DNA from: an uncultured Schlesneria sp.
Lineage (GTDB): Bacteria; Planctomycetota; Planctomycetia; Planctomycetales; Planctomycetaceae
Assembly: GCA_903871875.1 (NCBI GenBank)
Contig: CAIQIR010000054.1
Coordinates: 62,001-126,000 of the forward strand
Length of the DNA: 64,000 nucleotides
Direction of reading: 5' to 3'
The notes beneath the pieces are model-generated. The model saw nothing but the letters and a program-made list of their open reading frames with translations, had not been told where the DNA came from and did not search any database. A program made the translations under genes and the position numbers. Below are positions 1 through 64,000 of this stretch, in pieces (position 1 is the first letter of the stretch; each line of letters opens with the position of its first letter).

Positions 1-1046
1 CGACTGGGGCGGCCGTTGGGCAAATTCATGAAGACCTGGAACTGCGTGTTCAGTCCGAACAGGTGATCGTTGGTCACCGCCACGCCGAACGAGACGTCTT
101 CGTTGATCTGGGCGGCCAAACGACCGCTGACACCAGTCGTGGTTCCCCCCAGCGCACCCAAGCCACCAAAGTAGTAACCACCCAGGTAAGCATTCAGACC
201 ATAGCGGCCCAGGATCGGTGTGGGTCCGCCGATTTCGGCGTCAAAGCCCGAATAAGCTTGTTCGACCGTACTGTAACGTTGCAGGCCGATCGTATTGCCG
301 ATCAGCGAGGATGTTCCCGTCAGGCTGGTGGACAGCACGTGATCGGGGTGGCTGATCGGGATGTAACCGTTGATGCGATAGTCGGTGTAGCGGCCCAGCG
401 ATTCACCGCTGAAACCGACTTGTTGATAAGGCTGTGCGTGGCCGTTGTCGAAATCGAAGAACGTTGACAGGCCGACGATGCGATCGAGATCTTCCATGTA
501 GTAGCGCCAGCCACCACCGACGGTTCCCCCGCCGCGACCGTCATACGTCACCATTCCCAAACCGGTCCCGAACAGAATGGCGGTATCGTCGAGCTTATAC
601 GGCACGAACGCCCCGATATTCGTGAAACCGGTGTTGTAGCCGTACAGGCCGCCACCCTGCGAACTGATCGTAAACCGAGGTGTCATCACCTGATCGACGG
701 GCGTCACGCGGAAAAAGTTGCCATATCCCGGTTGAGCGGGAGCAGCGGGGGCGGCGGCAGGCGTCGACGGAGTCGCACCTGCACCAGAAGGAGTATAAGT
801 TGGCCCGGGCGGGCTGTCTGTGGCCTGTGCGGGTACGACAGGGAACGTCACCACCCCGGGGGATGGTGGAATGTCTGTCGGAAACGGTGCATCAGGTAAC
901 GCACCCGCTGGCGACTGCGCGGGAACTTGTGCCTTGGGGCCAATCTGCACGGTGCCAACGGACTCATTATCCTGAGCTCTGGCAATTCCGAACATGGTTG
1001 TTGAGACAACCAAGCCCAATAGACACCGTTTGACTTTGAGATTCAT
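1..1046 (-). CDS. Beta-barrel surface protein, inverse-autotransporter-like (partial, C-terminus outside window)
   Basis: The minus strand is open from an ATG at 1046 to the window edge, about 348 codons, with no stop. It begins with a Sec signal peptide (MNLKVKRCLLGLVV..., cleavage after ARA), then a Pro/Ala/Thr-rich linker of about 80 residues. The rest is Gly- and aromatic-rich with alternating strands, including segments such as GGGWRYYMEDLD and FFDFDNGHAQPYQQ. That pattern resembles the inverse-autotransporter-type outer-membrane barrels found in planctomycetes; the family name is inference from memory of such sequences. Expected location is the outer membrane. The protein is truncated only by the window boundary. 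It is transcribed away from the polysaccharide-export genes that start at about 1.6 kb. Confidence 0.7.
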   Translation of the reverse strand, partial: MNLKVKRCLLGLVVSTTMFGIARAQDNESVGTVQIGPKAQVPAQSPAGALPDAPFPTDIPPSPGVVTFPVVPAQATDSPPGPTYTPSGAGATPSTPAAAPAAPAQPGYGNFFRVTPVDQVMTPRFTISSQGGGLYGYNTGFTNIGAFVPYKLDDTAILFGTGLGMVTYDGRGGGTVGGGWRYYMEDLDRIVGLSTFFDFDNGHAQPYQQVGFSGESLGRYTDYRINGYIPISHPDHVLSTSLTGTSSLIGNTIGLQRYSTVEQAYSGFDAEIGGPTPILGRYGLNAYLGGYYFGGLGALGGTTTGVSGRLAAQINEDVSFGVAVTNDHLFGLNTQFQVFMNLPNGRPS

Positions 1047-1621
1047 CGGTTACTCCAGCGTCCTGCTGCGAAAAACCCGCTTCCAACCCGCTTTGACAAT
1101 TGAGCCTGACTGATGTCAGACTCTGACGGTTATTCCGCCTCTAGCGGTTATCTTTACTTTTCGGAAAAGTCGGATGGGGCGGTTGAATGAAAAACCGTCA
1201 AAACTGATACTTTTGCTGTAATCGTTCAACTCAGCGGTCTTTACTCAGTCAGTCTTGTCATCCTGTCTTGACTGGTTTGCGGATTCGCAGGCCGGTGATG
1301 GCAGTCCAGGTGGTTTGGGAAGCTGTTCTCCCCAGGCTCGCTGATTGGCCGCATCTCGGTGTCTTGAGCAATCGCTGCACATTCCGCCGGTGGGGTGGAG
1401 TGCTCCGTTCGAGGTGGATCGGGACGGTTTTCCGCACGCGACGACTCTCACTCTTCTCACTCTAATATAGTGACAGCCACGAGAGATGACGTGCGATTGA
1501 CTCGTATTGACCGTTTGACAGTGTTCACCTAGATTCCGCCCGCCTCGATAGCCGAAATTCGCTCGGCTAAAGCATTCTCCCATCACAATTCGTTTCGGAC
1601 ATTCTCACTAGAGTGACTCCC
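1047..1621. other. Divergent intergenic region between barrel protein and export lipoprotein
   Basis: About 570 bases separate the two divergent genes. No convincing coding frame is visible. The region holds two small dyads: CTGAC-TGAT-GTCAG at 1106-1119 and a tighter palindrome at 1156-1170, listed separately. Promoters for both flanking genes must lie here, but I cannot place -35/-10 boxes with confidence. Confidence 0.5.
1156..1170. promoter_or_regulatory. 15-bp palindrome, candidate operator
   Basis: ACTTTTC-G-GAAAAGT is a perfect 7-bp inverted repeat around one central base, about 110 bp upstream of the barrel protein start. Size and symmetry fit a dimeric repressor site. No regulator is identified. 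Confidence 0.3.
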
Positions 1622-2914
1622 ATGCCGATGTGGCCTGAGTCAGTGTGTTCTCGTATCAATTGCCGGAACGATCGGAACTTTGTTTCTGATCGTTGTTGGG
1701 CGAGCTGCCCCGTCGTTGATTGGCAGCGGTCACGAGGACACCACGTTCGGATCGGGTCTGTTGCTTCCGCCTTCTGCAGTCTGCTGCTGATGTCGCTGGT
1801 TGCGGGTTGTGCCACCGTTCACGGTGAGAAATACACCTATCAGAATTTGCCGAAAGACCTGGTCGCTGTTGTGCGAGAGAATCCGCAGACGGTCGATTTG
1901 ACTCGGCTGGCCAGTGCAACCGCGAATTCCGACGTACTCGATCGCGGCGACGTGGTTGAGATCACGATCGCGGCAGGCCTCAGTGAAAAAGATACGGTCA
2001 AGATGCCGATCCGCATCATGGATGATGGATTTGGCGACCTGCCGGATATCGGGCGAGTCCGACTGGCGGGGCTCAAAATCACCGCCGCCGAGGCAGAGAT
2101 CGTTCATCAATGTGTTGCGCAAGGACTGTTCCGCAGTCCCAAAGTGACGCTGATCATGAAAGAACAGCGGATGAACCGCATCATGGTGGCTGGCGCCGTG
2201 AAGAAGCCTTCGATCTACGAACTGCCGCGCGGGCAATGTGATTTGCTGGCCGCCTTAAGTAAAGCGGAAGGCCTGGATCCCTCGGCGGGAACTCAAGTCA
2301 TCATTCGTAACCTGGGCGGTCGTTCCATTTCCCGGCCCGATTCGATTGCCGGGAACTTGCAGGATGGGATTGATCCCGTCGGACATGAGAACGAACTCGA
2401 TTCGGCCGGCCACAGTGTGGAACTGACGGGCGGCATCAGCGACACCATTAAAGTCGATCTGGTCTCGGCCACCAAAAACGGCACGGGCGGTTACCAGTTG
2501 GACGACGGCGCGATGGTCTATGTCGAGAAACGCGACCCCGAGCCGCTGCATGTGCTGGGACTGGTCACCAAGCCGGGGCGGTTTGAATTTCCGATTGCGG
2601 AAGAACTTCGCGTGACCGACGCGGTTGCCCTGGCGGGCGGAATCACGTCGGTGGCGGCCGACAAGATCTATGTGATTCGCCGCAAACCGGTCGATCCTTC
2701 GGCGAAAGAGATTGATGCCAATAATCCCGACAAAGTGGAAACATTCATTATTCAAGTCAGTTTGGCCAATGCCAAACAGAAGGCTTCTTCGAACATTCGT
2801 CTGGCTCCTGGCGACGTCGTCAGCGTGGAACAGACGCCACTGACATTCTTCGTCGATCGATTTACAAAAATGGGCTTCAACATCGCGGGATCAATCCCGC
2901 TGCTGACACTTTGA
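1622..2914 (+). CDS. Polysaccharide export lipoprotein (Wza/SLBB family)
   Basis: This is a predicted outer-membrane component for export of capsule or exopolysaccharide. A hydrophobic stretch ends in a lipobox (LVAGC, Cys about residue 63), so the mature protein should be a lipoprotein. The Poly_export domain follows (VLDRGDVVEITI, then AEIVHQCVAQGLFRSPKVTLIM), and then two SLBB-type segments (MVAGAVKKPSIYELPRG and VLGLVTKPGRFEFPIAEELRVTDAVALAGG). The hydrophilic stretch before the signal is long, so the true start is uncertain: GTG 1613, ATG 1622, ATG 1628 or a GTG near 1643 are all possible. The BY-kinase gene starts 79 bp downstream, and the pair is a classic Wza-Wzc arrangement. Confidence 0.9.
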   Translation: MPMWPESVCSRINCRNDRNFVSDRCWASCPVVDWQRSRGHHVRIGSVASAFCSLLLMSLVAGCATVHGEKYTYQNLPKDLVAVVRENPQTVDLTRLASATANSDVLDRGDVVEITIAAGLSEKDTVKMPIRIMDDGFGDLPDIGRVRLAGLKITAAEAEIVHQCVAQGLFRSPKVTLIMKEQRMNRIMVAGAVKKPSIYELPRGQCDLLAALSKAEGLDPSAGTQVIIRNLGGRSISRPDSIAGNLQDGIDPVGHENELDSAGHSVELTGGISDTIKVDLVSATKNGTGGYQLDDGAMVYVEKRDPEPLHVLGLVTKPGRFEFPIAEELRVTDAVALAGGITSVAADKIYVIRRKPVDPSAKEIDANNPDKVETFIIQVSLANAKQKASSNIRLAPGDVVSVEQTPLTFFVDRFTKMGFNIAGSIPLLTL

Positions 2915-2993
2915 CGTAAACGGCGTCGGGCGGCGATTTGTGGCTGCCGGACGCGACCAGTCTTCGCACACTTTTTTCTGCTGGTTCAGCTGT

Positions 2994-5297
2994 ATGAATA
3001 TCGAAGAACGACAGGCGGAGTCAGCGGATTCCGTGACGAGCGGGCCGAACCTGCTGAATGAAGCGGTTCGTTTTCTGCGCATCGTCCGGCGGAAGCTGCC
3101 AACGTTAATCGTCAGCATGGTGATCGGCGGTGTGATCGGCAGCGTCTGGTACGTGACCGCCACGCGGAAGTACGAGTCTGTGTCGGAAATCATGGTTCTC
3201 AAGACGGAAGGCAATGTTCTCGAAGGGAACAATTCGTCGAACCAGCGCACGATTCAAGATATCATGCCAACCTTCCAAAAGCTGATGACCAGTGACAATG
3301 TCCTGATCGGAGCCATTGCCAAGCTTGACAAGAAAGAGCATCGCATCGATTTGAAGGGCATTCCCCGGGCGAAGTGGACGAACGAACTCAAGAAGAATTT
3401 GACCGTGAGCACCACGCGTCTGACGACGTTGTTGCAGGTTCGATACGTCTCCAAAAAGCCGGAAACCGCCATGTTCGTCGTGAACGCGGTCGTGGAATCT
3501 TACCTGGAAATGATGCGGAAGATTCACAACGGCGATTCTCGGGACAATCTGGACCTGCTCAGTCAGGAGGAAGCCCGTCTGAACGCCCTGTTGCAGTCGA
3601 AAGAAGCCGAGTTGCTGTCGATTCAACAGGGGGCAGGCATCCTGTTGCATGGAGGCGATAAGAGCACCCATTTCCTGATTCAACAGACAATCAAGCTTAG
3701 CGATGCGATGGTCGAAGCGCAACGGGCGACGCTCGAGGCGCAGGCACTGGTGCTGTCGGTGCAAAATGCTTTGGCGACCGGGGCCGACATTCAATCCTTT
3801 ATCCAGCAAGCTGCGGGTGACGTTTCTCGCGAATTCATGATGCGTGAAATGGGGATTGGTTCCAATGACGCCAATGCCGCCGCCAAGCGTGAAGATGAAT
3901 TGCTGAATGATCAGACCGAGCTTGAGGTCCGTTCGAAGATGTACGGGCCCAATCACCCTCAGATTCTGCAGCTGCAAAACCGGATCAGACAAACACAAAA
4001 GTGGCTGGACGAACGACCGCAGATTGTCGCGGCGGCGACGAAGCAGGTGCGTGAGAAAGAGCTGGGGCCCAAACTGCTGGCGATGGTCAAGCAGCGACTG
4101 TTCCAGGCGAGTGCTCATGAAGCCGCATTGCGTCAGGAATTCGAAATGGTGAACGCCCAGGCAGTCGGTCTGAATGGCCAGATGGCTCAGATTGAAATTC
4201 TGGAAATGAATCTGAAGCGGCTGCGGGCTTTCTATCAGGAAATTCTCGAAAAGATTGCCAAGATCGATATCGGGGCGAATTCCGGTTTGAAAGTCAGCGT
4301 GACCACACCGGCCAAAACCAGTTTGGGACCGGTGGCACCCAAGATTTCGACGACAGTGATGCTTTGTATTGTGCTCGGCGCACTGGCTGGCTTGGGAACG
4401 ATCTACATCCTGGATGTGCTGGACGATCGATTCCGTTCGCCCGACGAATTGCAATCGCAGTTGGGTCTGCCGATGCTGGCGATGATCCGGGAAATGGAAC
4501 CACTGGCCGGAACGGGTCTCGATACGATTGTGACGTTTGCTCGGCCGAGCAGTCTCGAGTCGGAATCGTTCCGGACGCTGCGCAGTTCCATCACGTTCTC
4601 GAAGATGGAGACGCGACGACTGGTGGTCACCAGCACCGAACCGGGCGATGGCAAGACGACCACGTTGGCGAACCTGGCCGTGGCGTTTGCTCAATCGAAG
4701 AAGAAGACGCTGCTGATTGATGCCGACCTTCGCCGTCCGGGGATGACTCAATTACTGGAACTGAAAGGCCCGCGCGGGTTGTCGCAGATCCTGCGAGATA
4801 TCAAGCCGGTCGAGGAAAGTTGTCTGGAGAATATTTTCAATTTGGGCGTCGAGAACCTGGATGTGATGCCATCGGGTCCGCGACCGACGAACCCGGCGGA
4901 ATTGCTGGGAAGTGGGCGGTTCAACGACATCATTGCCTGGGCCGAAACGATCTATGATCAAATCCTGATCGATGCTCCTCCGGTTCTGGCCGTGACAGAC
5001 CCGGCGATTGTCGGACGCGTGGTCGATGGAGCGGTGGTGGTGATTCGACCGGATAAAAACCGGCGGAAGATGGTCCTGCGGGCAGTCGATTCGTACCGTG
5101 CGACAGGTGTGCAGGTTGTCGGCATCGTCGCCAATCACATCGCCGGTGATGGCAATTCCGACTACGGGTATGGTTACGGCTACGGTTACGGCTATGGCTA
5201 TGGTCACGATGAAACACTGCCGAATCAGGACGCCGCCGATGCGCAGGATGACGCCGCCACTGATCACGACGAAGTGGATACCCGTCTGGCGGCGTAA
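2994..5297 (+). CDS. Polysaccharide co-polymerase / tyrosine autokinase (Wzc-type, BY-kinase)
   Basis: Inner-membrane protein controlling polysaccharide chain length and export by cyclic Tyr autophosphorylation. The N-terminal Wzz domain has one transmembrane helix near residues 35-55; a long coiled-coil periplasmic region follows, and a second helix (VMLCIVLGALAGLGTIYI) leads into the cytoplasmic kinase. Kinase motifs are Walker A (EPGDGKTTT, near residue 554), Walker A' (LLIDADLRR) and Walker B (ILIDAPP), so domain and activator are fused as in proteobacterial Wzc. The C-terminus carries a run of alternating Gly-Tyr (about residues 722-738) followed by an acidic tail; this is the expected Tyr cluster in an unusually regular form. 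ATG 2994 is preferred to an upstream GTG at 2940. Confidence 0.93.
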   Translation: MNIEERQAESADSVTSGPNLLNEAVRFLRIVRRKLPTLIVSMVIGGVIGSVWYVTATRKYESVSEIMVLKTEGNVLEGNNSSNQRTIQDIMPTFQKLMTSDNVLIGAIAKLDKKEHRIDLKGIPRAKWTNELKKNLTVSTTRLTTLLQVRYVSKKPETAMFVVNAVVESYLEMMRKIHNGDSRDNLDLLSQEEARLNALLQSKEAELLSIQQGAGILLHGGDKSTHFLIQQTIKLSDAMVEAQRATLEAQALVLSVQNALATGADIQSFIQQAAGDVSREFMMREMGIGSNDANAAAKREDELLNDQTELEVRSKMYGPNHPQILQLQNRIRQTQKWLDERPQIVAAATKQVREKELGPKLLAMVKQRLFQASAHEAALRQEFEMVNAQAVGLNGQMAQIEILEMNLKRLRAFYQEILEKIAKIDIGANSGLKVSVTTPAKTSLGPVAPKISTTVMLCIVLGALAGLGTIYILDVLDDRFRSPDELQSQLGLPMLAMIREMEPLAGTGLDTIVTFARPSSLESESFRTLRSSITFSKMETRRLVVTSTEPGDGKTTTLANLAVAFAQSKKKTLLIDADLRRPGMTQLLELKGPRGLSQILRDIKPVEESCLENIFNLGVENLDVMPSGPRPTNPAELLGSGRFNDIIAWAETIYDQILIDAPPVLAVTDPAIVGRVVDGAVVVIRPDKNRRKMVLRAVDSYRATGVQVVGIVANHIAGDGNSDYGYGYGYGYGYGYGHDETLPNQDAADAQDDAATDHDEVDTRLAA

Positions 5298-5582
5298 AAG
5301 GCGTTTGCGCACTGAGAAGGCGACAGTCCCTTTCAGGCGTTTGATGGTTGCCACGCACACGCGGGATTTGGCTCTCTGGCCCCTGTCCGGCCCCGAAAAT
5401 GATCATCGGGTCGTTCCGACCGGTTGGCAAAGTGGTCGGATTTCTGGTCGAAATCTCTTGAATGCCACTTCGTAGAGGCGCATCCCATGTTCGCTATGAC
5501 AGGAAGACGTTAAGATTTTGGCGTATCGTTCCGACGATGAAGCGAATGGCGTGGCTGGCCACGAGGGCGCCTCTTTTTTCAG

Positions 5583-6113
5583 ATGCCTCAATACAAAATC
5601 GAAATCACCGATCGTCAGTCGACCCCGCTGGTGGACCACGCGTTTCTCGAAGGGGTGATCCGGCAGGTTCTGATCGACGAATCGGTCGATGCCGCGACAA
5701 TCAGCTTGGCGCTCGTGAGCGACGCCGAAATTCATCAGGTCAATCGCCGGTTTCTGGGCCACGATTACCCCACGGACGTGATCAGTTTTTTGCTGAACGA
5801 GTCTGCGGAAACCGTCGAAGGTGAAGAGATTTGCCCAGATCAAGGCTCTTCGGCCGGGCTGTCGACCGCGACAAGTTCGAAAATTCCGATCTGTTTGGAG
5901 GGCGAATTAATCGTCAGTACCGAAACGGCGATTCGCGAAGCGACCGCCCATGGATGGAGTCCGGTCGCAGAATTGTTACTCTACGTGGTGCATGGGCTGT
6001 TGCATTTGTGCGGGTATGACGACTTGACTGACGAAGCACGACCGCTGATGCGATCCCGAGAACGAGAATTACTCGCGCTCTGGGGATTTTGCCCGACTGG
6101 ATTGGAATCGTGA
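5583..6113 (+). CDS. ybeY: Endoribonuclease YbeY (rRNA maturation)
   Basis: Predicted zinc endoribonuclease acting in 16S rRNA 3' processing and ribosome quality control. Family hallmarks are LVSDAEIHQVNRRFLGHDYPTD, then DVISF, then the metal motif HGLLHLCGYDD at about residues 137-147. Two His ligands (H137, H141) are present, but the third position, usually His in GYDH, is Asp147. About 25 residues are inserted (about 78-105) between the DVISF strand and the GELIVS strand, which makes the protein longer than most YbeY. It is followed after one base by the CBS-domain gene, an arrangement common in bacteria where ybeY precedes a CorC-type gene. Confidence 0.93.
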   Translation: MPQYKIEITDRQSTPLVDHAFLEGVIRQVLIDESVDAATISLALVSDAEIHQVNRRFLGHDYPTDVISFLLNESAETVEGEEICPDQGSSAGLSTATSSKIPICLEGELIVSTETAIREATAHGWSPVAELLLYVVHGLLHLCGYDDLTDEARPLMRSRERELLALWGFCPTGLES

Positions 6114-6114
6114 C

Positions 6115-7437
6115 GTGATCATGTTGCCGATATTGGTGTTCGTATTGATGGCGGTCGCTTGCTGGAGCGCCCTCGGTTGCGACGCCCTGCGAGATTTTTC
6201 TTACAGCCGCCTGGAAGAGCTGTGCGCAAAACGCGGTGTGGCGGCGCGCTTTGGCCTGATCCTGAAGATGCAGGGACAGGCCCTGTTGGCGCTGGAGTTC
6301 TTGCTGACGCTTTCCACGCTCGGTCTGGCGGCCGCCCTTTGTAGTTGGATCGGCTGGCCCGAGGTCGATGCCCGCCAATCGCTTGGCGGCGGTACGATCC
6401 AGTTCCTCGTGCGTTATGCCTTCTTTGCGGCACTGACCTTCATTGCGGCCGACCTCTTGCCGTGGACCATCGCCCGTGTGGCTTCCGAACCGTTTCTCTG
6501 CACGTTCTGGCCGATCATCGAAACGCTGCAGACCGTCCTGACCCCCCTGCTTTGGTTTGCCAACCAACTGGATCGCTATGCACACCGTCTGGTCGGACGA
6601 GCCGAACAGGAGACGGACGACACTTCGAAATTCGAAGAAGAAATCCGCTCGGTGGCCGCCGAAGGGGAGCGCGAAGGAGCGCTCGATTCGGGTTCGACCG
6701 CCATGATTCAACGGGTCATGCAATTACAGGACGAAGATGTCGGGGCCATCATGACGCCTCGCACCGAGATGGACTGCGTGAGCGCCGATCTGACCCTCGA
6801 GGAAGCGCGTCAACAATTGATTGAATCGGGGCACAGCCGGATCCCCGTGATCGGCGATTCCACTGATGACGTATTGGGGATCTTGTACGCGAAAGATCTA
6901 CTGAAGGCGCTGGCCCCTCCGCGAACCGGGCAGATCATTCCGGTGCTGCGCGACATTATTCGCGAGCCGGTATTTGTGCCCAGCTCGACGGCCATACCCT
7001 CGCTGCTGGAACTGATGAAGCGGCAGAAGGTGCATATCGCCATTGTGCATGACGAATACGGTGGAGTGGCGGGCCTGGTGACGATGGAAGATATTCTCGA
7101 AGAAATCGTCGGCGAAATTGCGGACGAATACGACGACGAAGAATTGGCCGATGAGATCCGTGAACTGGACGAAACGGCTGTCGAAGTTTCGGCGCGTGTC
7201 CGTCTGGATGAACTCAACCGCCGCTTTGATTTCGGGCTGCCTGAGGATGGCGAGTTTGATACCGTGGGCGGCTTTGTGTTTTCCCAGAAAGGCAGCATGC
7301 CATCACCGGGCGAGTCGTTCCTCTGGCACAAGCTGCGTTTTACGGTGTTGAATGCCGATGCGCGCGTCGTCAAACGATTGCGAATCGATCGTTCGGAATC
7401 AGTGATTTCGAACGGGGATGTCCGTCACGCGGACTGA
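6115..7437 (+). CDS. CNNM/CorC-type membrane protein with CBS pair (hemolysin C family)
   Basis: The domain order is typical of the UPF0053/CNNM family, implicated in Mg2+/Co2+ homeostasis. The N-terminal part has several membrane helices (MLPILVFVLMAVACW and later segments), followed by EEIRSVAAEGEREGAL, then a CBS domain pair (VGAIMTPRTEMDCVSADLTLEEA, HSRIPVIGDSTDDVLGILYAKDLL, VHIAIVHDEYGGVAGLVTMEDILEEIVGEI) and a C-terminal CorC_HlyC domain. The start is GTG 6115, or ATG 6121. It is separated from ybeY by one base, so co-transcription is likely. A strong hairpin follows at 7453-7480. The transported ion is inferred from the family only. Confidence 0.9.
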   Translation: MIMLPILVFVLMAVACWSALGCDALRDFSYSRLEELCAKRGVAARFGLILKMQGQALLALEFLLTLSTLGLAAALCSWIGWPEVDARQSLGGGTIQFLVRYAFFAALTFIAADLLPWTIARVASEPFLCTFWPIIETLQTVLTPLLWFANQLDRYAHRLVGRAEQETDDTSKFEEEIRSVAAEGEREGALDSGSTAMIQRVMQLQDEDVGAIMTPRTEMDCVSADLTLEEARQQLIESGHSRIPVIGDSTDDVLGILYAKDLLKALAPPRTGQIIPVLRDIIREPVFVPSSTAIPSLLELMKRQKVHIAIVHDEYGGVAGLVTMEDILEEIVGEIADEYDDEELADEIRELDETAVEVSARVRLDELNRRFDFGLPEDGEFDTVGGFVFSQKGSMPSPGESFLWHKLRFTVLNADARVVKRLRIDRSESVISNGDVRHAD

Positions 7438-7452
7438 TCCTGTACGAAGGCC

Positions 7453-7480
7453 ACGGATTGGACGCTCTGGTCCGATTCGT
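7453..7480 (+). terminator. Hairpin after the ybeY operon, likely terminator
   Basis: An 11-bp stem (ACGGATTGGAC pairing with GTCCGATTCGT, two G-U pairs) closes a 6-base loop (GCTCTG), 15 bases after the CBS gene. The T-tract after it is short (TTT), so termination may be partial. Confidence 0.55.
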
Positions 7481-7548
7481 TTAACGTCTTGGCCAGCGAC
7501 GAATTTCATTCGTCAATCAGAATTGCACCAGCTCAAGGAATGTGTGTC

Positions 7549-8145
7549 ATGGTAAAAACCGCCTCGACAATGCTGCCATTGGGAACGCCAGTTCCCTCGT
7601 TTTCGTTGCCGAATGTGGATGGAAAAACGGTTTCGAGCGACGACTTCAAGTCTGCCAAAGGACTGGTTGTCATCTTCATGTGTAACCATTGTCCGTTCGT
7701 CAAACATTTGCGGGCCGGCCTGGCGCAGTTTGGCCGGGATTATCAGGCCAAAGGCGTGGCCGTCGTGGGGATCAGTTCCAACGACGTGACTTCCCACCCC
7801 GACGACAGTCCGGCGAAAATGGTCGAAGAACACAAATCGGCCGGCTATACCTTTCCGTATTTGTATGACGCCACGCAGCAGGTGGCGACGGCGTATCAGG
7901 CCGCATGCACACCCGATTTCTTCGTGTTTGATCAGAACGGGGCGCTGGTCTATCGCGGCCAATTTGATTCCAGCCGCCCCGGCAACGGAAAACCCGTCAC
8001 CGGCAGCGACCTTCGTCAGGCCGTCGATCAGATGCTGGCCGGCAAAGGTCCCTTAGCGGAACAGCGTCCCAGCATCGGTTGCAACATCAAGTGGATTGCC
8101 CGCCACGAGCCGAGCTATTTCACGGGTGTGGCGGCCGTAGAGTAA
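7549..8145 (+). CDS. Thioredoxin-like redoxin family protein
   Basis: An AhpC/TSA-type thioredoxin-fold protein of about 198 residues. The N-terminal PVPSFSLPNVDGKTVSSDDF is the usual redoxin opening, and the active site is CNHC at about residues 45-48 in the context MCNHCPFVKH, characteristic of a bacterial redoxin group of unknown partner. The cis-Pro region reads CTPDFFVFDQNG. No signal peptide is visible, so it is probably cytoplasmic. ATG 7549 starts cleanly at MVKTAST; ATG 7540 is a possible alternative. It converges with the next gene, only 12 bases between stops. The substrate is unknown. Confidence 0.88.
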   Translation: MVKTASTMLPLGTPVPSFSLPNVDGKTVSSDDFKSAKGLVVIFMCNHCPFVKHLRAGLAQFGRDYQAKGVAVVGISSNDVTSHPDDSPAKMVEEHKSAGYTFPYLYDATQQVATAYQAACTPDFFVFDQNGALVYRGQFDSSRPGNGKPVTGSDLRQAVDQMLAGKGPLAEQRPSIGCNIKWIARHEPSYFTGVAAVE

Positions 8146-8157
8146 CGGAGAGTTATC

Positions 8158-8898
8158 TCAGGGCGTTGTCGAATCTCGATCGTCGCGGATCTGGACCTGC
8201 AGCGCCCCGAGCATCTTGGTAATCGCCGTTTCCTTGGCATCGATTCCCAGTACGTTGTCGAGCACGAAGGCGCGTGGCTCGTTGCTGGGGTGAATGATCA
8301 AACGTCCGCAGCGCAGCAGCATGTATTCAAAGACGTCGTCGATTTCTTTGCTGATCCGCAGGTTGGGGGCGGAATAACGTTCGAGGCTGCTGAGAAACCC
8401 GTGGTGGTGCAGCAGTTCGTTCGGTCGCACTTCCCAATAATCAAAGCGGATGTAGACGAAGACACCGACGTAGATCACACCCAGCATCGTCGCGAAGCAG
8501 ACATAGAATGTCGAATTGGCTCGCGGATCGATTTTCTTCAGCATGTCACTGAGGTTGGGAAGCAACGTCGGAAAATAGATCGACAAGAGCGCGGTGCCCA
8601 TGCCGAGCGTCACCACCACGAAAAAGACGATCAGCGACGTCGTCCGTGGGAAGTCGAACGCCAGGACCACCATATTGATCGTCATGATGCCGAGGAACAC
8701 GACGGCGATGGACTGGTTGTGCTGGTGTTCAACGTTGTAAAAGCAAGCCAGGATGGCCGCCAGCACCGAAGCAAAAAACGTGGGATAAAGCAGGATGATC
8801 TTCGGGTAGGAAACCAGAATGATCGGCTTGATTTCGGGGCCAGTCGAGGGGACAGCCGGTTTTTCGCTCACAGGAAACTCCTCGGAAGAAAGTGTCAC
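8158..8898 (-). CDS. Hypothetical membrane protein with four TM segments
   Basis: A 246-residue protein with a short Pro-rich cytoplasmic start, then four hydrophobic segments (LYPTFFASVLAAILACF, VVFLGIMTINMVVLAF, SLIVFFVVVTLGMGTALL, FYVCFATMLGVIYVGVFVYI). A soluble C-terminal domain follows (WEVRPNELLHHHGFLSSLERY..., ...GRLIIHPSNEPRAFVLDNVLGI). The C-terminal part has a beta-rich look and could be PH-like, but I do not recognise a named family and assign no function. GTG at 8898 is the likely start. Confidence 0.75.
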   Translation of the reverse strand: MTLSSEEFPVSEKPAVPSTGPEIKPIILVSYPKIILLYPTFFASVLAAILACFYNVEHQHNQSIAVVFLGIMTINMVVLAFDFPRTTSLIVFFVVVTLGMGTALLSIYFPTLLPNLSDMLKKIDPRANSTFYVCFATMLGVIYVGVFVYIRFDYWEVRPNELLHHHGFLSSLERYSAPNLRISKEIDDVFEYMLLRCGRLIIHPSNEPRAFVLDNVLGIDAKETAITKMLGALQVQIRDDRDSTTP

Positions 8899-9289
8899 GC
8901 TGGTTCAGGGGAAAGCTTCGAAAATTGGTCCGTCTGACAGAAAGGTGCTTGGTTGCGAACTCTAACTGGACCATTGCGATCATTCCAGCAGACGGATGAA
9001 CGGACAAACGCAATTTGCGGATCACGCGGCATTCGGCGAAGCAGAATTTGCCTGAAAAACAGGGGGTTACGGACAAAAGTCCCCTGTTTTCCTGAGAAAA
9101 ATGGGGTTTTGGCACGATCATTTTGCAAAAAACTCTGAAAAACATGGGGAAAAAACCGGTCTATCTTCATTGACATTGAAAAAGAAGCGGATTTAACTAC
9201 GAAACCAATGAGGAACGCGTTTCCTCAAAGACATTGAAGTCGCTTCCGAAATGGATTTCGAAGACAGGATTGTCGCACCAGAGGAGAAA
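8899..9289. other. Intergenic region upstream of the HU gene
   Basis: About 390 bases between two divergent genes, with no credible coding frame. It is AT-richer than its surroundings and contains three similar A-tract/G4 elements near 9055, 9096 and 9139, plus the hairpin listed at 9056-9090. The HU promoter should lie here. Confidence 0.45.
9056..9090. repeat. Inverted repeat (10-bp arms) upstream of HU
   Basis: AAAACAGGGG at 9056-9065 and its exact complement CCCCTGTTTT at 9081-9090, separated by 15 bases. It could be a terminator for minus-strand transcription, a 5'-UTR hairpin or a protein-binding site. Confidence 0.5.
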
Positions 9290-9610
9290 ATGATGTCCGA
9301 GACCAAAAAGCCAATGACCAAGACCGATGTGATCAACGCTTTGGCCGAGTCCACGGGACTCACACGCAAGGATGTGTCGAACGTGATCGCTCAACTGACC
9401 GACCTGATCGGCAAGGAAATCGGTAAGAAGGGCCCGCAAGTGTTCAACGTTCCTGGATTGATGAAGATCACCGTCATCACCAAGCCAGCCACGAAGGCCA
9501 CTCAACGAGCCAACCCGTTCAAGCCCGGCGAAATGATGACCGTCAAGGCCAAGCCCGCGCGCAAGGTCGTCAAGATCCGCGCCCTCAAGGCCCTCAAAGA
9601 CATGGCGTAA
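9290..9610 (+). CDS. HU/IHF-family DNA-binding protein
   Basis: A small basic nucleoid protein of about 106 residues. Family features are MTKTDVINALAESTGLTRKDVSNVIAQLTDLIGKEI (helical dimerisation half), then PQVFNVPGLMKITVI and the arm region KATQRANPFKPGEMMTVKAKPARKVVKI, which diverges from the usual GRNPxTG arm: an Asn-Pro pair is present but the Arg before it is replaced. A purine-rich ribosome site (AGAGGAGAAA) directly precedes ATG 9290/9293, so the upstream ATG at 9251 is not favoured. It is monocistronic, ending in a clear terminator at 9634. This type is annotated as a planctomycete HU-like protein; its DNA-bending specificity is unknown. Confidence 0.88.
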   Translation: MMSETKKPMTKTDVINALAESTGLTRKDVSNVIAQLTDLIGKEIGKKGPQVFNVPGLMKITVITKPATKATQRANPFKPGEMMTVKAKPARKVVKIRALKALKDMA

Positions 9611-9633
9611 CCATTCGCAACAATTGGATCGTC

Positions 9634-9670
9634 AAGACGGGCAGAGGCCTTAATCCGCTGCTCGTCTTTT
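9634..9670 (+). terminator. Rho-independent terminator after the HU gene
   Basis: The 11-bp stem AAGACGGGCAG / CTGCTCGTCTT (one G-U pair) encloses a 13-base loop and runs into TTTTCG. It lies 24 bases after the stop codon. Confidence 0.75.
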
Positions 9671-9759
9671 CGTTTCTGGACGATGCTTGCGGACCAGCGA
9701 TGCCGAACGAGATCACTGAGGTTTCGCTGAACTGCCCCGTCAAGCTGCGGCCGGCCTGT

Positions 9760-10887
9760 TCAAGATTCGGTGGGAACTTCACCGTTCACCGCGTCGAGTT
9801 CGAATTGTTCAGTCTCGCGCGACAGGCTCAAGACGATGCCGATCGCCAGGAGACTAACCACCAGGCTGCTGCCACCCGCGCTGATCAGCGGATGCGAAAT
9901 TCCTTTGGGTGGCACCATCGCGGTCACCACGGCGATATTCAGCATCGCCTGTCCGGCCAGTTGCGTCAGCAGTGTGAACCCGGCCAGAAACGCAAATCGT
10001 TGATGGTCGAGATGGTTCAACATTCTGAGGCCGGTCAGGTACAGGCCGCACCAGAGCGCGATCAGGCTGAGTGTTCCGATCAGCCCCAATTCTTCGCCGA
10101 TCACCGCGAAGACAAAGTCAGTGTTGGCTTCAGGAAGAAAACTCAGTTTCTGCCAGCCTCGGCCCAATCCAATCCCGGAGATGCCGCCGGCGCCCAGCGT
10201 CACGAGCGATTGCTTCAGCTGATAGGGAGCATCATCGAAGTTCGCCCACGATTGCAGAAAGCCAGTGATTCGCTGTCGTTGATAAGGCTTCATAGCTAAA
10301 GCCCCCAGTGCTGCGGGAACTGCGACGGCGATGCCGAGCAAGAAATTTCGTAACGGCCATCCCCCTGCAAACAGCACCAGTGCCGCTCCCCCCAACAGGA
10401 ATACCGCCGTTCCCAAATCGGGCTCGATCAGGACGAGCGGTACGGACAACAAGACGGGTAGTACGAAAGGCAACGTCCCCGAGAACCAGCCGTTCAAGCG
10501 ATGACGATTCCGATCAACCAGCCAGCACATCATCAGCGGAACCGCGATCTTCGCCAGTTCAGACGGTTGAGCCGACATGCCTGGAATTCGAATCCACCGC
10601 TGGGCACCTTTGACTCGCACTCCGATCCCCGGCACCAGCACCAGGATCAGTAGTCCGACGGTGGCGATGAATAACCAGGGCGCGAACCGTTTCCAGAATT
10701 CGGGAGGTCTGGTTGCCGCAAACATGGCCAGCGACAAACCGAAGGCTAGAAATGCCAGATGTCGTGACAAGTAAACCTGTTCAAATTCGGTGGGCCACGA
10801 CGTCACGCTGGCACTATGGACCATCAGCAGTCCAAACCCCAGTAACAGGGCGGCAAACGACACAAACAGATGCCGGCACAATTCCAC
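9760..10887 (-). CDS. ftsW: SEDS-family peptidoglycan glycosyltransferase, FtsW type
   Basis: A polytopic inner-membrane lipid II polymerase (or flippase-like) protein of 375 residues with about ten helices. Signatures are LVPGIGVRVKGAQRWI, then QPSELAKI, then IEPDLGTA, EELGLIG and the C-terminal PPKGISHPLISAGGSS. The first of these favours FtsW over RodA. Length matches the family. The start is GTG 10887. The gene stands alone here, with no mur or other division genes on either side, so the partner transpeptidase is not visible. Planctomycetes are known to lack FtsZ, so a role in ordinary septation cannot be assumed. Confidence 0.9.
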   Translation of the reverse strand: MELCRHLFVSFAALLLGFGLLMVHSASVTSWPTEFEQVYLSRHLAFLAFGLSLAMFAATRPPEFWKRFAPWLFIATVGLLILVLVPGIGVRVKGAQRWIRIPGMSAQPSELAKIAVPLMMCWLVDRNRHRLNGWFSGTLPFVLPVLLSVPLVLIEPDLGTAVFLLGGAALVLFAGGWPLRNFLLGIAVAVPAALGALAMKPYQRQRITGFLQSWANFDDAPYQLKQSLVTLGAGGISGIGLGRGWQKLSFLPEANTDFVFAVIGEELGLIGTLSLIALWCGLYLTGLRMLNHLDHQRFAFLAGFTLLTQLAGQAMLNIAVVTAMVPPKGISHPLISAGGSSLVVSLLAIGIVLSLSRETEQFELDAVNGEVPTES

Positions 10888-11530
10888 ACCCGTCCGCCTT
10901 CATTCGCGACACCGGAAACAACCGCCCTCTCGTGCGAGCCATCGGCCAAAATTGCAGCTAACTTCAGCCGGAATCGCGGAACCCGGAAGGGGATTTCGTT
11001 TCACGGATGAACAGTCTCAAAACAGGGATTGTTGCGGATTCTGAGGCGTCGTTTCGTGCAGAAAGCCGTCCCGGAAAAATGGGTTCGCAACGTGGCGGGG
11101 CGAGGACGAGGCCGGCAGCCAATGTTCCTGTTTCGGGAGGTCCCTTTCAGACCGCAAGACGTCAGACTCCACTTTTGGGCTGCTGCCGATACGCCCGCCG
11201 CCGACGGCGATTCTGGTGCTCGATGACCGTGTTCTCGCCCAGAGATCTCCATAAATGACGTTGCCGTAAGGAATTGATGGCGGTTCAGGTCTGCGGCAGT
11301 TTTTGCCGACGCTGGAAACCTCTCTGGCCCTGTTTTGCCTGTCTTACTATCATCCGCGCCCGCGTTTGTCAGCGCCACGGTCAAGGGTGAAGATTTGTAG
11401 CGGAGTTGTCGAAGTTGATACCACGGATTCGGATCGGAAAAGGAATTTCTGGTCGGCGAATACGTTCATTAGGAAATAAGGAACCTCGCACAGCGAGGAT
11501 TTCTGCCATCGTGTTATTCGGGAGCGAGCC
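10888..11530. other. Divergent intergenic region
   Basis: About 640 bases between ftsW (minus) and the LpoB-like gene (plus). The open frames here are Arg/Pro/Ser-rich and show no family resemblance, so I see no gene. A small perfect hairpin (CCTCGC-ACA-GCGAGG) lies at 11484-11498, 33 bases before the LpoB-like start. Confidence 0.45.
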
Positions 11531-12205
11531 ATGGATCGGCGGCGTTTCTTTCAAAACATCGGTCTGTCGGCGGCAAGTCTTGTGCTTGGCGTCAGCACCG
11601 GTTGCCGCGGGCATCAATACGGGCATGTCCTCAAGGAATCTGATAAGGACATGGTGGGGAGCCACACCGCTGGCGCCGAAACCTGGGAACCGCTTATTCA
11701 ATCGTCGGTCAGCCAGTTGCTCGGCCGCGAAACGAGCTCGGTTCAATTGACCTCACACGACGGCATGCCTTGCAAGAAGCGGATCTGCTTCCTGAATGTC
11801 GACAATCGTAGCTCCGAGGAAATCGGCGATTTTGGCGATCAGATCTATCAAAAGATCGACACCATTATCAACGAGTCGGAAGCGTTTGAACTGGTGAATG
11901 TGCGTGCGGTGAAGGCCGGATTGCAGCAGGCGGGATTGCGGCCTGACGATCTTTACACACCCAATTCCCGGCGAAAATTTGCCGCAATCATGGAGCAGGA
12001 AAAAGAACCGATCGACTACGTCTTGTACGCGACGATCACCTCAGGGACGACGCGCAGCAACAAGAAGGATTACCAGCGCGATTACTTGTTCACTCTGGAA
12101 CTGGTGAATCTCGAAACTGGCAAGACCGAGAAAGAATCCGCCGAGATTCGTAAGGGCTATCATAAGTCGAAACTCGGGGCACTCCGGACCTACGGATCGA
12201 GCTGA
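11531..12205 (+). CDS. LpoB-like lipoprotein (penicillin-binding protein activator family)
   Basis: A 224-residue exported protein. The N-terminus has a basic MDRRRFF stretch and a hydrophobic core ending at Cys25 (VSTGC), consistent with a lipoprotein and possibly with Tat-like export. The C-terminal two-thirds reads like the LpoB/CsgG-like fold: KKRICFLNVDNRSSEEIGDF, then IYQKIDTIINESEAFELV, FAAIMEQEKEPIDYVLYATI. In enterobacteria LpoB activates PBP1B; whether a planctomycete PBP is the partner is inference. The next gene starts within 100 bases and is a COG3014-like lipoprotein, a pairing seen around lpoB-type genes in other bacteria. Confidence 0.78.
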   Translation: MDRRRFFQNIGLSAASLVLGVSTGCRGHQYGHVLKESDKDMVGSHTAGAETWEPLIQSSVSQLLGRETSSVQLTSHDGMPCKKRICFLNVDNRSSEEIGDFGDQIYQKIDTIINESEAFELVNVRAVKAGLQQAGLRPDDLYTPNSRRKFAAIMEQEKEPIDYVLYATITSGTTRSNKKDYQRDYLFTLELVNLETGKTEKESAEIRKGYHKSKLGALRTYGSS

Positions 12206-12302
12206 GTGGTTCACTGTGATGGCACAAGTGATCGAGATCGCCATGAAGTCTCAATTGCGGGCGAGCCGCTGCTCGTCAAATTCTTTGATCGATGGAATCG
12301 CG

Positions 12303-13703
12303 ATGATGGTCCGTTCCACGAATGCCTCGGTCTCGAACAGCCGCCTGGCATTGGCCCCGCTGCGTTCGCTGGCGGCGAGTTGTGTACTCGGCCTGTTGGT
12401 CGTGACGTTCACCGGCTGCGTGACGCATTTCGACCGCGTGGAACCGATTCGATCGGCCTTCTTTGACGGCAATCTGTCGGCTGCTGACGAACATCTCGAA
12501 AAGCTGCTGAAGAAGCGCAAGGGCGAGCGAGACGTCCTGTTACTCGACAAGGCGATCATCGAGTTGGCGGCGGGGCGTCCCAAAGAGGCGGAGCGATTGC
12601 TGCGAACGGTCCGAGATCATTTTGATGACCTCGAAGACTTCGATGCGAAAAAGGCCGTGGCATCGATGCTGACCGACGACAACGCCCGGGCTTATGCCGG
12701 CGAAGACTACGAAAAAGTCTTGATTCGTGCGATGTTGTCGATTTCGAATCTGATGTCGGACGGCGGCGATGCGGGTGCGTATGCCCTGCAAATGGTCGAC
12801 AAACAACAGCAGATCATCGAGATGGTCCAGGAGAAGCAGAAAGAGCCAAATCAAGATGCCGTACTGGCATTCAAGCAAGTGGCGCTGGGGCCCTATATTC
12901 GCGGGATGCTGGCGGAAGAATCACCGCTGACCCTGAACGATGCCGTCCGTGCTCGCGTGCAAGTGGCCAAGTGGGAACCGAACTTCCGCGATGCCCAAAC
13001 GGACTTGAAACGCTGTGAACATGAAGTGCCGATGCACCCCGGAAATGGGGCCTTGTACGTCTTCACACTCATGGGGCGCGGTCCAATCAAGCAGCAAGCG
13101 ATCGAACCGGTCACGCAAATCGAATTGTTATTGGCCGATCAACTGTTCAACGCGTTCGCCAATCGCAACGTGCCACCGACATTCGCGCCGGTCAAGGTGC
13201 CGCAAGTGGTGAATTTCGTGCCTGTCGCCGATTTTGTTTCGGTCCGCGTCGACGGCAAGCCGGTCGGGCAGACCGCCACAATTGTCGACATCGGCGAGAT
13301 GGCCGTCCGACAACAACAGGCGCTGTACCCGCAGATTCTGGCTCGCGCGGTGGCTCGTCGAGTGATCAAGAAGGGCATTATTTACGGATTTGAAGAAGTG
13401 GCGAATGTGCAAAAGGATTCGCTGCAAAGTCTGGCTGCAATGGCCGTCGGCGTCGCGTGGGAGGCCTCAGAAACGGCGGATACCCGCTGCTGGGGGCTGC
13501 TGCCCGACACGATTCAGGTGTTTCGCATTGAACTGCCCGAAGGCGAACATCATGTGACGCTGCGTCCGTCTCAGCGACAGGGCGACTTCGGCACGCCGGC
13601 CGATACCAAAGTGACCATTCACGCGGGACGCCATACCTACCTGCTCGGCAACCTGCCGACGTCTCACTTTGTGGGCGAACTGCTGACGTCGCCCCGCGAG
13701 TAA
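12303..13703 (+). CDS. COG3014-like lipoprotein with TPR-like N-terminus
   Basis: About 466 residues. The signal peptide ends in a lipobox (TFTGC, Cys39 from ATG 12303); the two ATGs further upstream would give an overlong leader. The N-terminal part is helical and repeat-like (SAADEHLEKLLKKRKGERDV, GRPKEAERLLRTVRDHFDD). The middle and C-terminal parts contain APVKVPQVVNFV and long beta-rich segments. Overall layout matches uncharacterised COG3014 lipoproteins, which neighbour lpoB-like genes in Gammaproteobacteria. Molecular function is unknown; a cell-envelope assembly role shared with the preceding gene is inferred from context. Confidence 0.75.
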   Translation: MMVRSTNASVSNSRLALAPLRSLAASCVLGLLVVTFTGCVTHFDRVEPIRSAFFDGNLSAADEHLEKLLKKRKGERDVLLLDKAIIELAAGRPKEAERLLRTVRDHFDDLEDFDAKKAVASMLTDDNARAYAGEDYEKVLIRAMLSISNLMSDGGDAGAYALQMVDKQQQIIEMVQEKQKEPNQDAVLAFKQVALGPYIRGMLAEESPLTLNDAVRARVQVAKWEPNFRDAQTDLKRCEHEVPMHPGNGALYVFTLMGRGPIKQQAIEPVTQIELLLADQLFNAFANRNVPPTFAPVKVPQVVNFVPVADFVSVRVDGKPVGQTATIVDIGEMAVRQQQALYPQILARAVARRVIKKGIIYGFEEVANVQKDSLQSLAAMAVGVAWEASETADTRCWGLLPDTIQVFRIELPEGEHHVTLRPSQRQGDFGTPADTKVTIHAGRHTYLLGNLPTSHFVGELLTSPRE

Positions 13704-13737
13704 TGTCCGGTGTCTCGGGTACTGTGGTTCTCAGGCG

Positions 13738-15447
13738 TCACGGACGCACTTCGAGATTGCCCAAGGTTCTTTTGAGTTTGAGTAATCCACCGCTCGTGAC
13801 TTTGGAATCCGTCGCATCCAGTCGCTGCAGTGACGGCGATTCCTGGAAGGTTTTGCCGATCGCGTCGAGACCTGAATCGGTCACTGCCGTATTGCTCACC
13901 CGAAGTTCTGCCAGCCTGCTGAAGTATTTCAGTTTGGGCAACAGACGTTTCAAATCGGCATCCCGGCACCGGCCGCCAGCGAGATCGACCACGACTTCAC
14001 CCTGATCGTTCTGAGTCACGGATCCACCCAGGCTGCTAACCAGTGACACGGCCGAACTGCGTTGAACCCGCGGATAAGCCGCGTCCAGTCCGATCATCGC
14101 GGCAATTGTGGCGATTGCCCAGGCGATTCCCAATGATCGTTTGAAGGCATAAGGCAATTGAGACCGAACGATGAGCAACAGGCACAGCGTCGTGGTGGAT
14201 GCCAACATGGCCAGCCAGCTGGCATCCATTTGAACTCGGCCTCGCACCAGTTTGGCACCTAAGAGTGCCGTCATCACTCCCGCAAGCAGCGTGAGATTGA
14301 GAATCGTGACCCAACCGAGCGGCCCGGAAAACAGTTTTCGTCGCGAGGATGACATCGATTCGGACGATTTGGTGAACGTGACCGCAAAGACCACCAGCAC
14401 GCCGACAATCAATCCCTCGTAAACGTCGGCGCCGGTCTTGATGATCTTGGCCACACCATCGATGACGACTCGCAAAAACAGCGCGCCCAGTAACGTGCCG
14501 GGAATCGTGCCCACGCCACCTTGTAAGCTGCAGCCCCCGACAACACTGGCGGCGATGGCGTTCAGTTCGTAACCGCGAGCCAACGTTTGCGGATCTGCGA
14601 CACTCAACTGGCTGACGGACAGTACACCCGCCACCGACGAAAGAAACGCACTCAGGCAGTAGGCCAGCCATTTCATGCGATCGGTTTGAATTCCACTCAG
14701 TCTGGCGGCCTGTTCGTTGCCTCCCAGTGCATACAGATGACGTCCCGTCACGGTCTTGCTCAGCAGCAACCACAAAATCACGGCGAGAATGGCGACCAGA
14801 ATCGTCAAGTTCCAGGCCGTTCCCGACATCGCACCGGATAGCTCGCGAAACGACTTGTCGGCGATGTTGATTTGCGTGCGAGCACCGCCGAGCATCGATT
14901 GCGTGACGTTCTCGACGATCGCGCGGCTTAAACTCCGCAATCCGACCAGCGTCCCCAGGGTCGCCACGAACGGCGGCAAGCCGACTTCCGTGATCAGCCA
15001 CGCGTGCAGGCTGCCGATTAACAATCCGGCGATCAGCGTGCCGGTAATCGCCAGGACGATCACTCCTGTTCCCAGCGGAGCGGATTGGCTGACCGCTTCG
15101 GGGGCCAGCAGCACCATCAGCGTGGCGCAGATCGAGGCGCTAAAGGCGATGACCGAACCGGCCGAAAGGTCGATTCCGCCCGCGATGATGACCACGGCCG
15201 CCCCCATCGCGATCAGCGACAGCATGGTTGTCTGCCGCAGCAGGTCGACCAGGCTGACATCCCATTTCGTCACGTAATTGTGATGTTCATCCAACAGCGT
15301 CGTGCAGCACAGGACGATAAAAATCGCCGCGACCAACCCCAGTTGATGCCGCTGGGCATCGCCTTTCGCTACGAATTGCCGCACGCCGATCACGCCGATC
15401 GACACGAGAGCCATGACGATCAGTGAGACGACGACAGAAGCGGCCAT
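13738..15447 (-). CDS. Sugar ABC transporter permease (RbsC-type) with C-terminal LRR tail
   Basis: The first 350 residues or so are a ribose/xylose-type permease: GAAVVIIAGGIDLSAGS, then LPPFVATLGTLVGLRSLSR, GRHLYALGGNEQAARLSGI, YELNAIAASVVGGCSLQGGVGTI. A second hydrophobic block follows (about residues 375-470), then a soluble tail of about 100 residues that contains planctomycete-type leucine-rich repeat units (LAELRVSNTAVTDSGLDAI, LQRLDATDSKVTSGGLLKL). Ordinary permeases of this family end near residue 330, so the tail is an unusual fusion. ATG 15447 is favoured over the upstream ATG 15498. The binding-protein gene lies immediately upstream; no ATPase gene is adjacent. Confidence 0.85.
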   Translation of the reverse strand: MAASVVVSLIVMALVSIGVIGVRQFVAKGDAQRHQLGLVAAIFIVLCCTTLLDEHHNYVTKWDVSLVDLLRQTTMLSLIAMGAAVVIIAGGIDLSAGSVIAFSASICATLMVLLAPEAVSQSAPLGTGVIVLAITGTLIAGLLIGSLHAWLITEVGLPPFVATLGTLVGLRSLSRAIVENVTQSMLGGARTQINIADKSFRELSGAMSGTAWNLTILVAILAVILWLLLSKTVTGRHLYALGGNEQAARLSGIQTDRMKWLAYCLSAFLSSVAGVLSVSQLSVADPQTLARGYELNAIAASVVGGCSLQGGVGTIPGTLLGALFLRVVIDGVAKIIKTGADVYEGLIVGVLVVFAVTFTKSSESMSSSRRKLFSGPLGWVTILNLTLLAGVMTALLGAKLVRGRVQMDASWLAMLASTTTLCLLLIVRSQLPYAFKRSLGIAWAIATIAAMIGLDAAYPRVQRSSAVSLVSSLGGSVTQNDQGEVVVDLAGGRCRDADLKRLLPKLKYFSRLAELRVSNTAVTDSGLDAIGKTFQESPSLQRLDATDSKVTSGGLLKLKRTLGNLEVRP

Positions 15448-15605
15448 GAGGTCAGAACCTTGAGATCCGAGAGGAAGAAACGGGAGAACACAAAACAACG
15501 CCGCGAGGACCAGTACCCGGTCGCTCCGAGCGTTCGAGGCGATTCACGATTGAGCGGATCCGCATGAGCCGCGCCCTGCCGCTGCGGAATTCGTGACCGA
15601 AGCGA

Positions 15606-16770
15606 TCACGAACCGGTCAGACCGTACTTCTTAAGCCACTCTTGGAATTGATCCAGGGTGATAAACTCGACGGACTTTTCAAATTGTTCACTCTTCAGCG
15701 GTGAATCGGCATTCGGGACGACGACTTTCAACCCGGTGTCATAGATGTCTCCCCCCCGGTTGTCCCCGCTTGGGAAACATCTCGGCCAGAACATCCTGCT
15801 TGTCGCCGACCAGAGCGGCCAGCAAGCGGACTCCTTGGAAGCCCATTTGGAAGGGGTTTTGAACGACCATTGCGTCGATGTTGCCTTCCGCCACCGCAGT
15901 GATGGCTGTAGGTTCGGCATCGAACGTCACGATCAGAAAATCTTTGCGGCGGTTGGCTTCTTTCACAACGTCGACGATGGCCGGTGCGTTGTAGGACCAG
16001 ATTCCGACCAGGACGCTCAAATTGGGGTGGTTGCGGAGCGCGTTCCGCACATTGTCGCGTGCACGCGTTTTATCGTAGTCGTCGACCATCGAGTCCTTGG
16101 CGATGAACTTGTCGCCTGCGCCTTCCGCGAAGCCGCCGATGCGTTCCTTGGCATTTTGAGCACCACTGCGGCCGACAAATGTGACGTATTCGCCACCTTC
16201 GGGCTTCAACCCTTTGGCGCAGATGCCCAAGACCTGGCCGCCGGTCAGGTTATCAGTGCCCACAAACGCATAGCGAGCGTCGCTGAAGTTGGCCCGGTCC
16301 ACGTCCGAGTCGATCGTCAGGATCTTGATCCCTTTTTTCTGCATCGATCTCATTTCGTCGGCGATCGCGACATTGTCGGCGTCGGTGGCCGAAATCCCCA
16401 CCCCTGCGATATCACTTTGCGTACCGTACTGTTGAAGTTTGGCGAGTTGCCCTTGGGGAGAACCGTCATTGACGTCCAGCACGGCCACCAGCCCCGCTTC
16501 TTTCAGGTTCAATTCCGTATTGGCGGCCAGCACCCCTTCACGGCAGGCGTCCCAAAACGGCGCGTCGCCGTTGGTCAGAACGATCAGCCGTTTGAGTCCC
16601 GCCGAAGAGCCCGCTGGACTGGCCGGTTTGGCCTCGTCAGCGGGTGATTTGGCGGACCCGGATGCGGCGGGCGCAGAAGCCGTTTTCGGAAGATTGGATT
16701 CGCATCCCGCCGAGGCGAGAAATGTTATCAGCAACAAGCAGCGATTGAGGGGCCGACCGGGCAGGAACAT
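15606..16770 (-). pseudogene. Sugar ABC transporter substrate-binding lipoprotein, frameshifted
   Basis: A periplasmic binding protein of the RbsB type split into two frames. The first frame starts at ATG 16770 with a lipobox (SAGC, Cys23), an Ala/Pro/Ser linker, then KRLIVLTNGDAPFWDACREG, GISATDADNVAIADEM, FVGTDNLTGGQVLG, TFDAEPTAITAVAEGNIDAMV. It ends in QPGGRHL just after the binding domain. The missing C-terminus (GGDIYDTGLKVVVPNADSP to KKYGLTGS) continues in another frame to a stop at 15606. The switch is at a run of seven C (15751-15757 on plus). Removing one base gives an uninterrupted 387-residue protein. It may be a sequencing error, a real mutation or, less likely, programmed slippage. 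Confidence 0.85.
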
Positions 16771-17095
16771 CAGGATACGCCTTGTGGGAGAAAAAACATC
16801 AACGGCAGTGACCTTGCAAGATACCCGTCGCGCGGCGCGATGGTCAAGCAGTGCGGGCTTCGCCTGGCTGCTGCTCAGCGGCTCCGATTTCATCGGTGAC
16901 ACCGAATGATTGAGAGCTCGCGCAAGAGAAGGTTGAGGCCCGCGAATCAGGCACAGGGGCGAAGTCTCCTCTCTTTTCTGCCAGGACGCCCAAGTGACGG
17001 AGTTTTGGGTCATCTCGCAATAGATGTTTGAACGATAATTGTCTTGACGACTGAGAGGCGGGTTTGTTACCGTTTGCGGTAAGAAAGAACACACC
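16771..17095. other. Divergent promoter region of the binding protein and MarR gene
   Basis: About 325 bases with no credible gene. A TTGACG box at 17044-17049 resembles a -35 element for the MarR gene; the matching -10 overlaps the dyad at 17067-17082. Confidence 0.4.
17067..17082 (+). promoter_or_regulatory. 16-bp dyad, candidate MarR operator
   Basis: TTACCG-TTTG-CGGTAA is a perfect 6-bp inverted repeat with a 4-base centre. It ends 13 bases before the GTG of the MarR gene, about 18 bp after a TTGACG box. Position and size suit autoregulation by a MarR dimer. Confidence 0.5.
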
Positions 17096-17581
17096 GTGAA
17101 GGCCACTGCCCGCAAATCTCGCTTTGATTCGCTTCAGCAAGAGGCATATCTCAGTCTCTGGCGAACTTACGATCGGTTGAAATCGATCGAAGAGGAATTG
17201 TTTGCCCAATTTGATCTTTCGCCCCAGCAATACAACTCGCTACGACTGCTGGAGGCCGTGCATCCCGCGACGATGCCGACCTCGTCACTGGGCAACAAAC
17301 TGATTTCGCGCGCTCCCGACATGACCCGGTTGCTCGATCGTTTGGAAGAGCGGGCTCTCGTTTATCGCGAACGCCGACCAGAGAATCGTCGGGTAGTCGA
17401 AGTGGGAATCACGCCGACGGGACTACAATTGCTCGAACAACTGGCTCCGGCCGTTCGTGAGTGCCACAACCGGCAATTGGGACACCTGTCCGAAAAGGAC
17501 TTGAAGCAACTCGTGAAATTGCTGCAGGCAGTGCGCTTCCCGCATGAGGAAGAGGGCAGCCTGTGGCATCGTGACAAATAA
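17096..17581 (+). CDS. MarR-family transcriptional regulator
   Basis: A 161-residue winged-helix regulator. The N-terminal dimerisation helix (LQQEAYLSLWRTYDRLKSIEEEL) is followed by LSPQQYNSLRLLEAV, then recognition-helix and wing segments (SLGNKLISRAPDMTRLLDRLEERALVYRERRPENRRVVEVGITPTG). The C-terminus is helical. The start is GTG 17096. A dyad lies directly in front of it, and the halogenase-like gene begins 21 bases after the stop. The natural reading is that this protein represses itself and the halogenase-like gene in response to a small, often phenolic, ligand; ligand identity is unknown. Confidence 0.88.
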   Translation: MKATARKSRFDSLQQEAYLSLWRTYDRLKSIEEELFAQFDLSPQQYNSLRLLEAVHPATMPTSSLGNKLISRAPDMTRLLDRLEERALVYRERRPENRRVVEVGITPTGLQLLEQLAPAVRECHNRQLGHLSEKDLKQLVKLLQAVRFPHEEEGSLWHRDK

Positions 17582-17602
17582 CGCTCAGGGAGAATCAGAA
17601 AC

Positions 17603-18853
17603 ATGTCGCCTACCTCAGAACCTCGTGTGATTGTGATCGGTGGCGGGCCTGCGGGCACGACGGCCGCGACGTTGATCGCCCAGCGCGGATACAAAGTTCA
17701 ACTGTTCGAACGAGAAACGTTTCCGCGTTATCACATCGGCGAATCGCTCATTCCTCAGACCTATTGGGTGATGAAGCGGCTGAATATGCTCGACAAAATG
17801 AAGGGCAGTCACTTTGTCCGGAAATACAGCGTGCAGTTCGTGGGTTCGAGCGGCCGGTTGTCGGAACCGTTCTATTTTCTGGATCACAAGCCGCATGAAT
17901 CGTCGCAAACGTGGCAGGTTCAGCGCAGCGAGTTCGATCAGAAAATGATGGAAAACGCCGTCGAGCATGGTGTCGATGTCCATCAGGGAATGCGAGTGCT
18001 GGAAGTGCTGTTCGAAGGCCAGCGAGCCGTTGGCGTGCGTTTGCAGGATGAAGCGACCGGCGCCGAGCGAATCGAACGAGCCGATGTCATCGTGGATGCG
18101 AGCGGTCAAAGTTCGCTGATCATGGGAAAGCTCGGGCTACGCGAATGGGATCCGTCGTTGAAAAAGGCCGCCGTCTGGACCTATTGGGAAGGTGCTTGGC
18201 GCGACACCGGTCGCGATGAAGGCGCGACGGTGGTGTTGCAGATTCAAGGGAAAGCCGGCTGGTTCTGGTATATCCCTCTGCACGACAACATCGTCAGTGT
18301 CGGCGCCGTCGCCGATTACGGCTATCTGTTCAAGAACCGTGACACGAAAGATTTCGAAACCATTTATCATGCGGAAGTTGATAAGTGCCCTGCCGTGAAA
18401 GAGCGGATCAGCATCGGCAAACGTGTTGAACCGTACCGTGCGGCCAAAGAGTACTCGTATCGGGCGAAGCAAGCGGCCGGTGACGGCTGGGTGCTGGTCG
18501 GAGATGCCTTCGGATTCCTCGACCCGCTCTACTCGTCCGGTGTGCTGCTGGCGTTGAAATCCGGTGAACTGGCGGCAGATGCTGTGTGCGAGGGGCTGGC
18601 CAAAGGCGACACCTCGGGAGCCCAGCTGGGGGTGTGGGAAGCCGACTATGTGCGCGGCATGGAACGCATGCGGTCACTGGTGTGCGCCTACTATGCCGGT
18701 TTCAGCTTCGGTAAGTTTGTCGCGAAGCATCCCCATCGCAAAGGGGATATCACCGATCTGTTGATTGGCGACCTGTTCCGTCCCGAACTCGATGAAACCC
18801 TCGGTTTGATTAACGAGGCGCTGTCGATACCCGCCATGGCTGAAGTCGGCTGA
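17603..18853 (+). CDS. FAD-dependent oxidoreductase, flavin-dependent halogenase-like
   Basis: A 416-residue flavoprotein. The FAD-binding Rossmann motif is IVIGGGPAGTTAATLIA at the N-terminus, followed by ERETFPRYHIGESLIP, a signature of the halogenase/geranylgeranyl-reductase group. The halogenase-type motif GWFWYIP is present at about residues 219-225, and the C-terminal FAD motif is VLVGDAFGFLDPLYSSGV. By family knowledge such enzymes use FADH2, oxygen and halide to chlorinate aromatic or carrier-bound substrates. A non-halogenating monooxygenase or reductase remains possible. No PKS, NRPS or flavin reductase gene is near. It is probably co-transcribed with the MarR gene. Confidence 0.8.
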   Translation: MSPTSEPRVIVIGGGPAGTTAATLIAQRGYKVQLFERETFPRYHIGESLIPQTYWVMKRLNMLDKMKGSHFVRKYSVQFVGSSGRLSEPFYFLDHKPHESSQTWQVQRSEFDQKMMENAVEHGVDVHQGMRVLEVLFEGQRAVGVRLQDEATGAERIERADVIVDASGQSSLIMGKLGLREWDPSLKKAAVWTYWEGAWRDTGRDEGATVVLQIQGKAGWFWYIPLHDNIVSVGAVADYGYLFKNRDTKDFETIYHAEVDKCPAVKERISIGKRVEPYRAAKEYSYRAKQAAGDGWVLVGDAFGFLDPLYSSGVLLALKSGELAADAVCEGLAKGDTSGAQLGVWEADYVRGMERMRSLVCAYYAGFSFGKFVAKHPHRKGDITDLLIGDLFRPELDETLGLINEALSIPAMAEVG

Positions 18854-18925
18854 GCGATCGCGGGTTTCTTACTGTTTCGTCACCGCTTTGTCATAGAATT
18901 GTGACACGGCATCGGAGTCTTCGGA

Positions 18926-18948
18926 GACGCAGTACTCTTCTCTGCGTC
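18926..18948. repeat. Small hairpin after the halogenase-like gene
   Basis: GACGCAG and CTGCGTC form a perfect 7-bp stem around a 9-base loop, 73 bases past the stop at 18853. No T-tract follows on plus, so a terminator role is uncertain. Confidence 0.35.
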
Positions 18949-19113
18949 GATTGAAGAAAAGAGGACGCTCAGAACGAAGAGCACTGCTTGATCCAATGCG
19001 AGCAAAGTAGTGGGCCCCCCGGCGATCGTTCGCTCCCTTGAATTCGGTCGTGAATCGTTCAATCGTTATGGGCTGGCAGCAAACGACATCGAGGGCGCGA
19101 CCCGCCTGGCAAT

Positions 19114-20526
19114 ATGACCGCATCATCAACATTACCGCTTGTGGAGGAACTGCCTCCGTCCACCGATGTGATGACGGCTGTCCGATCGCTCGCACATTGG
19201 CCGCGCCTGTTGCTGCTGGATAGTACGCTGCAGCGAGAACCTGTCGGTCGGTACTCGTTCCTGATGGCCGATCCCGTGGCCCAATGGCAATTCGATTTTG
19301 CCCGTTTTGGATCAGATCCGTTTTCCGATGTGAGTGCCCAGTGGGAACGCTGGCGAGGCGAAGCCGTGCCCGGTTTGCCACCCTTCCAAGGAGGAGTCGC
19401 CGGGCTACTCGGATATGAGCTGGGGCAAAGCTGGGAAAAAATCCGCTCGGCGGCCAATGACGAGTTTCAGTTGCCGGTCATGGCCGTTGGCCTCTATGAC
19501 TGGGTGTTGGCCTGGGACCATGTCGCACAGCGAGTCTGGATTATCTCGCATGGTTGGCCCGAGGCGGATCTGTCGAATCGCCGAACGCGTGCCACAGAGC
19601 GCCTGCGAAAGGTTAAAGAGGCCTTGGCGTCGAAGATCCTGGTTGGGCCAGTCGGCGGGCTCGTGGAACCACGTTCTCTCGACCTGACGGAACAGTTTCC
19701 GCTGGCGGGATCATCGACCGTCACCAGCACATTTACACGGGACGACTATTTGCGTTCCGTGCAAATGGTGATCGACTACATTCATGCGGGCGACCTGTTT
19801 CAGGCGAATCTCTCGCAGCGGTTGCTGGCGCAGGCTCCCTGTGATTCCGTCGAACTATTCGCACGTCTGCGAACGGTGAATCCTGCTCCGTTTGCCGGGT
19901 TGATGCGATGGGATGACTGGGCCATTGTCAGCGCCTCGCCCGAGCGGTTCTTGTGTGTGACGGACGGTGAAGTGGAAACACGGCCGATCAAAGGCACGCG
20001 GCAACGAAAACGCGGACCGGAGGCGGATTTATTCACGCGAGACGAGCTGCGTGAGAGCCATAAGGATCAGGCTGAAAATGTCATGATCGTGGATTTGCTC
20101 AGAAACGATCTCTCGCGCGTTTGTGAGGCGGGATCGATTCGAGTGCCGCATCTGTGTACCGTCGAAACTTACGAGACGGTGCAGCATCTCGTCTCCGAAG
20201 TGCGCGGACAGCTGAGGTCTGAGACCACAATCTGGGATCTGTTTCGCGCTACGTTTCCCGGTGGATCGATCACGGGCGCTCCAAAAGTCCGCGCGATGCA
20301 AATCATCGCCGAACTTGAACGGACCGTTCGGGGGCCGTATTGCGGCAGTCTGTTTTATGTCGGATTCGACGGTCAGACCGACAGCAATCTGCTGATTCGA
20401 TCTTTCGTGCAGCGATACGGATGGCTGCAATGCAACGTCGGCGGTGGCATTGTCGCTCAATCGAATCCGGCTGCGGAATACGAAGAAACGTTGACCAAGG
20501 CGGCCGGGATGTTGAAGGCCTTGTGA
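19114..20526 (+). CDS. pabB: Aminodeoxychorismate synthase component I
   Basis: Converts chorismate plus ammonia (from a PabA glutaminase) to 4-amino-4-deoxychorismate in folate synthesis. The 470-residue protein has the TrpE/PabB architecture: an N-terminal domain (LEELPPS region, GGVAGLLGYELGQSWEKI), then the chorismate-binding domain with FQANLSQRLLA, SASPERFL, then PIKGTRQR (K293), ESHKDQAENVMIVDLLRNDLSRV and GGSITGAPKVRAM. The PIKGT lysine is the feature that separates PabB from anthranilate synthase TrpE (PIAGT). No pabA or pabC gene is adjacent. It converges with the slyX-like gene. Confidence 0.92.
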   Translation: MTASSTLPLVEELPPSTDVMTAVRSLAHWPRLLLLDSTLQREPVGRYSFLMADPVAQWQFDFARFGSDPFSDVSAQWERWRGEAVPGLPPFQGGVAGLLGYELGQSWEKIRSAANDEFQLPVMAVGLYDWVLAWDHVAQRVWIISHGWPEADLSNRRTRATERLRKVKEALASKILVGPVGGLVEPRSLDLTEQFPLAGSSTVTSTFTRDDYLRSVQMVIDYIHAGDLFQANLSQRLLAQAPCDSVELFARLRTVNPAPFAGLMRWDDWAIVSASPERFLCVTDGEVETRPIKGTRQRKRGPEADLFTRDELRESHKDQAENVMIVDLLRNDLSRVCEAGSIRVPHLCTVETYETVQHLVSEVRGQLRSETTIWDLFRATFPGGSITGAPKVRAMQIIAELERTVRGPYCGSLFYVGFDGQTDSNLLIRSFVQRYGWLQCNVGGGIVAQSNPAAEYEETLTKAAGMLKAL

Positions 20527-20601
20527 AGTTCTTTGGCAATTGGCCAAATCGCTCTGCGCAGGGCCTTTTCGGGCGACATCGCGACGAGCCAATCTCAAAC
20601 A

Positions 20602-20877
20602 TCAATAATGCGGCGGTCTTTCGATCCCCGGATCGCGTTCTTCCGGAGGTTCACTTGTCTGAACCATTCGTCGTTCGAGTTTGGAAACATGTTCGCGCAT
20701 CGTCTTCAGGTCGGCCTGAACGGCCAATAGCACCGAATGCATTTGGTCGAGTTCATGCTCCAGGTGGGCCACGGTCATTTCGAGGCCGATGATGCGTTCA
20801 GACAAATCAGGTGCGGACAATGTTCGGCTTTCTGGCTGGGGCGCGATCTGGCAAACGGTCGCTCTCGAATTTCCCAT
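20602..20877 (-). CDS. SlyX-family small coiled-coil protein
   Basis: A 91-residue protein. Residues of about 25-70 form one long heptad helix (RIIGLEMTVAHLEHELDQMH, VLLAVQADLKTMREHVSKLERRM), and the C-terminus ends in PPHY, the SlyX family hallmark. SlyX is widespread, and its molecular role is unknown. It is convergent with pabB and divergent from the molybdoenzyme gene. Confidence 0.85.
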   Translation of the reverse strand: MGNSRATVCQIAPQPESRTLSAPDLSERIIGLEMTVAHLEHELDQMHSVLLAVQADLKTMREHVSKLERRMVQTSEPPEERDPGIERPPHY

Positions 20878-20991
20878 GATACTCGACTAAGTTAGTTGGT
20901 GCAGTGTACGAAACCTCGATCACTTTCGCCGAATCAATGGTTCGATTCGTCCCGGCGCAGGGTGATTGCGTTCGATAGCAAAGGCTTACCC

Positions 20992-21684
20992 ATGTTGGAT
21001 CATGATCCGAAATACCAGGTCGGCGGCCCGGATCAGCCGAACAAGGTTCCTGATGGCGTCATCGTCAGCCCGGATACCCGGCGAGAGAATCGGATTCCCC
21101 CCGGCCAATCGCGAACTCGCAAATGGCCAGTTCTCCAATGGGGACCCATTCCCGAAGTCACCACGGGCGAATGGCGGTTCGAAGTACGAGGGCTCGTTGA
21201 GAATCCACTCTCGTTGAACTGGAACGAGTACCGTGCCCTGCCCCGAGTGAAGGTCTTTTCGGACTTTCATTGTGTCACGAGATGGTCGCGGCTCGGAAAT
21301 ATCTGGGAGGGTGTTGCGATCAAGGCTCTGATGGAGCGTGTGCAGGTCAAGCCGGAAGCGAGGTTCGTGATCGCGCTGGGTTACGACGACGGCTGGACGA
21401 CAAACATGCCGATCGACGATTTCTTGCAGCCTGACGTACTGCTGGCCGACACTCACGATGGCGAGCCGATCAACTTCGAACACGGCGGGCCGGTCAGGCT
21501 GATCGTTCCACGACTTTACGCCTGGAAGAGTGCCAAATGGTGTCGGTCGCTGACGTTTCTCGACCATGACGAACCGGGTCTGTGGGAACAGCAGGGCTAC
21601 CACAATCATGGCGATCCCTGGTCCGAAGAACGATTCGGATCGGATGTGATGCCGCCCGGTTGGTCTGAAGAGACTGATTTCTAG
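20992..21684 (+). CDS. Sulfite oxidase-like molybdopterin oxidoreductase
   Basis: A soluble protein of about 230 residues with the molybdopterin-binding oxidoreductase fold (COG2041). Visible features are PPGQSRTRKWPVLQWGPIP, WRFEVRGLVENPLSLNWNEY, then FHCVTRWSRLGNIWEGV, whose Cys is the expected molybdenum ligand, and GPVRLIVPRLYAWKSAKW near the end. It lacks a signal peptide and the C-terminal dimerisation domain of true sulfite oxidase, so it belongs to the short, uncharacterised subgroup. ATG 20992 is preferred to the in-frame ATG 20896. Physiological substrate is unknown. Confidence 0.88.
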   Translation: MLDHDPKYQVGGPDQPNKVPDGVIVSPDTRRENRIPPGQSRTRKWPVLQWGPIPEVTTGEWRFEVRGLVENPLSLNWNEYRALPRVKVFSDFHCVTRWSRLGNIWEGVAIKALMERVQVKPEARFVIALGYDDGWTTNMPIDDFLQPDVLLADTHDGEPINFEHGGPVRLIVPRLYAWKSAKWCRSLTFLDHDEPGLWEQQGYHNHGDPWSEERFGSDVMPPGWSEETDF

Positions 21685-21737
21685 GCCGAAACCTCGCGGT
21701 CGGTGGCCCTCCAGCAACTGTGGTCGCCGCCAATAGT

Positions 21738-21751
21738 TGCGGTCGACCGCA
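21738..21751. promoter_or_regulatory. 14-bp perfect palindrome upstream of the catabolic operon
   Basis: TGCGGTCGACCGCA is fully self-complementary. It lies 54 bases after the molybdoenzyme stop and about 100 bases before the enolase-superfamily gene. It could be an operator for the operon's own GntR regulator, or part of a transcript end. Confidence 0.4.
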
Positions 21752-21851
21752 GTTCCCCGTAGTTTTCCCCGTTCGTTAATTGACAGCTGAAAAATGCATG
21801 TTTAGAATATGTTCGAACAAAGTTAAATCATATTTCCAACGTGGTGTGAAC

Positions 21852-23051
21852 GTGCGAATTTCGCGTGTGGAAGCTCTGCGGATCCGGCAGCCTGATTTCG
21901 AGCCATTCGACTGGTGGTGCACCAGTTCGTTGGACTTGTTGTATGACGAGGGCAAGAAGAACCGCGATCGCGGCGCTGGTCTATTCAATGTGCCGATCGA
22001 TCTACGTCGCGATCCGGTGTTCCATGTCCTGGTTCGCGTGACGACGGATGATGGATTAACGGGCTTGGGGGCGATCGGGCTGGGGTCGCAAGCCATGGCC
22101 GACGCGGTCGAGCAGTTGCTCGCGCCGCTGGTTTTGGGTCGTAATCCCTTCGATGTCGAGTTGAATTGGGAATTGATGTATCGCTCGACCTTGAACATTG
22201 GTCGGAAGGGCTTGATCCTTGAAGCGATCAGCGGCATCGACATCGCGCTGTGGGACATTCTGGGCAAGGCGACCGGCCAGCCCGTCTATAACCTGCTGGG
22301 TGGTCGCACGCGGGAGCGGATTCGGGCCTACGCCAGTGGTTTGTATGCCGATCAGGATCTTGATCGGCTGGCTAGCAGTGCGCGGCGGTATGTCGACGCC
22401 GGCTTTACGGCGGTCAAGATGCGGTTTGGCTATGGTCCGCAAGACGGGCGGCCGGGGATGCGCAAGAATGTCGAGCTGGTGCGCACGGTCCGTGAGGCGA
22501 TTGGCGATGATATCGATCTGATGGCCGATGCCTACATGGGTTGGACCACGCAGTACGCCATCGAGATGATACGACTGCTGGACGATTTTCATCTGGCCTG
22601 GGTCGAAGAGCCAGTGTCGCCTGACGATCTGGACGGCTACGCTCGCATTCGAGCTTCCACTCGGACGGCAATCGCCGGCGGCGAACACGAGTTCACCCGC
22701 TATGGCTTCAAAGAGTTGATTACGCGCGGCTGTGTCGATTACGTGCAACTGGATGTGAATCGGGTGGGTGGAGTGACGGAAGCGCGAAAGGTCTGGGCAC
22801 TGGCCGCAGCCTATTCCCTGCCGGTCGTGCCGCACTCGCAGAATTATCACAACCAGCATTTGATTATGTCGCATGTAAATTCGCCATTGTCCGAATATCT
22901 GCCGCCCGATTATCGCGATGGCGACACGTTTCTGTCGGAACTGTTTATCGGTGACGCGGTTGCCTGCGACGGGCATATCACTCTGTCTGGCAAGCCTGGA
23001 ATGGGCGTTGAACTGAACGAACCTGTCGTGGCGGAATACTTGCTGAAGTAA
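21852..23051 (+). CDS. Enolase-superfamily sugar-acid dehydratase (rhamnonate-dehydratase-like)
   Basis: A mandelate racemase-subgroup enzyme of 399 residues from GTG 21852. Active-site elements are a KxR motif (K189, R191 in VKMRFG), metal ligands D226, E252 and E278 (MADAYMGW, WVEEP, AGGEHE), and the Asp301/His328 dyad (LDVNRVGG, VVPHS). Overall layout, including YASGLYAD, PQDGRPGMRKN and the ending KPGMGVELNE, resembles L-rhamnonate dehydratase more than mandelate racemase. The expected reaction is dehydration of a sugar acid to a 2-keto-3-deoxy acid; exact stereochemistry is not readable. The start is uncertain (GTG 21846 or 21852; upstream ATG 21780). The lyase gene follows after 11 bases. 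Confidence 0.88.
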   Translation: MRISRVEALRIRQPDFEPFDWWCTSSLDLLYDEGKKNRDRGAGLFNVPIDLRRDPVFHVLVRVTTDDGLTGLGAIGLGSQAMADAVEQLLAPLVLGRNPFDVELNWELMYRSTLNIGRKGLILEAISGIDIALWDILGKATGQPVYNLLGGRTRERIRAYASGLYADQDLDRLASSARRYVDAGFTAVKMRFGYGPQDGRPGMRKNVELVRTVREAIGDDIDLMADAYMGWTTQYAIEMIRLLDDFHLAWVEEPVSPDDLDGYARIRASTRTAIAGGEHEFTRYGFKELITRGCVDYVQLDVNRVGGVTEARKVWALAAAYSLPVVPHSQNYHNQHLIMSHVNSPLSEYLPPDYRDGDTFLSELFIGDAVACDGHITLSGKPGMGVELNEPVVAEYLLK

Positions 23052-23062
23052 GAGGAGTTGGC

Positions 23063-23989
23063 ATGTTGAAGTCCGATTTCGCGGGCATCTATCCGATGCT
23101 GGTGCCGTTCTACCTGGACGACGACCGAGTCGATCCAGACATGCTGCGACGTCAGGTAGAAATTGCGGTTGCGTGCGGCTGTCATGGTCTAGGTGTGATG
23201 GGGCTGGGGACCGAGGTCAATAAGCTGTCGACGGCTGAGCGTCGCGATGTGTTGGCGATCGTGGCGGAATCGCTGGCGGGGCGACTTCCCTTGTCGGTGA
23301 CCATCGGCGAGAACACGGTTCGCGGGCAAATTGAGTTCGGCCGGTTCGCCGCCGAACTGGGCGCGGACTGGCTGATCCTGCAGCCACCCCCAGCCAGTGA
23401 CGTGGCCGAAATCGAGCTCTTGCGATTCTTCGGCGCGGTGGCTGATGCGGTGCCGCTGCCGATTGCCGTGCAGAACGCGGCGGTCTATCTGGGGATTCAA
23501 CTGACGACGTCGGGATTGAACGCATTGCATCGACAGCATCCGAATGTTTGTCTGTTGAAGACGGAAGATCCTCCCGAAACGACCGCACGGTTGATCGAAG
23601 CGACATCGGGCGAGTTTCGAGTTTTCGTCGGTCGTGGCGGTCTGGATTTGGTCGATCAATTGCGAGCAGGTGCGGTGGGCATCATTCCGGGGATGGAAAC
23701 GGTCGATCGGACACCGCGAATCTACGATCATTTTCAAGCGGGACGCGAGTCCGCTGCGGTGGCGCTCTATGACGAGATCCTACCGACGTTGGTGTTCCTG
23801 GAAAGATCGATCAATCATTTCGTCACCTGTTCGCGCGAGATTCTGGCTCAGCGACTGGATGTCGGACCGGTGCGTCATCGATTGGCCCGAGAGATCAGCC
23901 CGTTTGGCCGAGACACCATCGGACGTTGTTCTCGCTCGTTGGGGGCGATGAATGTGGTTACCACCGGCGCGACAAGAGGTGCGCCATGA
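23063..23989 (+). CDS. DapA/NAL-family lyase, variant active site
   Basis: A TIM-barrel class I aldolase-type protein of 308 residues. It shows GIYPMLVPFYLDDDRVD, VMGLGTEVNKLSTAER, then the Schiff-base lysine in VCLLKTEDPP (K166), then VFVGRGGLDLVDQLRAGAVGIIPG. The strand that normally carries the catalytic Tyr (YNxP) reads AVQNAAVYLGI, so Tyr is replaced by Gln, as in a lesser-known branch of the family. Next to a sugar-acid dehydratase, cleavage of a 2-keto-3-deoxy acid is the simple inference. Spacing is 11 bases upstream and a 4-base ATGA overlap downstream, so translational coupling is expected. Confidence 0.87.
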   Translation: MLKSDFAGIYPMLVPFYLDDDRVDPDMLRRQVEIAVACGCHGLGVMGLGTEVNKLSTAERRDVLAIVAESLAGRLPLSVTIGENTVRGQIEFGRFAAELGADWLILQPPPASDVAEIELLRFFGAVADAVPLPIAVQNAAVYLGIQLTTSGLNALHRQHPNVCLLKTEDPPETTARLIEATSGEFRVFVGRGGLDLVDQLRAGAVGIIPGMETVDRTPRIYDHFQAGRESAAVALYDEILPTLVFLERSINHFVTCSREILAQRLDVGPVRHRLAREISPFGRDTIGRCSRSLGAMNVVTTGATRGAP

Positions 23990-24915
23990 TGTTCCTCGTC
24001 CGATTGCGATCGACGCGGCATGCATCGCTGGTCTCGCTCGTGACGAAGTGCAGCCTCTTGTGGCTGTTGTGCACACCGCTCGTCGCCGGCGCGAATGATG
24101 AAGAGGTGCGATTTGTTGCCGACGTGACGTTTGCGTCGCCAACCGACGAGACACTGAAGTTGAATCTGGCTTGGCCTCGGTCGGGAACAGGTCCATTTCC
24201 GACGGTGGTTTGCATTCATGGTGGTGGGTTCTCGGGCGGACGTCGTGAAGACTATGACGGGTTGTGTCGAAAATTTGCCGCGCGAGGTTATGTCGCGGCG
24301 ACGATCGACTATCGATTGTCACCCAAGCATCGTTGGCCGGCGCATATTCACGACTGCAAAGCCGCCATCCGCTGGTTAAGGGCTCATGCCACTGAATATG
24401 GAATTGACGTTGATCGAATCGCCGCCATGGGAAGTTCTGCTGGCGGACATCTGTCTCAGTTCCTGGCGGTGACCAACGACGTCCGGGAATTTGACGGAGA
24501 TCATACTCATCTGGATCAGTCGAGTCGGGTGACGTGCGTCGCGGCGTGGGCTCAAGCAAGTGACTTTACTCGCGAATATGGGGTGTGGAAGGATGCGGCC
24601 GCCGCATTTCGTGGTTTTCTGGGGTCGGATCTGTCGGCGGAAACGCGCCGCTTGCATGTGCGTGCCAGTCCGCTGTTCTGGGTCACGCCGAACGCAGCCC
24701 CGACATTGCTCGTGCACGGAACGGCTGATCGGGATGTGTTGTTTGTCCAGTCAGTCTGGATTTACGAGCGACTGCAGTCGGCAGAAGTGGAAACGCGGTT
24801 GGTGCCCATCGAAGGGGGCGGGCATGGTTTGACCGGTTCGTATTTGGAACAGGCCGAGCAAGCGACATTCGTCTTTTTCGATCAGCAATTGAAGCGGGAG
24901 ACGCTGCTAAAATAA
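23986..24915 (+). CDS. Secreted alpha/beta-hydrolase, BD-FAE/carboxylesterase-like
   Basis: About 309 residues, with a signal peptide (LWLLCTPLVAGA) indicating export. Catalytic elements are the oxyanion motif HGGG (about 78-81), nucleophile Ser151 in GSSAGG, Asp in HGTADRDVLF and His in GGGHGLTG, the pattern of carbohydrate esterases and BD-FAE-type feruloyl esterases. It starts within the stop codon of the lyase gene (ATGA). In this operon it probably deacylates or otherwise releases an acidic sugar before uptake; the substrate is unknown. Confidence 0.87.
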   Translation: MMFLVRLRSTRHASLVSLVTKCSLLWLLCTPLVAGANDEEVRFVADVTFASPTDETLKLNLAWPRSGTGPFPTVVCIHGGGFSGGRREDYDGLCRKFAARGYVAATIDYRLSPKHRWPAHIHDCKAAIRWLRAHATEYGIDVDRIAAMGSSAGGHLSQFLAVTNDVREFDGDHTHLDQSSRVTCVAAWAQASDFTREYGVWKDAAAAFRGFLGSDLSAETRRLHVRASPLFWVTPNAAPTLLVHGTADRDVLFVQSVWIYERLQSAEVETRLVPIEGGGHGLTGSYLEQAEQATFVFFDQQLKRETLLK

Positions 24916-25014
24916 GCCGGTCACGCGAGGCCGGCTCGTGCGGAAAGTGTGCCCAAGAATGAGGTCTTCCCCTCGAATGATTTGAGGAACTCGGGAAACA
25001 GGAAGGTGACAAGC

Positions 25015-25686
25015 ATGAGTGAATTGTTGGCTGCCGACAATTTGACGAAATCGCGGCAGGCGTTTATCGAATTGCGTGAGCGGATTCTGGATGGCCGATT
25101 ACCAGCGGGAACCCATTTGACCTTGCGGCCCATCGCGAAGTCATTGGGCGTGACCGTGGCGGCCGTGTCAGAGGCGGTTCGTGAGCTGGTGCATGAGCAA
25201 TTGGTCGATTTCGAACCCAACTATGGGGCGAAGGTCAAACGGTTCGACGCCGAAACGGTCCGCAGTCAGCATGTGCTGCGAATCGCCATCGAATGTGAAG
25301 CGATCCGCCGTTGCACACAGAATATCGGACCTCGCAAACTGGACGAATTGCAGGCGCTGGCGGAAGAGGTCGATCGTCTGGCCGATGTCGAAGAGAATCT
25401 CTCCGAATCCCGTCGCCGCGATTTTGAGTTTCATTTGCGGGTGGCGGAACAATCGGGCGTCCCTTCATTGGCTGCCGTGTTGCGGTCGTGTCATCTCGTT
25501 CGCCTGTTGGCTGTCGACACCTCGTTGCCGGGCGACCCGCTGACGGTGCCGAATCGCACGCACGTCGAATTGGTCGAGGCGATTCGTTCAAGAGACGTCG
25601 ACACGGCAGAGCAGGCGATGCGAGATCATTGTGAACGGTCATTGCAGTTGCAATTGCGGCAGACGTTCGGAACGATCGGACTGTAA
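25015..25686 (+). CDS. GntR-family transcriptional regulator (FCD/FadR subfamily)
   Basis: A 223-residue regulator. The N-terminal winged helix (RQAFIELRERILDGRLPAG, LRPIAKSLGVTVAAVSEAVRELVHEQLV) is followed by an all-helical FCD ligand-binding domain. Its metal/ligand residues are visible as DFEFHLRVAEQS and HVELVEAIRSRD, plus the final MRDHCERS. ATG 25015 has a purine-rich AGGAAGGTGAC site before it and is preferred to 24949. FCD regulators usually respond to organic or sugar acids, which agrees with the dehydratase and lyase upstream. It probably controls this operon, with the palindrome at 21738 as one candidate site. Confidence 0.88.
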   Translation: MSELLAADNLTKSRQAFIELRERILDGRLPAGTHLTLRPIAKSLGVTVAAVSEAVRELVHEQLVDFEPNYGAKVKRFDAETVRSQHVLRIAIECEAIRRCTQNIGPRKLDELQALAEEVDRLADVEENLSESRRRDFEFHLRVAEQSGVPSLAAVLRSCHLVRLLAVDTSLPGDPLTVPNRTHVELVEAIRSRDVDTAEQAMRDHCERSLQLQLRQTFGTIGL

Positions 25687-25712
25687 ACGTCGTTCCGCTA
25701 CGGAGAGGCTCG

Positions 25713-28121
25713 ATGTCTCGAAAAATGTTATCGATTGGCTTTGGTCTGGCCGGTTTGTTGATGAACCTCGCCACCGGGCAGGACGTGACTGAAAAGCCGC
25801 TGGCACCCAGCGAGGCGGGCGTTCAATACTTCGAGAGCAAAGTCCGGCCGCTACTGATCAAGCATTGTTTCGAATGTCATGGTCCGGATTCCGGTCCAGG
25901 TGAAGCGAACCTGCGAGTCGATTCGCTAGAGAGTCTGTTGCGCGGCGGCAAGTCGGGGCCGGCACTGATTCGGAATGAGCCAGCCAACAGCCTGATGATT
26001 CTGGCTGTGCGGCATGACGGCGCTGTGGCGATGCCGCCGAAAAAGAAATTGACGCCAGCAGAAATCGACGTGCTGGCCTCGTGGGTGAAAATAGGAACGC
26101 CTTGGCCAGGAGCCGCGAATGTCGCCCCGCCCGCCAGTTCTCCGGATATTGCCGTGCCGTGGAGCGACGAAGCGCGACAGTTCTGGGCGTTTCAAACGCC
26201 GCGTTCGCCGCAGAGACCAGCCGTTCGTGATGCGCGATGGCCGCGTTTGCCAATCGACGATTTCATTTTGGCGCGATTGGAAGCCGCCGATCTGCACCCT
26301 GCTCCACCAGCCGACAAGCGAACGCTGCTGCGACGAGTGACGCTCGATCTGTTGGGCCTGCCGCCGACGCCAGCCGAATTGGAAGCGTTCGAGAACGATG
26401 ATTCTGCTGAAGCGTTTGAACGTGTCGTTGTCCGGTTGCTCGATTCGCCCCATTACGGAGAGCGATGGGGTCGGAATTGGCTGGACGTGGTGCGGTATGC
26501 CGACAGCAACGGGATGGATGACAACCTGGCCTATTCCGACGCCTGGCGCTATCGCGACTATGTCATCGCGGCCTTCAATGCCGATAAGCCCTATGATCGG
26601 TTTGTACAAGAGCAACTGGCCGGCGATCTGTTGGCCGAACAAGAACCGGTCCGTCGCGATGAACTGGTGGTGGCGACCGGTTTTCTGGCGATCGGGCCGA
26701 AGATGCTGGCCGAAGACGATCCCGTCAAACAGCAACTAGACATCGTTGATGAGCAGCTGGATACCACCTGCCGCGTGTTTCTCGCTCTGACAATGGGCTG
26801 TGTGCGGTGCCATGATCACAAATTTGATCCGCTGTCAGTCGGCGACTATTACGCCCTGGCCGGCATCTTCAAAAGCACCCGCACGATGGTCTCGTATCGA
26901 GTGGATTCGAAATGGAATTCCACGGCGCTGGGAGGAATCGAACCGGGTCTGCGCTTGAAGGATCTCGAGCAGATGATCGACCGGCATGACAATGCGCTGG
27001 TGAATGGTAACCCGAGCAAGATGTCGGCGGACGAACGGAGCGGGCATGCGCATCTGCTGGAGAAAGCTCTGGCGGATTACGCTGTCGTTCCCAAGGCGAT
27101 GTCGGTGACAGAAGGCGATGTGGGCGATCTGGAAATTCGTTTGCGCGGTAATCATTTGACGCGCGGGGCTGTGGCTCCGCGACGATTTCCGACGATCCTT
27201 GCCGGTACCCATCAACCCGCTCTCAAAAACGACAACAGCGGACGGTTGGATTTGGCTCGCTGGCTGACCCGCGCTGACCATCCCCTGACGCCTCGAGTGA
27301 TCGTCAACCGGGTATGGCGCTGGCATTTTGGACAGGGGCTGGTGAGTTCCGTCGATAACTTTGGTCGCCTGGGGCAAGCCCCATCGCATCCCGAGCTATT
27401 GGACTGGCTCGCCACACGGTTTGTGGCGGACGGCTGGTCGTTCAAAAAACTTCATCAACAGATTTTGCTCTCGCAGACCTGGCAGATGAGTACCGCCTGG
27501 AATGAACAGGCGGCTCAAGTCGATCCGCAGAACCGGCTGCTGTGGCGGATGCCGCGCCATCGGATGGAAGCTGAGGTGCTGCGTGATTCGCTGTTGTTTG
27601 TCAGTGGGCAACTCGATCCGACCATGGGCGGAACGCAATTGTCGACGACCCCTTTCCAGAACTTGTCAATCGGTGGTCTGGCTCGCAAACCGGAGCTTTA
27701 TCAATCGCCCCGGCGCAGCGTTTATCTTCCCGTACTGCGTGGCGCGGTCTCCGAATTTTTCCAGGCGTTTGATTTTCCAGACCCCGCCATCTTGAACGGC
27801 GATCGCGCGACGACGATCGTCGCTTCGCAGGCTCTGTTCATGATGAATAGCTCGCTCGTGCGGCAATCGGCCGAACGACTGGCCGACATGCTGCTGTGTG
27901 ATACCTTCTCTTCGGATCATGAACGCATGCGATATGCGTGCCGACGATTATTCGGCCGACCGGCAGAGCCCGAGGATCTGGCGGCTTGGGAGGAATTCCT
28001 CTCGCAATATCAATCAGCCCCTTCGCTGGCCGGTGAATCACCCGAATCACGACGACGCTGGGGATGGCTGGGACTTTGTCGGGCGCTGTTGTCCTCCAAT
28101 GAATTCATTTATGTCAATTGA
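25713..28121 (+). CDS. Secreted DUF1549/DUF1553 protein with cytochrome c-type motifs (PSCyt1)
   Basis: An 802-residue exported protein, characteristic of planctomycetes. After the signal peptide comes a planctomycete cytochrome domain with CFECH (C52-H56) and a candidate axial Met in AMPPKKKL. A DUF1549 domain (LPIDDFILARLEAADLHPAP, DLLGLPPTPAELE, HYGERWGRNWLDVVRYADSNG) contains a second CxxCH (CVRCH near residue 363). The C-terminal half is DUF1553 (ARWLTRADHPLTPRVIVNRVW, GQGLVSSVDNFGRLGQAPSH). Biochemical function of the family is unestablished; heme attachment is inferred from CxxCH. It follows the GntR gene by 26 bases and precedes the DUF1501 gene by 30. Confidence 0.9.
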   Translation: MSRKMLSIGFGLAGLLMNLATGQDVTEKPLAPSEAGVQYFESKVRPLLIKHCFECHGPDSGPGEANLRVDSLESLLRGGKSGPALIRNEPANSLMILAVRHDGAVAMPPKKKLTPAEIDVLASWVKIGTPWPGAANVAPPASSPDIAVPWSDEARQFWAFQTPRSPQRPAVRDARWPRLPIDDFILARLEAADLHPAPPADKRTLLRRVTLDLLGLPPTPAELEAFENDDSAEAFERVVVRLLDSPHYGERWGRNWLDVVRYADSNGMDDNLAYSDAWRYRDYVIAAFNADKPYDRFVQEQLAGDLLAEQEPVRRDELVVATGFLAIGPKMLAEDDPVKQQLDIVDEQLDTTCRVFLALTMGCVRCHDHKFDPLSVGDYYALAGIFKSTRTMVSYRVDSKWNSTALGGIEPGLRLKDLEQMIDRHDNALVNGNPSKMSADERSGHAHLLEKALADYAVVPKAMSVTEGDVGDLEIRLRGNHLTRGAVAPRRFPTILAGTHQPALKNDNSGRLDLARWLTRADHPLTPRVIVNRVWRWHFGQGLVSSVDNFGRLGQAPSHPELLDWLATRFVADGWSFKKLHQQILLSQTWQMSTAWNEQAAQVDPQNRLLWRMPRHRMEAEVLRDSLLFVSGQLDPTMGGTQLSTTPFQNLSIGGLARKPELYQSPRRSVYLPVLRGAVSEFFQAFDFPDPAILNGDRATTIVASQALFMMNSSLVRQSAERLADMLLCDTFSSDHERMRYACRRLFGRPAEPEDLAAWEEFLSQYQSAPSLAGESPESRRRWGWLGLCRALLSSNEFIYVN

Positions 28122-28151
28122 GCCGGATCGAAAGACGACGGAAACTCCCAC

Positions 28152-29576
28152 ATGACACACCACCGGTTTTCTCTGCCGAATATTCCGCAGTTCTCCCGGC
28201 GACAAATGTTGTCGCAGATGGGAGCCGGATTCGGTGGTCTGGCTCTGTCGGCGCTGCTGGCCGATCAGGCGGTGGCGGCCACGAATCCACTGTCACCCAA
28301 ACAATCCCATTTTCCCGCGCGACTGAAGCGGGTCATCATGTTGTTCATGTTCGGCGGTCCGTCGCATCTGGACATGTTCGATCCCAAGCCGCTGTTGACG
28401 CGCGATAGTGGAAAGCCCCTGCCTGCCGAAAGTCGTCCGCGCGTGGTCTCGTTTCCCAATCGCATGGGCAATCTGGTGGGGTCGCCATTCGAATTCCAAC
28501 AGCATGGCGACAGCGGGCTATGGATCAGTTCGCTGTTTCCACATCTGGCGCGCCGTGCTGACGACTTGTGCCTGATCAATTCGATGTTCTGTTCCAACTC
28601 GCGACATGGCGGGGCGGTGCTGGAATGGCATACGGGAACGGATACTTTCGTTCGGCCGAGCATGGGGGCCTGGGTGACCTATGGTCTTGGCACCGAGAAT
28701 CAGAACTTTCCCGGATATGTCACGATTTGTCAGGATCTGGCACAGGGTGGGGCTAACAATTTTGGTTCGGCTTTTTTGCCCGCGGCGTATCAGGGAACGC
28801 CTCTGGGCTATGCAGGCCTGAAACCCCAAGAGGCCCGGATTCCGTTCATCGGTGATGGCTCCGCTCGGCGTGATCTGCAGCGGTTGGAAGCCGACTTGGT
28901 CGCCCGGATGGATCGCCGACAGGCGGAAACGCGTGGCCCGGATAGCGAACTGGATGCTCGCATTGCCTCATTTGAGTTGGCGTTTCGCTTGCAGACCGAA
29001 GCGCCGGAAATGCAGGATTTGACTCACGAATCAAAGGCGACTCACGAGTTGTACGGACTCGACAATCCAGCGACGGCCGACTTTGGTACGCAGTGTCTGT
29101 TGGCGCGGCGGTTTTCCGAACGGGGAGTCCGATTCGTGCAGTGCAACTTGAGTGGATGGGACGCGCATAACAAACTAAAGGAAGATCACAGTCGTCTGGC
29201 ACAGGCGATCGACAAACCGATTGCCGGTCTGCTGACAGACCTGAAACAACGCGGGTTATGGGACGACACGCTGGTGATCTGGGGCGGCGAATTCGGGCGG
29301 ACACCCACGTGCGAGGGAACAGACGGCCGCGACCACAATCCTCATGGCTACACGATGTGGCTGGCGGGTGGTGGAGTTAAAGCCGGTCTGACCTGGGGAA
29401 AAACAGATGACTATGGGTACTTCGCGGTCGAGGACAAAGTTCATGTCCACGATTTGCATGCGACCGTTCTGCATCTTTTGGGGCTGGATCACAAACGCCT
29501 GACTTATCGTTATGCCGGCCGCGATTTTCGTCTGACCGACGTCCATGGTGAGGTCGTCGAAGGAATTTTGTCCTGA
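28152..29576 (+). CDS. DUF1501 Tat-exported protein
   Basis: A 474-residue member of the planctomycete DUF1501 family. The Tat signal has the twin arginine in FSRRQMLSQMGAGFGG. Family motifs are RVIMLFMFGGPSHLDMFDPKP, NSMFCSNSRHGGAVLEWHTG, FVQCNLSGWDAH and WGGEFGRTPTCEGTDGRDHNP. The fold is related to the alkaline phosphatase/sulfatase superfamily, but the family's reaction is not known. DUF1501 genes almost always sit next to a DUF1549/DUF1553 gene, as here, suggesting the two exported proteins act together. Confidence 0.9.
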   Translation: MTHHRFSLPNIPQFSRRQMLSQMGAGFGGLALSALLADQAVAATNPLSPKQSHFPARLKRVIMLFMFGGPSHLDMFDPKPLLTRDSGKPLPAESRPRVVSFPNRMGNLVGSPFEFQQHGDSGLWISSLFPHLARRADDLCLINSMFCSNSRHGGAVLEWHTGTDTFVRPSMGAWVTYGLGTENQNFPGYVTICQDLAQGGANNFGSAFLPAAYQGTPLGYAGLKPQEARIPFIGDGSARRDLQRLEADLVARMDRRQAETRGPDSELDARIASFELAFRLQTEAPEMQDLTHESKATHELYGLDNPATADFGTQCLLARRFSERGVRFVQCNLSGWDAHNKLKEDHSRLAQAIDKPIAGLLTDLKQRGLWDDTLVIWGGEFGRTPTCEGTDGRDHNPHGYTMWLAGGGVKAGLTWGKTDDYGYFAVEDKVHVHDLHATVLHLLGLDHKRLTYRYAGRDFRLTDVHGEVVEGILS

Positions 29577-29625
29577 GCACACCACGGCTGATCAATCTGT
29601 TCGCACTACCAAAGGACTTCGACCA

Positions 29626-32082
29626 ATGACGGATCAAACGCGCCGCGAATTTCTGGCTGCCGCAGGAGGTGCGTTGGCGGTCAGCCCATTGATGGCGGCG
29701 GAAACGCCAACGGCCAAACTGGCTCGAGCGGAAAAACGCGAACCGGAATCCGCCAGCATCCCTCGCCACCGATCGCTGGCGGTGGAAGGAGTGCATGCTT
29801 ATACCGATCGCCTTCACGTCCCCGCCGGAGAGACGATACGTTTTCACGTCAGCAGTTCCTTTCCGTATGAACTGCAGGTGTGTCGCCTGGGGACCGATGT
29901 CGACGGTCCGTCGAAAGATGAAACGCTGCATTCGTTTGGTTCCTCGCCAGCCGCCATCCAGCCGATTCATCCCGGTTCGTACCTTGTCGCCGATAAACCG
30001 CTCGACGCGACAGCCGACCTGCCGGGGCTGACGCTTGAGGTTTGGATCCGGCGCTGGCGCACCGTGGGACGGCAAGCGATCATCGGGCAGTTTGACGCAC
30101 CCGAGGCCTGTGGGTTTGGCCTGTTCGTCAACGAAGACGGATCACTCAGTTTTTACCTGGGTGACGGCGGGGTGTATCGCGAACAAAACCTGCACACCAC
30201 GCCGCCCGATCAACTGAAAATGCAGATCAACCCCGAGGGGCTGAAGACCTATCCCGACAACACGCCCAGTTCGGTGCTGAACAATCAATGGCACCATGTC
30301 GTTGCCCAATATGATGGCCGCTCGAAGAAAATCTGGGTCGATGGTCAGGAAGTCGGTCGCTGGACATTTAGCGGACCGTGGCGACCGGGCACGGCGCCGC
30401 TGCGGATCGGTGCCGTCGGCAAGCAGGGATTGGCTGATGAGTTGCTCGATGCGGATCTCGCGCTGCCCGCCATTTACGGCAAGGCTCTGACCGCGGACGA
30501 GATCGCTGCCCGCTGGAAGTCGAAGGGGCTGTCGCGTCCGGCGTCAGACGATCTGCTGGCTTGCTGGCCGCTGGATGAGGAGCGTGGCGAGCGAGCGGCC
30601 GATTCCAGTGGGCATGCTCGTCATGCGAAAATCATCAACACTGGAACGTGGATGATCGGTGGCCCGAGTTTTGATGCGGCGGTCCCGCGGTTTGGCACGT
30701 ACGATCCCGCCAAAGATCCACAGCGAGGTCACGGTTTGCGGCTGGCTTCCGACGATTTGTACGATTGCCGCTGGAGTGCGTCACACGAATACCGTCTGCC
30801 AGAAACGTCGCGATCGGGCATCTATGTTGGCCGCATCCGCTTTGCGATCGACGGCGAAGATCGACTTTATCACGTCGTCTTCATCGTGAATAAAGCGGCG
30901 TCTCGGCCGAAAGCGCCAATCGCCTTCATCTGTTCGACCAACAGTTGGAAGGCCTATTCCGCGACGCCGTTCAGTCCGAGTTGGAAGGGACTAAAGAAGT
31001 CGATTGGAAACTACGGCTTCGAAAACAGCCCTGGCAACCCACCCGCTTATTGTTTCTACCGACCGCATCGTGCCGGACAGGGAACCTATCAATTGGGTTT
31101 CCGTATGCCATGGCCGGTGGTGGGACCTTATACGCTGATGGGGCCTGACGAAGCCGATTACAGTCATCTGTGCCGGCAAGATCGGTTCACGCAGGCCTGG
31201 CTGGAATCGAACGGTTTTGCCTATGACGTGTTGACCGACACGGAAGTGCATCTCGATCCGCATGTCCTCGACGGCTACAAAGTGGTGTATGTCGTTGGGC
31301 ACAGCGAGTATTGGTCGTTCGAGGCGATGGGGGCGGTCAGCCATTTTCTGGATCGTGGCGGCAACGCGATTGTCCTGTCGGGAAATACCGCCTTCTGGCG
31401 AGTCTCGTTTAATGCCGATGCGTCGATTATCGAATGCCGCAAGGGTGACGCGCCCGGTTCGGCGATCCGTGCTGAACGCCGGGGTGAGATATGGCATAGT
31501 CATGACGGCCAACGCGGTGGCATGTCGCGCGAGTGCGGATATCCGGCATGGCGACTATTCGGACTCGAGTATTTCTCGCTATTGGGGGTCAGTTGGCCGG
31601 GTGTCGGACCGTATCAGGTTCGCAATCCCGATCACTTCTTGTTCCGTGGTCCCTATGTCCTGGATTTGCGCGAAGGTGATACGTTCGGGGGCACACCAGG
31701 GAAGCCGTTTCCACAACCGATTGGGCATGAGGGCGACGTCCGTGTCTCGACCATGGCCCGGTTTCTGGTTGAGCCGCCACCCGAAGGGGGAGCGCAGCCG
31801 ACCGAGGATCCGGCGGGGATGACGTTGTTGGCCGACGGTTTCGCCGATGCGAAAAAGATCGGGTTCGCCTGGGATTATTTCCAGCGACCGGTTCCACCCG
31901 ACAAGATGCCGCCGATTTCGACCGCGGCTGAAATGATTTATTGGGAGCGGCCAGGCGGAGGACGCGTCTTTCATTCGGGTTCCATCAATTCGGGATCAAC
32001 GCTGGGGGCCGACGAGAAATGGTCAGGGTTGATGCACAACGTGCTGAGCCATTTTGGAGTCAAATCGATGTTCGCCAATTGA
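29626..32082 (+). CDS. Tat-exported LamG + N,N-dimethylformamidase beta-like protein
   Basis: An 818-residue exported protein from ATG 29626. The Tat signal reads TRREFLAAAGGALAVSP. Residues of about 120-330 are a concanavalin/LamG-like domain (LTLEVWIRRWRTVGRQAIIGQ, NNQWHHVVAQYDG, KKIWVDGQEVGRW). The C-terminal half resembles the large subunit of N,N-dimethylformamidase: APIAFICSTNSWKAYSATPFSP, AYCFYRPHR, YKVVYVVGHSEYWSFEAMGAV, GGNAIVLSGNTAFWRVSF, then a glutamine-amidotransferase-like end. DMFases are iron enzymes cleaving amides; the substrate here is unknown, but an amide-substituted sugar would fit the operon. ATG 29545 lies in the previous gene and is not favoured. Confidence 0.83.
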   Translation: MTDQTRREFLAAAGGALAVSPLMAAETPTAKLARAEKREPESASIPRHRSLAVEGVHAYTDRLHVPAGETIRFHVSSSFPYELQVCRLGTDVDGPSKDETLHSFGSSPAAIQPIHPGSYLVADKPLDATADLPGLTLEVWIRRWRTVGRQAIIGQFDAPEACGFGLFVNEDGSLSFYLGDGGVYREQNLHTTPPDQLKMQINPEGLKTYPDNTPSSVLNNQWHHVVAQYDGRSKKIWVDGQEVGRWTFSGPWRPGTAPLRIGAVGKQGLADELLDADLALPAIYGKALTADEIAARWKSKGLSRPASDDLLACWPLDEERGERAADSSGHARHAKIINTGTWMIGGPSFDAAVPRFGTYDPAKDPQRGHGLRLASDDLYDCRWSASHEYRLPETSRSGIYVGRIRFAIDGEDRLYHVVFIVNKAASRPKAPIAFICSTNSWKAYSATPFSPSWKGLKKSIGNYGFENSPGNPPAYCFYRPHRAGQGTYQLGFRMPWPVVGPYTLMGPDEADYSHLCRQDRFTQAWLESNGFAYDVLTDTEVHLDPHVLDGYKVVYVVGHSEYWSFEAMGAVSHFLDRGGNAIVLSGNTAFWRVSFNADASIIECRKGDAPGSAIRAERRGEIWHSHDGQRGGMSRECGYPAWRLFGLEYFSLLGVSWPGVGPYQVRNPDHFLFRGPYVLDLREGDTFGGTPGKPFPQPIGHEGDVRVSTMARFLVEPPPEGGAQPTEDPAGMTLLADGFADAKKIGFAWDYFQRPVPPDKMPPISTAAEMIYWERPGGGRVFHSGSINSGSTLGADEKWSGLMHNVLSHFGVKSMFAN

Positions 32083-32169
32083 AAGGATTTCATTCGCGAG
32101 CTTGCGCCCGCCCGCGTTTGATGTGAGAAGACGGAGCTTGTTTTTCACTTTCACTTGCGGGATGCCATT

Positions 32170-33477
32170 GTGACCGATTGCTCTTCGACTGCTACGGGCG
32201 TGAGAAAAACGGTTCCACTCCTAATGCTGGTGATTGCCTGCGGACACTTCAACCGCGTCAGCATTTCGGTGGTAGGAAGCGAGCGGCTGATTCCGGATGA
32301 GGGAATCAGTCCATCCCAGATGGGGCTCGTCTATTCCGCGTTCCTGCTTTCTTACACTTTGGCCATGTTACCTGCCGGCTGGTTAATCGACCGGTTCGGT
32401 GCCCGCAAAGCGCTGATGGTTTGGGGCTTTGGTTCTGTGATTTTCGTCGGCCTAACGGCCGGCACGAAACTGATCAGTAGCGGAGCGCAATCGCTGTGGT
32501 TCGGATTGCTGGTGGTGCGATCGCTGCTGGGAGTGGTGAATACGCCGCTGCATCCCGCCGCCGCACAAACGGTCTTCGAACGGGTGCCGGCACAGTCACG
32601 AGTCTTTGCCAACGGGCTGGTCACCTTCGCGGCTTGCGTGGGGATGGCGTCCACGTACAGCGTGATGGGATTTCTGATTGATCGATTGAACTGGTCCTGG
32701 GCACTGGTTGTCACTTCGCTTGCGACTTTGATCGTGTCGATCATCTGGACTCGTGGAACGCGTCCGACGGCGGCAAGAGTGGATACCATTTCGGCGCGAC
32801 CGACTGCGACGATGGAGTTCTCACAATTGCTCGCCGTCTTGTCGCAGCGGAACGTGATCTGTCTGACACTCAGTTATTCCGCTCTTGGTTATTTTCAGTA
32901 TCTGTTTTTCTATTGGATCGAATATTACTTCGAGACGGTTCAAAGTCAGGATCGATCGGTGGCGCGTGGGTATGCCACTCTCGTGACGGCTGCGATGGGA
33001 ATCGGCATGGTCTGCGGCGGTTGGCTGGCCGATCGTGTGCCTCGCTCGTTTTCACCGCGAGTGCGGCGGGCGCTGGTGCCCGTGCTGGGCATGGTCTCCA
33101 GTGGCGTGGTCTTTGAATCGGGATTGCTGGCGGCAAATCCACAAATCACGCTGGCCGCATTCGCTGTGGCTGCGGGATTAATCGGGGCTTGCGAAGGTGT
33201 CTTCTGGACCACCGCCGTGGAACTTGGCGGTCGGTTTGGGGCGACCACCGCGAGCCTGATGAATACCGGCTGTAATGCTGGCGGTACCTTGTCGCCCTGC
33301 TTGACGCCATTGTTAAGCACTTACTTCGCCACGCACTACGGTGCTGATTTGGGGTGGCGATTGAGTCTGGCAATCGCCGGAGCGGTCGTGATTGCGGGCG
33401 CCGGATTGTGGTGGGGCATCGGCCCATCAACGGACGAAGCTGTGGAGGGGCTTCCTGCAATCCCGCAGGAGGCTTAA
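32170..33477 (+). CDS. MFS transporter (anion:cation symporter-like)
   Basis: A twelve-helix transporter of about 435 residues. Signatures are LVYSAFLLSYTLAMLPAGWLIDRFGARKALMVWGFG (helix 2-3 loop motif), FYWIEYYFETVQSQDR in the centre and TTASLMNTGCNAGGTLSPCLTPLL near the end. The layout resembles the ACS subgroup that imports hexuronates and other organic acids. It is the last gene of the plus-strand catabolic unit, 87 bases after the LamG/DMFA gene, and is the obvious uptake system for the unit's substrate. The start is ambiguous between TTG 32155 and GTG 32170. Confidence 0.87.
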   Translation: MTDCSSTATGVRKTVPLLMLVIACGHFNRVSISVVGSERLIPDEGISPSQMGLVYSAFLLSYTLAMLPAGWLIDRFGARKALMVWGFGSVIFVGLTAGTKLISSGAQSLWFGLLVVRSLLGVVNTPLHPAAAQTVFERVPAQSRVFANGLVTFAACVGMASTYSVMGFLIDRLNWSWALVVTSLATLIVSIIWTRGTRPTAARVDTISARPTATMEFSQLLAVLSQRNVICLTLSYSALGYFQYLFFYWIEYYFETVQSQDRSVARGYATLVTAAMGIGMVCGGWLADRVPRSFSPRVRRALVPVLGMVSSGVVFESGLLAANPQITLAAFAVAAGLIGACEGVFWTTAVELGGRFGATTASLMNTGCNAGGTLSPCLTPLLSTYFATHYGADLGWRLSLAIAGAVVIAGAGLWWGIGPSTDEAVEGLPAIPQEA

Positions 33478-33550
33478 GGAACGATGACTCTCAAGGACTG
33501 TGACAGCAACGCCATTCCTGCAGGATTTCTCGTGTCACAAGAGCACTCGT

Positions 33551-36500
33551 TCAGTCCAAATAAATGAACTCATTCAGATTCAAGGTCATCAGACAAAACT
33601 GATCGAGAGCTTTTTCCGCTGACAGTCCGTGCTTCGACTGCATGGCTTCAATCAATTGCAGTCCGCGAGCGACCAGAGCGGCGTCAGGTTCGTGGCCCAG
33701 GGCCAGCCGGAATCCCAGCGTTACCTGGCGGCGAACGTCATTGCCCGCTTCGCGTCGCAAACGGTCCGCGAACAGGGCTGCCTGTTGATTGAGAAAGCCT
33801 CCATTCAGCATCCCCAGGGCCTGCGTGGGCTGCGTCGTCGTGAACCGGGCGGCACAACTACTGTCGGTATCGGCAAAGTCAAAATCCGCCAGGATGGGCA
33901 GCAATAATGACCGTTTCACTTGGACATAGATACTGCGTCGCGATTGATCCTCGGGCGACGATTTCTCCCACCCCTGCCCTGGAATCGATTGTCCCGCTTT
34001 GACTTCATCGCTGATTTCGGGAAAGACGCCTGGCCCATACATCTTCGGATTCAGTCGACCATCGACGGCCAGGATCGTATCTCGGATCTCTTCCGCGCTC
34101 AGTCGGCGCATGTCATGTCGCCAGAACAAATTGTTCAGCGGGTCGAGTTGATGGGGATCGGGCTGCGTTTTGGAAATGCCCTGTTGCGTCGACGCGGTCT
34201 GTGTCGCGGCGATTGAAGACATTCGATAAGTGCTGGACATGACAATCAGCTTGTGCATCCGCTTCATCGACCAGGGGGCGGTGCCCACGGCTGGCGTCGC
34301 GTTTGTCGCGTCTCGGGGAGAACCGTTCAGTGCGACGGCTTCCGTCCGCTCGGCTGCGCTCGTGGTGGTTGATCCCCGCATGAGTTCGAGGGCCAGCCAG
34401 TCCAGCAATTCGGGATGTGTGGGGCGATCGCCCAGCAGGCCGAAGTTGTTGGGAGAACGCACGATCCCGCGTCCAAAATGATGTTGCCAAAGTCGATTCA
34501 CCATGACTCGGGCCGTCAGTTTGTTATCCGGTGATGCGATCCAGTTCGCGAGCACCAGTCGTCGTCCAGATGTGGTCGCGTTGGGTGCGGGTGCGGGAAT
34601 TGCCGCTGTTCCGCCGCCAAGGGACGAGATGAACGCCGGTACGACAGGATCTCCGAGGGATTGCGGATTGCCCCGTTTGAGTAACATCGTGGCAGGAGGG
34701 TTCGGTCCGACTTCGGTGACGCATAGGGCCTGATCGGCTTGGACTTTGTGCTTTTTCAGTTCGTCCAGTTGTTGGATCAGTTTCGTATATTCGTCATGTC
34801 GTGGTTGCCCGAGAATCGCCGGTCCTTGTGTGGCCATCAGGGCCACGAAGTCTTTGCGTTTTGGGCCACGATCAGGCACTGATTCGGCGTCGGCGGTAGA
34901 GTTCGAAAGAGGCTTTCGTTCAAACCCCGGTCCCGACCATTTCACGTCGAGTCCCTTCGCGCCGCCCGGGCCTTGGAAATAATCGACACGAATGGGGACT
35001 CGCCCCTGCTTCAAGATCAGCTTGCCCAGCCGGGGTTCGCCCATGCCATGAATTCCATCGTGCAGGACGACCTGTTGGCCGTTAATGGTCAACCGCGAAC
35101 CATCATCCGAATCGATGGCGAAAGTGTATTCGCCATCCTTCGGCACTTTGAGCGTGCCGGTGAAGACGAAGCCAAATGAGAATTCACGCGTGGCAGGAGA
35201 CAGATCGAAGAACCCTTTTTCCAACTTGGCGACGGTCTCGGGTTTCAAGCTGTCAAAGTCGGGAAGTTTCTGCCAAGTGTCTCGATAAAAGCGATATTCC
35301 AATTCGTCCATATCGGGCTGGCTGGTGCTTTGTCCCCGGATTCGCAGCCCTTCGCGGAATTCCGTTTCAATCGCCGAAATCGAGGCCTGCACGCTGTTCA
35401 TCTGGTCCTGATGCGATCGGACCGCCACCTCGTACGTTTGCTTCGCAGCAGCATCTTCGAAAATCGGCCGTTCCACATTCGGGTTAGGATTTCCATTCGG
35501 AGTAACCCCTTGAAAAAACGCCAGCAGACTGTAGTAGTCCTTTTGTGGAATCGGATCGATCTTGTGATCGTGGCACCGTGCACAGTTCACCGTCAGGCCG
35601 AGAAAGCCCTGCGCAGTTGTAGTGATGATGTCATCGAACACGTCGTAGACCGCCAGCAATTTGTCGGCCGGTTCATCATCCCAAAGCCCCAGTCGGTAGA
35701 AGCCTGTGGCAATCAGGCCATCGGTGCCGCCGTCCGGCAGTTCGTCGCCGGCCAGTTGTTCGCGAATGAACCGATCGTAGGGCTTATCATTGTTGAATGA
35801 ACGGATCACATAATCCCGATAGCGCCATGCATTGGGTTTGACACCATCGCGTTCAAAGCTGTTGGTGTCGGCATAACGCACGACGTCCAGCCAGTGCCGA
35901 GCCCATTGCTCACCAAAGTGCTTGGATTGCAGCAGCCGATCGACAACCTGTTCGTAGGCATTCGGTGACTGATCGGCCAGAAACGAATCCACCTCGGCGG
36001 TTGTCGGGGGGAGACCCGTCAGATCGAACGTGACGCGCCGTAGGAGTGCCACCTTATCCAGCGGTGGGGCGGGGGCTAGTTCGTTTTGTTCCAGTTTGCT
36101 CAGCACAAAGGCGTCGATCGGGTTCGTGACCCAACTCGCATCCTTCACCGCAGGTGGTTGATAAGACTTGGGGCTTTCAAAGGCCCAATGCTCTTTCCAA
36201 TCGGACCCCTGGTCAATCCACTGTTTGAGCAATTCGATTTGTGCCGGCGATAAGGCCGGACCTTCGGGCGGCATTCGCTCGCTGTCGTCGGTCGAGATGA
36301 CGCGTCGGAACAATTCGCTGTGTGACAGATCCTGGGGTGCAAGCGCCGTTTTCCCCGACTCCAATTTGGCAAACGCCGAATCCTTCTGATTCAGTCGCAA
36401 TCCGCCTTCGGCTTTGTCCGGCCCGTGACAAGCGAAACAGCGTTTGGCAAGAATGGGTTGAATCTGCCGTCCGAAGTCGATCGAACCCGATGATTGAGCG

Positions 36501-36574
36501 AATCCCTGCACCGTTCCGCCAGCCAACAAAATCGCCGCCAGGATCCAGGCACACCGTTCACGAACCGCGATCAT
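33551..36574 (-). CDS. Secreted DUF1549/DUF1553 protein with inserted PA14 domain
   Basis: A 1007-residue exported protein from ATG 36574. A signal peptide (ILAAILLAGGTVQGFA) is followed by a planctomycete cytochrome domain with CFACH (about 46-50), then DUF1549 (NPIDAFVLSKLEQNELAPAP, HFGEQWARHWLDVVRYADTN) with a second CxxCH (CARCH). A PA14 domain of about 110 residues is inserted near residues 450-560 (FVFTGTLKVPKDGEYTFAIDSDDGSRLTI, GGAKGLDVKWSGPG), then DUF1553 (LANWIASPDNKLTARVMVNRLW). PA14 usually binds carbohydrate, so this may anchor the redox protein on a glycan. It converges with the MFS gene and stands without a DUF1501 partner here. Confidence 0.88.
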   Translation of the reverse strand: MIAVRERCAWILAAILLAGGTVQGFAQSSGSIDFGRQIQPILAKRCFACHGPDKAEGGLRLNQKDSAFAKLESGKTALAPQDLSHSELFRRVISTDDSERMPPEGPALSPAQIELLKQWIDQGSDWKEHWAFESPKSYQPPAVKDASWVTNPIDAFVLSKLEQNELAPAPPLDKVALLRRVTFDLTGLPPTTAEVDSFLADQSPNAYEQVVDRLLQSKHFGEQWARHWLDVVRYADTNSFERDGVKPNAWRYRDYVIRSFNNDKPYDRFIREQLAGDELPDGGTDGLIATGFYRLGLWDDEPADKLLAVYDVFDDIITTTAQGFLGLTVNCARCHDHKIDPIPQKDYYSLLAFFQGVTPNGNPNPNVERPIFEDAAAKQTYEVAVRSHQDQMNSVQASISAIETEFREGLRIRGQSTSQPDMDELEYRFYRDTWQKLPDFDSLKPETVAKLEKGFFDLSPATREFSFGFVFTGTLKVPKDGEYTFAIDSDDGSRLTINGQQVVLHDGIHGMGEPRLGKLILKQGRVPIRVDYFQGPGGAKGLDVKWSGPGFERKPLSNSTADAESVPDRGPKRKDFVALMATQGPAILGQPRHDEYTKLIQQLDELKKHKVQADQALCVTEVGPNPPATMLLKRGNPQSLGDPVVPAFISSLGGGTAAIPAPAPNATTSGRRLVLANWIASPDNKLTARVMVNRLWQHHFGRGIVRSPNNFGLLGDRPTHPELLDWLALELMRGSTTTSAAERTEAVALNGSPRDATNATPAVGTAPWSMKRMHKLIVMSSTYRMSSIAATQTASTQQGISKTQPDPHQLDPLNNLFWRHDMRRLSAEEIRDTILAVDGRLNPKMYGPGVFPEISDEVKAGQSIPGQGWEKSSPEDQSRRSIYVQVKRSLLLPILADFDFADTDSSCAARFTTTQPTQALGMLNGGFLNQQAALFADRLRREAGNDVRRQVTLGFRLALGHEPDAALVARGLQLIEAMQSKHGLSAEKALDQFCLMTLNLNEFIYLD

Positions 36575-36820
36575 TGTCACGCCTTTTTCGAATCACTGAA
36601 TTCCGTCCATCACCTTCTGTGGGATGCGATGACGGTTGCCGACGAACGCACCCATGATCTCATCAATTCAGATTGATGCAACAACAGGCTTGGATTTCAT
36701 CATCGTATTCTATGCGACACAGGTCAAAGCCGACACGATCTGTGGATGAAATCAGGCGGAGGACGAATCGGCCGAATGGGGAGTCTGCAAGGCGATGAGA
36801 TGGCATTGGGCGGGGCTGAT

Positions 36821-36863
36821 AAAAACTGAAGGCGTCTCAAGAAAAATCCTGGGACGCCTTCAG
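36821..36863 (-). terminator. Intrinsic terminator for minus-strand transcription
   Basis: A 14-bp stem (36826-36839 with 36850-36863, one G-U pair), 10-base loop; read on the minus strand it is followed by TTTTT. No annotated minus gene ends within 400 bases, so it may end an unannotated transcript. Confidence 0.65.
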
Positions 36864-37160
36864 TACCAATTCGACAAGTGCGGGCCAACGCCTGCCGACG
36901 GTGAGCTAACTACTAAGGCAGAAATCGTTCCAATCACGTTAAAAAAATGGAAAAGTGTTTTTCACAGGAAATCAGCGGGATTCCAATGTGTGCTCGGTTT
37001 GTTGACTGCAGAATGATTGTGCAAAATGGCAACAAGTGTCGCGATCTGCGTGTACGATTCGCGGGTTCGGCAACCAATCTGGTCGCTGCGGGAACATCGA
37101 CCGAGGAAAACCGGTCAGACGAAAATCAGTGGGCTGATCGACATTTATGAAAAAAGAATT

Positions 37161-37207
37161 CCCTCGCCGCTTGGGACGCTTTCGCGGCGTCCATTTCGGG
37201 GCAAGGG
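37161..37207. repeat. Nested hairpin near the HEAT gene 3' end
   Basis: The outer stem CCCTCGCC / GGCAAGGG (7 of 8 pairs) encloses an inner stem GGACGC / GCGTCC. It lies about 60 bases beyond the HEAT gene stop on its downstream side. It could be part of a small RNA or 3' UTR. Confidence 0.35.
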
Positions 37208-37267
37208 AACGTGAAAGGAGTCGTCGGCGTGGCCGGGGCGACACCCAAGGAAGATGACAGTGGCCGG

Positions 37268-38872
37268 TTAAGGCGTCTCTTTTTCAATTTGCTGCAAGGT
37301 ATAAGTGATCGCTGATTTTAACTCGTCATCATCGGTCGCCTGCTGCAATCGTCGAAGTTCGTCGCGTGACCGTTTTGCATAAGGTCCAATCTCGCCGAGA
37401 GCATAGACCGCTCCCGCTTGGACCTTGGGCACTCGATCGTGTGTGGCGATGATCAGCGCCTGCACCGCTTCGGGAGACTCGGGTGCCAGTTCGGCCAGCG
37501 AATAGGCGGTCAGCCAGCGAAGATTTTCGTCTTTATCTTTCAAACAGGCCAACAAGGTCTGTAACGCGGGATGCGCAAATTCTTCATGTCGGATCAGTAC
37601 TTCGGCTGCCCGAAGCCGAACTTGGCCATCGCGATCGTGAAGGCTTTCTGCCAGGGCCGTTAACACGTCGTTCGCTTGTGGTCCCATTTCGCCCAGTACG
37701 GCAGTACCGAACGAACGCAGACTGGCATCGCGAGATTTCAGAGATTGGGTGACGACCGAAATGGACTCGGCAGAGGTGATGTCCAATCGAGCCATGGCCA
37801 ACGCCGAATGAACTCGCACGAAGGCGTCCTCATGATTGAGCATCTTACGCAGCAGAGGTGCAGCGGCCGCCGCTTCGCGCCCCAATTGACCGATTCGATG
37901 CAGCCCCTGCTTCAACGATTCGGAATCGTTGGCATCGAGGCCTTTCAGCAGATCGCGTAACTCGCCGTCGGCATCGGGACAAAGGGCGACCATTCCCTGC
38001 CCGGCTTCTGAACGATTCGATTTCGGCTTCGCATCACTGGAGGAATGTTCAGTCGAATCTTCCGTCCAACTTTCTTTCGAATCTGCGGTCTCTGATTTGT
38101 CGCTGATCGGCTCGGCCGTTTTACCTTTCCCCTTTTCGAGGGTTGCGAACGGCGATTCTAATTCTTCCTCGAAAGATTCGGCGACGCTGGCCGACTTGAT
38201 CGGTTTTGATTCTGCGGGTGTAGAATTCGCGGTCGAGTCCGTGTCGGCCCAATCGGTCAGTTCGTCGCTTTGAGCAGTCTTGATTTCTTCTTTTTTGACC
38301 TGAACGACACTCTTCTTGGGGGAAACTTCGTCATCCCCAAATGGATCTGCTTCTTCGACCGGATCCTTGCGGATGGCGACTTTCTTCAGTTTGTCTGGCG
38401 CGGCTTCGGTCCGGTCCGCTGCGGCGACCAATTCGTCATCAGGATTCTGAACGACCGGTTTGGATTTGGGTTTAACGGGCTTGGCAGCTTTCGCGTCGGC
38501 GACCTGCGTCAATTCATTTTTGTTTTTGTCAGCTGCGGAGGTATCGGAAGGCTTCTTTTTCTTCAGACGGTCAGCCGCGGTGTATTTTTCGTGTTCCGCA
38601 TCGACCGTCCTGGGCTTGGACTTTTTGGCGACTTTGCTGTCATCGGAATCCGTGGACTTGCCATCGACAGTGGTCTTGGACGGCTTTTTCTTCGCAGTTT
38701 TGTCCGTGGATTTCTTGTCGGTTGCGGCGATTTGCTCGTCTTTTTCCTTCTTGGCTGTGCTCTTCTTCGCGGGCTTCTTAGCGAGCCAGGCGCTCGTCGA
38801 AGAACATCCGCTCAGATCACCGACCATTGCGGCCAACAATAACAGTCCGAAGGGGTGATACCACTTGTTCAT
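37268..38872 (-). CDS. HEAT-repeat lipoprotein with Lys/Ser/Asp-rich linker
   Basis: A 534-residue protein from ATG 38872 with a lipobox (LSGC, Cys23). Residues of about 30-290 are low-complexity and charged (KKPAKKSTAKKEKDEQ-type, rich in Lys, Asp, Ser and Thr), probably disordered. Residues from about 305 form HEAT/PBS-lyase-type repeats (LLRKMLNHEDAFVRVHSALAMARL, LHDRDGQVRLRAAEVLIRHEEF, LKDKDENLRWLTAYSLAELA, KVQAGAVYALGEIGPYA). It is a likely envelope-anchored scaffold or partner-binding protein; no partner is suggested by neighbours. Confidence 0.85.
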   Translation of the reverse strand: MNKWYHPFGLLLLAAMVGDLSGCSSTSAWLAKKPAKKSTAKKEKDEQIAATDKKSTDKTAKKKPSKTTVDGKSTDSDDSKVAKKSKPRTVDAEHEKYTAADRLKKKKPSDTSAADKNKNELTQVADAKAAKPVKPKSKPVVQNPDDELVAAADRTEAAPDKLKKVAIRKDPVEEADPFGDDEVSPKKSVVQVKKEEIKTAQSDELTDWADTDSTANSTPAESKPIKSASVAESFEEELESPFATLEKGKGKTAEPISDKSETADSKESWTEDSTEHSSSDAKPKSNRSEAGQGMVALCPDADGELRDLLKGLDANDSESLKQGLHRIGQLGREAAAAAPLLRKMLNHEDAFVRVHSALAMARLDITSAESISVVTQSLKSRDASLRSFGTAVLGEMGPQANDVLTALAESLHDRDGQVRLRAAEVLIRHEEFAHPALQTLLACLKDKDENLRWLTAYSLAELAPESPEAVQALIIATHDRVPKVQAGAVYALGEIGPYAKRSRDELRRLQQATDDDELKSAITYTLQQIEKETP

Positions 38873-39275
38873 GTCACAACCTTGTGAACCGCGCTCAGCG
38901 GTCGGTAAAACGCCGTGGTGAGCCTATGCCAACCCGGCGTCACGAGTGAAATCAGACGATTACTCTCGAAGTATCGGTTGCAACGGTCGCAAGAATTCAA
39001 CCGATCAATTTCAGATCGTTGAGATCGGCAGAAATGGCGGCAAGGGCCGTCGACGTAAACTGCTGGCGGACAAGAATCCGCGGAGCGACACACGTCGCCG
39101 GGACGGCAAAGTCTCGGAATGGTGGACAAACGGTGGTGGTGAGTGGCCCCGTCGCTTGGCGGGAACTGACGTGCAGCATCAGCAACGGTCGTTCGTGGCC
39201 AGAAAACAAGTTCGCCAAATACATCAGAACGTGCTGTGGAGGAATCTGACGTCCAGCCAACAGGCGGATCCTTCT
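38873..39275. other. Gap between KDPG aldolase and the HEAT gene
   Basis: About 400 bases. A 136-codon minus frame spans nearly all of it but is Arg/Ser/Pro/Cys-rich, begins at TTG and shows no family resemblance, so I treat it as non-coding. The HEAT gene promoter probably lies here. Confidence 0.4.
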
Positions 39276-39920
39276 TCAACCGCGCGCTTGCTTCATCAGC
39301 TGCACATATTCACTTGCCAGTTGGCGGATCCGGGCGAAGTCTCCGCGTTCCAGGGCGTCTTTTTCGACCAATTGGCTGCCCAATCCCACCGCACACGCAC
39401 CCGCTTTGACGAAATCGCGCAGCGTCTGCTGATTGACACCACCGGTGGGCATCATGCGAACTTGAGGCAACGGGCCTTTCAACGCTTTCAAATAGGGGGC
39501 GCCGCCGATATCGGCAGGAAAGAGTTTGACCACATCGGCACCGGCCTCCCAGGCCGTGACGATTTCGGTGGGAGTATACGCGCCGGGCATCACCAGTTTG
39601 TCGTAGCGATGGGCCAGTTTGATCACGTCCAGGTTGACGCACGGAGAAACCAGAAATTCGGCGCCCGCCAGCAAGGCCGTCCGCGCCGTTTCGGGATCAA
39701 GGACGGTTCCCGCACCCAGCAGTACTTTGTTTCCCAGTTCCTTGCGAACGGCCGAAATGACTTCGACGACACCGGGCGTGGTAAAGGTCACCTCGATGAT
39801 ATCGATCCCACCGTCGAGCAACGCGCGAGCGACGCTGACCAGCTGCTCATTCGAAGACGCTCGAATAATGGCGACGATTCCGCTATTCAGAACCCGTTGT
39901 AGATCATCATGTCGACTCAT
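39276..39920 (-). CDS. eda: KDPG/KHG aldolase (2-dehydro-3-deoxy-phosphogluconate aldolase)
   Basis: A 214-residue class I TIM-barrel aldolase cleaving 2-keto-3-deoxy-6-phosphogluconate to pyruvate and glyceraldehyde 3-phosphate, or 4-hydroxy-2-oxoglutarate to pyruvate and glyoxylate. Hallmarks are SGIVAIIRASS, catalytic Glu43 in EVTFTTPG, GAGTVLDPE, PGAYTPTE, the Schiff-base Lys132 in VKLFPA and MPTGGV. Length is typical. No edd or kdgK gene is adjacent, so its pathway (Entner-Doudoroff or sugar-acid breakdown) is open; it may serve the sugar-acid operon after phosphorylation of a keto-deoxy intermediate. Confidence 0.92.
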   Translation of the reverse strand: MSRHDDLQRVLNSGIVAIIRASSNEQLVSVARALLDGGIDIIEVTFTTPGVVEVISAVRKELGNKVLLGAGTVLDPETARTALLAGAEFLVSPCVNLDVIKLAHRYDKLVMPGAYTPTEIVTAWEAGADVVKLFPADIGGAPYLKALKGPLPQVRMMPTGGVNQQTLRDFVKAGACAVGLGSQLVEKDALERGDFARIRQLASEYVQLMKQARG

Positions 39921-40067
39921 GCGTTGTCACCTTGATTGACCGAAAGAAGCGAGTTCAGAATCTGAGACGACCCTTCGCCTCATACTGATCAAGAAGTCGG
40001 GTCTCGTCTATTAAGCGACAACACGTGAAGAGATCCGCGCGGCTGTCGTTTTCCTTGGCATTTTCGT

Positions 40068-40559
40068 TCAGGCCTGTGCCGAGAATCGTTCGGCATATTC
40101 CAGCACCCATTGATCGATCACATCCCGAAACGCATCAATGTCGATTTGAGTCAATTGCTGGAAGTGGGAACGGCTGAGTACTTCTTTATTACGGATGGCC
40201 CCGCGCGCCACCAGTTCCACGATGCGTGTCGGCGAGTATGGCCGGATCAGCATCTCGACGTGACTATAATAGTGGGCCAGCCCTTTGGCGCCGGCAGCAC
40301 CGGGAGCCAGATCGTCTCGGCGGATGCGAGCGCCCCAGCCATCAGCCGACATCAGGATTTCGTAGTCAAAGCCTGGAAAGTAATCAGCCAGTCTGCGCAA
40401 GCAGGCCTCGATATGCTCGGAGAGCTCGAGACGTGACTTGGAATGGATGTTTTTGCACTCTTCTTCCGTCATCGCGCGAAGAGCCCGTTCGCGGCTTTCC
40501 GCATCGCGTTGACGCTGGCCTCGTTCAATGGCCCTTTCCAGTCGTTGGTCGAAGTTCAT
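40068..40559 (-). CDS. Hypothetical protein
   Basis: About 163 residues from ATG 40559 (MNFDQRLERAIERGQRQRD). The first 50 residues are a highly charged helix (RQRDAESRERALRAMTEEEC), followed by a mixed domain (RLADYFPGFDYEILMSADGW, HYYSHVEMLIRPYSPTRIVELVARGAIRNKEVLSRSHF). It looks like a conserved planctomycete protein, but I recognise no family. A longer frame starts at 40658; the internal ATG is preferred because the extension has no conserved look. No neighbour suggests a role. Confidence 0.65.
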   Translation of the reverse strand: MNFDQRLERAIERGQRQRDAESRERALRAMTEEECKNIHSKSRLELSEHIEACLRRLADYFPGFDYEILMSADGWGARIRRDDLAPGAAGAKGLAHYYSHVEMLIRPYSPTRIVELVARGAIRNKEVLSRSHFQQLTQIDIDAFRDVIDQWVLEYAERFSAQA

Positions 40560-40983
40560 GAATTGTCCCGCCATCATTGAGAATTGCCCATCGGCTGCTG
40601 CTATCACGATTCTATGGTGATTGGCAACAACTTTGAACCACGTGCCGATCGGAATCATCCGCTCGTAACAGAATTGATCGAAGATTCCGGCGGAAATCCG
40701 CTCCCCGTCGGCAGGGCCAAGGCTGGACCTTCGGACAAACCAAACCTACAACTGCAGATGTCGGTGGGTGTAAAGCCTACAATTCCCGTCGGCAGAATCC
40801 GCCGATCGAGTTCGATTCTTAATTGATTCAAGTCCGCTCAACGATAAGGTACGGTACTTGCTTGAGATGTTTGCTCGTTGAAAGCAGCTCGCTTGCGTGA
40901 CTGGGAGGGCGAAAGAAGTCATCGAAGGAATCGAAAGGAGAATGTTTCCGGACGGAAACTCGCAAGACCGGCAATAAGGGACG
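40560..40983. other. Divergent intergenic region
   Basis: About 420 bases between the hypothetical gene and the SHOCT-like gene. No coding frame with family resemblance and no strong hairpin was seen. Confidence 0.4.
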
Positions 40984-41403
40984 ATGATGATTGACTGGAA
41001 TCGACTCTATCACTACCAGCAAGCCATGACCGTATGGCAGTGGTGTGTGGTGATTCTGGTGGTCTCTTCCGCAATCTGGTTGATTGTCTGGTTGAGGTCT
41101 TATTTTCGCGAAGATGCCGACGATGCGGATCAAACGATGGAAATGCTGACACAGTTCCGCGATTTGCACCAGGAGGGTGGCCTCTCGGACGACGAGTTCC
41201 GATTAATCAGGAGCCGCCTGACACGTAGTGCTCAGGAGGCTCTAGTGGCAGACCGGACCAAACCGAATGAGATGTCGGGCGAACTGGCTCCCCCCCGTTC
41301 GAAGGATTCGTTGGACGAAGCACCTGGTCAATCAACTGCCCAGCACGCAATTACGGAACAAGATGTAAAGTCCGAACGGATGTCGGACAACGGAACGGAA
41401 TAG
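40984..41403 (+). CDS. Small membrane protein with SHOCT-like motif, upstream of clpX
   Basis: A 139-residue protein with one transmembrane helix (WCVVILVVSSAIWLIVWL, about 20-37) and a short charged segment. A SHOCT-like segment follows (LTQFRDLHQEGGLSDDEFRLIRSRL, about 55-80) and then a polar, probably disordered tail. SHOCT motifs are short oligomerisation motifs of unknown function. The start is ATG 40984, with a second ATG at the next codon. clpX begins 106 bases downstream on the same strand, so a shared transcript is possible, but no functional link is shown. Confidence 0.72.
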   Translation: MMIDWNRLYHYQQAMTVWQWCVVILVVSSAIWLIVWLRSYFREDADDADQTMEMLTQFRDLHQEGGLSDDEFRLIRSRLTRSAQEALVADRTKPNEMSGELAPPRSKDSLDEAPGQSTAQHAITEQDVKSERMSDNGTE

Positions 41404-41509
41404 ACAAGCAAATTCCATTTGCAAATCAAGAGCCAGGGACGCGCCGCTTGCTTTCACACCAGTGTTACACACCGAAAAAGTTCAATCGGCAGCGTTGTAA
41501 GGAAAGCTG

Positions 41510-42805
41510 ATGGCCTCAGGACGCGATTTCATGTCCGCCGGTAAACGTGGGTCGACCGGCAAGAAAAACGCCAACTGTTCGTTTTGTCGCAAGAGCTACC
41601 GAGAAGTCGGGCCGCTTGTCGAGGGACCGGACGAGGTGTATATCTGCGGCGAATGCATTGAACTGTGCCAGAATATTCTGGACCAGGAAAAGCGTCGTCG
41701 GGGTGGCTCGGCAAAACTTTTCAACCGGGTTCCCAGCCCGCGAGAAATTACCGAACATCTGAATCAATACGTCATTGGTCAGGATCGCACGAAGAAGATC
41801 CTGTCCGTGGCGGTTCACAACCACTACAAGCGGCTGATGGCGACGGCCGATCTCGACAACGAAGTCGAGATCGAAAAGTCGAACATTCTGCTGATCGGTC
41901 CGACCGGTTCGGGCAAGACGCTGATGGCGAGAACGCTCGCACGGCTGTTGCAAGTGCCGTTTGCGATTGGTGATGCCACGACATTGACCGAAGCTGGCTA
42001 TGTCGGCGAAGACGTCGAGAACTTGCTGCTGAAGCTGCTGCACGCCGCCGATTTCGATATTGAATCGGCCCAACGCGGTATCGTCTTCATCGATGAAATC
42101 GACAAGATCGGCAAGACTTCTCAAAACGTCTCGATTACTCGTGATGTTTCGGGAGAAGGCGTTCAACAAGCGTTGCTCAAGATGCTCGAAGGAACGGTCG
42201 CCAATGTGCCGCCACAGGGAGGTCGCAAGCATCCCGAACAGCAGTACATCCAGATCGACACCACGAACATCCTGTTCATCTGCGGTGGAACGTTCGTCGG
42301 GCTGGAAGACATCATTGCCAAGCGAATGGGCAAGCGAACGATCGGTTTTGGTGCGTCGAATACCGTCGATCACCAGGATACGAAGACGCGATCGGGAAAA
42401 CTGCTGGGACAAGCCTGTACCGATGATATCATCGAATACGGCATGATTCCGGAATTGGTCGGTCGATTGCCCGTCGTGAGCGCTCTGTTGCCACTGGGTG
42501 AAGAAGACTTGGTCAAGATTCTGATCGAACCGAAGAATTCGCTGGTCAAGCAGTACCAGAAGTTCTTCCAGATGGAAAACGCGGAACTGGAGTTCACACC
42601 CGACGCCTTGCGAGAAATTGCTCGCATCGCGAAAGAAAAAGACACCGGAGCCCGTGGTCTGCGTTCGGTCGTCGAAGAATCGATGTTCGAGGTGATGTAC
42701 GGTCTGCCCGACCAGGCACCCGGAAAGAAGTATGTCTTAACACCCGAAGTGATCCGCGGCGAAGCCTTGCTGCGACCGCTGGACGATTCGGCTTCCGCAG
42801 CTTGA
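41510..42805 (+). CDS. clpX: ATP-dependent Clp protease ATP-binding subunit ClpX
   Basis: An AAA+ unfoldase that delivers substrates to ClpP. The 431-residue protein has an N-terminal C4 zinc finger (C23, C26, C46, C49), Walker A GPTGSGKT (130-137), Walker [11 protein letters not shown], the pore loop [23 protein letters not shown] and the C-terminal [10 protein letters not shown] sensor region. The IGF loop needed for ClpP docking appears as KRTIGFGA. Length and order are standard. clpP is not adjacent. Transcription ends at a strong terminator 26 bases after the stop. Confidence 0.96.
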
Positions 42806-42831
42806 TCTGCGGTTCAATTACGAAAAACTTG

Positions 42832-42864
42832 CAAGCCCGATCAGACTTCTGATCGGGCTTGTTT
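42832..42864 (+). terminator. Strong intrinsic terminator after clpX
   Basis: A perfect 13-bp stem (CAAGCCCGATCAG / CTGATCGGGCTTG) with a 4-base ACTT loop runs straight into TTT. It begins 26 bases after the clpX stop codon. Confidence 0.85.
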
Positions 42865-43090
42865 CGTGTGTGCGAAGGGATGGTTGTCGCCCCCTCGAAT
42901 GACGTTGGCCGGACCAGCCAATTGTGGAGCCTGAAGCGGCGCTCGGCGATCTTTCACGGTTTCGAACCCCATGTTCCGACGATGCGGGACGCGGTTGATA
43001 CCAGGAATGTTGGACGCCCCTTCACTTGGTCCATAGAATCAACGTGCGTCGCGGAAGATCGGTTCTTGTCGATGACCCGGAGATCCTCGC

Positions 43091-45358
43091 ATGTTTCGAT
43101 TCGCTCGTGTTGGCTGGCGAGTTCCTGTTTTGGTGGCCATGGCGGTCGTGGTGCGACAGTCGGCCGCCGCCGAACAGCAGCCGGATCCGCCAGCGAGCGG
43201 TGCCTCGACACCGGCTGCTGTGGCGGCAAAGGCCATCGACAAATCGATTCAGGAACTGGCTGCCAGTGCCAAGAAGTCGGTCGTCGTCGTCACGTTTACC
43301 GGACGCGACGGACAGCGTCAGGGACTGGGGGCGGGATTCATTGTTTCCAGTGACGGACTGATCGCCACGAATTTGCACGTGATTGGCGAAGCCCGTCCGA
43401 TTCACGTCGAACTGCATGACGGCAGAAAGTTTGATGTCGCCTCCGTGCAAGCCACCGAACGATCGCAGGATCTGGCCCTGCTGAAAATTGATGCCAACGA
43501 TCTGCCGGCTCTGCCGTTGGGGAATTCTGACGAACTGCAGGAAGGACAGCCCGTCATCGCAATCGGGAATCCCCTGGGGTTGGAACGTAGCGTCGTCAGC
43601 GGGATTTTGTCGGCACGCCGCGAGATTGAAGGACGTGCGATGCTGCAAATCGCCTTGCCGATCGAACGCGGCAATAGCGGTGGTCCACTGCTCGATCTTC
43701 AGGGGCGAGTCCATGGGTTGCTGACATTGAAGTCACTGAAGACCGAGAATCTGGGATTTGCGATCGCCGTCAATGCGCTCAAGCCCCTTTTGGAAAAGCC
43801 GAATCCGATCCCGATGAGTCGCTGGCTGACCATTGGCGCCATGGATCCCGACGAATGGACCGTGCTGCCCGGCGGACGCTGGCGGCAACGGGCCGGACAG
43901 ATCGTCGTTGATGGTCGTGGGGGCGGATTTGGTGGCCGCGCCCTGTGCCTGGCCAAAGAAGCGCCGCCCGCTGTCCCGTACGAAGTCACCGTCCAGGTGA
44001 AGTATTCGCCCGCCGATGGAGCTGCCGGATTGGTGTTTCATGCCGACGGCGGCGACAAGCATTACGGCTTCTATCCCAGTAACGGCAACGTCCGACTCAG
44101 TCGATTCGACGGACCCGATGTCTATTCTTGGGCCGTGCTTCGCGAAACTCGTTCGGCGGCCTTGAAACGCGAGGGCTGGAATTCGTTGAAGGTTCGTGTC
44201 GAGGCGGAACGAGTTCTGTGCTATCTGAACGGAGAACAGGTGTTTGACGTCCAAGACACCACCTACAACGCGGGGCTGGTGGGATTATGCAAATTCCGCC
44301 AGACAGAAGCCGAATTCAAAGGGTTTCACGTCGGCAAAACCGTGGAGGAGCCGCGTCCTGCCACCGGACTGCTAGAGCGAGTCGTTCAAACGATCGAGGG
44401 GCTGACTTCCGACGACGCTTCGGTGGCCACGGCCATTCAACGCCTGGCACAGGAAGAAGCGGTCGTGGTCGAGACGTTGGAGCAGCAAGCCAAGGCGCTG
44501 GAGACACGTGCCACTCGGCTCCGCCGGCTGGCTGCCGATGTGCATACGCAGCAGACGCTGCTGGAACTGCAGCGTCTACTCAAAGAGCCTTCGCTGGATC
44601 TGCTGCGCGCCGCGCTGTTGATCGCCAAATTGGATAACCCCGAATTGGAAATCGACGCCTACGTTCGACAGGTACAGCGACATGCGAAACGCGTTCGCGA
44701 AGGATTGGGCGAAGGAGCCAGCGAAGCAACGCGACTGGCGGCACTCAATCATTATCTGTTCGAAGAACAAGGTTTTCACGGCAGTCGCACAGACTATAGC
44801 CATCGCTCGAACAGCTACATCAATGAAGTGTTGGATGATCGCGAAGGGTTGCCGATCACGCTGTCGGTGCTGTACATCGAAATCGCCAAGCAATTAGATC
44901 TGAACGTGGTTGGTGTCGGCATGCCCAGTCATTTTCTGGCGCGGCATGAACCGAAAATTGGTGAAACGCAATTGGTCGATGTGTTTGATCGTGGTCGTCC
45001 GTTAACACCCGCCGAAGCTCAAGCGACATGCGAAGAACTGAGCGGTTTGCCGTGGCAGGATTCGTTCCTCGGTTCGATTACTCCTCAGGCGACGCTGGAA
45101 CGAATGCTGCGAAACCTTTTCCATGCGGCGACGGAATCGCAAGAGGCTGAACAGATGCTGCGGTACACTCAGGCGGTACTCGTCATTAATCCCGACTCGG
45201 CGCAGGATCATCTCAATCTGGGAAAGTTGTCCTACTATACGCAGCGCTTGCAGCAAGCGCAGACCGAAGTCGTATGGCTGACGACTCACGAGTCCAATAT
45301 CAGTCATGTTGAGGTGGAAGAATTGGCGCGGGCCATTGCACGTGACTCACAGAAGTGA
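43091..45358 (+). CDS. Exported trypsin-like protease fused to LamG/DUF1080-like and SirB1/TPR domains
   Basis: A 755-residue three-part protein. After a signal peptide comes a DegP/HtrA-type trypsin domain with triad His96 (ATNLHVIGE), Asp127 (SQDLALLKI) and Ser196 (ERGNSGGPLL). Residues of about 250-420 form a beta-sandwich resembling DUF1080/LamG (DEWTVLPGGRWRQRAGQ, KVRVEAERVLCYLNGEQVFDV). Residues of about 440-755 match the SirB1 transglutaminase-like/TPR type (NHYLFEEQGFHGSRTDYSH, EVLDDREGLPITLSVLYIEIA, VGVGMPSHFLARH, then NPDSAQDHLNLGKLSYY). PDZ domains usual in HtrA are absent. It is likely a periplasmic protease of unknown target. It is followed closely by the glycosyltransferase gene. 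Confidence 0.85.
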   Translation: MFRFARVGWRVPVLVAMAVVVRQSAAAEQQPDPPASGASTPAAVAAKAIDKSIQELAASAKKSVVVVTFTGRDGQRQGLGAGFIVSSDGLIATNLHVIGEARPIHVELHDGRKFDVASVQATERSQDLALLKIDANDLPALPLGNSDELQEGQPVIAIGNPLGLERSVVSGILSARREIEGRAMLQIALPIERGNSGGPLLDLQGRVHGLLTLKSLKTENLGFAIAVNALKPLLEKPNPIPMSRWLTIGAMDPDEWTVLPGGRWRQRAGQIVVDGRGGGFGGRALCLAKEAPPAVPYEVTVQVKYSPADGAAGLVFHADGGDKHYGFYPSNGNVRLSRFDGPDVYSWAVLRETRSAALKREGWNSLKVRVEAERVLCYLNGEQVFDVQDTTYNAGLVGLCKFRQTEAEFKGFHVGKTVEEPRPATGLLERVVQTIEGLTSDDASVATAIQRLAQEEAVVVETLEQQAKALETRATRLRRLAADVHTQQTLLELQRLLKEPSLDLLRAALLIAKLDNPELEIDAYVRQVQRHAKRVREGLGEGASEATRLAALNHYLFEEQGFHGSRTDYSHRSNSYINEVLDDREGLPITLSVLYIEIAKQLDLNVVGVGMPSHFLARHEPKIGETQLVDVFDRGRPLTPAEAQATCEELSGLPWQDSFLGSITPQATLERMLRNLFHAATESQEAEQMLRYTQAVLVINPDSAQDHLNLGKLSYYTQRLQQAQTEVVWLTTHESNISHVEVEELARAIARDSQK

Positions 45359-45392
45359 CGCGTGCTGATTAACGAGAGAGGCTTGGCCATTG

Positions 45393-46547
45393 GTGTCGGA
45401 TCTGCCTGTTCCCCGCGTGGCGCTGTTATTCGAGTATGCCACGTTAAACGGTGGTGAACGTTCCATGCTGGCTGCCTTGGACTGGCTGCAACAGCAAAAG
45501 ACTCGGTTTGAGTTTGTTGCGATTGCCGCTCCGACCGGACGTCTGGCAGACGCCCTACAAGAACGAGGAATTGCCGTTCGGGGCTGGTCGCCGCGAGATG
45601 CTCATCAAGATCGTCGTTCGGCGAGTGACATCGAATCGTCGCTGCATGAGGTTGTCAGCTCGCTGCAGCCGCATTTGCTGCATGCCAATTCGCTCGCGAT
45701 GGGACGTTTGGTCGGACGTCTGGCCGATCGTCTCGACATACCGACGACGACCCATTTGCGCGACATTATCAAGCTCAGTTCCGCCGCAGTAGCGGATCTG
45801 AACCGCAATGCCAGGCTTGTGGCTGTATCGAAGGCAACACGCGATTTCCACGTTGCACAAGGCATTCGGGACTCGCAAGTCGCCGTCGTCACAAACGGCA
45901 TCGACTTGGAACAATTCCGGCCGCGAACATCCGTGGGCCGTCTCCATGAGGAATTGGGACTGCCGTATCCAGGGGCCAAGCTGGTGGCGACGATCGGTCA
46001 AATTGGGCTTCGTAAGGGACAAGACGTCCTGGCCGCAGCCGCTGCTGCGATTGTTGGCCAGGTGCCAGACGCTCACTTTGTTTTGATCGGCGAAAGAACG
46101 TCTCAAAAGGAAGAGAGCATCGAATTTGAGCGGGCCGTTTCTCGCACATTTGCACTTTCCGGGCGAGTGGATCGGCTCCACCTGCTGGGACATCGAGACG
46201 ACGTTGCCACGTTGCTGAACGACGTCGATTTGCTGATCCATTCGGCGAACCAGGAACCTTTCGGACGGGTTTTGTTGGAGGCGTCCGCTGCGGCGGTGCC
46301 GATCGTGGCCACCGACGTCGGGGGTACGGCCGAGATCGTCCTCAACAACGTGACGGGACTACTCGTTCCGGCTCGCGATGCCACAGCGCTGGCGAATGCC
46401 GCCATTGCTATTTTGACCGACACGGCGAAAGCCAACCGCTTCCGACTGGCTGCTCGCGAACGTGCGGTCGAGCAATTTCCGATCGCTCTCTCAGCAGAGC
46501 GCTTAGGGAATGTCTGGAGCGGCGTCTTGGATGCGGTGATGAAATAG
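45393..46547 (+). CDS. Glycosyltransferase family 4 (GT-B fold)
   Basis: About 384 residues with the GT4/GT1 layout. The N-terminal domain has VALLFEYATLNGGERSML and HLLHANSLAMGRLVGRLAD. The C-terminal domain has VVTNGIDLEQFRP, then ATIGQIGLRKGQDVL, VHLLGHRDD-type (RLHLLGHRDDVATLL), and the donor-binding motif QEPFGRVLLEASAAAVPIVATDVGGTAEIV. The start is GTG 45393 (TTG 45390 is one codon earlier). The sugar and acceptor are unknown. It follows the protease fusion gene by about 30 bases, so the two are probably co-transcribed. Confidence 0.88.
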   Translation: MSDLPVPRVALLFEYATLNGGERSMLAALDWLQQQKTRFEFVAIAAPTGRLADALQERGIAVRGWSPRDAHQDRRSASDIESSLHEVVSSLQPHLLHANSLAMGRLVGRLADRLDIPTTTHLRDIIKLSSAAVADLNRNARLVAVSKATRDFHVAQGIRDSQVAVVTNGIDLEQFRPRTSVGRLHEELGLPYPGAKLVATIGQIGLRKGQDVLAAAAAAIVGQVPDAHFVLIGERTSQKEESIEFERAVSRTFALSGRVDRLHLLGHRDDVATLLNDVDLLIHSANQEPFGRVLLEASAAAVPIVATDVGGTAEIVLNNVTGLLVPARDATALANAAIAILTDTAKANRFRLAARERAVEQFPIALSAERLGNVWSGVLDAVMK

Positions 46548-47097
46548 AACCCGAATCGATGTGGTAAACCACGTTTGTCGGTTTGCCGCATCACGACTCT
46601 GATCGGGATTTTGAAACGACGATCGAATCCGACGAGGATAAAAAAAATCTCCCGCAAAAAGGGGTTCTTGCGGGAGCTCCATGCGCTTGGGATTGACGAA
46701 CGAGTGCCGGAACGACGAGCCCTTTTAAATCATGCACATGGGATAGACTATTCGAGGAAAATGTCCGACGAGATAACCGAACTAAAATGAAATGATGCCC
46801 ACAGACAGGTCGCATTCCCCGTGCCGGCTAACCAGTAAATGGAATGTTCACGGATTCTCGTTGTTTTTCCGATCCGACGATGTTTGGAAAGCCAAACCGT
46901 CACCAAAAACTGCAGCAGACTGAATCTTGTGTACGAACTCGCTACGAGTGGACCAAGAGTCGCCACGAGGGTTTTGGAAAGGATTTTTCCGAGGGAAAAG
47001 AATCGAGAATTCGAACCTTCAGGATACTGTACGGCAGCCAGGATTCAAGTCCATCGCAGCGGCCGGGGCGAAAATTTGACCGCCCTGTTTTCTTGTG
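46548..47097. other. Convergent intergenic region with minus-strand terminator
   Basis: About 550 bases between the glycosyltransferase (plus) and the membrane-protein gene (minus). No credible coding frame was seen. The terminator at 46640-46676 reads on the minus strand and lies about 420 bases after that gene's stop. Confidence 0.45.
46640..46676 (-). terminator. Intrinsic terminator for minus-strand transcription
   Basis: A perfect 9-bp stem (CTCCCGCAA / TTGCGGGAG, 46649-46657 with 46668-46676) with a 10-base loop; on the minus strand it is followed by a T-rich tract. It is far from the nearest minus gene. Confidence 0.65.
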
Positions 47098-48003
47098 TCA
47101 CCGACCGTGTTCGACTACCGATTGCAACGATTGCTGATACAGCCGCCATAAGGAAAGCAGATACAGCACCAGCGTACTGAAGACGCCGTGTAAAACCACG
47201 AAAACACGAGTGGAATCTGCGGGTTCTACCAATCCGATCCATTCCATGGCGGCATACCAACGGAACAGGCTGATGCCGAATACGACGGGAATTGCGACCA
47301 GCCAGACACAGTGATAAAGCAAAGGTCCCTCGGACGGCCGAATCGGGAATAACCACTGCCGAATGCTCAAATGAGCTCCGCCCGTAGCTGCTTTGAGGAA
47401 TTCCACCCAGGACGTCGGTGATGCCGAGGAAATGGTGTCGACGATGATTTCGCGATGCCGCAGAAAGCCAATCCAAATCCCGCAAAACAGGGTGATATAT
47501 AGAGACTGGGTAAATAGAGCGTGCATATAGACGAATGGCAGCGGATGTTGCGAGTCCAACAGGATCCGCACATAGGGATTTCCCTCTAACTCCAGGTTAG
47601 GGCTGTGCGCGACTGTCACGGCCATATCCAGCACCGCGCCTCCGACGATGAACAGTCCGCCGCAGGCCGTGATTCCCCAAGGTAGACGGGTCTGTCCTTG
47701 ATTGACCAGTCGGTCGAGCAGTATCAGTGAGATGAAGCCCAAAGCGGGCAACGAGTATGCGGTATAGAGATGCAATCGCCACGAGTCGGCCGGTAACCAT
47801 TCATAAAGCATGCGTGAGATCGGCCACCCGGTTACGGATTCCAAATACCTCCAGAATTCGGCCTCATCGATTCCCTGATGAGCCAGAGCATGCAGTCCCA
47901 AATCGCAGCCGATCCACACCATCAGCAGAGCCGACACCACCAAAAACCGCCGGAGCGTGACATTTTCCTTCCAGTAGACCACTGATTCATCGGACCGTTT
48001 CAT
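47098..48003 (-). CDS. Hypothetical polytopic membrane protein
   Basis: About 301 residues from ATG 48003. Six to seven hydrophobic segments are visible (RFLVVSALLMVWIGCDLGLHA, LHLYTAYSLPALGFISLILL, GITACGGLFIVGGAVLDMAV, SLYITLFCGIWIGFL, YHCVWLVAIPVVFGISLF, VFVVLHGVFSTLVLYLLSLW). No family is recognised. A longer version from ATG 48117 would overlap the preceding gene by 14 bases and add 38 polar residues; a GAGAAG site near ATG 48003 makes the shorter one more likely. It may be co-transcribed with the PQQ-repeat gene upstream. Confidence 0.7.
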   Translation of the reverse strand: MKRSDESVVYWKENVTLRRFLVVSALLMVWIGCDLGLHALAHQGIDEAEFWRYLESVTGWPISRMLYEWLPADSWRLHLYTAYSLPALGFISLILLDRLVNQGQTRLPWGITACGGLFIVGGAVLDMAVTVAHSPNLELEGNPYVRILLDSQHPLPFVYMHALFTQSLYITLFCGIWIGFLRHREIIVDTISSASPTSWVEFLKAATGGAHLSIRQWLFPIRPSEGPLLYHCVWLVAIPVVFGISLFRWYAAMEWIGLVEPADSTRVFVVLHGVFSTLVLYLLSLWRLYQQSLQSVVEHGR

Positions 48004-48103
48004 GTTCTTCTCGCGATCATGAAGGAACTGCTCTGGGACGATAGGTGAGTCAACAACCAAGCTCGTGATCCGCCGTGAGGCAGAATGAACTCGATGGGTT
48101 TGC

Positions 48104-51100
48104 TTAATCGGTCGCATAGTTCATTTGGATGGTCTCATGTGCAAGTTTCAGTTCCAGAATGGCCTGTTGAGGATCCGGGTTCAAGAGGAAATAAGGCGTC
48201 AGATCATCCTGATGGCCTTCGATCACGATTTTACCTGTCCGTTTGTCTATCACTCTGAGGAGAGCTTCTCCCTGCCGCATGTTTTCCGAGGGTGGTGGTT
48301 TCCACAACTGAATCAAAACGGGTGCCGCACGTGATTGTTCCAGTGAGATCGGTTCCTGCTTCAGTTCACGTTGCCAGGCGATCTGTGGTCGATAGCGATC
48401 CACCGCAAATAAGGTTCCGGTGACAAATCTAACTTGGTAGGAATCATTCGGCCGGACATTTTTGGTCATGCTGCGGTTCGCGGCAGGACGAGTCAGCGCA
48501 ACGTACCATCGCTCGGTATCCTGCCAGGTCATGATGCCGGTGATCGATTGAGTATTAATCGCCAGCGGATCGCATTGAGGAGTACCGGTGCGGGCCGTCA
48601 AAACGTGAAATTGGCCGTCAGGGGTCGCCAGCCCGAAGGTTTCGGGATCGAGGATTCCAATTTGTGTATTTCGGGGATCCACTCGAGACCACACTAACTC
48701 GCCCGTTCTCAAATCGTGGAGTTCCAGTCGCATCTGCTCACCGCGAACCGCCGTCCAAACCAACGAGTCCCGTTGATGAATCAGATGGCTTGGCGAGGCC
48801 TCCCACACCCGTTCTTCAATCTTGCGACCATCGATCACACTCAATTTTTCCAAGGTCTTGTTCGTTCGCCAAAGGAATACGAAGTGATCGTCTCCGACAA
48901 CGGTCACGTCCGGTGGCAGATCGAGTCGTTCCCAAAGCGTCAGTCCCGTTTCGGTTTCCGCAGCGACCAGTTTCGTCCCCTTTTGATAACAGAAGTAACT
49001 CGCTCGCACTGGTCCGACTCGACCGATGGGCCGATTCGATTGATCGACAACTCGCGGCCGTCCCTCGCTGGACCCACTGCGGCCCGTGACGACACGCACA
49101 TCACTGGCGGAACTTTGCAGGTCAATGGGATTGGGCCACAGGAATTGTGAATTTGGCTCGCCGTGCTCATCCAGGGGAGCAATTCCGAACAACTCGCTGC
49201 CGACCATCAGCACCACGATTCGGCCAATCCCCCAGGCCCGGCGAAGTGGATGCCCGGTAGATCCTCGATAGGGTGACGCCGTGCGAGGAAGCAAGAATTT
49301 CCGCTCGTGTTCTTCGTCCTGACCTACTTGGAAAAATGCGTCTCCGCGAAAGAGAACTTCGTTTCCGTTACTGCGATCGACGGAGATATCCAGTCGCTCG
49401 GCCAAGCTCCCCGGTTCGGCATGGACCGGGATCAGTTGATAAACACTAAAAGTCCGATCATCTCGCGATTCGACTTTGGGCTCGACGTTCGGCCAGATCG
49501 ATTTCACCGCGGTGGAAAGCGCGTCGTTGCGGATCGGATCGCGAGCAATCCGATCCGCGACGGTCGCGCCATCCGGAAACGTCGCCGAGGGACGTTCTCG
49601 CAACAATCGAAGTCGCGCGGCGTAGGCATCTTGCGCCGCCCCCGCACGATCGAAACGTTGCGCGAGACGTTCGAGTGCCTGCGCGGCAATCGAGCTGTCG
49701 TTCGAACCGGACGCGTCCAACAATCGAAGTTCGATTTCGGTAGGCGAGCGCTTGCGTAGCGTTTTTTCTTCTTCCAGAATGACCAGACGCCGACTCCAGT
49801 CCAAGCCCCTCCAATGGTTTTCCAGACGCTGGACAGCCATCCGGTCACGGCTCTTCTTGGCCTCTTTCAGACGATTCATGAACAGTTCATCGAGCGCAGT
49901 CCGCTCGCTCGGATTGGCTCGTCGATAAGCCTCGTCAATCAGACCCAACAGTACGCGATCTTTGCGGACAACGGTCGAAGCAGCTCTGACCAGACCTTCT
50001 GGTTGATCCAAATCGGCTGTCAAACCATCCAGGGCTGCGTCCACAGCGGCTGTCAAATCGGCGACGGCCATGGCCGACGCCCCGATCGCAGCGGCGGCGG
50101 CGAACTTGTAATCGACATCTTCGGCCAACTCTTTCAGCTGTCGTGCGAGATCTGAGCGATCGCCGTCTAAGCGTTTTGTTTCCGAATCCTTCAGAGCCTC
50201 GATCAGTGACTCGCGGCGCAGCTCTCGCGCGGGCGAGGATTCCAATCCGTCAAGTCGCCCACGGGCCGCGACGATATCTCCCGCCTGCAGATCGAGAAAT
50301 GCCGCACGCACTCGCAAAGATTCATTGTGGGGATCGTGTTGCAGTTCCTGATCGACTCCCTGGCGGACATCTGTTAGCCGCGGCAGTCGCATCACGCTTT
50401 GGCGACTACATGCAATCCAAGCTTCGGAGTTCTCGGTCAATGACCCCAACGTGGAATCGACATTCGAAGATTCCGAAAGCAATTGTCCGTTGCGAATATC
50501 CAGCAGCATGGTCCCGCCGGACTGGGCCGCGAGGACCAGGACCGGTCCGATCAAACAACCGGGACCACCAATTTCGGAAATGGCGGTCCGCCAGATCTGT
50601 TGTCCCGTCGCGACGTCATGGCCGCGAACAAAATCTCCTTCGATCACCACCACCCGTTGTTCCGCGATCCCCGCGACGAAAAGCCCTCCTCCACGGGGAA
50701 CCGTCCACAACGGATCTCCGCCGGACGTCCCCACGGCATGCAGCAGATCGGTTTCGGGTGAAGCAAAAATCAAAAGAGATGGCTTCATGGTCGAGTCACC
50801 GGATGCACCCGGCCGTTCTTCCGTGGGGATTGAGTCGAGTCGAAGTACCGCCGCAAACGGTTCCCGCCAGGCATCCCACCAGGCTTCGGAATTTGGTCGA
50901 GTGTCCTGTGGATTTGGTCCTGATTGAAGATCACCGGCCGCGATGGTCGTCGCGGAATAGCGATAGCCCCACTTCATTGTTCTGAGCAGTGGATCAATTG
51001 CGACCACCGCGCCCGCGCTGGTGGAACAGAGCAACAATCCTTCGTGCCACACGATCGGACAGGCGACGCGCGATCGCAGCAAATCCTCCGTAATCGGCAA

Positions 51101-52579
51101 TCGAGCAGTCCCCAGCGCGATCGACCAGATCAGAGAACCATGCCGCGGATCAAGGGCCAGTAGCTGCAGCTCGATTTCCCGCTGGACGACCACATACAGC
51201 ACGTCATCGACCACCATCGGACAACCGAGAAAGAACAGCCCCGCGAAAGTGCTGTTTGATAACGACGGTGGACCACCCAGATCCCACTCGAGCGCTCCGG
51301 TGTCGATTGAATACCCACAGAGTTTGTTATAGCGCGGGCCGACTCGATGGGGGCCGGTCGTGGGATTGATCGTGAATTCACCCTTGCGGTCCGGTTCTTG
51401 AATCACAAACAGACGACGTCCATCTGACGACATCCGTGTGAAAAGAGAATCGGCTTGGCCACGCCGTTGAGCCCAATCGAGGGCCGCTGATTGAAACGAC
51501 GGATTGTCGATCACCACATGGCCGAACTGCTGAAATTCGATATTGGGAATCGTCCAACGCGGCTCGCCGGTGGCGAGTTGAAATGACTGAATCAGATCCA
51601 AGCTCCTTACGATCACTTGATCGCCGATGATCGTCGGGCGTTGAAGTGGAATCGGTCTGATTCCTTGATCCCGTTGTTTCTGCTCGCGAGCGAGCAAACG
51701 GGGGCCTAAAGGAACATCGAACGGATGTTTCCAGACGGGAGGCAGGACGGGCCTGTGTAATCGCCCGTTCGCTACGGCCATTGATAAGTCCGACGAAGTC
51801 GCAGCACGAGGTGTCGGTCGGTCAAAGCCTTGTTCTGAAAGCCATTGCTTTAAGGTCAAAGTTCGTTCGCCAAGACCGATGACTAGATTTGGATCCAGTT
51901 GGCTTAGCCGCTGACTCACAGCAGTTGCCGTGGATTGCTGGTTCGCAGCCAACAGCAATTCAATCGTGACGACGAGGGCGATGGCGCGTTGCGGATCCGT
52001 TGCTTGGGGATGTTCGGCCACTCGTGCGAAGGCTGTCGCGGCCAATTGGCTTTGGGCGTGATCGCGCTCGTGACATCCCAGCCACCAGAGTGCATCAACG
52101 CCCAGTGGCAAGTCACCAAATTGCTGCAGGAAGGCGACGACTTCGGCGCTTCCACCAGCACGCGCCTGTTCCCACGCTCGCCGCGACGACACGCGCCGGG
52201 GCTCGTCCAATCTTTGCCGCAAATCAGAGGGAATCTGCTGCAACAAGCGTCGGACATCCTCATGAGCGGCAATCTCGGTCACAGGTCCGAGTGGAATAAA
52301 TGAATTTGGCTCGGCCAGAGCACGTTCCAAATACGGTAACGCGGTCAGGTAATCTTTTCGTTCAACTGCTTCGCGGGCGAGTTCCATGTACTGGATCACC
52401 GCCTGTCGATGGGAAAGCGTCAACGAGTTGCGGCTGCCCTGCTTTAATGCTTCGCCATCGTCGACGGGAGAATCAGTCGATTCAAGTGCGGGAACTGGAG
52501 CGGGGGCTTCCGGAGGTGCGGCGGAAATGCAGGGGGCGAGAGACAGCAAAATTACCAAGGCAATTTTTGGCGGAATCAT
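48104..52579 (-). CDS. Very large exported PQQ-like beta-propeller repeat protein
   Basis: A 1491-residue protein. From ATG 52579 the signal peptide is IPPKIALVILLSLAPCISA. Residues of about 40-260 are helical, TPR-like (VIQYMELAREAVERKDYLTALPYLERAL, ATAFARVAEHPQATDPQRAIALVV). PQQ-type beta-propeller strands follow (LIQSFQLATGEPRWTI, LCGYSIDTGALEWDL, LLALDPRHGSLIWSI, FVRGHDVATGQQIW), then a long helical middle (about 760-1080) and a second propeller-like part (LVAAETETGLTLWERL, LHDLRTGELVWSRV, TRTGTPQCDPLAI). It probably acts as a periplasmic scaffold or quinoprotein-like protein; no metal or PQQ-ligand set can be asserted. A shared transcript with the membrane gene downstream is likely. Confidence 0.82.
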   Translation of the reverse strand: MIPPKIALVILLSLAPCISAAPPEAPAPVPALESTDSPVDDGEALKQGSRNSLTLSHRQAVIQYMELAREAVERKDYLTALPYLERALAEPNSFIPLGPVTEIAAHEDVRRLLQQIPSDLRQRLDEPRRVSSRRAWEQARAGGSAEVVAFLQQFGDLPLGVDALWWLGCHERDHAQSQLAATAFARVAEHPQATDPQRAIALVVTIELLLAANQQSTATAVSQRLSQLDPNLVIGLGERTLTLKQWLSEQGFDRPTPRAATSSDLSMAVANGRLHRPVLPPVWKHPFDVPLGPRLLAREQKQRDQGIRPIPLQRPTIIGDQVIVRSLDLIQSFQLATGEPRWTIPNIEFQQFGHVVIDNPSFQSAALDWAQRRGQADSLFTRMSSDGRRLFVIQEPDRKGEFTINPTTGPHRVGPRYNKLCGYSIDTGALEWDLGGPPSLSNSTFAGLFFLGCPMVVDDVLYVVVQREIELQLLALDPRHGSLIWSIALGTARLPITEDLLRSRVACPIVWHEGLLLCSTSAGAVVAIDPLLRTMKWGYRYSATTIAAGDLQSGPNPQDTRPNSEAWWDAWREPFAAVLRLDSIPTEERPGASGDSTMKPSLLIFASPETDLLHAVGTSGGDPLWTVPRGGGLFVAGIAEQRVVVIEGDFVRGHDVATGQQIWRTAISEIGGPGCLIGPVLVLAAQSGGTMLLDIRNGQLLSESSNVDSTLGSLTENSEAWIACSRQSVMRLPRLTDVRQGVDQELQHDPHNESLRVRAAFLDLQAGDIVAARGRLDGLESSPARELRRESLIEALKDSETKRLDGDRSDLARQLKELAEDVDYKFAAAAAIGASAMAVADLTAAVDAALDGLTADLDQPEGLVRAASTVVRKDRVLLGLIDEAYRRANPSERTALDELFMNRLKEAKKSRDRMAVQRLENHWRGLDWSRRLVILEEEKTLRKRSPTEIELRLLDASGSNDSSIAAQALERLAQRFDRAGAAQDAYAARLRLLRERPSATFPDGATVADRIARDPIRNDALSTAVKSIWPNVEPKVESRDDRTFSVYQLIPVHAEPGSLAERLDISVDRSNGNEVLFRGDAFFQVGQDEEHERKFLLPRTASPYRGSTGHPLRRAWGIGRIVVLMVGSELFGIAPLDEHGEPNSQFLWPNPIDLQSSASDVRVVTGRSGSSEGRPRVVDQSNRPIGRVGPVRASYFCYQKGTKLVAAETETGLTLWERLDLPPDVTVVGDDHFVFLWRTNKTLEKLSVIDGRKIEERVWEASPSHLIHQRDSLVWTAVRGEQMRLELHDLRTGELVWSRVDPRNTQIGILDPETFGLATPDGQFHVLTARTGTPQCDPLAINTQSITGIMTWQDTERWYVALTRPAANRSMTKNVRPNDSYQVRFVTGTLFAVDRYRPQIAWQRELKQEPISLEQSRAAPVLIQLWKPPPSENMRQGEALLRVIDKRTGKIVIEGHQDDLTPYFLLNPDPQQAILELKLAHETIQMNYATD

Positions 52580-52900
52580 CAAATGAAATGATGAATCTCT
52601 CACTACTCTCTCCTGAATCGCGCCACGCAATTCTCTCGGCTCGGTGAGTTTACTGCAATCACTGGCGACGGAAATCATTTGTCCATTCGGAACCCCACAA
52701 CAGTAACGCCGGCCGTGCAGCCACACCACCGAAGTCGGTTTGCGAGGAGATCCAGGCTGAACCTGGCCATGATTGTTGAGGCGGCCGCGCACTCGTTCGA
52801 TACAACGATCCGGCGGGCGGCAATGAGAACGGCCCGATCAAACGGATGTTTGTTCGGGCCGAATCGATACGAATTCAAGCTTCAGCGGCACGCCACGGGT
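52580..52900. other. Gap between the PQQ-repeat gene and parA-like gene
   Basis: About 320 bases. The frames crossing it are the rejected N-terminal extension of the PQQ gene and short Arg-rich shadows. I see no gene and no strong hairpin. Confidence 0.4.
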
Positions 52901-53740
52901 TTAGGCGGCCATCGGCTCGTTGGTCGGTGCGGACGGGGGCGCCAGGGCCGCTTCGCCGGCAACCACTTCGTTAATGAGTGCCGCGTAATCCAATGCACCG
53001 GGACTTTTTGCCGCGTAATCGAAGATCGATTGCCCAAAGCTGGGGGCTTCCGCCAGTTTGATGTTCCGGCGAATACGGCTTTCGAAAATCCTGGCATTCT
53101 TCCAGGGGGCTTTCGGATCGCTGTGTTCGAGGAAGCGCATCAGATCGTCAGTGATATCTGCCGCCAGTCGTGTTGAAGTCTCGTAAAGACACAGGACGAT
53201 TCCACTAACCACCAGCTCACGATTCAAACGCCGTTTGACCAAGGCCGTGGTCTCGAACAACTTCGATAAACCTTGAAGTGCTAGAAAGTGCGGTTGCAAC
53301 GGAATGAACACTTCTTTCGCGGCGGACAGTGCATTGATGGTCAGTACCCCCAGCGAAGGTGGGCAATCCATGACGATGTAATCAAACTGCTGCTGTTGGC
53401 ACAGGCGTTCGATCGCCCCACGCAAAATCATTTCGCGGCCTGGGGCATCCACAAGTTCCACTTCGGTGGCTGCCAAATCCAGATCCGACGGGACGACCCA
53501 CAGATTCTCGACCGCCAGTTGTTTGACGTCGGCCAGTGTCCGTTTGCCCGAGAAGACATCATAGACCGTAGGCGTCTGACCAAACGCATCGACACCCATG
53601 TGTAACGAAGCGTGCCCTTGCGGATCGAGATCGATCAGGCAGACGCGGCGCCCCAGCTTGGCTAGCCCGGCGGCCAAATTAACACTTGTGGTCGTCTTTC
53701 CGACGCCACCTTTTTGGTTCATAACACAAATGCTGCGCAT
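52901..53740 (-). CDS. ParA/Soj-family ATPase
   Basis: A 279-residue deviant Walker ATPase from ATG 53740, with a good AAAGGAT site before it. Walker A is [15 protein letters not shown] (about 9-23), Walker A' [18 protein letters not shown], Walker [19 protein letters not shown], and a downstream switch segment [21 protein letters not shown]. Such proteins segregate chromosomes or position protein complexes. The usual ParB partner is not beside it, so it may be a stand-alone chromosomal ParA or belong to a different cargo system. Confidence 0.88.
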
Positions 53741-53951
53741 CGGGCATCCTTTCCCGGACAGTCGAAATTTCACTGGCGTAGTCTAGTTGAGTGACGAAAA
53801 GTGGGAAAGACTGTTTTGCGGGATCTCGCAGGAACGGTTCCTAAGCGGCGATTGCCGACGGCTTTAGTCAATGTCTCGCATTGCAGGAAGCACGTTCGTC
53901 ACGGAAATCGTCCACTGGCGGCAGAAAAGAATGCGCAGCACCCGCTACGTA

Positions 53952-54581
53952 TCAGCCGTCGACAGCCAGGCCCTTTTCGAGTCGGATGCGGCGGACTTCG
54001 GCCAGCACCTCGTCGACGATCTCGCCATTTTGTTCCAAGGCTCGGAACTCCATCCAGTTCACCAGCATGTTGACGGCCACTGTTGTCAGGGCCAAGATCA
54101 AATGCAGGGTGCCGGTAGACATCCCGAAGAATCCCTTGGCCTGCATGGGCGAAGCAGGATCGGCGGCCGCTCCGAACGCCCCCGTCATGACCAGCAGGAC
54201 AAAACACAGCACCATCAAGGGAATCGTCCGATATTTGATGCTGGTACTGCGAGCATGCATTCGAGCGTCCAGGCGATAGGCGTTGGATGTTTCTTCAATC
54301 CACCGCCCGGTCCCCATGAAGTAAGTCAGCACAATCGCGTGAACCAGCGTTGCAATGACAAGTGCTGCCAACGCAGCCAGAAAATGGTACTGCACTCCCG
54401 CTTGGACGGCAGCCGTTCGCACTTTGGGATCGTCGATCATCAACCCCAGGCCCATCGCTATGATCAACGAAACGGTGCTGACGAACGACAATGGCAGAAA
54501 AATACGAACCACAATCTCTTTCAGTGAACGGTCAAAGGAAAAGCGAGACGCGGCATCTGAGCAACAGCGGGCCAGTGCCAA
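53952..54581 (-). CDS. Hypothetical membrane protein downstream of mcsB
   Basis: A 209-residue protein with four hydrophobic segments (IFLPLSFVSTVSLIIAMGLG, HFLAALAALVIATLVHAIVLT, IPLMVLCFVLLVMTGAFGA, LHLILALTTVAVNMLVNW) and a short soluble tail. It begins 7 bases after the mcsB stop codon (ATG 54581), a spacing that implies translational linkage with mcsB. No family is recognised, and its role with protein arginine phosphorylation is only a hint from position. Confidence 0.7.
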   Translation of the reverse strand: MALARCCSDAASRFSFDRSLKEIVVRIFLPLSFVSTVSLIIAMGLGLMIDDPKVRTAAVQAGVQYHFLAALAALVIATLVHAIVLTYFMGTGRWIEETSNAYRLDARMHARSTSIKYRTIPLMVLCFVLLVMTGAFGAAADPASPMQAKGFFGMSTGTLHLILALTTVAVNMLVNWMEFRALEQNGEIVDEVLAEVRRIRLEKGLAVDG

Positions 54582-54588
54582 ACAGGTC

Positions 54589-55644
54589 TTAGTTTCGCTC
54601 GTTCAGTCGTTGGCGGATGTAGTCGGCTCGTGCGACATTCCGATCGACAGTTTCGAGCTTCTCGTGACGAATTTTCTGAAGATGCGCCGGCTGCGTGTGG
54701 ATGAAAAGTTCGTTGATCGTGGGGATTTCCAAATCGTCGATCAAGCCCAGATTGATTCCCAGACGCACACTCGACAACAGGTCCATCGTCTCTTCGGAGC
54801 TGATCGTCCGGGCCGTTTTCAGGATGCCGTAAGCGCGTGACACCTGATCGTGCAAGCCTCGACGGTTTTCACTGACCAATGCCTGCCGCACCCGGCGCTC
54901 GTACGACACGATATTCGGGACGACATCCTGGATTGTTCGAATCAAGTTGGCTTCGCTTTTGCCCAGGGTGACCTGATTCGAGATCTGGTAAAAGTCGCCC
55001 ATGGCCTGACTGCCTTCGCCGTACAGGCCGCGGACCGCCAGATTGATCTTTTGCAGGGCCTGAAAGACCTTTTGGATTTCCTTCGTGTGCACCAGGGCGG
55101 GAAGGTGCATCAGCACGCTGACGCGAATCCCGGTTCCACAATTGGTGGGGCATGCGGTCAAGTATCCGAGTTTATCGCTGAACGCATACGTCCGTTCCGC
55201 TTCGATGGCATCATCGATGGCGTCGATTTCGCTCCAGCATTCGTCCAAGGCAAACCCGCTGCGCAGCACCTGGATCCGCAGATGATCTTCTTCGTTGATC
55301 ATCACGCTGATGTTTTCTTCGTCGCTGACGCCCACCCCGCGTTGGCCGTGGGTTTCGGAATGCTCGCGGCTAATCAATTGTCGTTCAACCAGCATTTGCC
55401 GGTCGATCACTTCCAGAGAACTGACGGAAATGTAGTTCAGCCGACGACCGGCCGGATTTTTCTCGATCTGGGTCCTCAGGACTTCTTCGATTTCCGCTCG
55501 GACGTTGTCATCAGCCCGGCTGGGGAAAGGGAATTGAGCGAGATTGCGGGCCAGGCGGATCCGACTGGACATGACAATGTCCGAATCGGGCCCGGTCGCT
55601 TTCAGCCATTCGCCACTTGTGCGTGTCAGGGACTCAAGGTCCAC
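54589..55644 (-). CDS. mcsB: Protein arginine kinase McsB
   Basis: A 351-residue phosphagen-kinase-like enzyme that phosphorylates arginine residues in proteins. Typical motifs are SDIVMSSRIRLARNLAQFPFPSRA, then CPTNCGTGIRVSVLMHLPAL (catalytic Cys region), NLAVRGLYGEGSQAMGDFYQISNQVTLGKSE and RLGINLGLIDDLEIPTINELFIHTQPAHL at the C-terminus. The start is GTG 55644. In Bacilli McsB marks proteins for ClpCP; no clpC or ctsR is seen here, though the McsA-like gene lies upstream at 116 bases. clpX is elsewhere in the window. Confidence 0.93.
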   Translation of the reverse strand: MDLESLTRTSGEWLKATGPDSDIVMSSRIRLARNLAQFPFPSRADDNVRAEIEEVLRTQIEKNPAGRRLNYISVSSLEVIDRQMLVERQLISREHSETHGQRGVGVSDEENISVMINEEDHLRIQVLRSGFALDECWSEIDAIDDAIEAERTYAFSDKLGYLTACPTNCGTGIRVSVLMHLPALVHTKEIQKVFQALQKINLAVRGLYGEGSQAMGDFYQISNQVTLGKSEANLIRTIQDVVPNIVSYERRVRQALVSENRRGLHDQVSRAYGILKTARTISSEETMDLLSSVRLGINLGLIDDLEIPTINELFIHTQPAHLQKIRHEKLETVDRNVARADYIRQRLNERN

Positions 55645-55760
55645 GTCCGTTCCTTCTCTGAGGGGACTCGTTCCAACTTAATCGTTCACAATCGATTTCA
55701 TGGGACCTTGCGACATCGAATGACATCGAAAAATCCGTGTCCGCTTCCCGATTTACTTGA

Positions 55761-56291
55761 TTATCCCGGTTCGCTGGGAGCACTGGTGGGCTTTGCCTGC
55801 GATTGGTCTTCCTCAAGCTGGCGAATGGAATCGCGGATGCGGGCTGCGTCTTCGTATCGTTCTTCCTCGACGCAAGATCTCAACTCGCTGCGTAATTTGA
55901 TCAACTTGAACTGGATCTGACTCGACTGCGGCGACCGTTTGGGGATTTTCCCCGTATGGGTGGTCTCGCCGTGGATATTTTCCAGCAGCGGCAGCAGTTC
56001 GTCTTCAAAGACCACATAATCGTGTGGACACCCCAGTCGACCTAAAGAACGAAATTCTTTGAAGGCGATCCCGCAATTCGGGCAAACCTGCAATTCGAGA
56101 TCGTCGAGCGCGGCTTCTTCCGCTCCGGTGTCTGATTCAATCGCCCCGTCCTTTTTCGACGGTTGAGCGTGGCTCAGGTACTCTTTTGCGCATCCTTCGC
56201 ACAGATGCAGCGCCCGGACTTCTCCCTGGCGCAATTCGGTAATATGCAACACCGCTGGCTTGGAACAACGTTCGCATTTCATAACTGACAC
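55761..56291 (-). CDS. mcsA: McsA-like zinc-ribbon protein with UvrB/UvrC motif
   Basis: A 176-residue protein with repeated CxxC pairs (CERC, CEGC, CPNC) and a fourth site that reads GCPHD rather than CxxC. At the C-terminus is a UvrB/UvrC motif (LIKLRSELRSCVEEERYEDAARIRDSIRQLEEDQ). This is the McsA arrangement; McsA activates McsB and helps regulate protein arginine phosphorylation. It lies directly upstream of mcsB on the same strand, as in Bacilli and other phyla. The incomplete fourth zinc site is an oddity worth checking. Confidence 0.88.
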   Translation of the reverse strand: MSVMKCERCSKPAVLHITELRQGEVRALHLCEGCAKEYLSHAQPSKKDGAIESDTGAEEAALDDLELQVCPNCGIAFKEFRSLGRLGCPHDYVVFEDELLPLLENIHGETTHTGKIPKRSPQSSQIQFKLIKLRSELRSCVEEERYEDAARIRDSIRQLEEDQSQAKPTSAPSEPG

Positions 56292-56391
56292 GCGAGGCTA
56301 ATAGAGTGAATGATGAAACTGAGCCGATTCTAGGAGCGAATCGCGGGAAAGGAAAGTACAGTCCCAATAACGAGTTAATCGACTGATTCCG

Positions 56392-57090
56392 TCAGCCTGC
56401 CAAAAGCAGTTCTTCCACCCAGGCCGTTACGGCTTTGGTCGCCGGCCCCAGCCGGCTTTCGGTGAACCGCGATGAGGTGGCCGTTTTCTGAAGATTGAAC
56501 TCAATCGTGGGAATTCGCTGATGATTGGCGATATCCACAAAACTGGCTGCGGGGTAGACCACTCCGCTGGTTCCCACGGCCACAAAGAGCTCGCACTTTT
56601 GCAACGCTAGGTCGATTTCATCGAGAAAATAGGGCATTTCTCCGAACCAGACGATGTCCGGTCGAAGAGTCCCCGTGCGTTGGCACTGGCCACACGGTTC
56701 CGCCGAGTCCAGCGGCTTGGTCCAGCCGACCTTCGAATGACATTTGGTGCAGCGAATTCGTAATAATTCGCCGTGCATATGCCAGACGTCTACGCTGCCG
56801 CCGCGTTCGTGAAGGTCGTCGACATTTTGGGTGACCACGGTGATTTTGTCGGGGAAGGCGGTCTGCAGTCTGGCGATGGCCAGATGGGCCGCGTTGGGTT
56901 CCCGAGTTTGAATGTCGACTCGGCGCTGGTTGTAAAATCGATGAACCAGGGCCGGATTGTGGCGAAAGGCGCCGGGCGTGGCGACTTCTTCCACCCGATG
57001 TCCCTCCCACAAGCCGCCGGCGTCGCGAAAAGTGGGAACACCCGATTCCGCCGAAATCCCCGCTCCGGTCAGAATCACGATTTTCTTCAC
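56392..57090 (-). CDS. cobB: NAD-dependent protein deacylase (sirtuin, class III-like)
   Basis: A 232-residue Sir2 enzyme that uses NAD to remove acyl groups from lysine. Visible motifs are LTGAGISAESGVPTFRD, TQNVDDLHERGG, the catalytic His in VWHMHGEL, a four-Cys zinc site (CTKCHSK...CGQCQR) and PDIVWFGE. The helix FYNQRR supplies a Tyr53-x-x-Arg56 pair, the feature that in SIRT5 and CobB binds succinyl or malonyl lysine. The start is GTG 57090. A distinct promoter is likely, with mcsA-mcsB on the same strand downstream. Length is typical for bacterial sirtuins. Confidence 0.92.
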   Translation of the reverse strand: MKKIVILTGAGISAESGVPTFRDAGGLWEGHRVEEVATPGAFRHNPALVHRFYNQRRVDIQTREPNAAHLAIARLQTAFPDKITVVTQNVDDLHERGGSVDVWHMHGELLRIRCTKCHSKVGWTKPLDSAEPCGQCQRTGTLRPDIVWFGEMPYFLDEIDLALQKCELFVAVGTSGVVYPAASFVDIANHQRIPTIEFNLQKTATSSRFTESRLGPATKAVTAWVEELLLAG

Positions 57091-57548
57091 GGCGCCCCCC
57101 TTGCGAGCAGGCCTTCAAATTCACCATCACCCGTCGCTCAATCATTCCTGCCCAAGCCACGGCGTCATTCTTACCGGAAAAGAACCTGCGAATCAAAACT
57201 CCGTCGAAAAGTTCTCGTGGAATTGCCGGAAGTCCATCGAATTGCTCCGACAAATCCACGGTACCGCTGTCTCTGCAAGATGCTCAACGGCGGTGTAGGA
57301 GCCTCGTCGTCTTCCGTTTTTCGCCGTCGTTCCTCGACATCAGTTGCTCATCAGATGTTTGGCCGCTCTGAAGAGCAAGGTGAACAAAATCTCCGAATGC
57401 GCCACTGAACAAACGGTTGGGGCTTGGTTTCCGCTCACCAAATAGCGATCGAGAATTCGCATTGCTACACTCGCTCTCATGTTCACGATGGCGGCCGTGT
57501 TCGGCATTTCCGCCTCGATCATCAACGGTTCCAGGGGAGATTGTCACG
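57091..57548. other. Divergent intergenic region before the sulfatase cluster
   Basis: About 460 bases between the sirtuin gene (minus) and the first sulfatase (plus). An upstream extension of the sulfatase frame starts at 57417, but it lacks a signal peptide and is not favoured. No other gene, RNA or strong hairpin was recognised. Confidence 0.45.
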
Positions 57549-59099
57549 ATGTCGACGCGTTGGCTCGGCGCATTTGCACTGATGTTGTCGATGGTCATGT
57601 TGTCGGGAAATAAATCGACGGCAGCCGATGCGCGGCAACCCAATATCCTGTTCATTTTCACCGACGATCTGGCCTGTCAGGCGATCAGTGCCTACGGCGA
57701 AAAACGTCACCTGCTCTCCACGCCGAACTTGGACCGACTGGCCCGCGACGGGGCACGATTCGATCGCTGCCTGGTCACCAATTCGATCTGTGGACCCAGC
57801 CGTGCGACGATTCTGACGGGCAAATACTCGCATCGGAACGGATTTTACAACAACACAAATTCCCGTTTCGACGGCACCCAGCAGACGTTCCCCAAGCTCA
57901 TGCAGGCGGCGGGCTATTCGACGGCGATGATCGGCAAATGGCATTTGATCAGCGATCCGACTGGCTTCGATCATTGGCACATCCTGCCCGGGCAGGGGCT
58001 GTACTACAATCCGCCGATGATTCGCAACGGCGAAAAGGTGAAGCACGAGGGCTACGCCACCGACATCATCACGGACCTGTCGATCGATTGGCTGAAAAAT
58101 CGTGACTCATCAAAACCGTTTGTCTTGATGAGTCAGCACAAAGCGCCGCATCGCGAATGGGCACCCGCCCTGCGGGATCTCGGCTGGGACCACGATCGGC
58201 AATATCCCGAACCGGAGACGTTGTTCGACGATTTCGCCGGTCGCAGCAAGGCGGTCAGCGATCACGACATGGGAATCGCCACCACGTTTACCGACCTGGA
58301 TGTCAAACTGACGCCCACTTCGAACATGACCGCAGAACAGTTGAAGGTCTGGAACGCGTACTATGAACCGCGCAACGAGGCTTACCGCAAAGCCAATCTC
58401 AGTGGCAAGGATCTGGTGCGATGGCGCTACAATCGGTACATGCACGATTATCTCGCCTGCGTGAAGGCGGTCGATGAAAATGTTGGACGGCTGCTCGCCT
58501 TTTTGGATCAGGAAGGATTGGCAGAGAACACGCTGGTCGTATTCTCGTCCGACCAGGGTTTTTATCTGGGCGAGCATGGCTGGTTTGATAAACGGTGGAT
58601 CTTTGAAGAATCGCTGCGAACACCGCTGCTGATGCGATGGCCGGCTGTCATCAAGCCCGGCAGCACCAGCAATCAGATCGTTTCGTTGGTCGATTTCGCA
58701 GAGACCTTTCTCGACATGGCGGGTCGTCCGATTCCGGCAGACATGCAGGGACACAGCCTGTTGCCGCTGATGAAGGGCGAAACACCGGCCGACTGGCGCA
58801 AGAGCCTGTATTACCATTACTACGAATACCCCACGCCTCATCACGTCCGCCCGCACTACGGTGTCGTCACCGATCGCTTCAAACTGGTGCATTACTACAA
58901 ACCGGACGTCGACGATTGGGAACTGCTCGATCGTGAGAAAGATCCTCTGGAAGTCAAAAACTTCTACAACGATCCGGCCTACGCCCAAACGGTGAAGGAA
59001 CTGCATGCCGAACTGAACCGACTACGAAGTGAAGTCCAAGAAACCGGCGACCCTCCGCGTGCCGCCCATGGAGATCGTCCTTTCGATACCAAAGGCTAG
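57549..59099 (+). CDS. Type I sulfatase (first of four)
   Basis: A 516-residue exported sulfatase from ATG 57549, with signal peptide ALMLSMVMLSGNKSTAA. The formylglycine precursor is Cys81 in NSICGPSRATILTG, the canonical CxPSR motif. Metal-binding residues appear in ILFIFTDDLA, and the C-terminal motif SSDQGFYLGEHGWFDKRWIFEE supplies the second conserved block. It resembles mucin-desulfating/arylsulfatase-type enzymes. Its substrate cannot be read; planctomycete sulfatases typically attack sulfated algal or animal glycans. It starts the cluster, with the next gene 167 bases away. Confidence 0.93.
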   Translation: MSTRWLGAFALMLSMVMLSGNKSTAADARQPNILFIFTDDLACQAISAYGEKRHLLSTPNLDRLARDGARFDRCLVTNSICGPSRATILTGKYSHRNGFYNNTNSRFDGTQQTFPKLMQAAGYSTAMIGKWHLISDPTGFDHWHILPGQGLYYNPPMIRNGEKVKHEGYATDIITDLSIDWLKNRDSSKPFVLMSQHKAPHREWAPALRDLGWDHDRQYPEPETLFDDFAGRSKAVSDHDMGIATTFTDLDVKLTPTSNMTAEQLKVWNAYYEPRNEAYRKANLSGKDLVRWRYNRYMHDYLACVKAVDENVGRLLAFLDQEGLAENTLVVFSSDQGFYLGEHGWFDKRWIFEESLRTPLLMRWPAVIKPGSTSNQIVSLVDFAETFLDMAGRPIPADMQGHSLLPLMKGETPADWRKSLYYHYYEYPTPHHVRPHYGVVTDRFKLVHYYKPDVDDWELLDREKDPLEVKNFYNDPAYAQTVKELHAELNRLRSEVQETGDPPRAAHGDRPFDTKG

Positions 59100-59266
59100 T
59101 CACCAGGGAGGACGAACGATTGGGCTGAAACTTGCGCGAATTGGTGAGGTCATGATGGGGCGTGAGTACGAAAGTTTCAGTCTGCCTCTCGGTCTTTTTT
59201 CCCTGGTCAGCTGCTGATTGACGACAAACTCTCCGCGATTCGGTTCATTTCACGAGTGAGCGAACG

Positions 59267-60910
59267 ATGTATTCGATACGAGGTTGGTGCTGTTGCCCAT
59301 CGTCCCTTCTGCGGACAGTCCTGATTGTGATTGTCGTCGGCTTGCTTGCGCCGCTCGCTCTGCCAGCGGCAGAATCCAAACGGCCAAACATCGTATTCGC
59401 GTTCGCCGACGACTGGGGCCGGTATGCGAGTGCCTACGCAAAAGTCGATGGTCCTGGGACGATCAATGACGTTGTGAGAACCCCGAATTTCGACCACATG
59501 GCGAGCGAAGGTGTGTTATTCCGCCGGGCCTTTGTTTCTGCGCCCAGTTGCACCCCCTGTCGCAGTGCCCTGCTCTCTGGTCAGCATTTCTGGCGCACGG
59601 GCCGTGGAGCAATCCTCCGCGGCGCGGTCTGGGACGGAACCCAGCCGTCATTTCCGCTGATGTTACGAGACGCCGGGTATCACATTGGCAAGTCCTACAA
59701 AGTGTGGAGTCCCGGCACACCAGTTGACGCGCCCTACGGAGCGACCCAATACGCCTACGAGAAAGCGGGCCGACGTTTCAATAAGTTCTCTGGCAATGCC
59801 ACCAAAATGGTGGCAGGTGGTCTGCCGGTCGAACAGGCTAAACAGTCGTTGTACGACGAAGTGTCTGCCAACTTCAACGACTTTTTATCGGCTCGGAAGC
59901 CGGGTCAGCCGTTCTGTTATTGGTTCGGTCCGACCAACGTCCATCGCAAATGGACGAAAGGATCAGGAAAAGCTTTGTGGGGTCTCAATCCTGACGACCT
60001 GCAAGGGAAACTTCCCCCGTTTTTGCCAGACGTGCCCGAAGTGCGTGAAGATATGTCTGACTACCTGGGCGAGGTTCAAGCGTTCGACGCGGCCTGGGGA
60101 TTGTTGATCAAACGGCTGGCCGAATTGGGAGAACTCGACAATACATTGATCGTCGTCAGCGGTGATCATGGCCCGCCCGGTTTCGCTCATGGCAAATGCA
60201 ATTTGTATGACTTTGGTGCGAGTGTCGCGCTGGCCATGCGATGGGGCGGCGCTCCTGGCGGCCGGGTCGTCGATGACCTGATCAGTTTAACTGATCTCGC
60301 CCCGACGTTTCTCGAACTGGGTGGCGTGGACGTGCCGCCGTCGATGACCGGACGCAGTCTGGTGCCACTATTAAAGTCCGGCCAATCCGGCCAAATCGAC
60401 GCCCATCGTTCCGCCGTATTCATTGGTCGTGAACGGCACGTGGAAGATGCCCGCGCCGATTTCGCGCCGTACCCCCAGCGAGCGATTCGTACGCGCGATG
60501 CACTTTACATCATTAATTTCCGGCCCGAACGCTGGCCGCTCGGCGATCCCTATCGATTGGAGGGCACCAATCCACCCCGTCGTGAAGAACTGACGGAAGA
60601 CACTCGTTGTACTCTGGCGGATGAAGATGCCGGACCCACCAAGGCCTGGCTGGTCGGCATGCGCGACGACCCGCGGTGGAAACGCTATTTCGAGTCGGCT
60701 TACGGTCGGCGGCCGCGCGAGGAACTATACGACTTGAAAACGGATCCGTATCAGGTGAAGAATGTGGCCGCCGATCCCGCCTATCAACAACTTCGCCGCG
60801 AATTGGAGCAGCGACTGCTCGACGAAATGCAACGCACGGGAGATCCTCGTCTGGTCGACGAAGGCCGGTTTTTTGAAACACCGCCCATGTCCGGTCCAGT
60901 GACCGAGTGA
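59267..60910 (+). CDS. Type I sulfatase with variant CTPCR signature (second of four)
   Basis: A 547-residue exported sulfatase. The signal region has LIVIVVGLLAPLALPAA. The active-site motif is SCTPCRSALLSG: Cys95 is followed by Thr-Pro-Cys-Arg, so the usual Ser of CxPSR is Cys98. This variant is known in a sulfatase subgroup, and the formylglycine-generating enzyme reads the Cys and Pro/Arg positions, so the Cys could still be converted; this needs testing. Other conserved parts are VFAFADDWGRY, VVSGDHGPPGFAHGKC and LLKSGQSG near the end. The substrate is unknown. Confidence 0.9.
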   Translation: MYSIRGWCCCPSSLLRTVLIVIVVGLLAPLALPAAESKRPNIVFAFADDWGRYASAYAKVDGPGTINDVVRTPNFDHMASEGVLFRRAFVSAPSCTPCRSALLSGQHFWRTGRGAILRGAVWDGTQPSFPLMLRDAGYHIGKSYKVWSPGTPVDAPYGATQYAYEKAGRRFNKFSGNATKMVAGGLPVEQAKQSLYDEVSANFNDFLSARKPGQPFCYWFGPTNVHRKWTKGSGKALWGLNPDDLQGKLPPFLPDVPEVREDMSDYLGEVQAFDAAWGLLIKRLAELGELDNTLIVVSGDHGPPGFAHGKCNLYDFGASVALAMRWGGAPGGRVVDDLISLTDLAPTFLELGGVDVPPSMTGRSLVPLLKSGQSGQIDAHRSAVFIGRERHVEDARADFAPYPQRAIRTRDALYIINFRPERWPLGDPYRLEGTNPPRREELTEDTRCTLADEDAGPTKAWLVGMRDDPRWKRYFESAYGRRPREELYDLKTDPYQVKNVAADPAYQQLRRELEQRLLDEMQRTGDPRLVDEGRFFETPPMSGPVTE

Positions 60911-61046
60911 TGTCGTCACCGCGCCTGATCAAGTGCGATGCTGGCCCGGCATTGGCAGTAGCACATGACAATCCTGTTTTGCCGCAGCTCTCGTCGAATG
61001 GCTTCAATGTAAACGTTGAAGTCGCTCGCCAAAGAAAGAATCAACG

Positions 61047-62474
61047 ATGAGATCGATCTCCCGGTTACTGTCGATCGTGTTGATGCTCGTCGGCACACAG
61101 CGACTCGCTGCCGCCGATCGTCCCAACATTCTGTTCATCATCGCGGACGATCAGAGTTTTCAAACCATCGGAGCCCTGGGTTATACCGACATCGAAACGC
61201 CGAATCTGGATCGACTGGTCAAACGAGGCACCACGTTCACTCAAGCCCGCAACATGGGCTCGTTTCATCAGGCGGTGTGCGTCGCCAGTCGGGCAATGCT
61301 GATGACCGGTCGCAGCCTGTGGCGTGCCTCGGCTCTGTATGAATTAGCCGATCAGGAACGTCAGGCCGGTCGGCTTTGGCCGCAGCGAATGGAGCATCAA
61401 GGCTACGCCACCTATTTCACAGGCAAATGGCACGTTACCACCGACGTCGCGAGGGTTTTCAATCAGACCAAAGGCCTCCGTGCGGGAATGCCCAAAGAAA
61501 CGGCCGCAGGATACAACCGCCCCTTGCCTGGTCAGCCTGATCTCTGGTCGCCCGACGATCCGAAGTTTGGCGGATACTGGGAAGGTGGTCGGCATTGGAG
61601 TGAGACTCTGGCCGACGATGTGATTGAGTTTTTCGGCCGCACCAAACAATCGAAACAGCCGTTTTTTCTGTACGCGGCGTTCAATGCCCCACACGATCCC
61701 CGTCAGTCACCTCGAGCCTGCCTCGATCGTTATCCTCTGCAGCGGATCGCCGTGCCGAAAAGTTTTTTGCCTGTCTATCCTTATCTCGAACAAATCGGCT
61801 GCGGAACCGACAAACGCGACGAGAAGACCGCGCCCTTCCCGCGTACCGAACAGATTGTGAAAGTTCACCGACAAGAGTACTACGCCATCATTACCCACAT
61901 GGACGCGCAAATCGGCCGAATTCTGGATGCGCTGGATCAATCTGGTCAGGCTGATCATACGTGGATCATGTTCACGGCCGACCACGGTCTAGCAGTGGGG
62001 CAGCACGGTTTGATGGGTAAACAAAACATGTACGAACATAGCCTGCGTGTGCCATTTATCATTACTGGGCCTGATGCACCTCGAGATGTTCGCCTCGACA
62101 CGCCGATCTATCTGCAAGATGCGATGGCCACGGCGTTGGCCATTGCCGGTGCGCCGCTGGACCCGGAAATCGAGTTTCAAAGTCTGCTGCCCCTGTTGCG
62201 TGGCGAACCACCTGCTGTCGCTCGCCACGCCATGTATGGAGCGTTCCTCGATCTACAGCGAGCCGTCGTTCATGACGGTTGGAAGCTGATTCACTACCCG
62301 AAAGCGGGCGTCAACCGGCTGTATCATCTGGCCAGCGACTCCGAAGAACTGCACGATCTGGCCAACGATCCGGCCCAGGCAGAACGGATCCGCACGTTAG
62401 GGCGGCAGCTGAGGCGTTTACAGCAGGAACTGGCTGATCCGTTGGATCTCGCCGCCCAATTTCCGAACGATTGA
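61047..62474 (+). CDS. Type I sulfatase with CVASR signature (third of four)
   Basis: A 475-residue exported sulfatase from ATG 61047, signal LSIVLMLVGTQRLAAA. The active site is QAVCVASRAMLMTG (Cys78 with Ala80 in place of Pro). Sulfatase consensus is C/S-x-P/A-S-R, so Cys remains convertible. Other blocks are ILFIIADDQSFQTIGALG and FTADHGLAVGQHGLMGKQNMYEHSLRVPF. It is likely a choline-sulfatase/heparan-type member; that is guesswork. The ordering and spacing suggest a shared operon with its neighbours. Confidence 0.92.
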   Translation: MRSISRLLSIVLMLVGTQRLAAADRPNILFIIADDQSFQTIGALGYTDIETPNLDRLVKRGTTFTQARNMGSFHQAVCVASRAMLMTGRSLWRASALYELADQERQAGRLWPQRMEHQGYATYFTGKWHVTTDVARVFNQTKGLRAGMPKETAAGYNRPLPGQPDLWSPDDPKFGGYWEGGRHWSETLADDVIEFFGRTKQSKQPFFLYAAFNAPHDPRQSPRACLDRYPLQRIAVPKSFLPVYPYLEQIGCGTDKRDEKTAPFPRTEQIVKVHRQEYYAIITHMDAQIGRILDALDQSGQADHTWIMFTADHGLAVGQHGLMGKQNMYEHSLRVPFIITGPDAPRDVRLDTPIYLQDAMATALAIAGAPLDPEIEFQSLLPLLRGEPPAVARHAMYGAFLDLQRAVVHDGWKLIHYPKAGVNRLYHLASDSEELHDLANDPAQAERIRTLGRQLRRLQQELADPLDLAAQFPND

Positions 62475-62495
62475 ATTCATTTACGAGAACCTGTG

Positions 62496-63989
62496 ATGTC
62501 TCGCTACGCTCTTTGGATCTTCCTATTCGCCGCACTGGCCGGTTCGTCCGTGGCGGCACCGGCTGCTGACGCCGCGAAACCCAATGTACTGTTCATCGCG
62601 ATCGACGATCAGAATGATTGGATCGGTACTCTGGGCGGTCATCCGTTGGTCAAGACGCCGCACATCGATCGGCTGGCGCAGCGCGGAACGGTGTTGCTCA
62701 ACGCGCATTGTCAGGCACCGCTCTGTAATCCGTCGCGCACCAGCTTGATGCTTGGTTTGCGGCCGACCACGACCGGCGTCTATGGGCTGGCTCCCTGGTT
62801 TCGAACGCTGGAGGAATGGAAAGATCGCGTGACGATTCCTCAGCACTTCAAGGCTCACGGGTATCGCACGCTGTGCACCGGAAAAATCCACCACGGTGAT
62901 GCGGGTGGGGTCCAGCAACGAGCCACCGAATTCGACATTTGGGGACCGGGCAGCTCGATCGGTGCACAACCGAAGCAGAAGCTCGTGGGACCCACACCGA
63001 TGGGAAACAATCCCCTGATCGATTGGGGGACGTTCCCTCACAAGGATGAAGACAAAGGCGATTACCAGATCGCCAGTTGGGCCGTCGACCAGATCAAATC
63101 GGCCCCGAAGGATCAACCGTTTTTTCTGGCGACCGGTTTCTTTCTGCCGCACGTTCCCTGCTACGCGACCCAGCAGTGGTTCGATCTGTATCCCGACGAC
63201 GACAGCGTCCTGCCGCTGGTGAAAGACAACGATCGTGATGATACGCCGCATTTCTCGTGGTATCTTCATTGGCATCTGCCTGAGCCCCGATTGAAATGGG
63301 TCAAAGATCATCACCAGTGGCGCAATCTTGTTCGTTCGTACCTCGCCTGTACCAGTTTTGTCGATGCGCAGGTGGGACGGATGATGGCCGCCCTGGAGGA
63401 TGCAGGATTGGCCGAGAACACGATTGTCGTATTGTGGGGAGATCACGGTTGGCATCTGGGCGAAAAAGCGATCACAGGCAAGAATTCGCTGTGGGATCGC
63501 AGTACGCGAGTTCCGCTGATCTTCGCCGGGCCCGGCGTCACCGCAGGGGGCCGTTGTCTGCAGCCAGCGGAATTACTGGATATCTATCCGACGCTGATCG
63601 AGCTGTGCGGTCTGACGAACCGCGCGGATTTGGAAGGGATCAGTATCGTTCCACAGCTGAAGGACGCGGCCACAATCCGCACTCGTCCGGCTTTGACGAC
63701 GCATAATCAAGGTAATCACGGCGTTCGCAGTGAAGGCTGGCGTTATATTCGCTACGCCGACGGCAGCGAAGAGTTGTACGACATGGCCCGCGATCCCCAC
63801 GAATGGGACAATCTGGCCGGCGAGTCGGAACTGGCGTCGATCAGAGCCGAGCATCGAAAGTGGATTCCGAAAAGTGAGGCGCCGCTGGTCAAAAATAGTG
63901 CGACTCGCGTGCTGACATACGATAAAACCACAGACGAAGCGGTCTGGGAGGGCACGAAAGTTCGTCGCAGTGATCCGATTCCGGAATGA
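62496..63989 (+). CDS. Type I sulfatase, iduronate-2-sulfatase-like (fourth of four)
   Basis: About 497 residues, signal ALWIFLFAALAGSSVAA. The motif QAPLCNPSRTSLMLG places Cys77 in a canonical CxPSR site. IAIDDQNDWIGTLGGHP, FLATGFFLPHVPCYATQQWF and VLWGDHGWHLGEKAITGKNSLWDRSTRVPLIF resemble iduronate-2-sulfatase. The start is ATG 62496, directly after GTG 62493 in the same frame. Only 21 bases separate it from the third sulfatase, so those two are almost certainly co-transcribed. The protein is complete within the window. Confidence 0.92.
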   Translation: MSRYALWIFLFAALAGSSVAAPAADAAKPNVLFIAIDDQNDWIGTLGGHPLVKTPHIDRLAQRGTVLLNAHCQAPLCNPSRTSLMLGLRPTTTGVYGLAPWFRTLEEWKDRVTIPQHFKAHGYRTLCTGKIHHGDAGGVQQRATEFDIWGPGSSIGAQPKQKLVGPTPMGNNPLIDWGTFPHKDEDKGDYQIASWAVDQIKSAPKDQPFFLATGFFLPHVPCYATQQWFDLYPDDDSVLPLVKDNDRDDTPHFSWYLHWHLPEPRLKWVKDHHQWRNLVRSYLACTSFVDAQVGRMMAALEDAGLAENTIVVLWGDHGWHLGEKAITGKNSLWDRSTRVPLIFAGPGVTAGGRCLQPAELLDIYPTLIELCGLTNRADLEGISIVPQLKDAATIRTRPALTTHNQGNHGVRSEGWRYIRYADGSEELYDMARDPHEWDNLAGESELASIRAEHRKWIPKSEAPLVKNSATRVLTYDKTTDEAVWEGTKVRRSDPIPE

Positions 63990-64000
63990 CGGCACCGATT

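Follow-up and report, generated by a model that had tools for sequence, protein, structure and literature searches.

The window, the whole stretch of 64,000 nucleotides that we analyzed, contains eight co-directional genes spanning positions 21852–33477 of the plus strand (Table 1). The initial annotation had described these genes as separated by short gaps and had assigned each to a family, and both descriptions agreed with the ORFs, all of which were present in our listing, and with Pfam and NCBIfam assignments. The intergenic gaps are 11, −4, 33, 26, 30, 49, and 72 bp, the negative value marking the previously noted ATGA overlap of the DapA-type gene with the esterase gene, which is visible in the sequence. 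No plus-strand terminator-like site was found between genes of the block, and the two such sites within it (24591 and 31859) both fall inside ORFs. The longest in-frame ORF of the DMFA-like gene begins at 29545, the most likely start being the ATG at 29626.

Table 1. Genes and regulatory-like sites of the eight-gene block (positions in the window).
Feature	Position	Strand	Basis and remarks
Promoter-like site TTGACA-17-TAGAAT	21780–21808	+	11/12 consensus matches
Operator-like site: perfect palindrome TGTTCGAACA, then TT(C) units at 11-bp steps	21810–21835	+	
Enolase-superfamily (MR subgroup) sugar-acid dehydratase, RhamD-like	21852–23051	+	Pfam MR_MLE N and C; GTG start
DHDPS/NAL-family protein, dehydratase-like active site (Q137, K166-x-E168; Tyr absent)	23063–23989	+	Pfam DHDPS
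BD-FAE-type alpha/beta hydrolase (esterase), predicted exported (by eye)	23986–24915	+	Pfam; ATGA overlap with DHDPS gene
GntR+FCD regulator	24949–25686	+	Pfam
PSCyt1+DUF1549+DUF1553 protein	25713–28121	+	Pfam; two conserved CxxCH motifs
DUF1501 protein	28152–29576	+	Pfam; twin-arginine-like N terminus (SRRQML), signal judged by eye
Laminin_G_3+DMFA2_C protein, Tat-type export (by eye)	29626–32082	+	Pfam
Putative MFS importer, organic/sugar-acid anion type	32155–33477	+	Pfam, NCBIfam; TTG start

The complete set occurs in five genomes, this one included, with the same order and strand in G007, G003, G160, and G213 (where the block is split over two contigs), and G147 carries seven of the eight genes at its locus, from which the esterase gene is absent. 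Within flanks of 7–31 kb we found only 12 cross-genome matches, all 26–42% identical and paralogue-like. Scattering of the genes in relatives had been put forward as evidence that would count against a single unit; instead, they keep their order as a block, and this order, together with the unrelated flanks and one conserved operator-like site, bears out the proposal of one coherent unit. The earlier remark that no assembly of these exact families with an assigned substrate was known also held, in that the listings of our literature searches contained no description of this eight-gene assembly. The contig from G210, which is 11 kb long, contains the PSCyt, DUF1501, and DMFA genes (70–84% identical) without the other five. 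Such an arrangement, like the varied contexts of DMFA relatives at 42–53% identity, would fit two separate modules that merely adjoin each other, one a sugar-acid operon (dehydratase, DapA, GntR, MFS) and the other an exported PSCyt–DUF1501–DMFA module unrelated to it. We regard this as highly improbable, given that the trio sits between the GntR and MFS genes in complete blocks and that all eight genes stay together in five genomes; the G210 contig is short, and the remaining five genes may be missing from it.

The palindrome TGTTCGAACA lies 33–44 bp before the first start codon in all six cassette loci, most of the surrounding bases differing, which is the conserved site expected at the promoter of a GntR-autoregulated catabolic operon. 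We therefore propose it as the putative operator of the GntR/FCD regulator, with binding and autoregulation predicted from sequence. The neighboring promoter-like site is a consensus match only, six such sites being found in 15 kb compared with 5.3 expected from shuffles. Searching the six genomes with the operator pattern did not support a wider regulon: the 15 off-cassette sites each have one mismatch, and 14 are inside caller-chosen ORFs (two of them short, at 95 and 101 amino acids), with one (L242, in G003) between ORFs. A reversed pattern, used as a control, gave 0–3 matches per genome versus 2–8 for the real one, and on these counts and the location within ORFs we take most, though not necessarily all, off-cassette sites to be chance occurrences. 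Matches of the regulator to its orthologues begin at residues 14–23, suggesting that its real start may be downstream.

The divergence of the block argues for its being a cassette horizontally exchanged among planctomycetes. From within-genus to between-family comparisons, identity of seven cassette proteins drops by 3.3–8.3 points, as against 24.8 for RpoB and 34.7 for a TrpE-like protein, such that between-family divergence of the cassette is far below that of these two vertical markers, the only two compared. Cassette divergence that is almost equal within the genus and between families argues for horizontal exchange. Cassette and RpoB trees of the six genomes showed no conflict, their unrooted topologies agreeing, which leaves branch lengths, location, and patchy presence as the basis of the case for transfer. 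Four genus mates keep the gene before trpE, with no cassette within the next 6–12 kb. No plasmid-borne copy of the first dehydratase was seen among 1625 matching plasmid records, all of which were below 60% identity.

The first dehydratase is 81–90% identical among the six genomes. Its residues K189, D226, E252, E278, D301, and H328 align with those of E. coli RhmD and are invariant in six orthologues (numbered one lower in that alignment), providing the Lys after strand 2, the three acidic metal ligands, and the Asp–His dyad of the MR subgroup, roles that we presume these residues to have here. Among 15 NCBIfam families the L-rhamnonate dehydratase equivalog scored best, at 249.6 bits; this falls below its cut-off of 393 and does not bear out that identity for the enzyme, which is 32% identical to RhmD. 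The enzyme is closest to sugar-acid dehydratases, and the acidic-sugar substrate class suggested at the outset is supported. Among homologues in the 40–54% identity band, 42 of 67 loci have an AraD1/GguC-type gene directly downstream (the other 25 have no GguC there) and 39 of 64 have an MFS gene directly upstream; in the 55–70% band GguC is directly downstream in none of six. Such a gene also adjoins the homologue in Chelativorans, and FAH-superfamily proteins have been shown to dehydrate KDP, according to passages of PMC6336799. In Variovorax, the gene that begins 13 bp after the homologue (46%) encodes a match to L-KDP dehydratase 7c0c (E 2e-157); at locus L139 a phosphonopyruvate-hydrolase-like gene is upstream; and the cluster around a haloarchaeal homologue (44%) is annotated for rhamnose (Route III type). 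The Variovorax, AraD1/GguC, and MFS neighbors speak for a two-dehydration reading, and the loci lacking GguC, L139, and the haloarchaeal cluster speak against it. Across 80 homologue loci GH39 appeared in 29, and sugar transporters were also among the neighbors.

The second enzyme had been called a lyase, and here the sequence points elsewhere. In all six orthologues Q137, K166, and E168 are invariant, and they align with Q143, K171, and E173 of L-KDP dehydratase, residues whose roles are described in passages of PMC9795676. The same passages name a catalytic Tyr and a GXXG motif as aldolase features; the cassette protein has the Lys of a class I aldolase (Lys166), with Gln137 in place of the Tyr, and the GXXG position reads GLGT across the six orthologues (GLAT in one of them). 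The protein is thus probably a dehydratase-like enzyme rather than an aldolase or lyase. The second catalytic base of L-KDP dehydratase, Glu200, has Gly192 as its aligned counterpart here (Ala in the orthologue from G003). Dehydratase activity is therefore not assured, and we do not file the protein as an L-KDP dehydratase, to whose Variovorax homologue it is 26% identical. The Gln/K-x-E signature recurs in 27 of 28 loci with a match, five of which are cassette loci, and is common to a large planctomycete subfamily that has no assigned function. Of the earlier suggestion that the first two enzymes break down a sugar acid, the dehydratase type stands, while the second enzyme is probably dehydratase-like rather than a lyase.

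An aldolase route, in which the DapA-type protein splits a 2-keto-3-deoxy acid into pyruvate and an aldehyde, as in E. coli rhm or the fungal L-galactonate pathway, would accommodate the Schiff-base Lys, the near-equal profile scores of YagE (2-keto-3-deoxygalactonate aldolase, 83.0 bits) and L-KDP dehydratase (82.0 bits), the lack of an aldehyde dehydrogenase in the cassette, and the equal parts list of E. coli rhm (dehydratase, transporter, regulator, aldolase). With Gln for the proton-shuttle Tyr and an altered GXXG in six orthologues, we consider it unlikely. On the two-dehydration reading that we prefer, semialdehyde oxidation would have to come from elsewhere in the genome, and the block, which carries no semialdehyde or aldehyde dehydrogenase gene, is in that sense an incomplete unit, contrary to its initial description as a candidate complete unit. 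Aldehyde dehydrogenases related to KGSA dehydrogenase are encoded in all six cassette genomes and in 11 of 14 control genomes, making this search unspecific, and none in the six cassette genomes scores above the 770-bit cut-off for KGSA dehydrogenase. The MFS protein, described at the outset as an importer, is of the sugar-acid type, its best NCBIfam match being 2A0114, the D-galactonate transporter (101 bits versus a cut-off of 395), and import is its predicted direction of transport.

External release by the esterase and DMFA-like proteins, followed by MFS uptake, is a prediction based on families and on export signals judged by eye. In the DMFA-like protein, Y444, Y478, E561, and N587 do not vary among the 15 aligned homologues (15 of 15) and correspond to the iron ligands (two Tyr, one Glu) and to Asn547 of dimethylformamidase; the ligands in that enzyme are Tyr399 (placed by our count along the alignment), Tyr440, and Glu521. 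The alignment breaks before its catalytic Glu657, for which an invariant Glu in GHExDVR is a candidate. The mutants Y440A, E521A, and N547A are named in passages of PMC7686228. Of the solved DMFA relatives, N-acetyl-(R)-beta-phenylalanine acylase (8huy) scored best, and the varied contexts of distant homologues (42–53%) pointed to no substrate. That relative and the conserved mapped iron ligands raise the alternative that an N-acyl or amide group recognized by a DMFA-like amidase defines the substrate, the first two enzymes acting on a non-sugar hydroxy acid or an amino-sugar acid and the DapA-type protein being a deaminase or hydrolase. We judge this distinctly improbable, in view of a first enzyme nearest to sugar-acid dehydratases and the GH39 genes and sugar transporters beside its homologues.

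For the PSCyt and DUF1501 proteins, PDB profile searches returned nothing significant (best E 0.76 and 0.037, the latter to a sulfatase), and AlphaFold models built from three sequences each had mean pLDDT of 35.6 and 34.9, respectively. A study of freshwater Verrucomicrobia (PMC5615132) states that it is not known what PSCyt-encoding genes and their conserved neighbors do, and its main text does not name DUF1501. This genome has 65 DUF1549 (PF07583) matches, among them the cassette protein.

Starting from what is observed directly (gene order, block conservation, the operator-like site, and active-site residues), we infer the remaining steps of a pathway in which the cassette probably releases a sugar acid beyond the cytoplasm, takes it up, and degrades it through two dehydrations. 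The GntR/FCD regulator would act on the block at a single promoter. Outside the cytoplasm, a sugar-acid conjugate would be opened by the BD-FAE-type hydrolase, cutting an ester, and by the iron-type DMFA protein, cutting an amide, with the PSCyt/DUF1501 pair performing a further exported, possibly redox, step. The free aldonate would enter through the MFS protein and be converted by the RhamD-like dehydratase to a 2-keto-3-deoxy acid, from which the DapA-type protein would remove a second water by way of a Schiff base formed at Lys166, Gln137 and Glu168 taking the place of the aldolase Tyr. This second dehydration (Route II, Weimberg-like) would yield a product of the alpha-ketoglutaric semialdehyde type, to be oxidized by a chromosomal aldehyde dehydrogenase, and GntR would leave TGTTCGAACA in response to the substrate or an intermediate. 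As the substrate, we favor a pentonate over a 6-deoxyhexonate; ascorbate-derived L-lyxonate was also considered, and no sequence evidence bears on it. With somewhat better than even confidence, we read the locus as a self-contained catabolic cassette that is exchanged horizontally and controlled by one GntR/FCD regulator at a single promoter, combining exported release and MFS uptake with a Route II/Weimberg-like two-dehydratase aldonate branch. A bolder version, which we hold to be rather improbable, makes the PSCyt–DUF1549–DUF1553/DUF1501 pair and DMFA an exported machine freeing the aldonate oxidatively and hydrolytically from an amide- or ester-linked conjugate, with the cytoplasmic half a new Route II branch using the Tyr-less DapA subfamily, all in one cassette exchanged between planctomycete families.

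PSCyt-type genes are strongly multiplied in this genome. In this small cassette one of them is tied to a dedicated regulator, an operator-like site, an importer, and a pathway with two assayable first enzymes, which connects a planctomycete protein family that is still poorly understood with a testable pathway. The substrate should therefore be within reach of screens for ligands of GntR and for substrates of the dehydratase. If true, the exported-machine version would be the first to assign a substrate and a role to the DUF1549 family, with its 65 matches in this genome. The DapA-type result, for its part, points to a large Tyr-less planctomycete subfamily that is easily misread as aldolases.

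Several known systems resemble parts of the cassette. The DMFA-like protein shares with the dimethylformamidase large subunit (6lvb) and the 8huy acylase a C-terminal DMFA2_C region, the mapped 2-Tyr/1-Glu ligands, and the Asn547 equivalent, but differs in its Tat-type export (by eye), its Pfam LamG domain, and the lack of a small-subunit gene among the eight. Like the E. coli rhm operon (rhmD, yfaU, yfaV, yfaX), the cassette clusters an enolase-superfamily dehydratase with a second-step enzyme, a putative transporter, and a regulator, whereas the rhm cluster has no exported enzymes, the dehydratases are only 32% identical, and the E. coli aldolase and regulator are of HpaI and IclR type, rather than Tyr-less DapA and GntR/FCD. 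The P. aeruginosa L-lyxonate pathway reportedly also uses a RhamD-like dehydratase and then a DHDPS-type dehydratase. In acidobacterial clusters that we found here, an MFS gene and a homologous dehydratase accompany a probable 2-keto-3-deoxy acid dehydratase, but that second enzyme is of AraD1/GguC type, and GH39 replaces the PSCyt/DUF1501/DMFA trio in the three loci scanned. The Route II (Weimberg-type) pentonate pathway of Azospirillum (PDB 7c0c/3fkk) offers the reaction order that we propose, together with Gln for Tyr and Lys-x-Glu; it differs in its first dehydratase, of IlvD/EDD rather than enolase type, in its KGSA dehydrogenase, none being encoded in the cassette, and in having a DHDPS-type L-KDP dehydratase with Glu200 where the cassette protein has Gly or Ala.

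ORF calling with Pfam and NCBIfam searches recovered all eight ORFs of the cassette (21852–33477) with the families described for them, separated in order by 11, −4 (an ATGA overlap), 33, 26, 30, 49 and 72 bp. No terminator-like site was found on the + strand between these genes, although promoter and terminator scanning of this kind carries little weight (it gave 6 promoter-like sites versus 5.3 in shuffled sequence). At 87–90% identity the first dehydratase occurred in five genomes beyond its own (6 of the 297 in the class sample, with the next best match at 45%), and within the genus in three of 15 genomes, its own included. A DapA profile at E 1e-60 hit one of 392 genomes in the phylum sample, again its own. 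Three of the other cassette genomes (G007, G003 and G160) carried the full set of eight in identical order, as did G213 over two contigs, and G147 carried seven, with no esterase match found at its locus. The eight-gene observation of the initial annotation is confirmed and stands on firmer ground than when it was made.

To compare the surroundings, we searched all ORFs of at least 100 aa in the 7–31 kb flanking each of the six blocks on both sides at E 1e-10. This yielded 12 cross-genome matches, every one 26–42% identical, versus 56–90% for the cassette proteins; among the 12 were PSCyt-type paralogues past the MFS gene in our genome and G147, and a 196-aa frame past the MFS gene in G160 that recurred in G213. 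Because relatives keep the block in the same order while its flanks differ, sharing only these low-identity matches, we regard 21852–33477, judged from sequence comparison, as the limits of a natural unit.

Features located in the window
Feature	Position	Strand	Remark
Promoter-like site	21780–21808	+	consensus scan
First dehydratase gene	start 21852	+	GTG start codon
LamG/DMFA gene	start 29626	+	ATG; most likely start
Second PSCyt1/DUF1549/DUF1553 protein	33551–36580	−	PA14 insert; converges on MFS gene; outside conserved block
1562-aa protein	48107–52792	−	sole match PQQ_2 (beta-propeller)
Four consecutive sulfatase genes	57417–63989	+	PF00884; all with SGSH_C matches

The cassette has probably been exchanged horizontally. 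From within-genus to between-family pairs, mean identity fell by 3.3–8.3 points for the seven cassette proteins common to the six genomes, and much further for the two markers, RpoB (24.8 points) and a TrpE-like protein (34.7). In the cassette tree the genus branch (0.072) was shorter than the genus tips (0.14–0.23); in the RpoB tree it was far longer (0.33, with tips of 0.015–0.047). The cassettes of G007 and G003 lie away from trpE, and none was found in the region examined after trpE in these two genomes or in the genus mates G001 and G005. Counting against transfer, the cassette and RpoB trees, both unrooted, agree in topology, and the markers number two.

A perfect palindrome, TGTTCGAACA, occupies positions −33 to −44 relative to the start codon of the first gene at all six cassette loci, followed by TTC and TT units in 11-bp steps that are kept in five or six of the six, while the surrounding bases are mostly unconserved. 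G003 has the palindrome twice, one copy with one mismatch, and the only site with at most one mismatch within our block is at 30931, inside the DMFA gene. Of the 15 off-cassette matches in the six genomes, 14 lie within called ORFs, two of which are short. The distribution fits a candidate local site for the GntR/FCD protein.

In alignment, the first dehydratase keeps the catalytic residues of the mandelate racemase (MR) subgroup. It shares 32% identity with E. coli RhmD and 44% with a haloarchaeal protein annotated rhcD, and its score falls short of the NCBIfam cut-off for L-rhamnonate dehydratase; its closest solved relatives (3stp, 3ssz and 3sqs) carry either a putative galactonate dehydratase annotation or a family-level one.

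The initial annotation, which read the block as a candidate complete catabolic unit for an acidic sugar, was right in kind, but mistaken or overstated in its claim of completeness and in its call of the second enzyme as a DapA/NAL-type lyase. According to PMC9795676, aldolases have Lys, Tyr and GXXG, and L-KDP dehydratase, thought to derive from an aldolase ancestor by replacement of Tyr with Gln143, forms its Schiff base on Lys171, with Glu173 and Glu200 serving as bases. In all six orthologues of the cassette protein the residues are Q137, K166 and E168, and the GXXG position reads GLGT or GLAT. With Tyr replaced by Gln and GXXG altered, we reject, from these residues, a standard aldolase. 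Dehydration is our best guess for its activity, short of proof because the Glu200 equivalent is missing (G192, or Ala in one orthologue). Gln with K-x-E occurred in 27 of 28 DapA-type hits from 29 loci scanned, five of the 27 being cassette loci; the exception was a Tyr-containing GTTGE-type protein. A large DapA-type subfamily with Gln for the catalytic Tyr, mostly with K-P-E and GxGG, is spread over many planctomycete genomes (L033–L050, L143, L145 and others), with MR_MLE and MFS genes nearby at several of the loci.

We surveyed the neighbours of first-dehydratase homologues at the best 80 of 125 loci in GTDB genomes, 72 of which fall in the 40–54% identity band. Within that band, an AraD1/GguC-type gene lay immediately downstream at 42 of the 67 loci with at least 1 kb of downstream sequence (25 lacked it), and an MFS gene immediately upstream at 39 of the 64 whose upstream sequence spans 1.4 kb; in the 55–70% band the AraD1/GguC-type gene was downstream at none of six. 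In Chelativorans (L141) this gene is directly upstream of one of two dehydratase copies (501 bits versus an NCBIfam cut-off of 340), and in Mesorhizobium (L142) it is ~3 kb off on the opposite strand. PMC6336799 demonstrates dehydration of D- and L-KDP by FAH-superfamily proteins; we infer that GguC/AraD1, for which no Pfam match at 1e-8 was found, shares this activity. At the Variovorax locus (L254) a 46% homologue lies before a gene whose product hits L-KDP dehydratase with an E-value of 2e-157, and at L145 a homologue precedes a Gln/K-x-E DapA-type gene. Because GH39 occurs at 29 of the best 80 loci, 23 of them also with GguC, the co-occurrence leans toward pentose-derived acids as the substrate class. 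Against this, the haloarchaeal homologue lies within a cluster annotated for rhamnose, and a Caballeronia homologue has no DHDPS gene among those listed 7 kb either side. An acidobacterial cluster, GH39–MFS–RhamD-like dehydratase–AraD1/GguC–NAD_binding_2 dehydrogenase, recurs at L165, L187, L194 and similar loci.

For the eight-gene assembly itself, titles and abstract openings in the open-licence PMC literature on DUF1549/DUF1553, PSCyt and DUF1501, dimethylformamidase and, among the papers listed, planctomycetes and 2-keto-3-deoxy acids held no description. Its exported proteins, whose signal peptides were judged by eye, include a PSCyt protein with two conserved CxxCH motifs, in a genome with 65 DUF1549 matches. 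Because one contig of G210 holds PSCyt, DUF1501 and DMFA without the other cassette genes, these three may act together. Of the 297 class genomes, 19 held related DMFA genes at E 1e-60; in seven of the 19 (our own included) identity was 70% or higher. Proteins of ~1500 aa with DMFA similarity occur at L128, L129, L130 and L131; the one scanned, from L128, has DUF7133, HEAT, LamG and DMFA2_C domains and lies near genes resembling the window's sulfatases and esterase.

By our own count on the alignment, we take Tyr399 to be an iron ligand of dimethylformamidase. For this enzyme PMC7686228 names Y440A, E521A, N547A and Glu657. The cassette DMFA protein aligns with this enzyme and with N-acetyl-(R)-beta-phenylalanine acylase, and the mapped iron ligands and the Asn547 equivalent of dimethylformamidase are kept in all 15 DMFA homologues.
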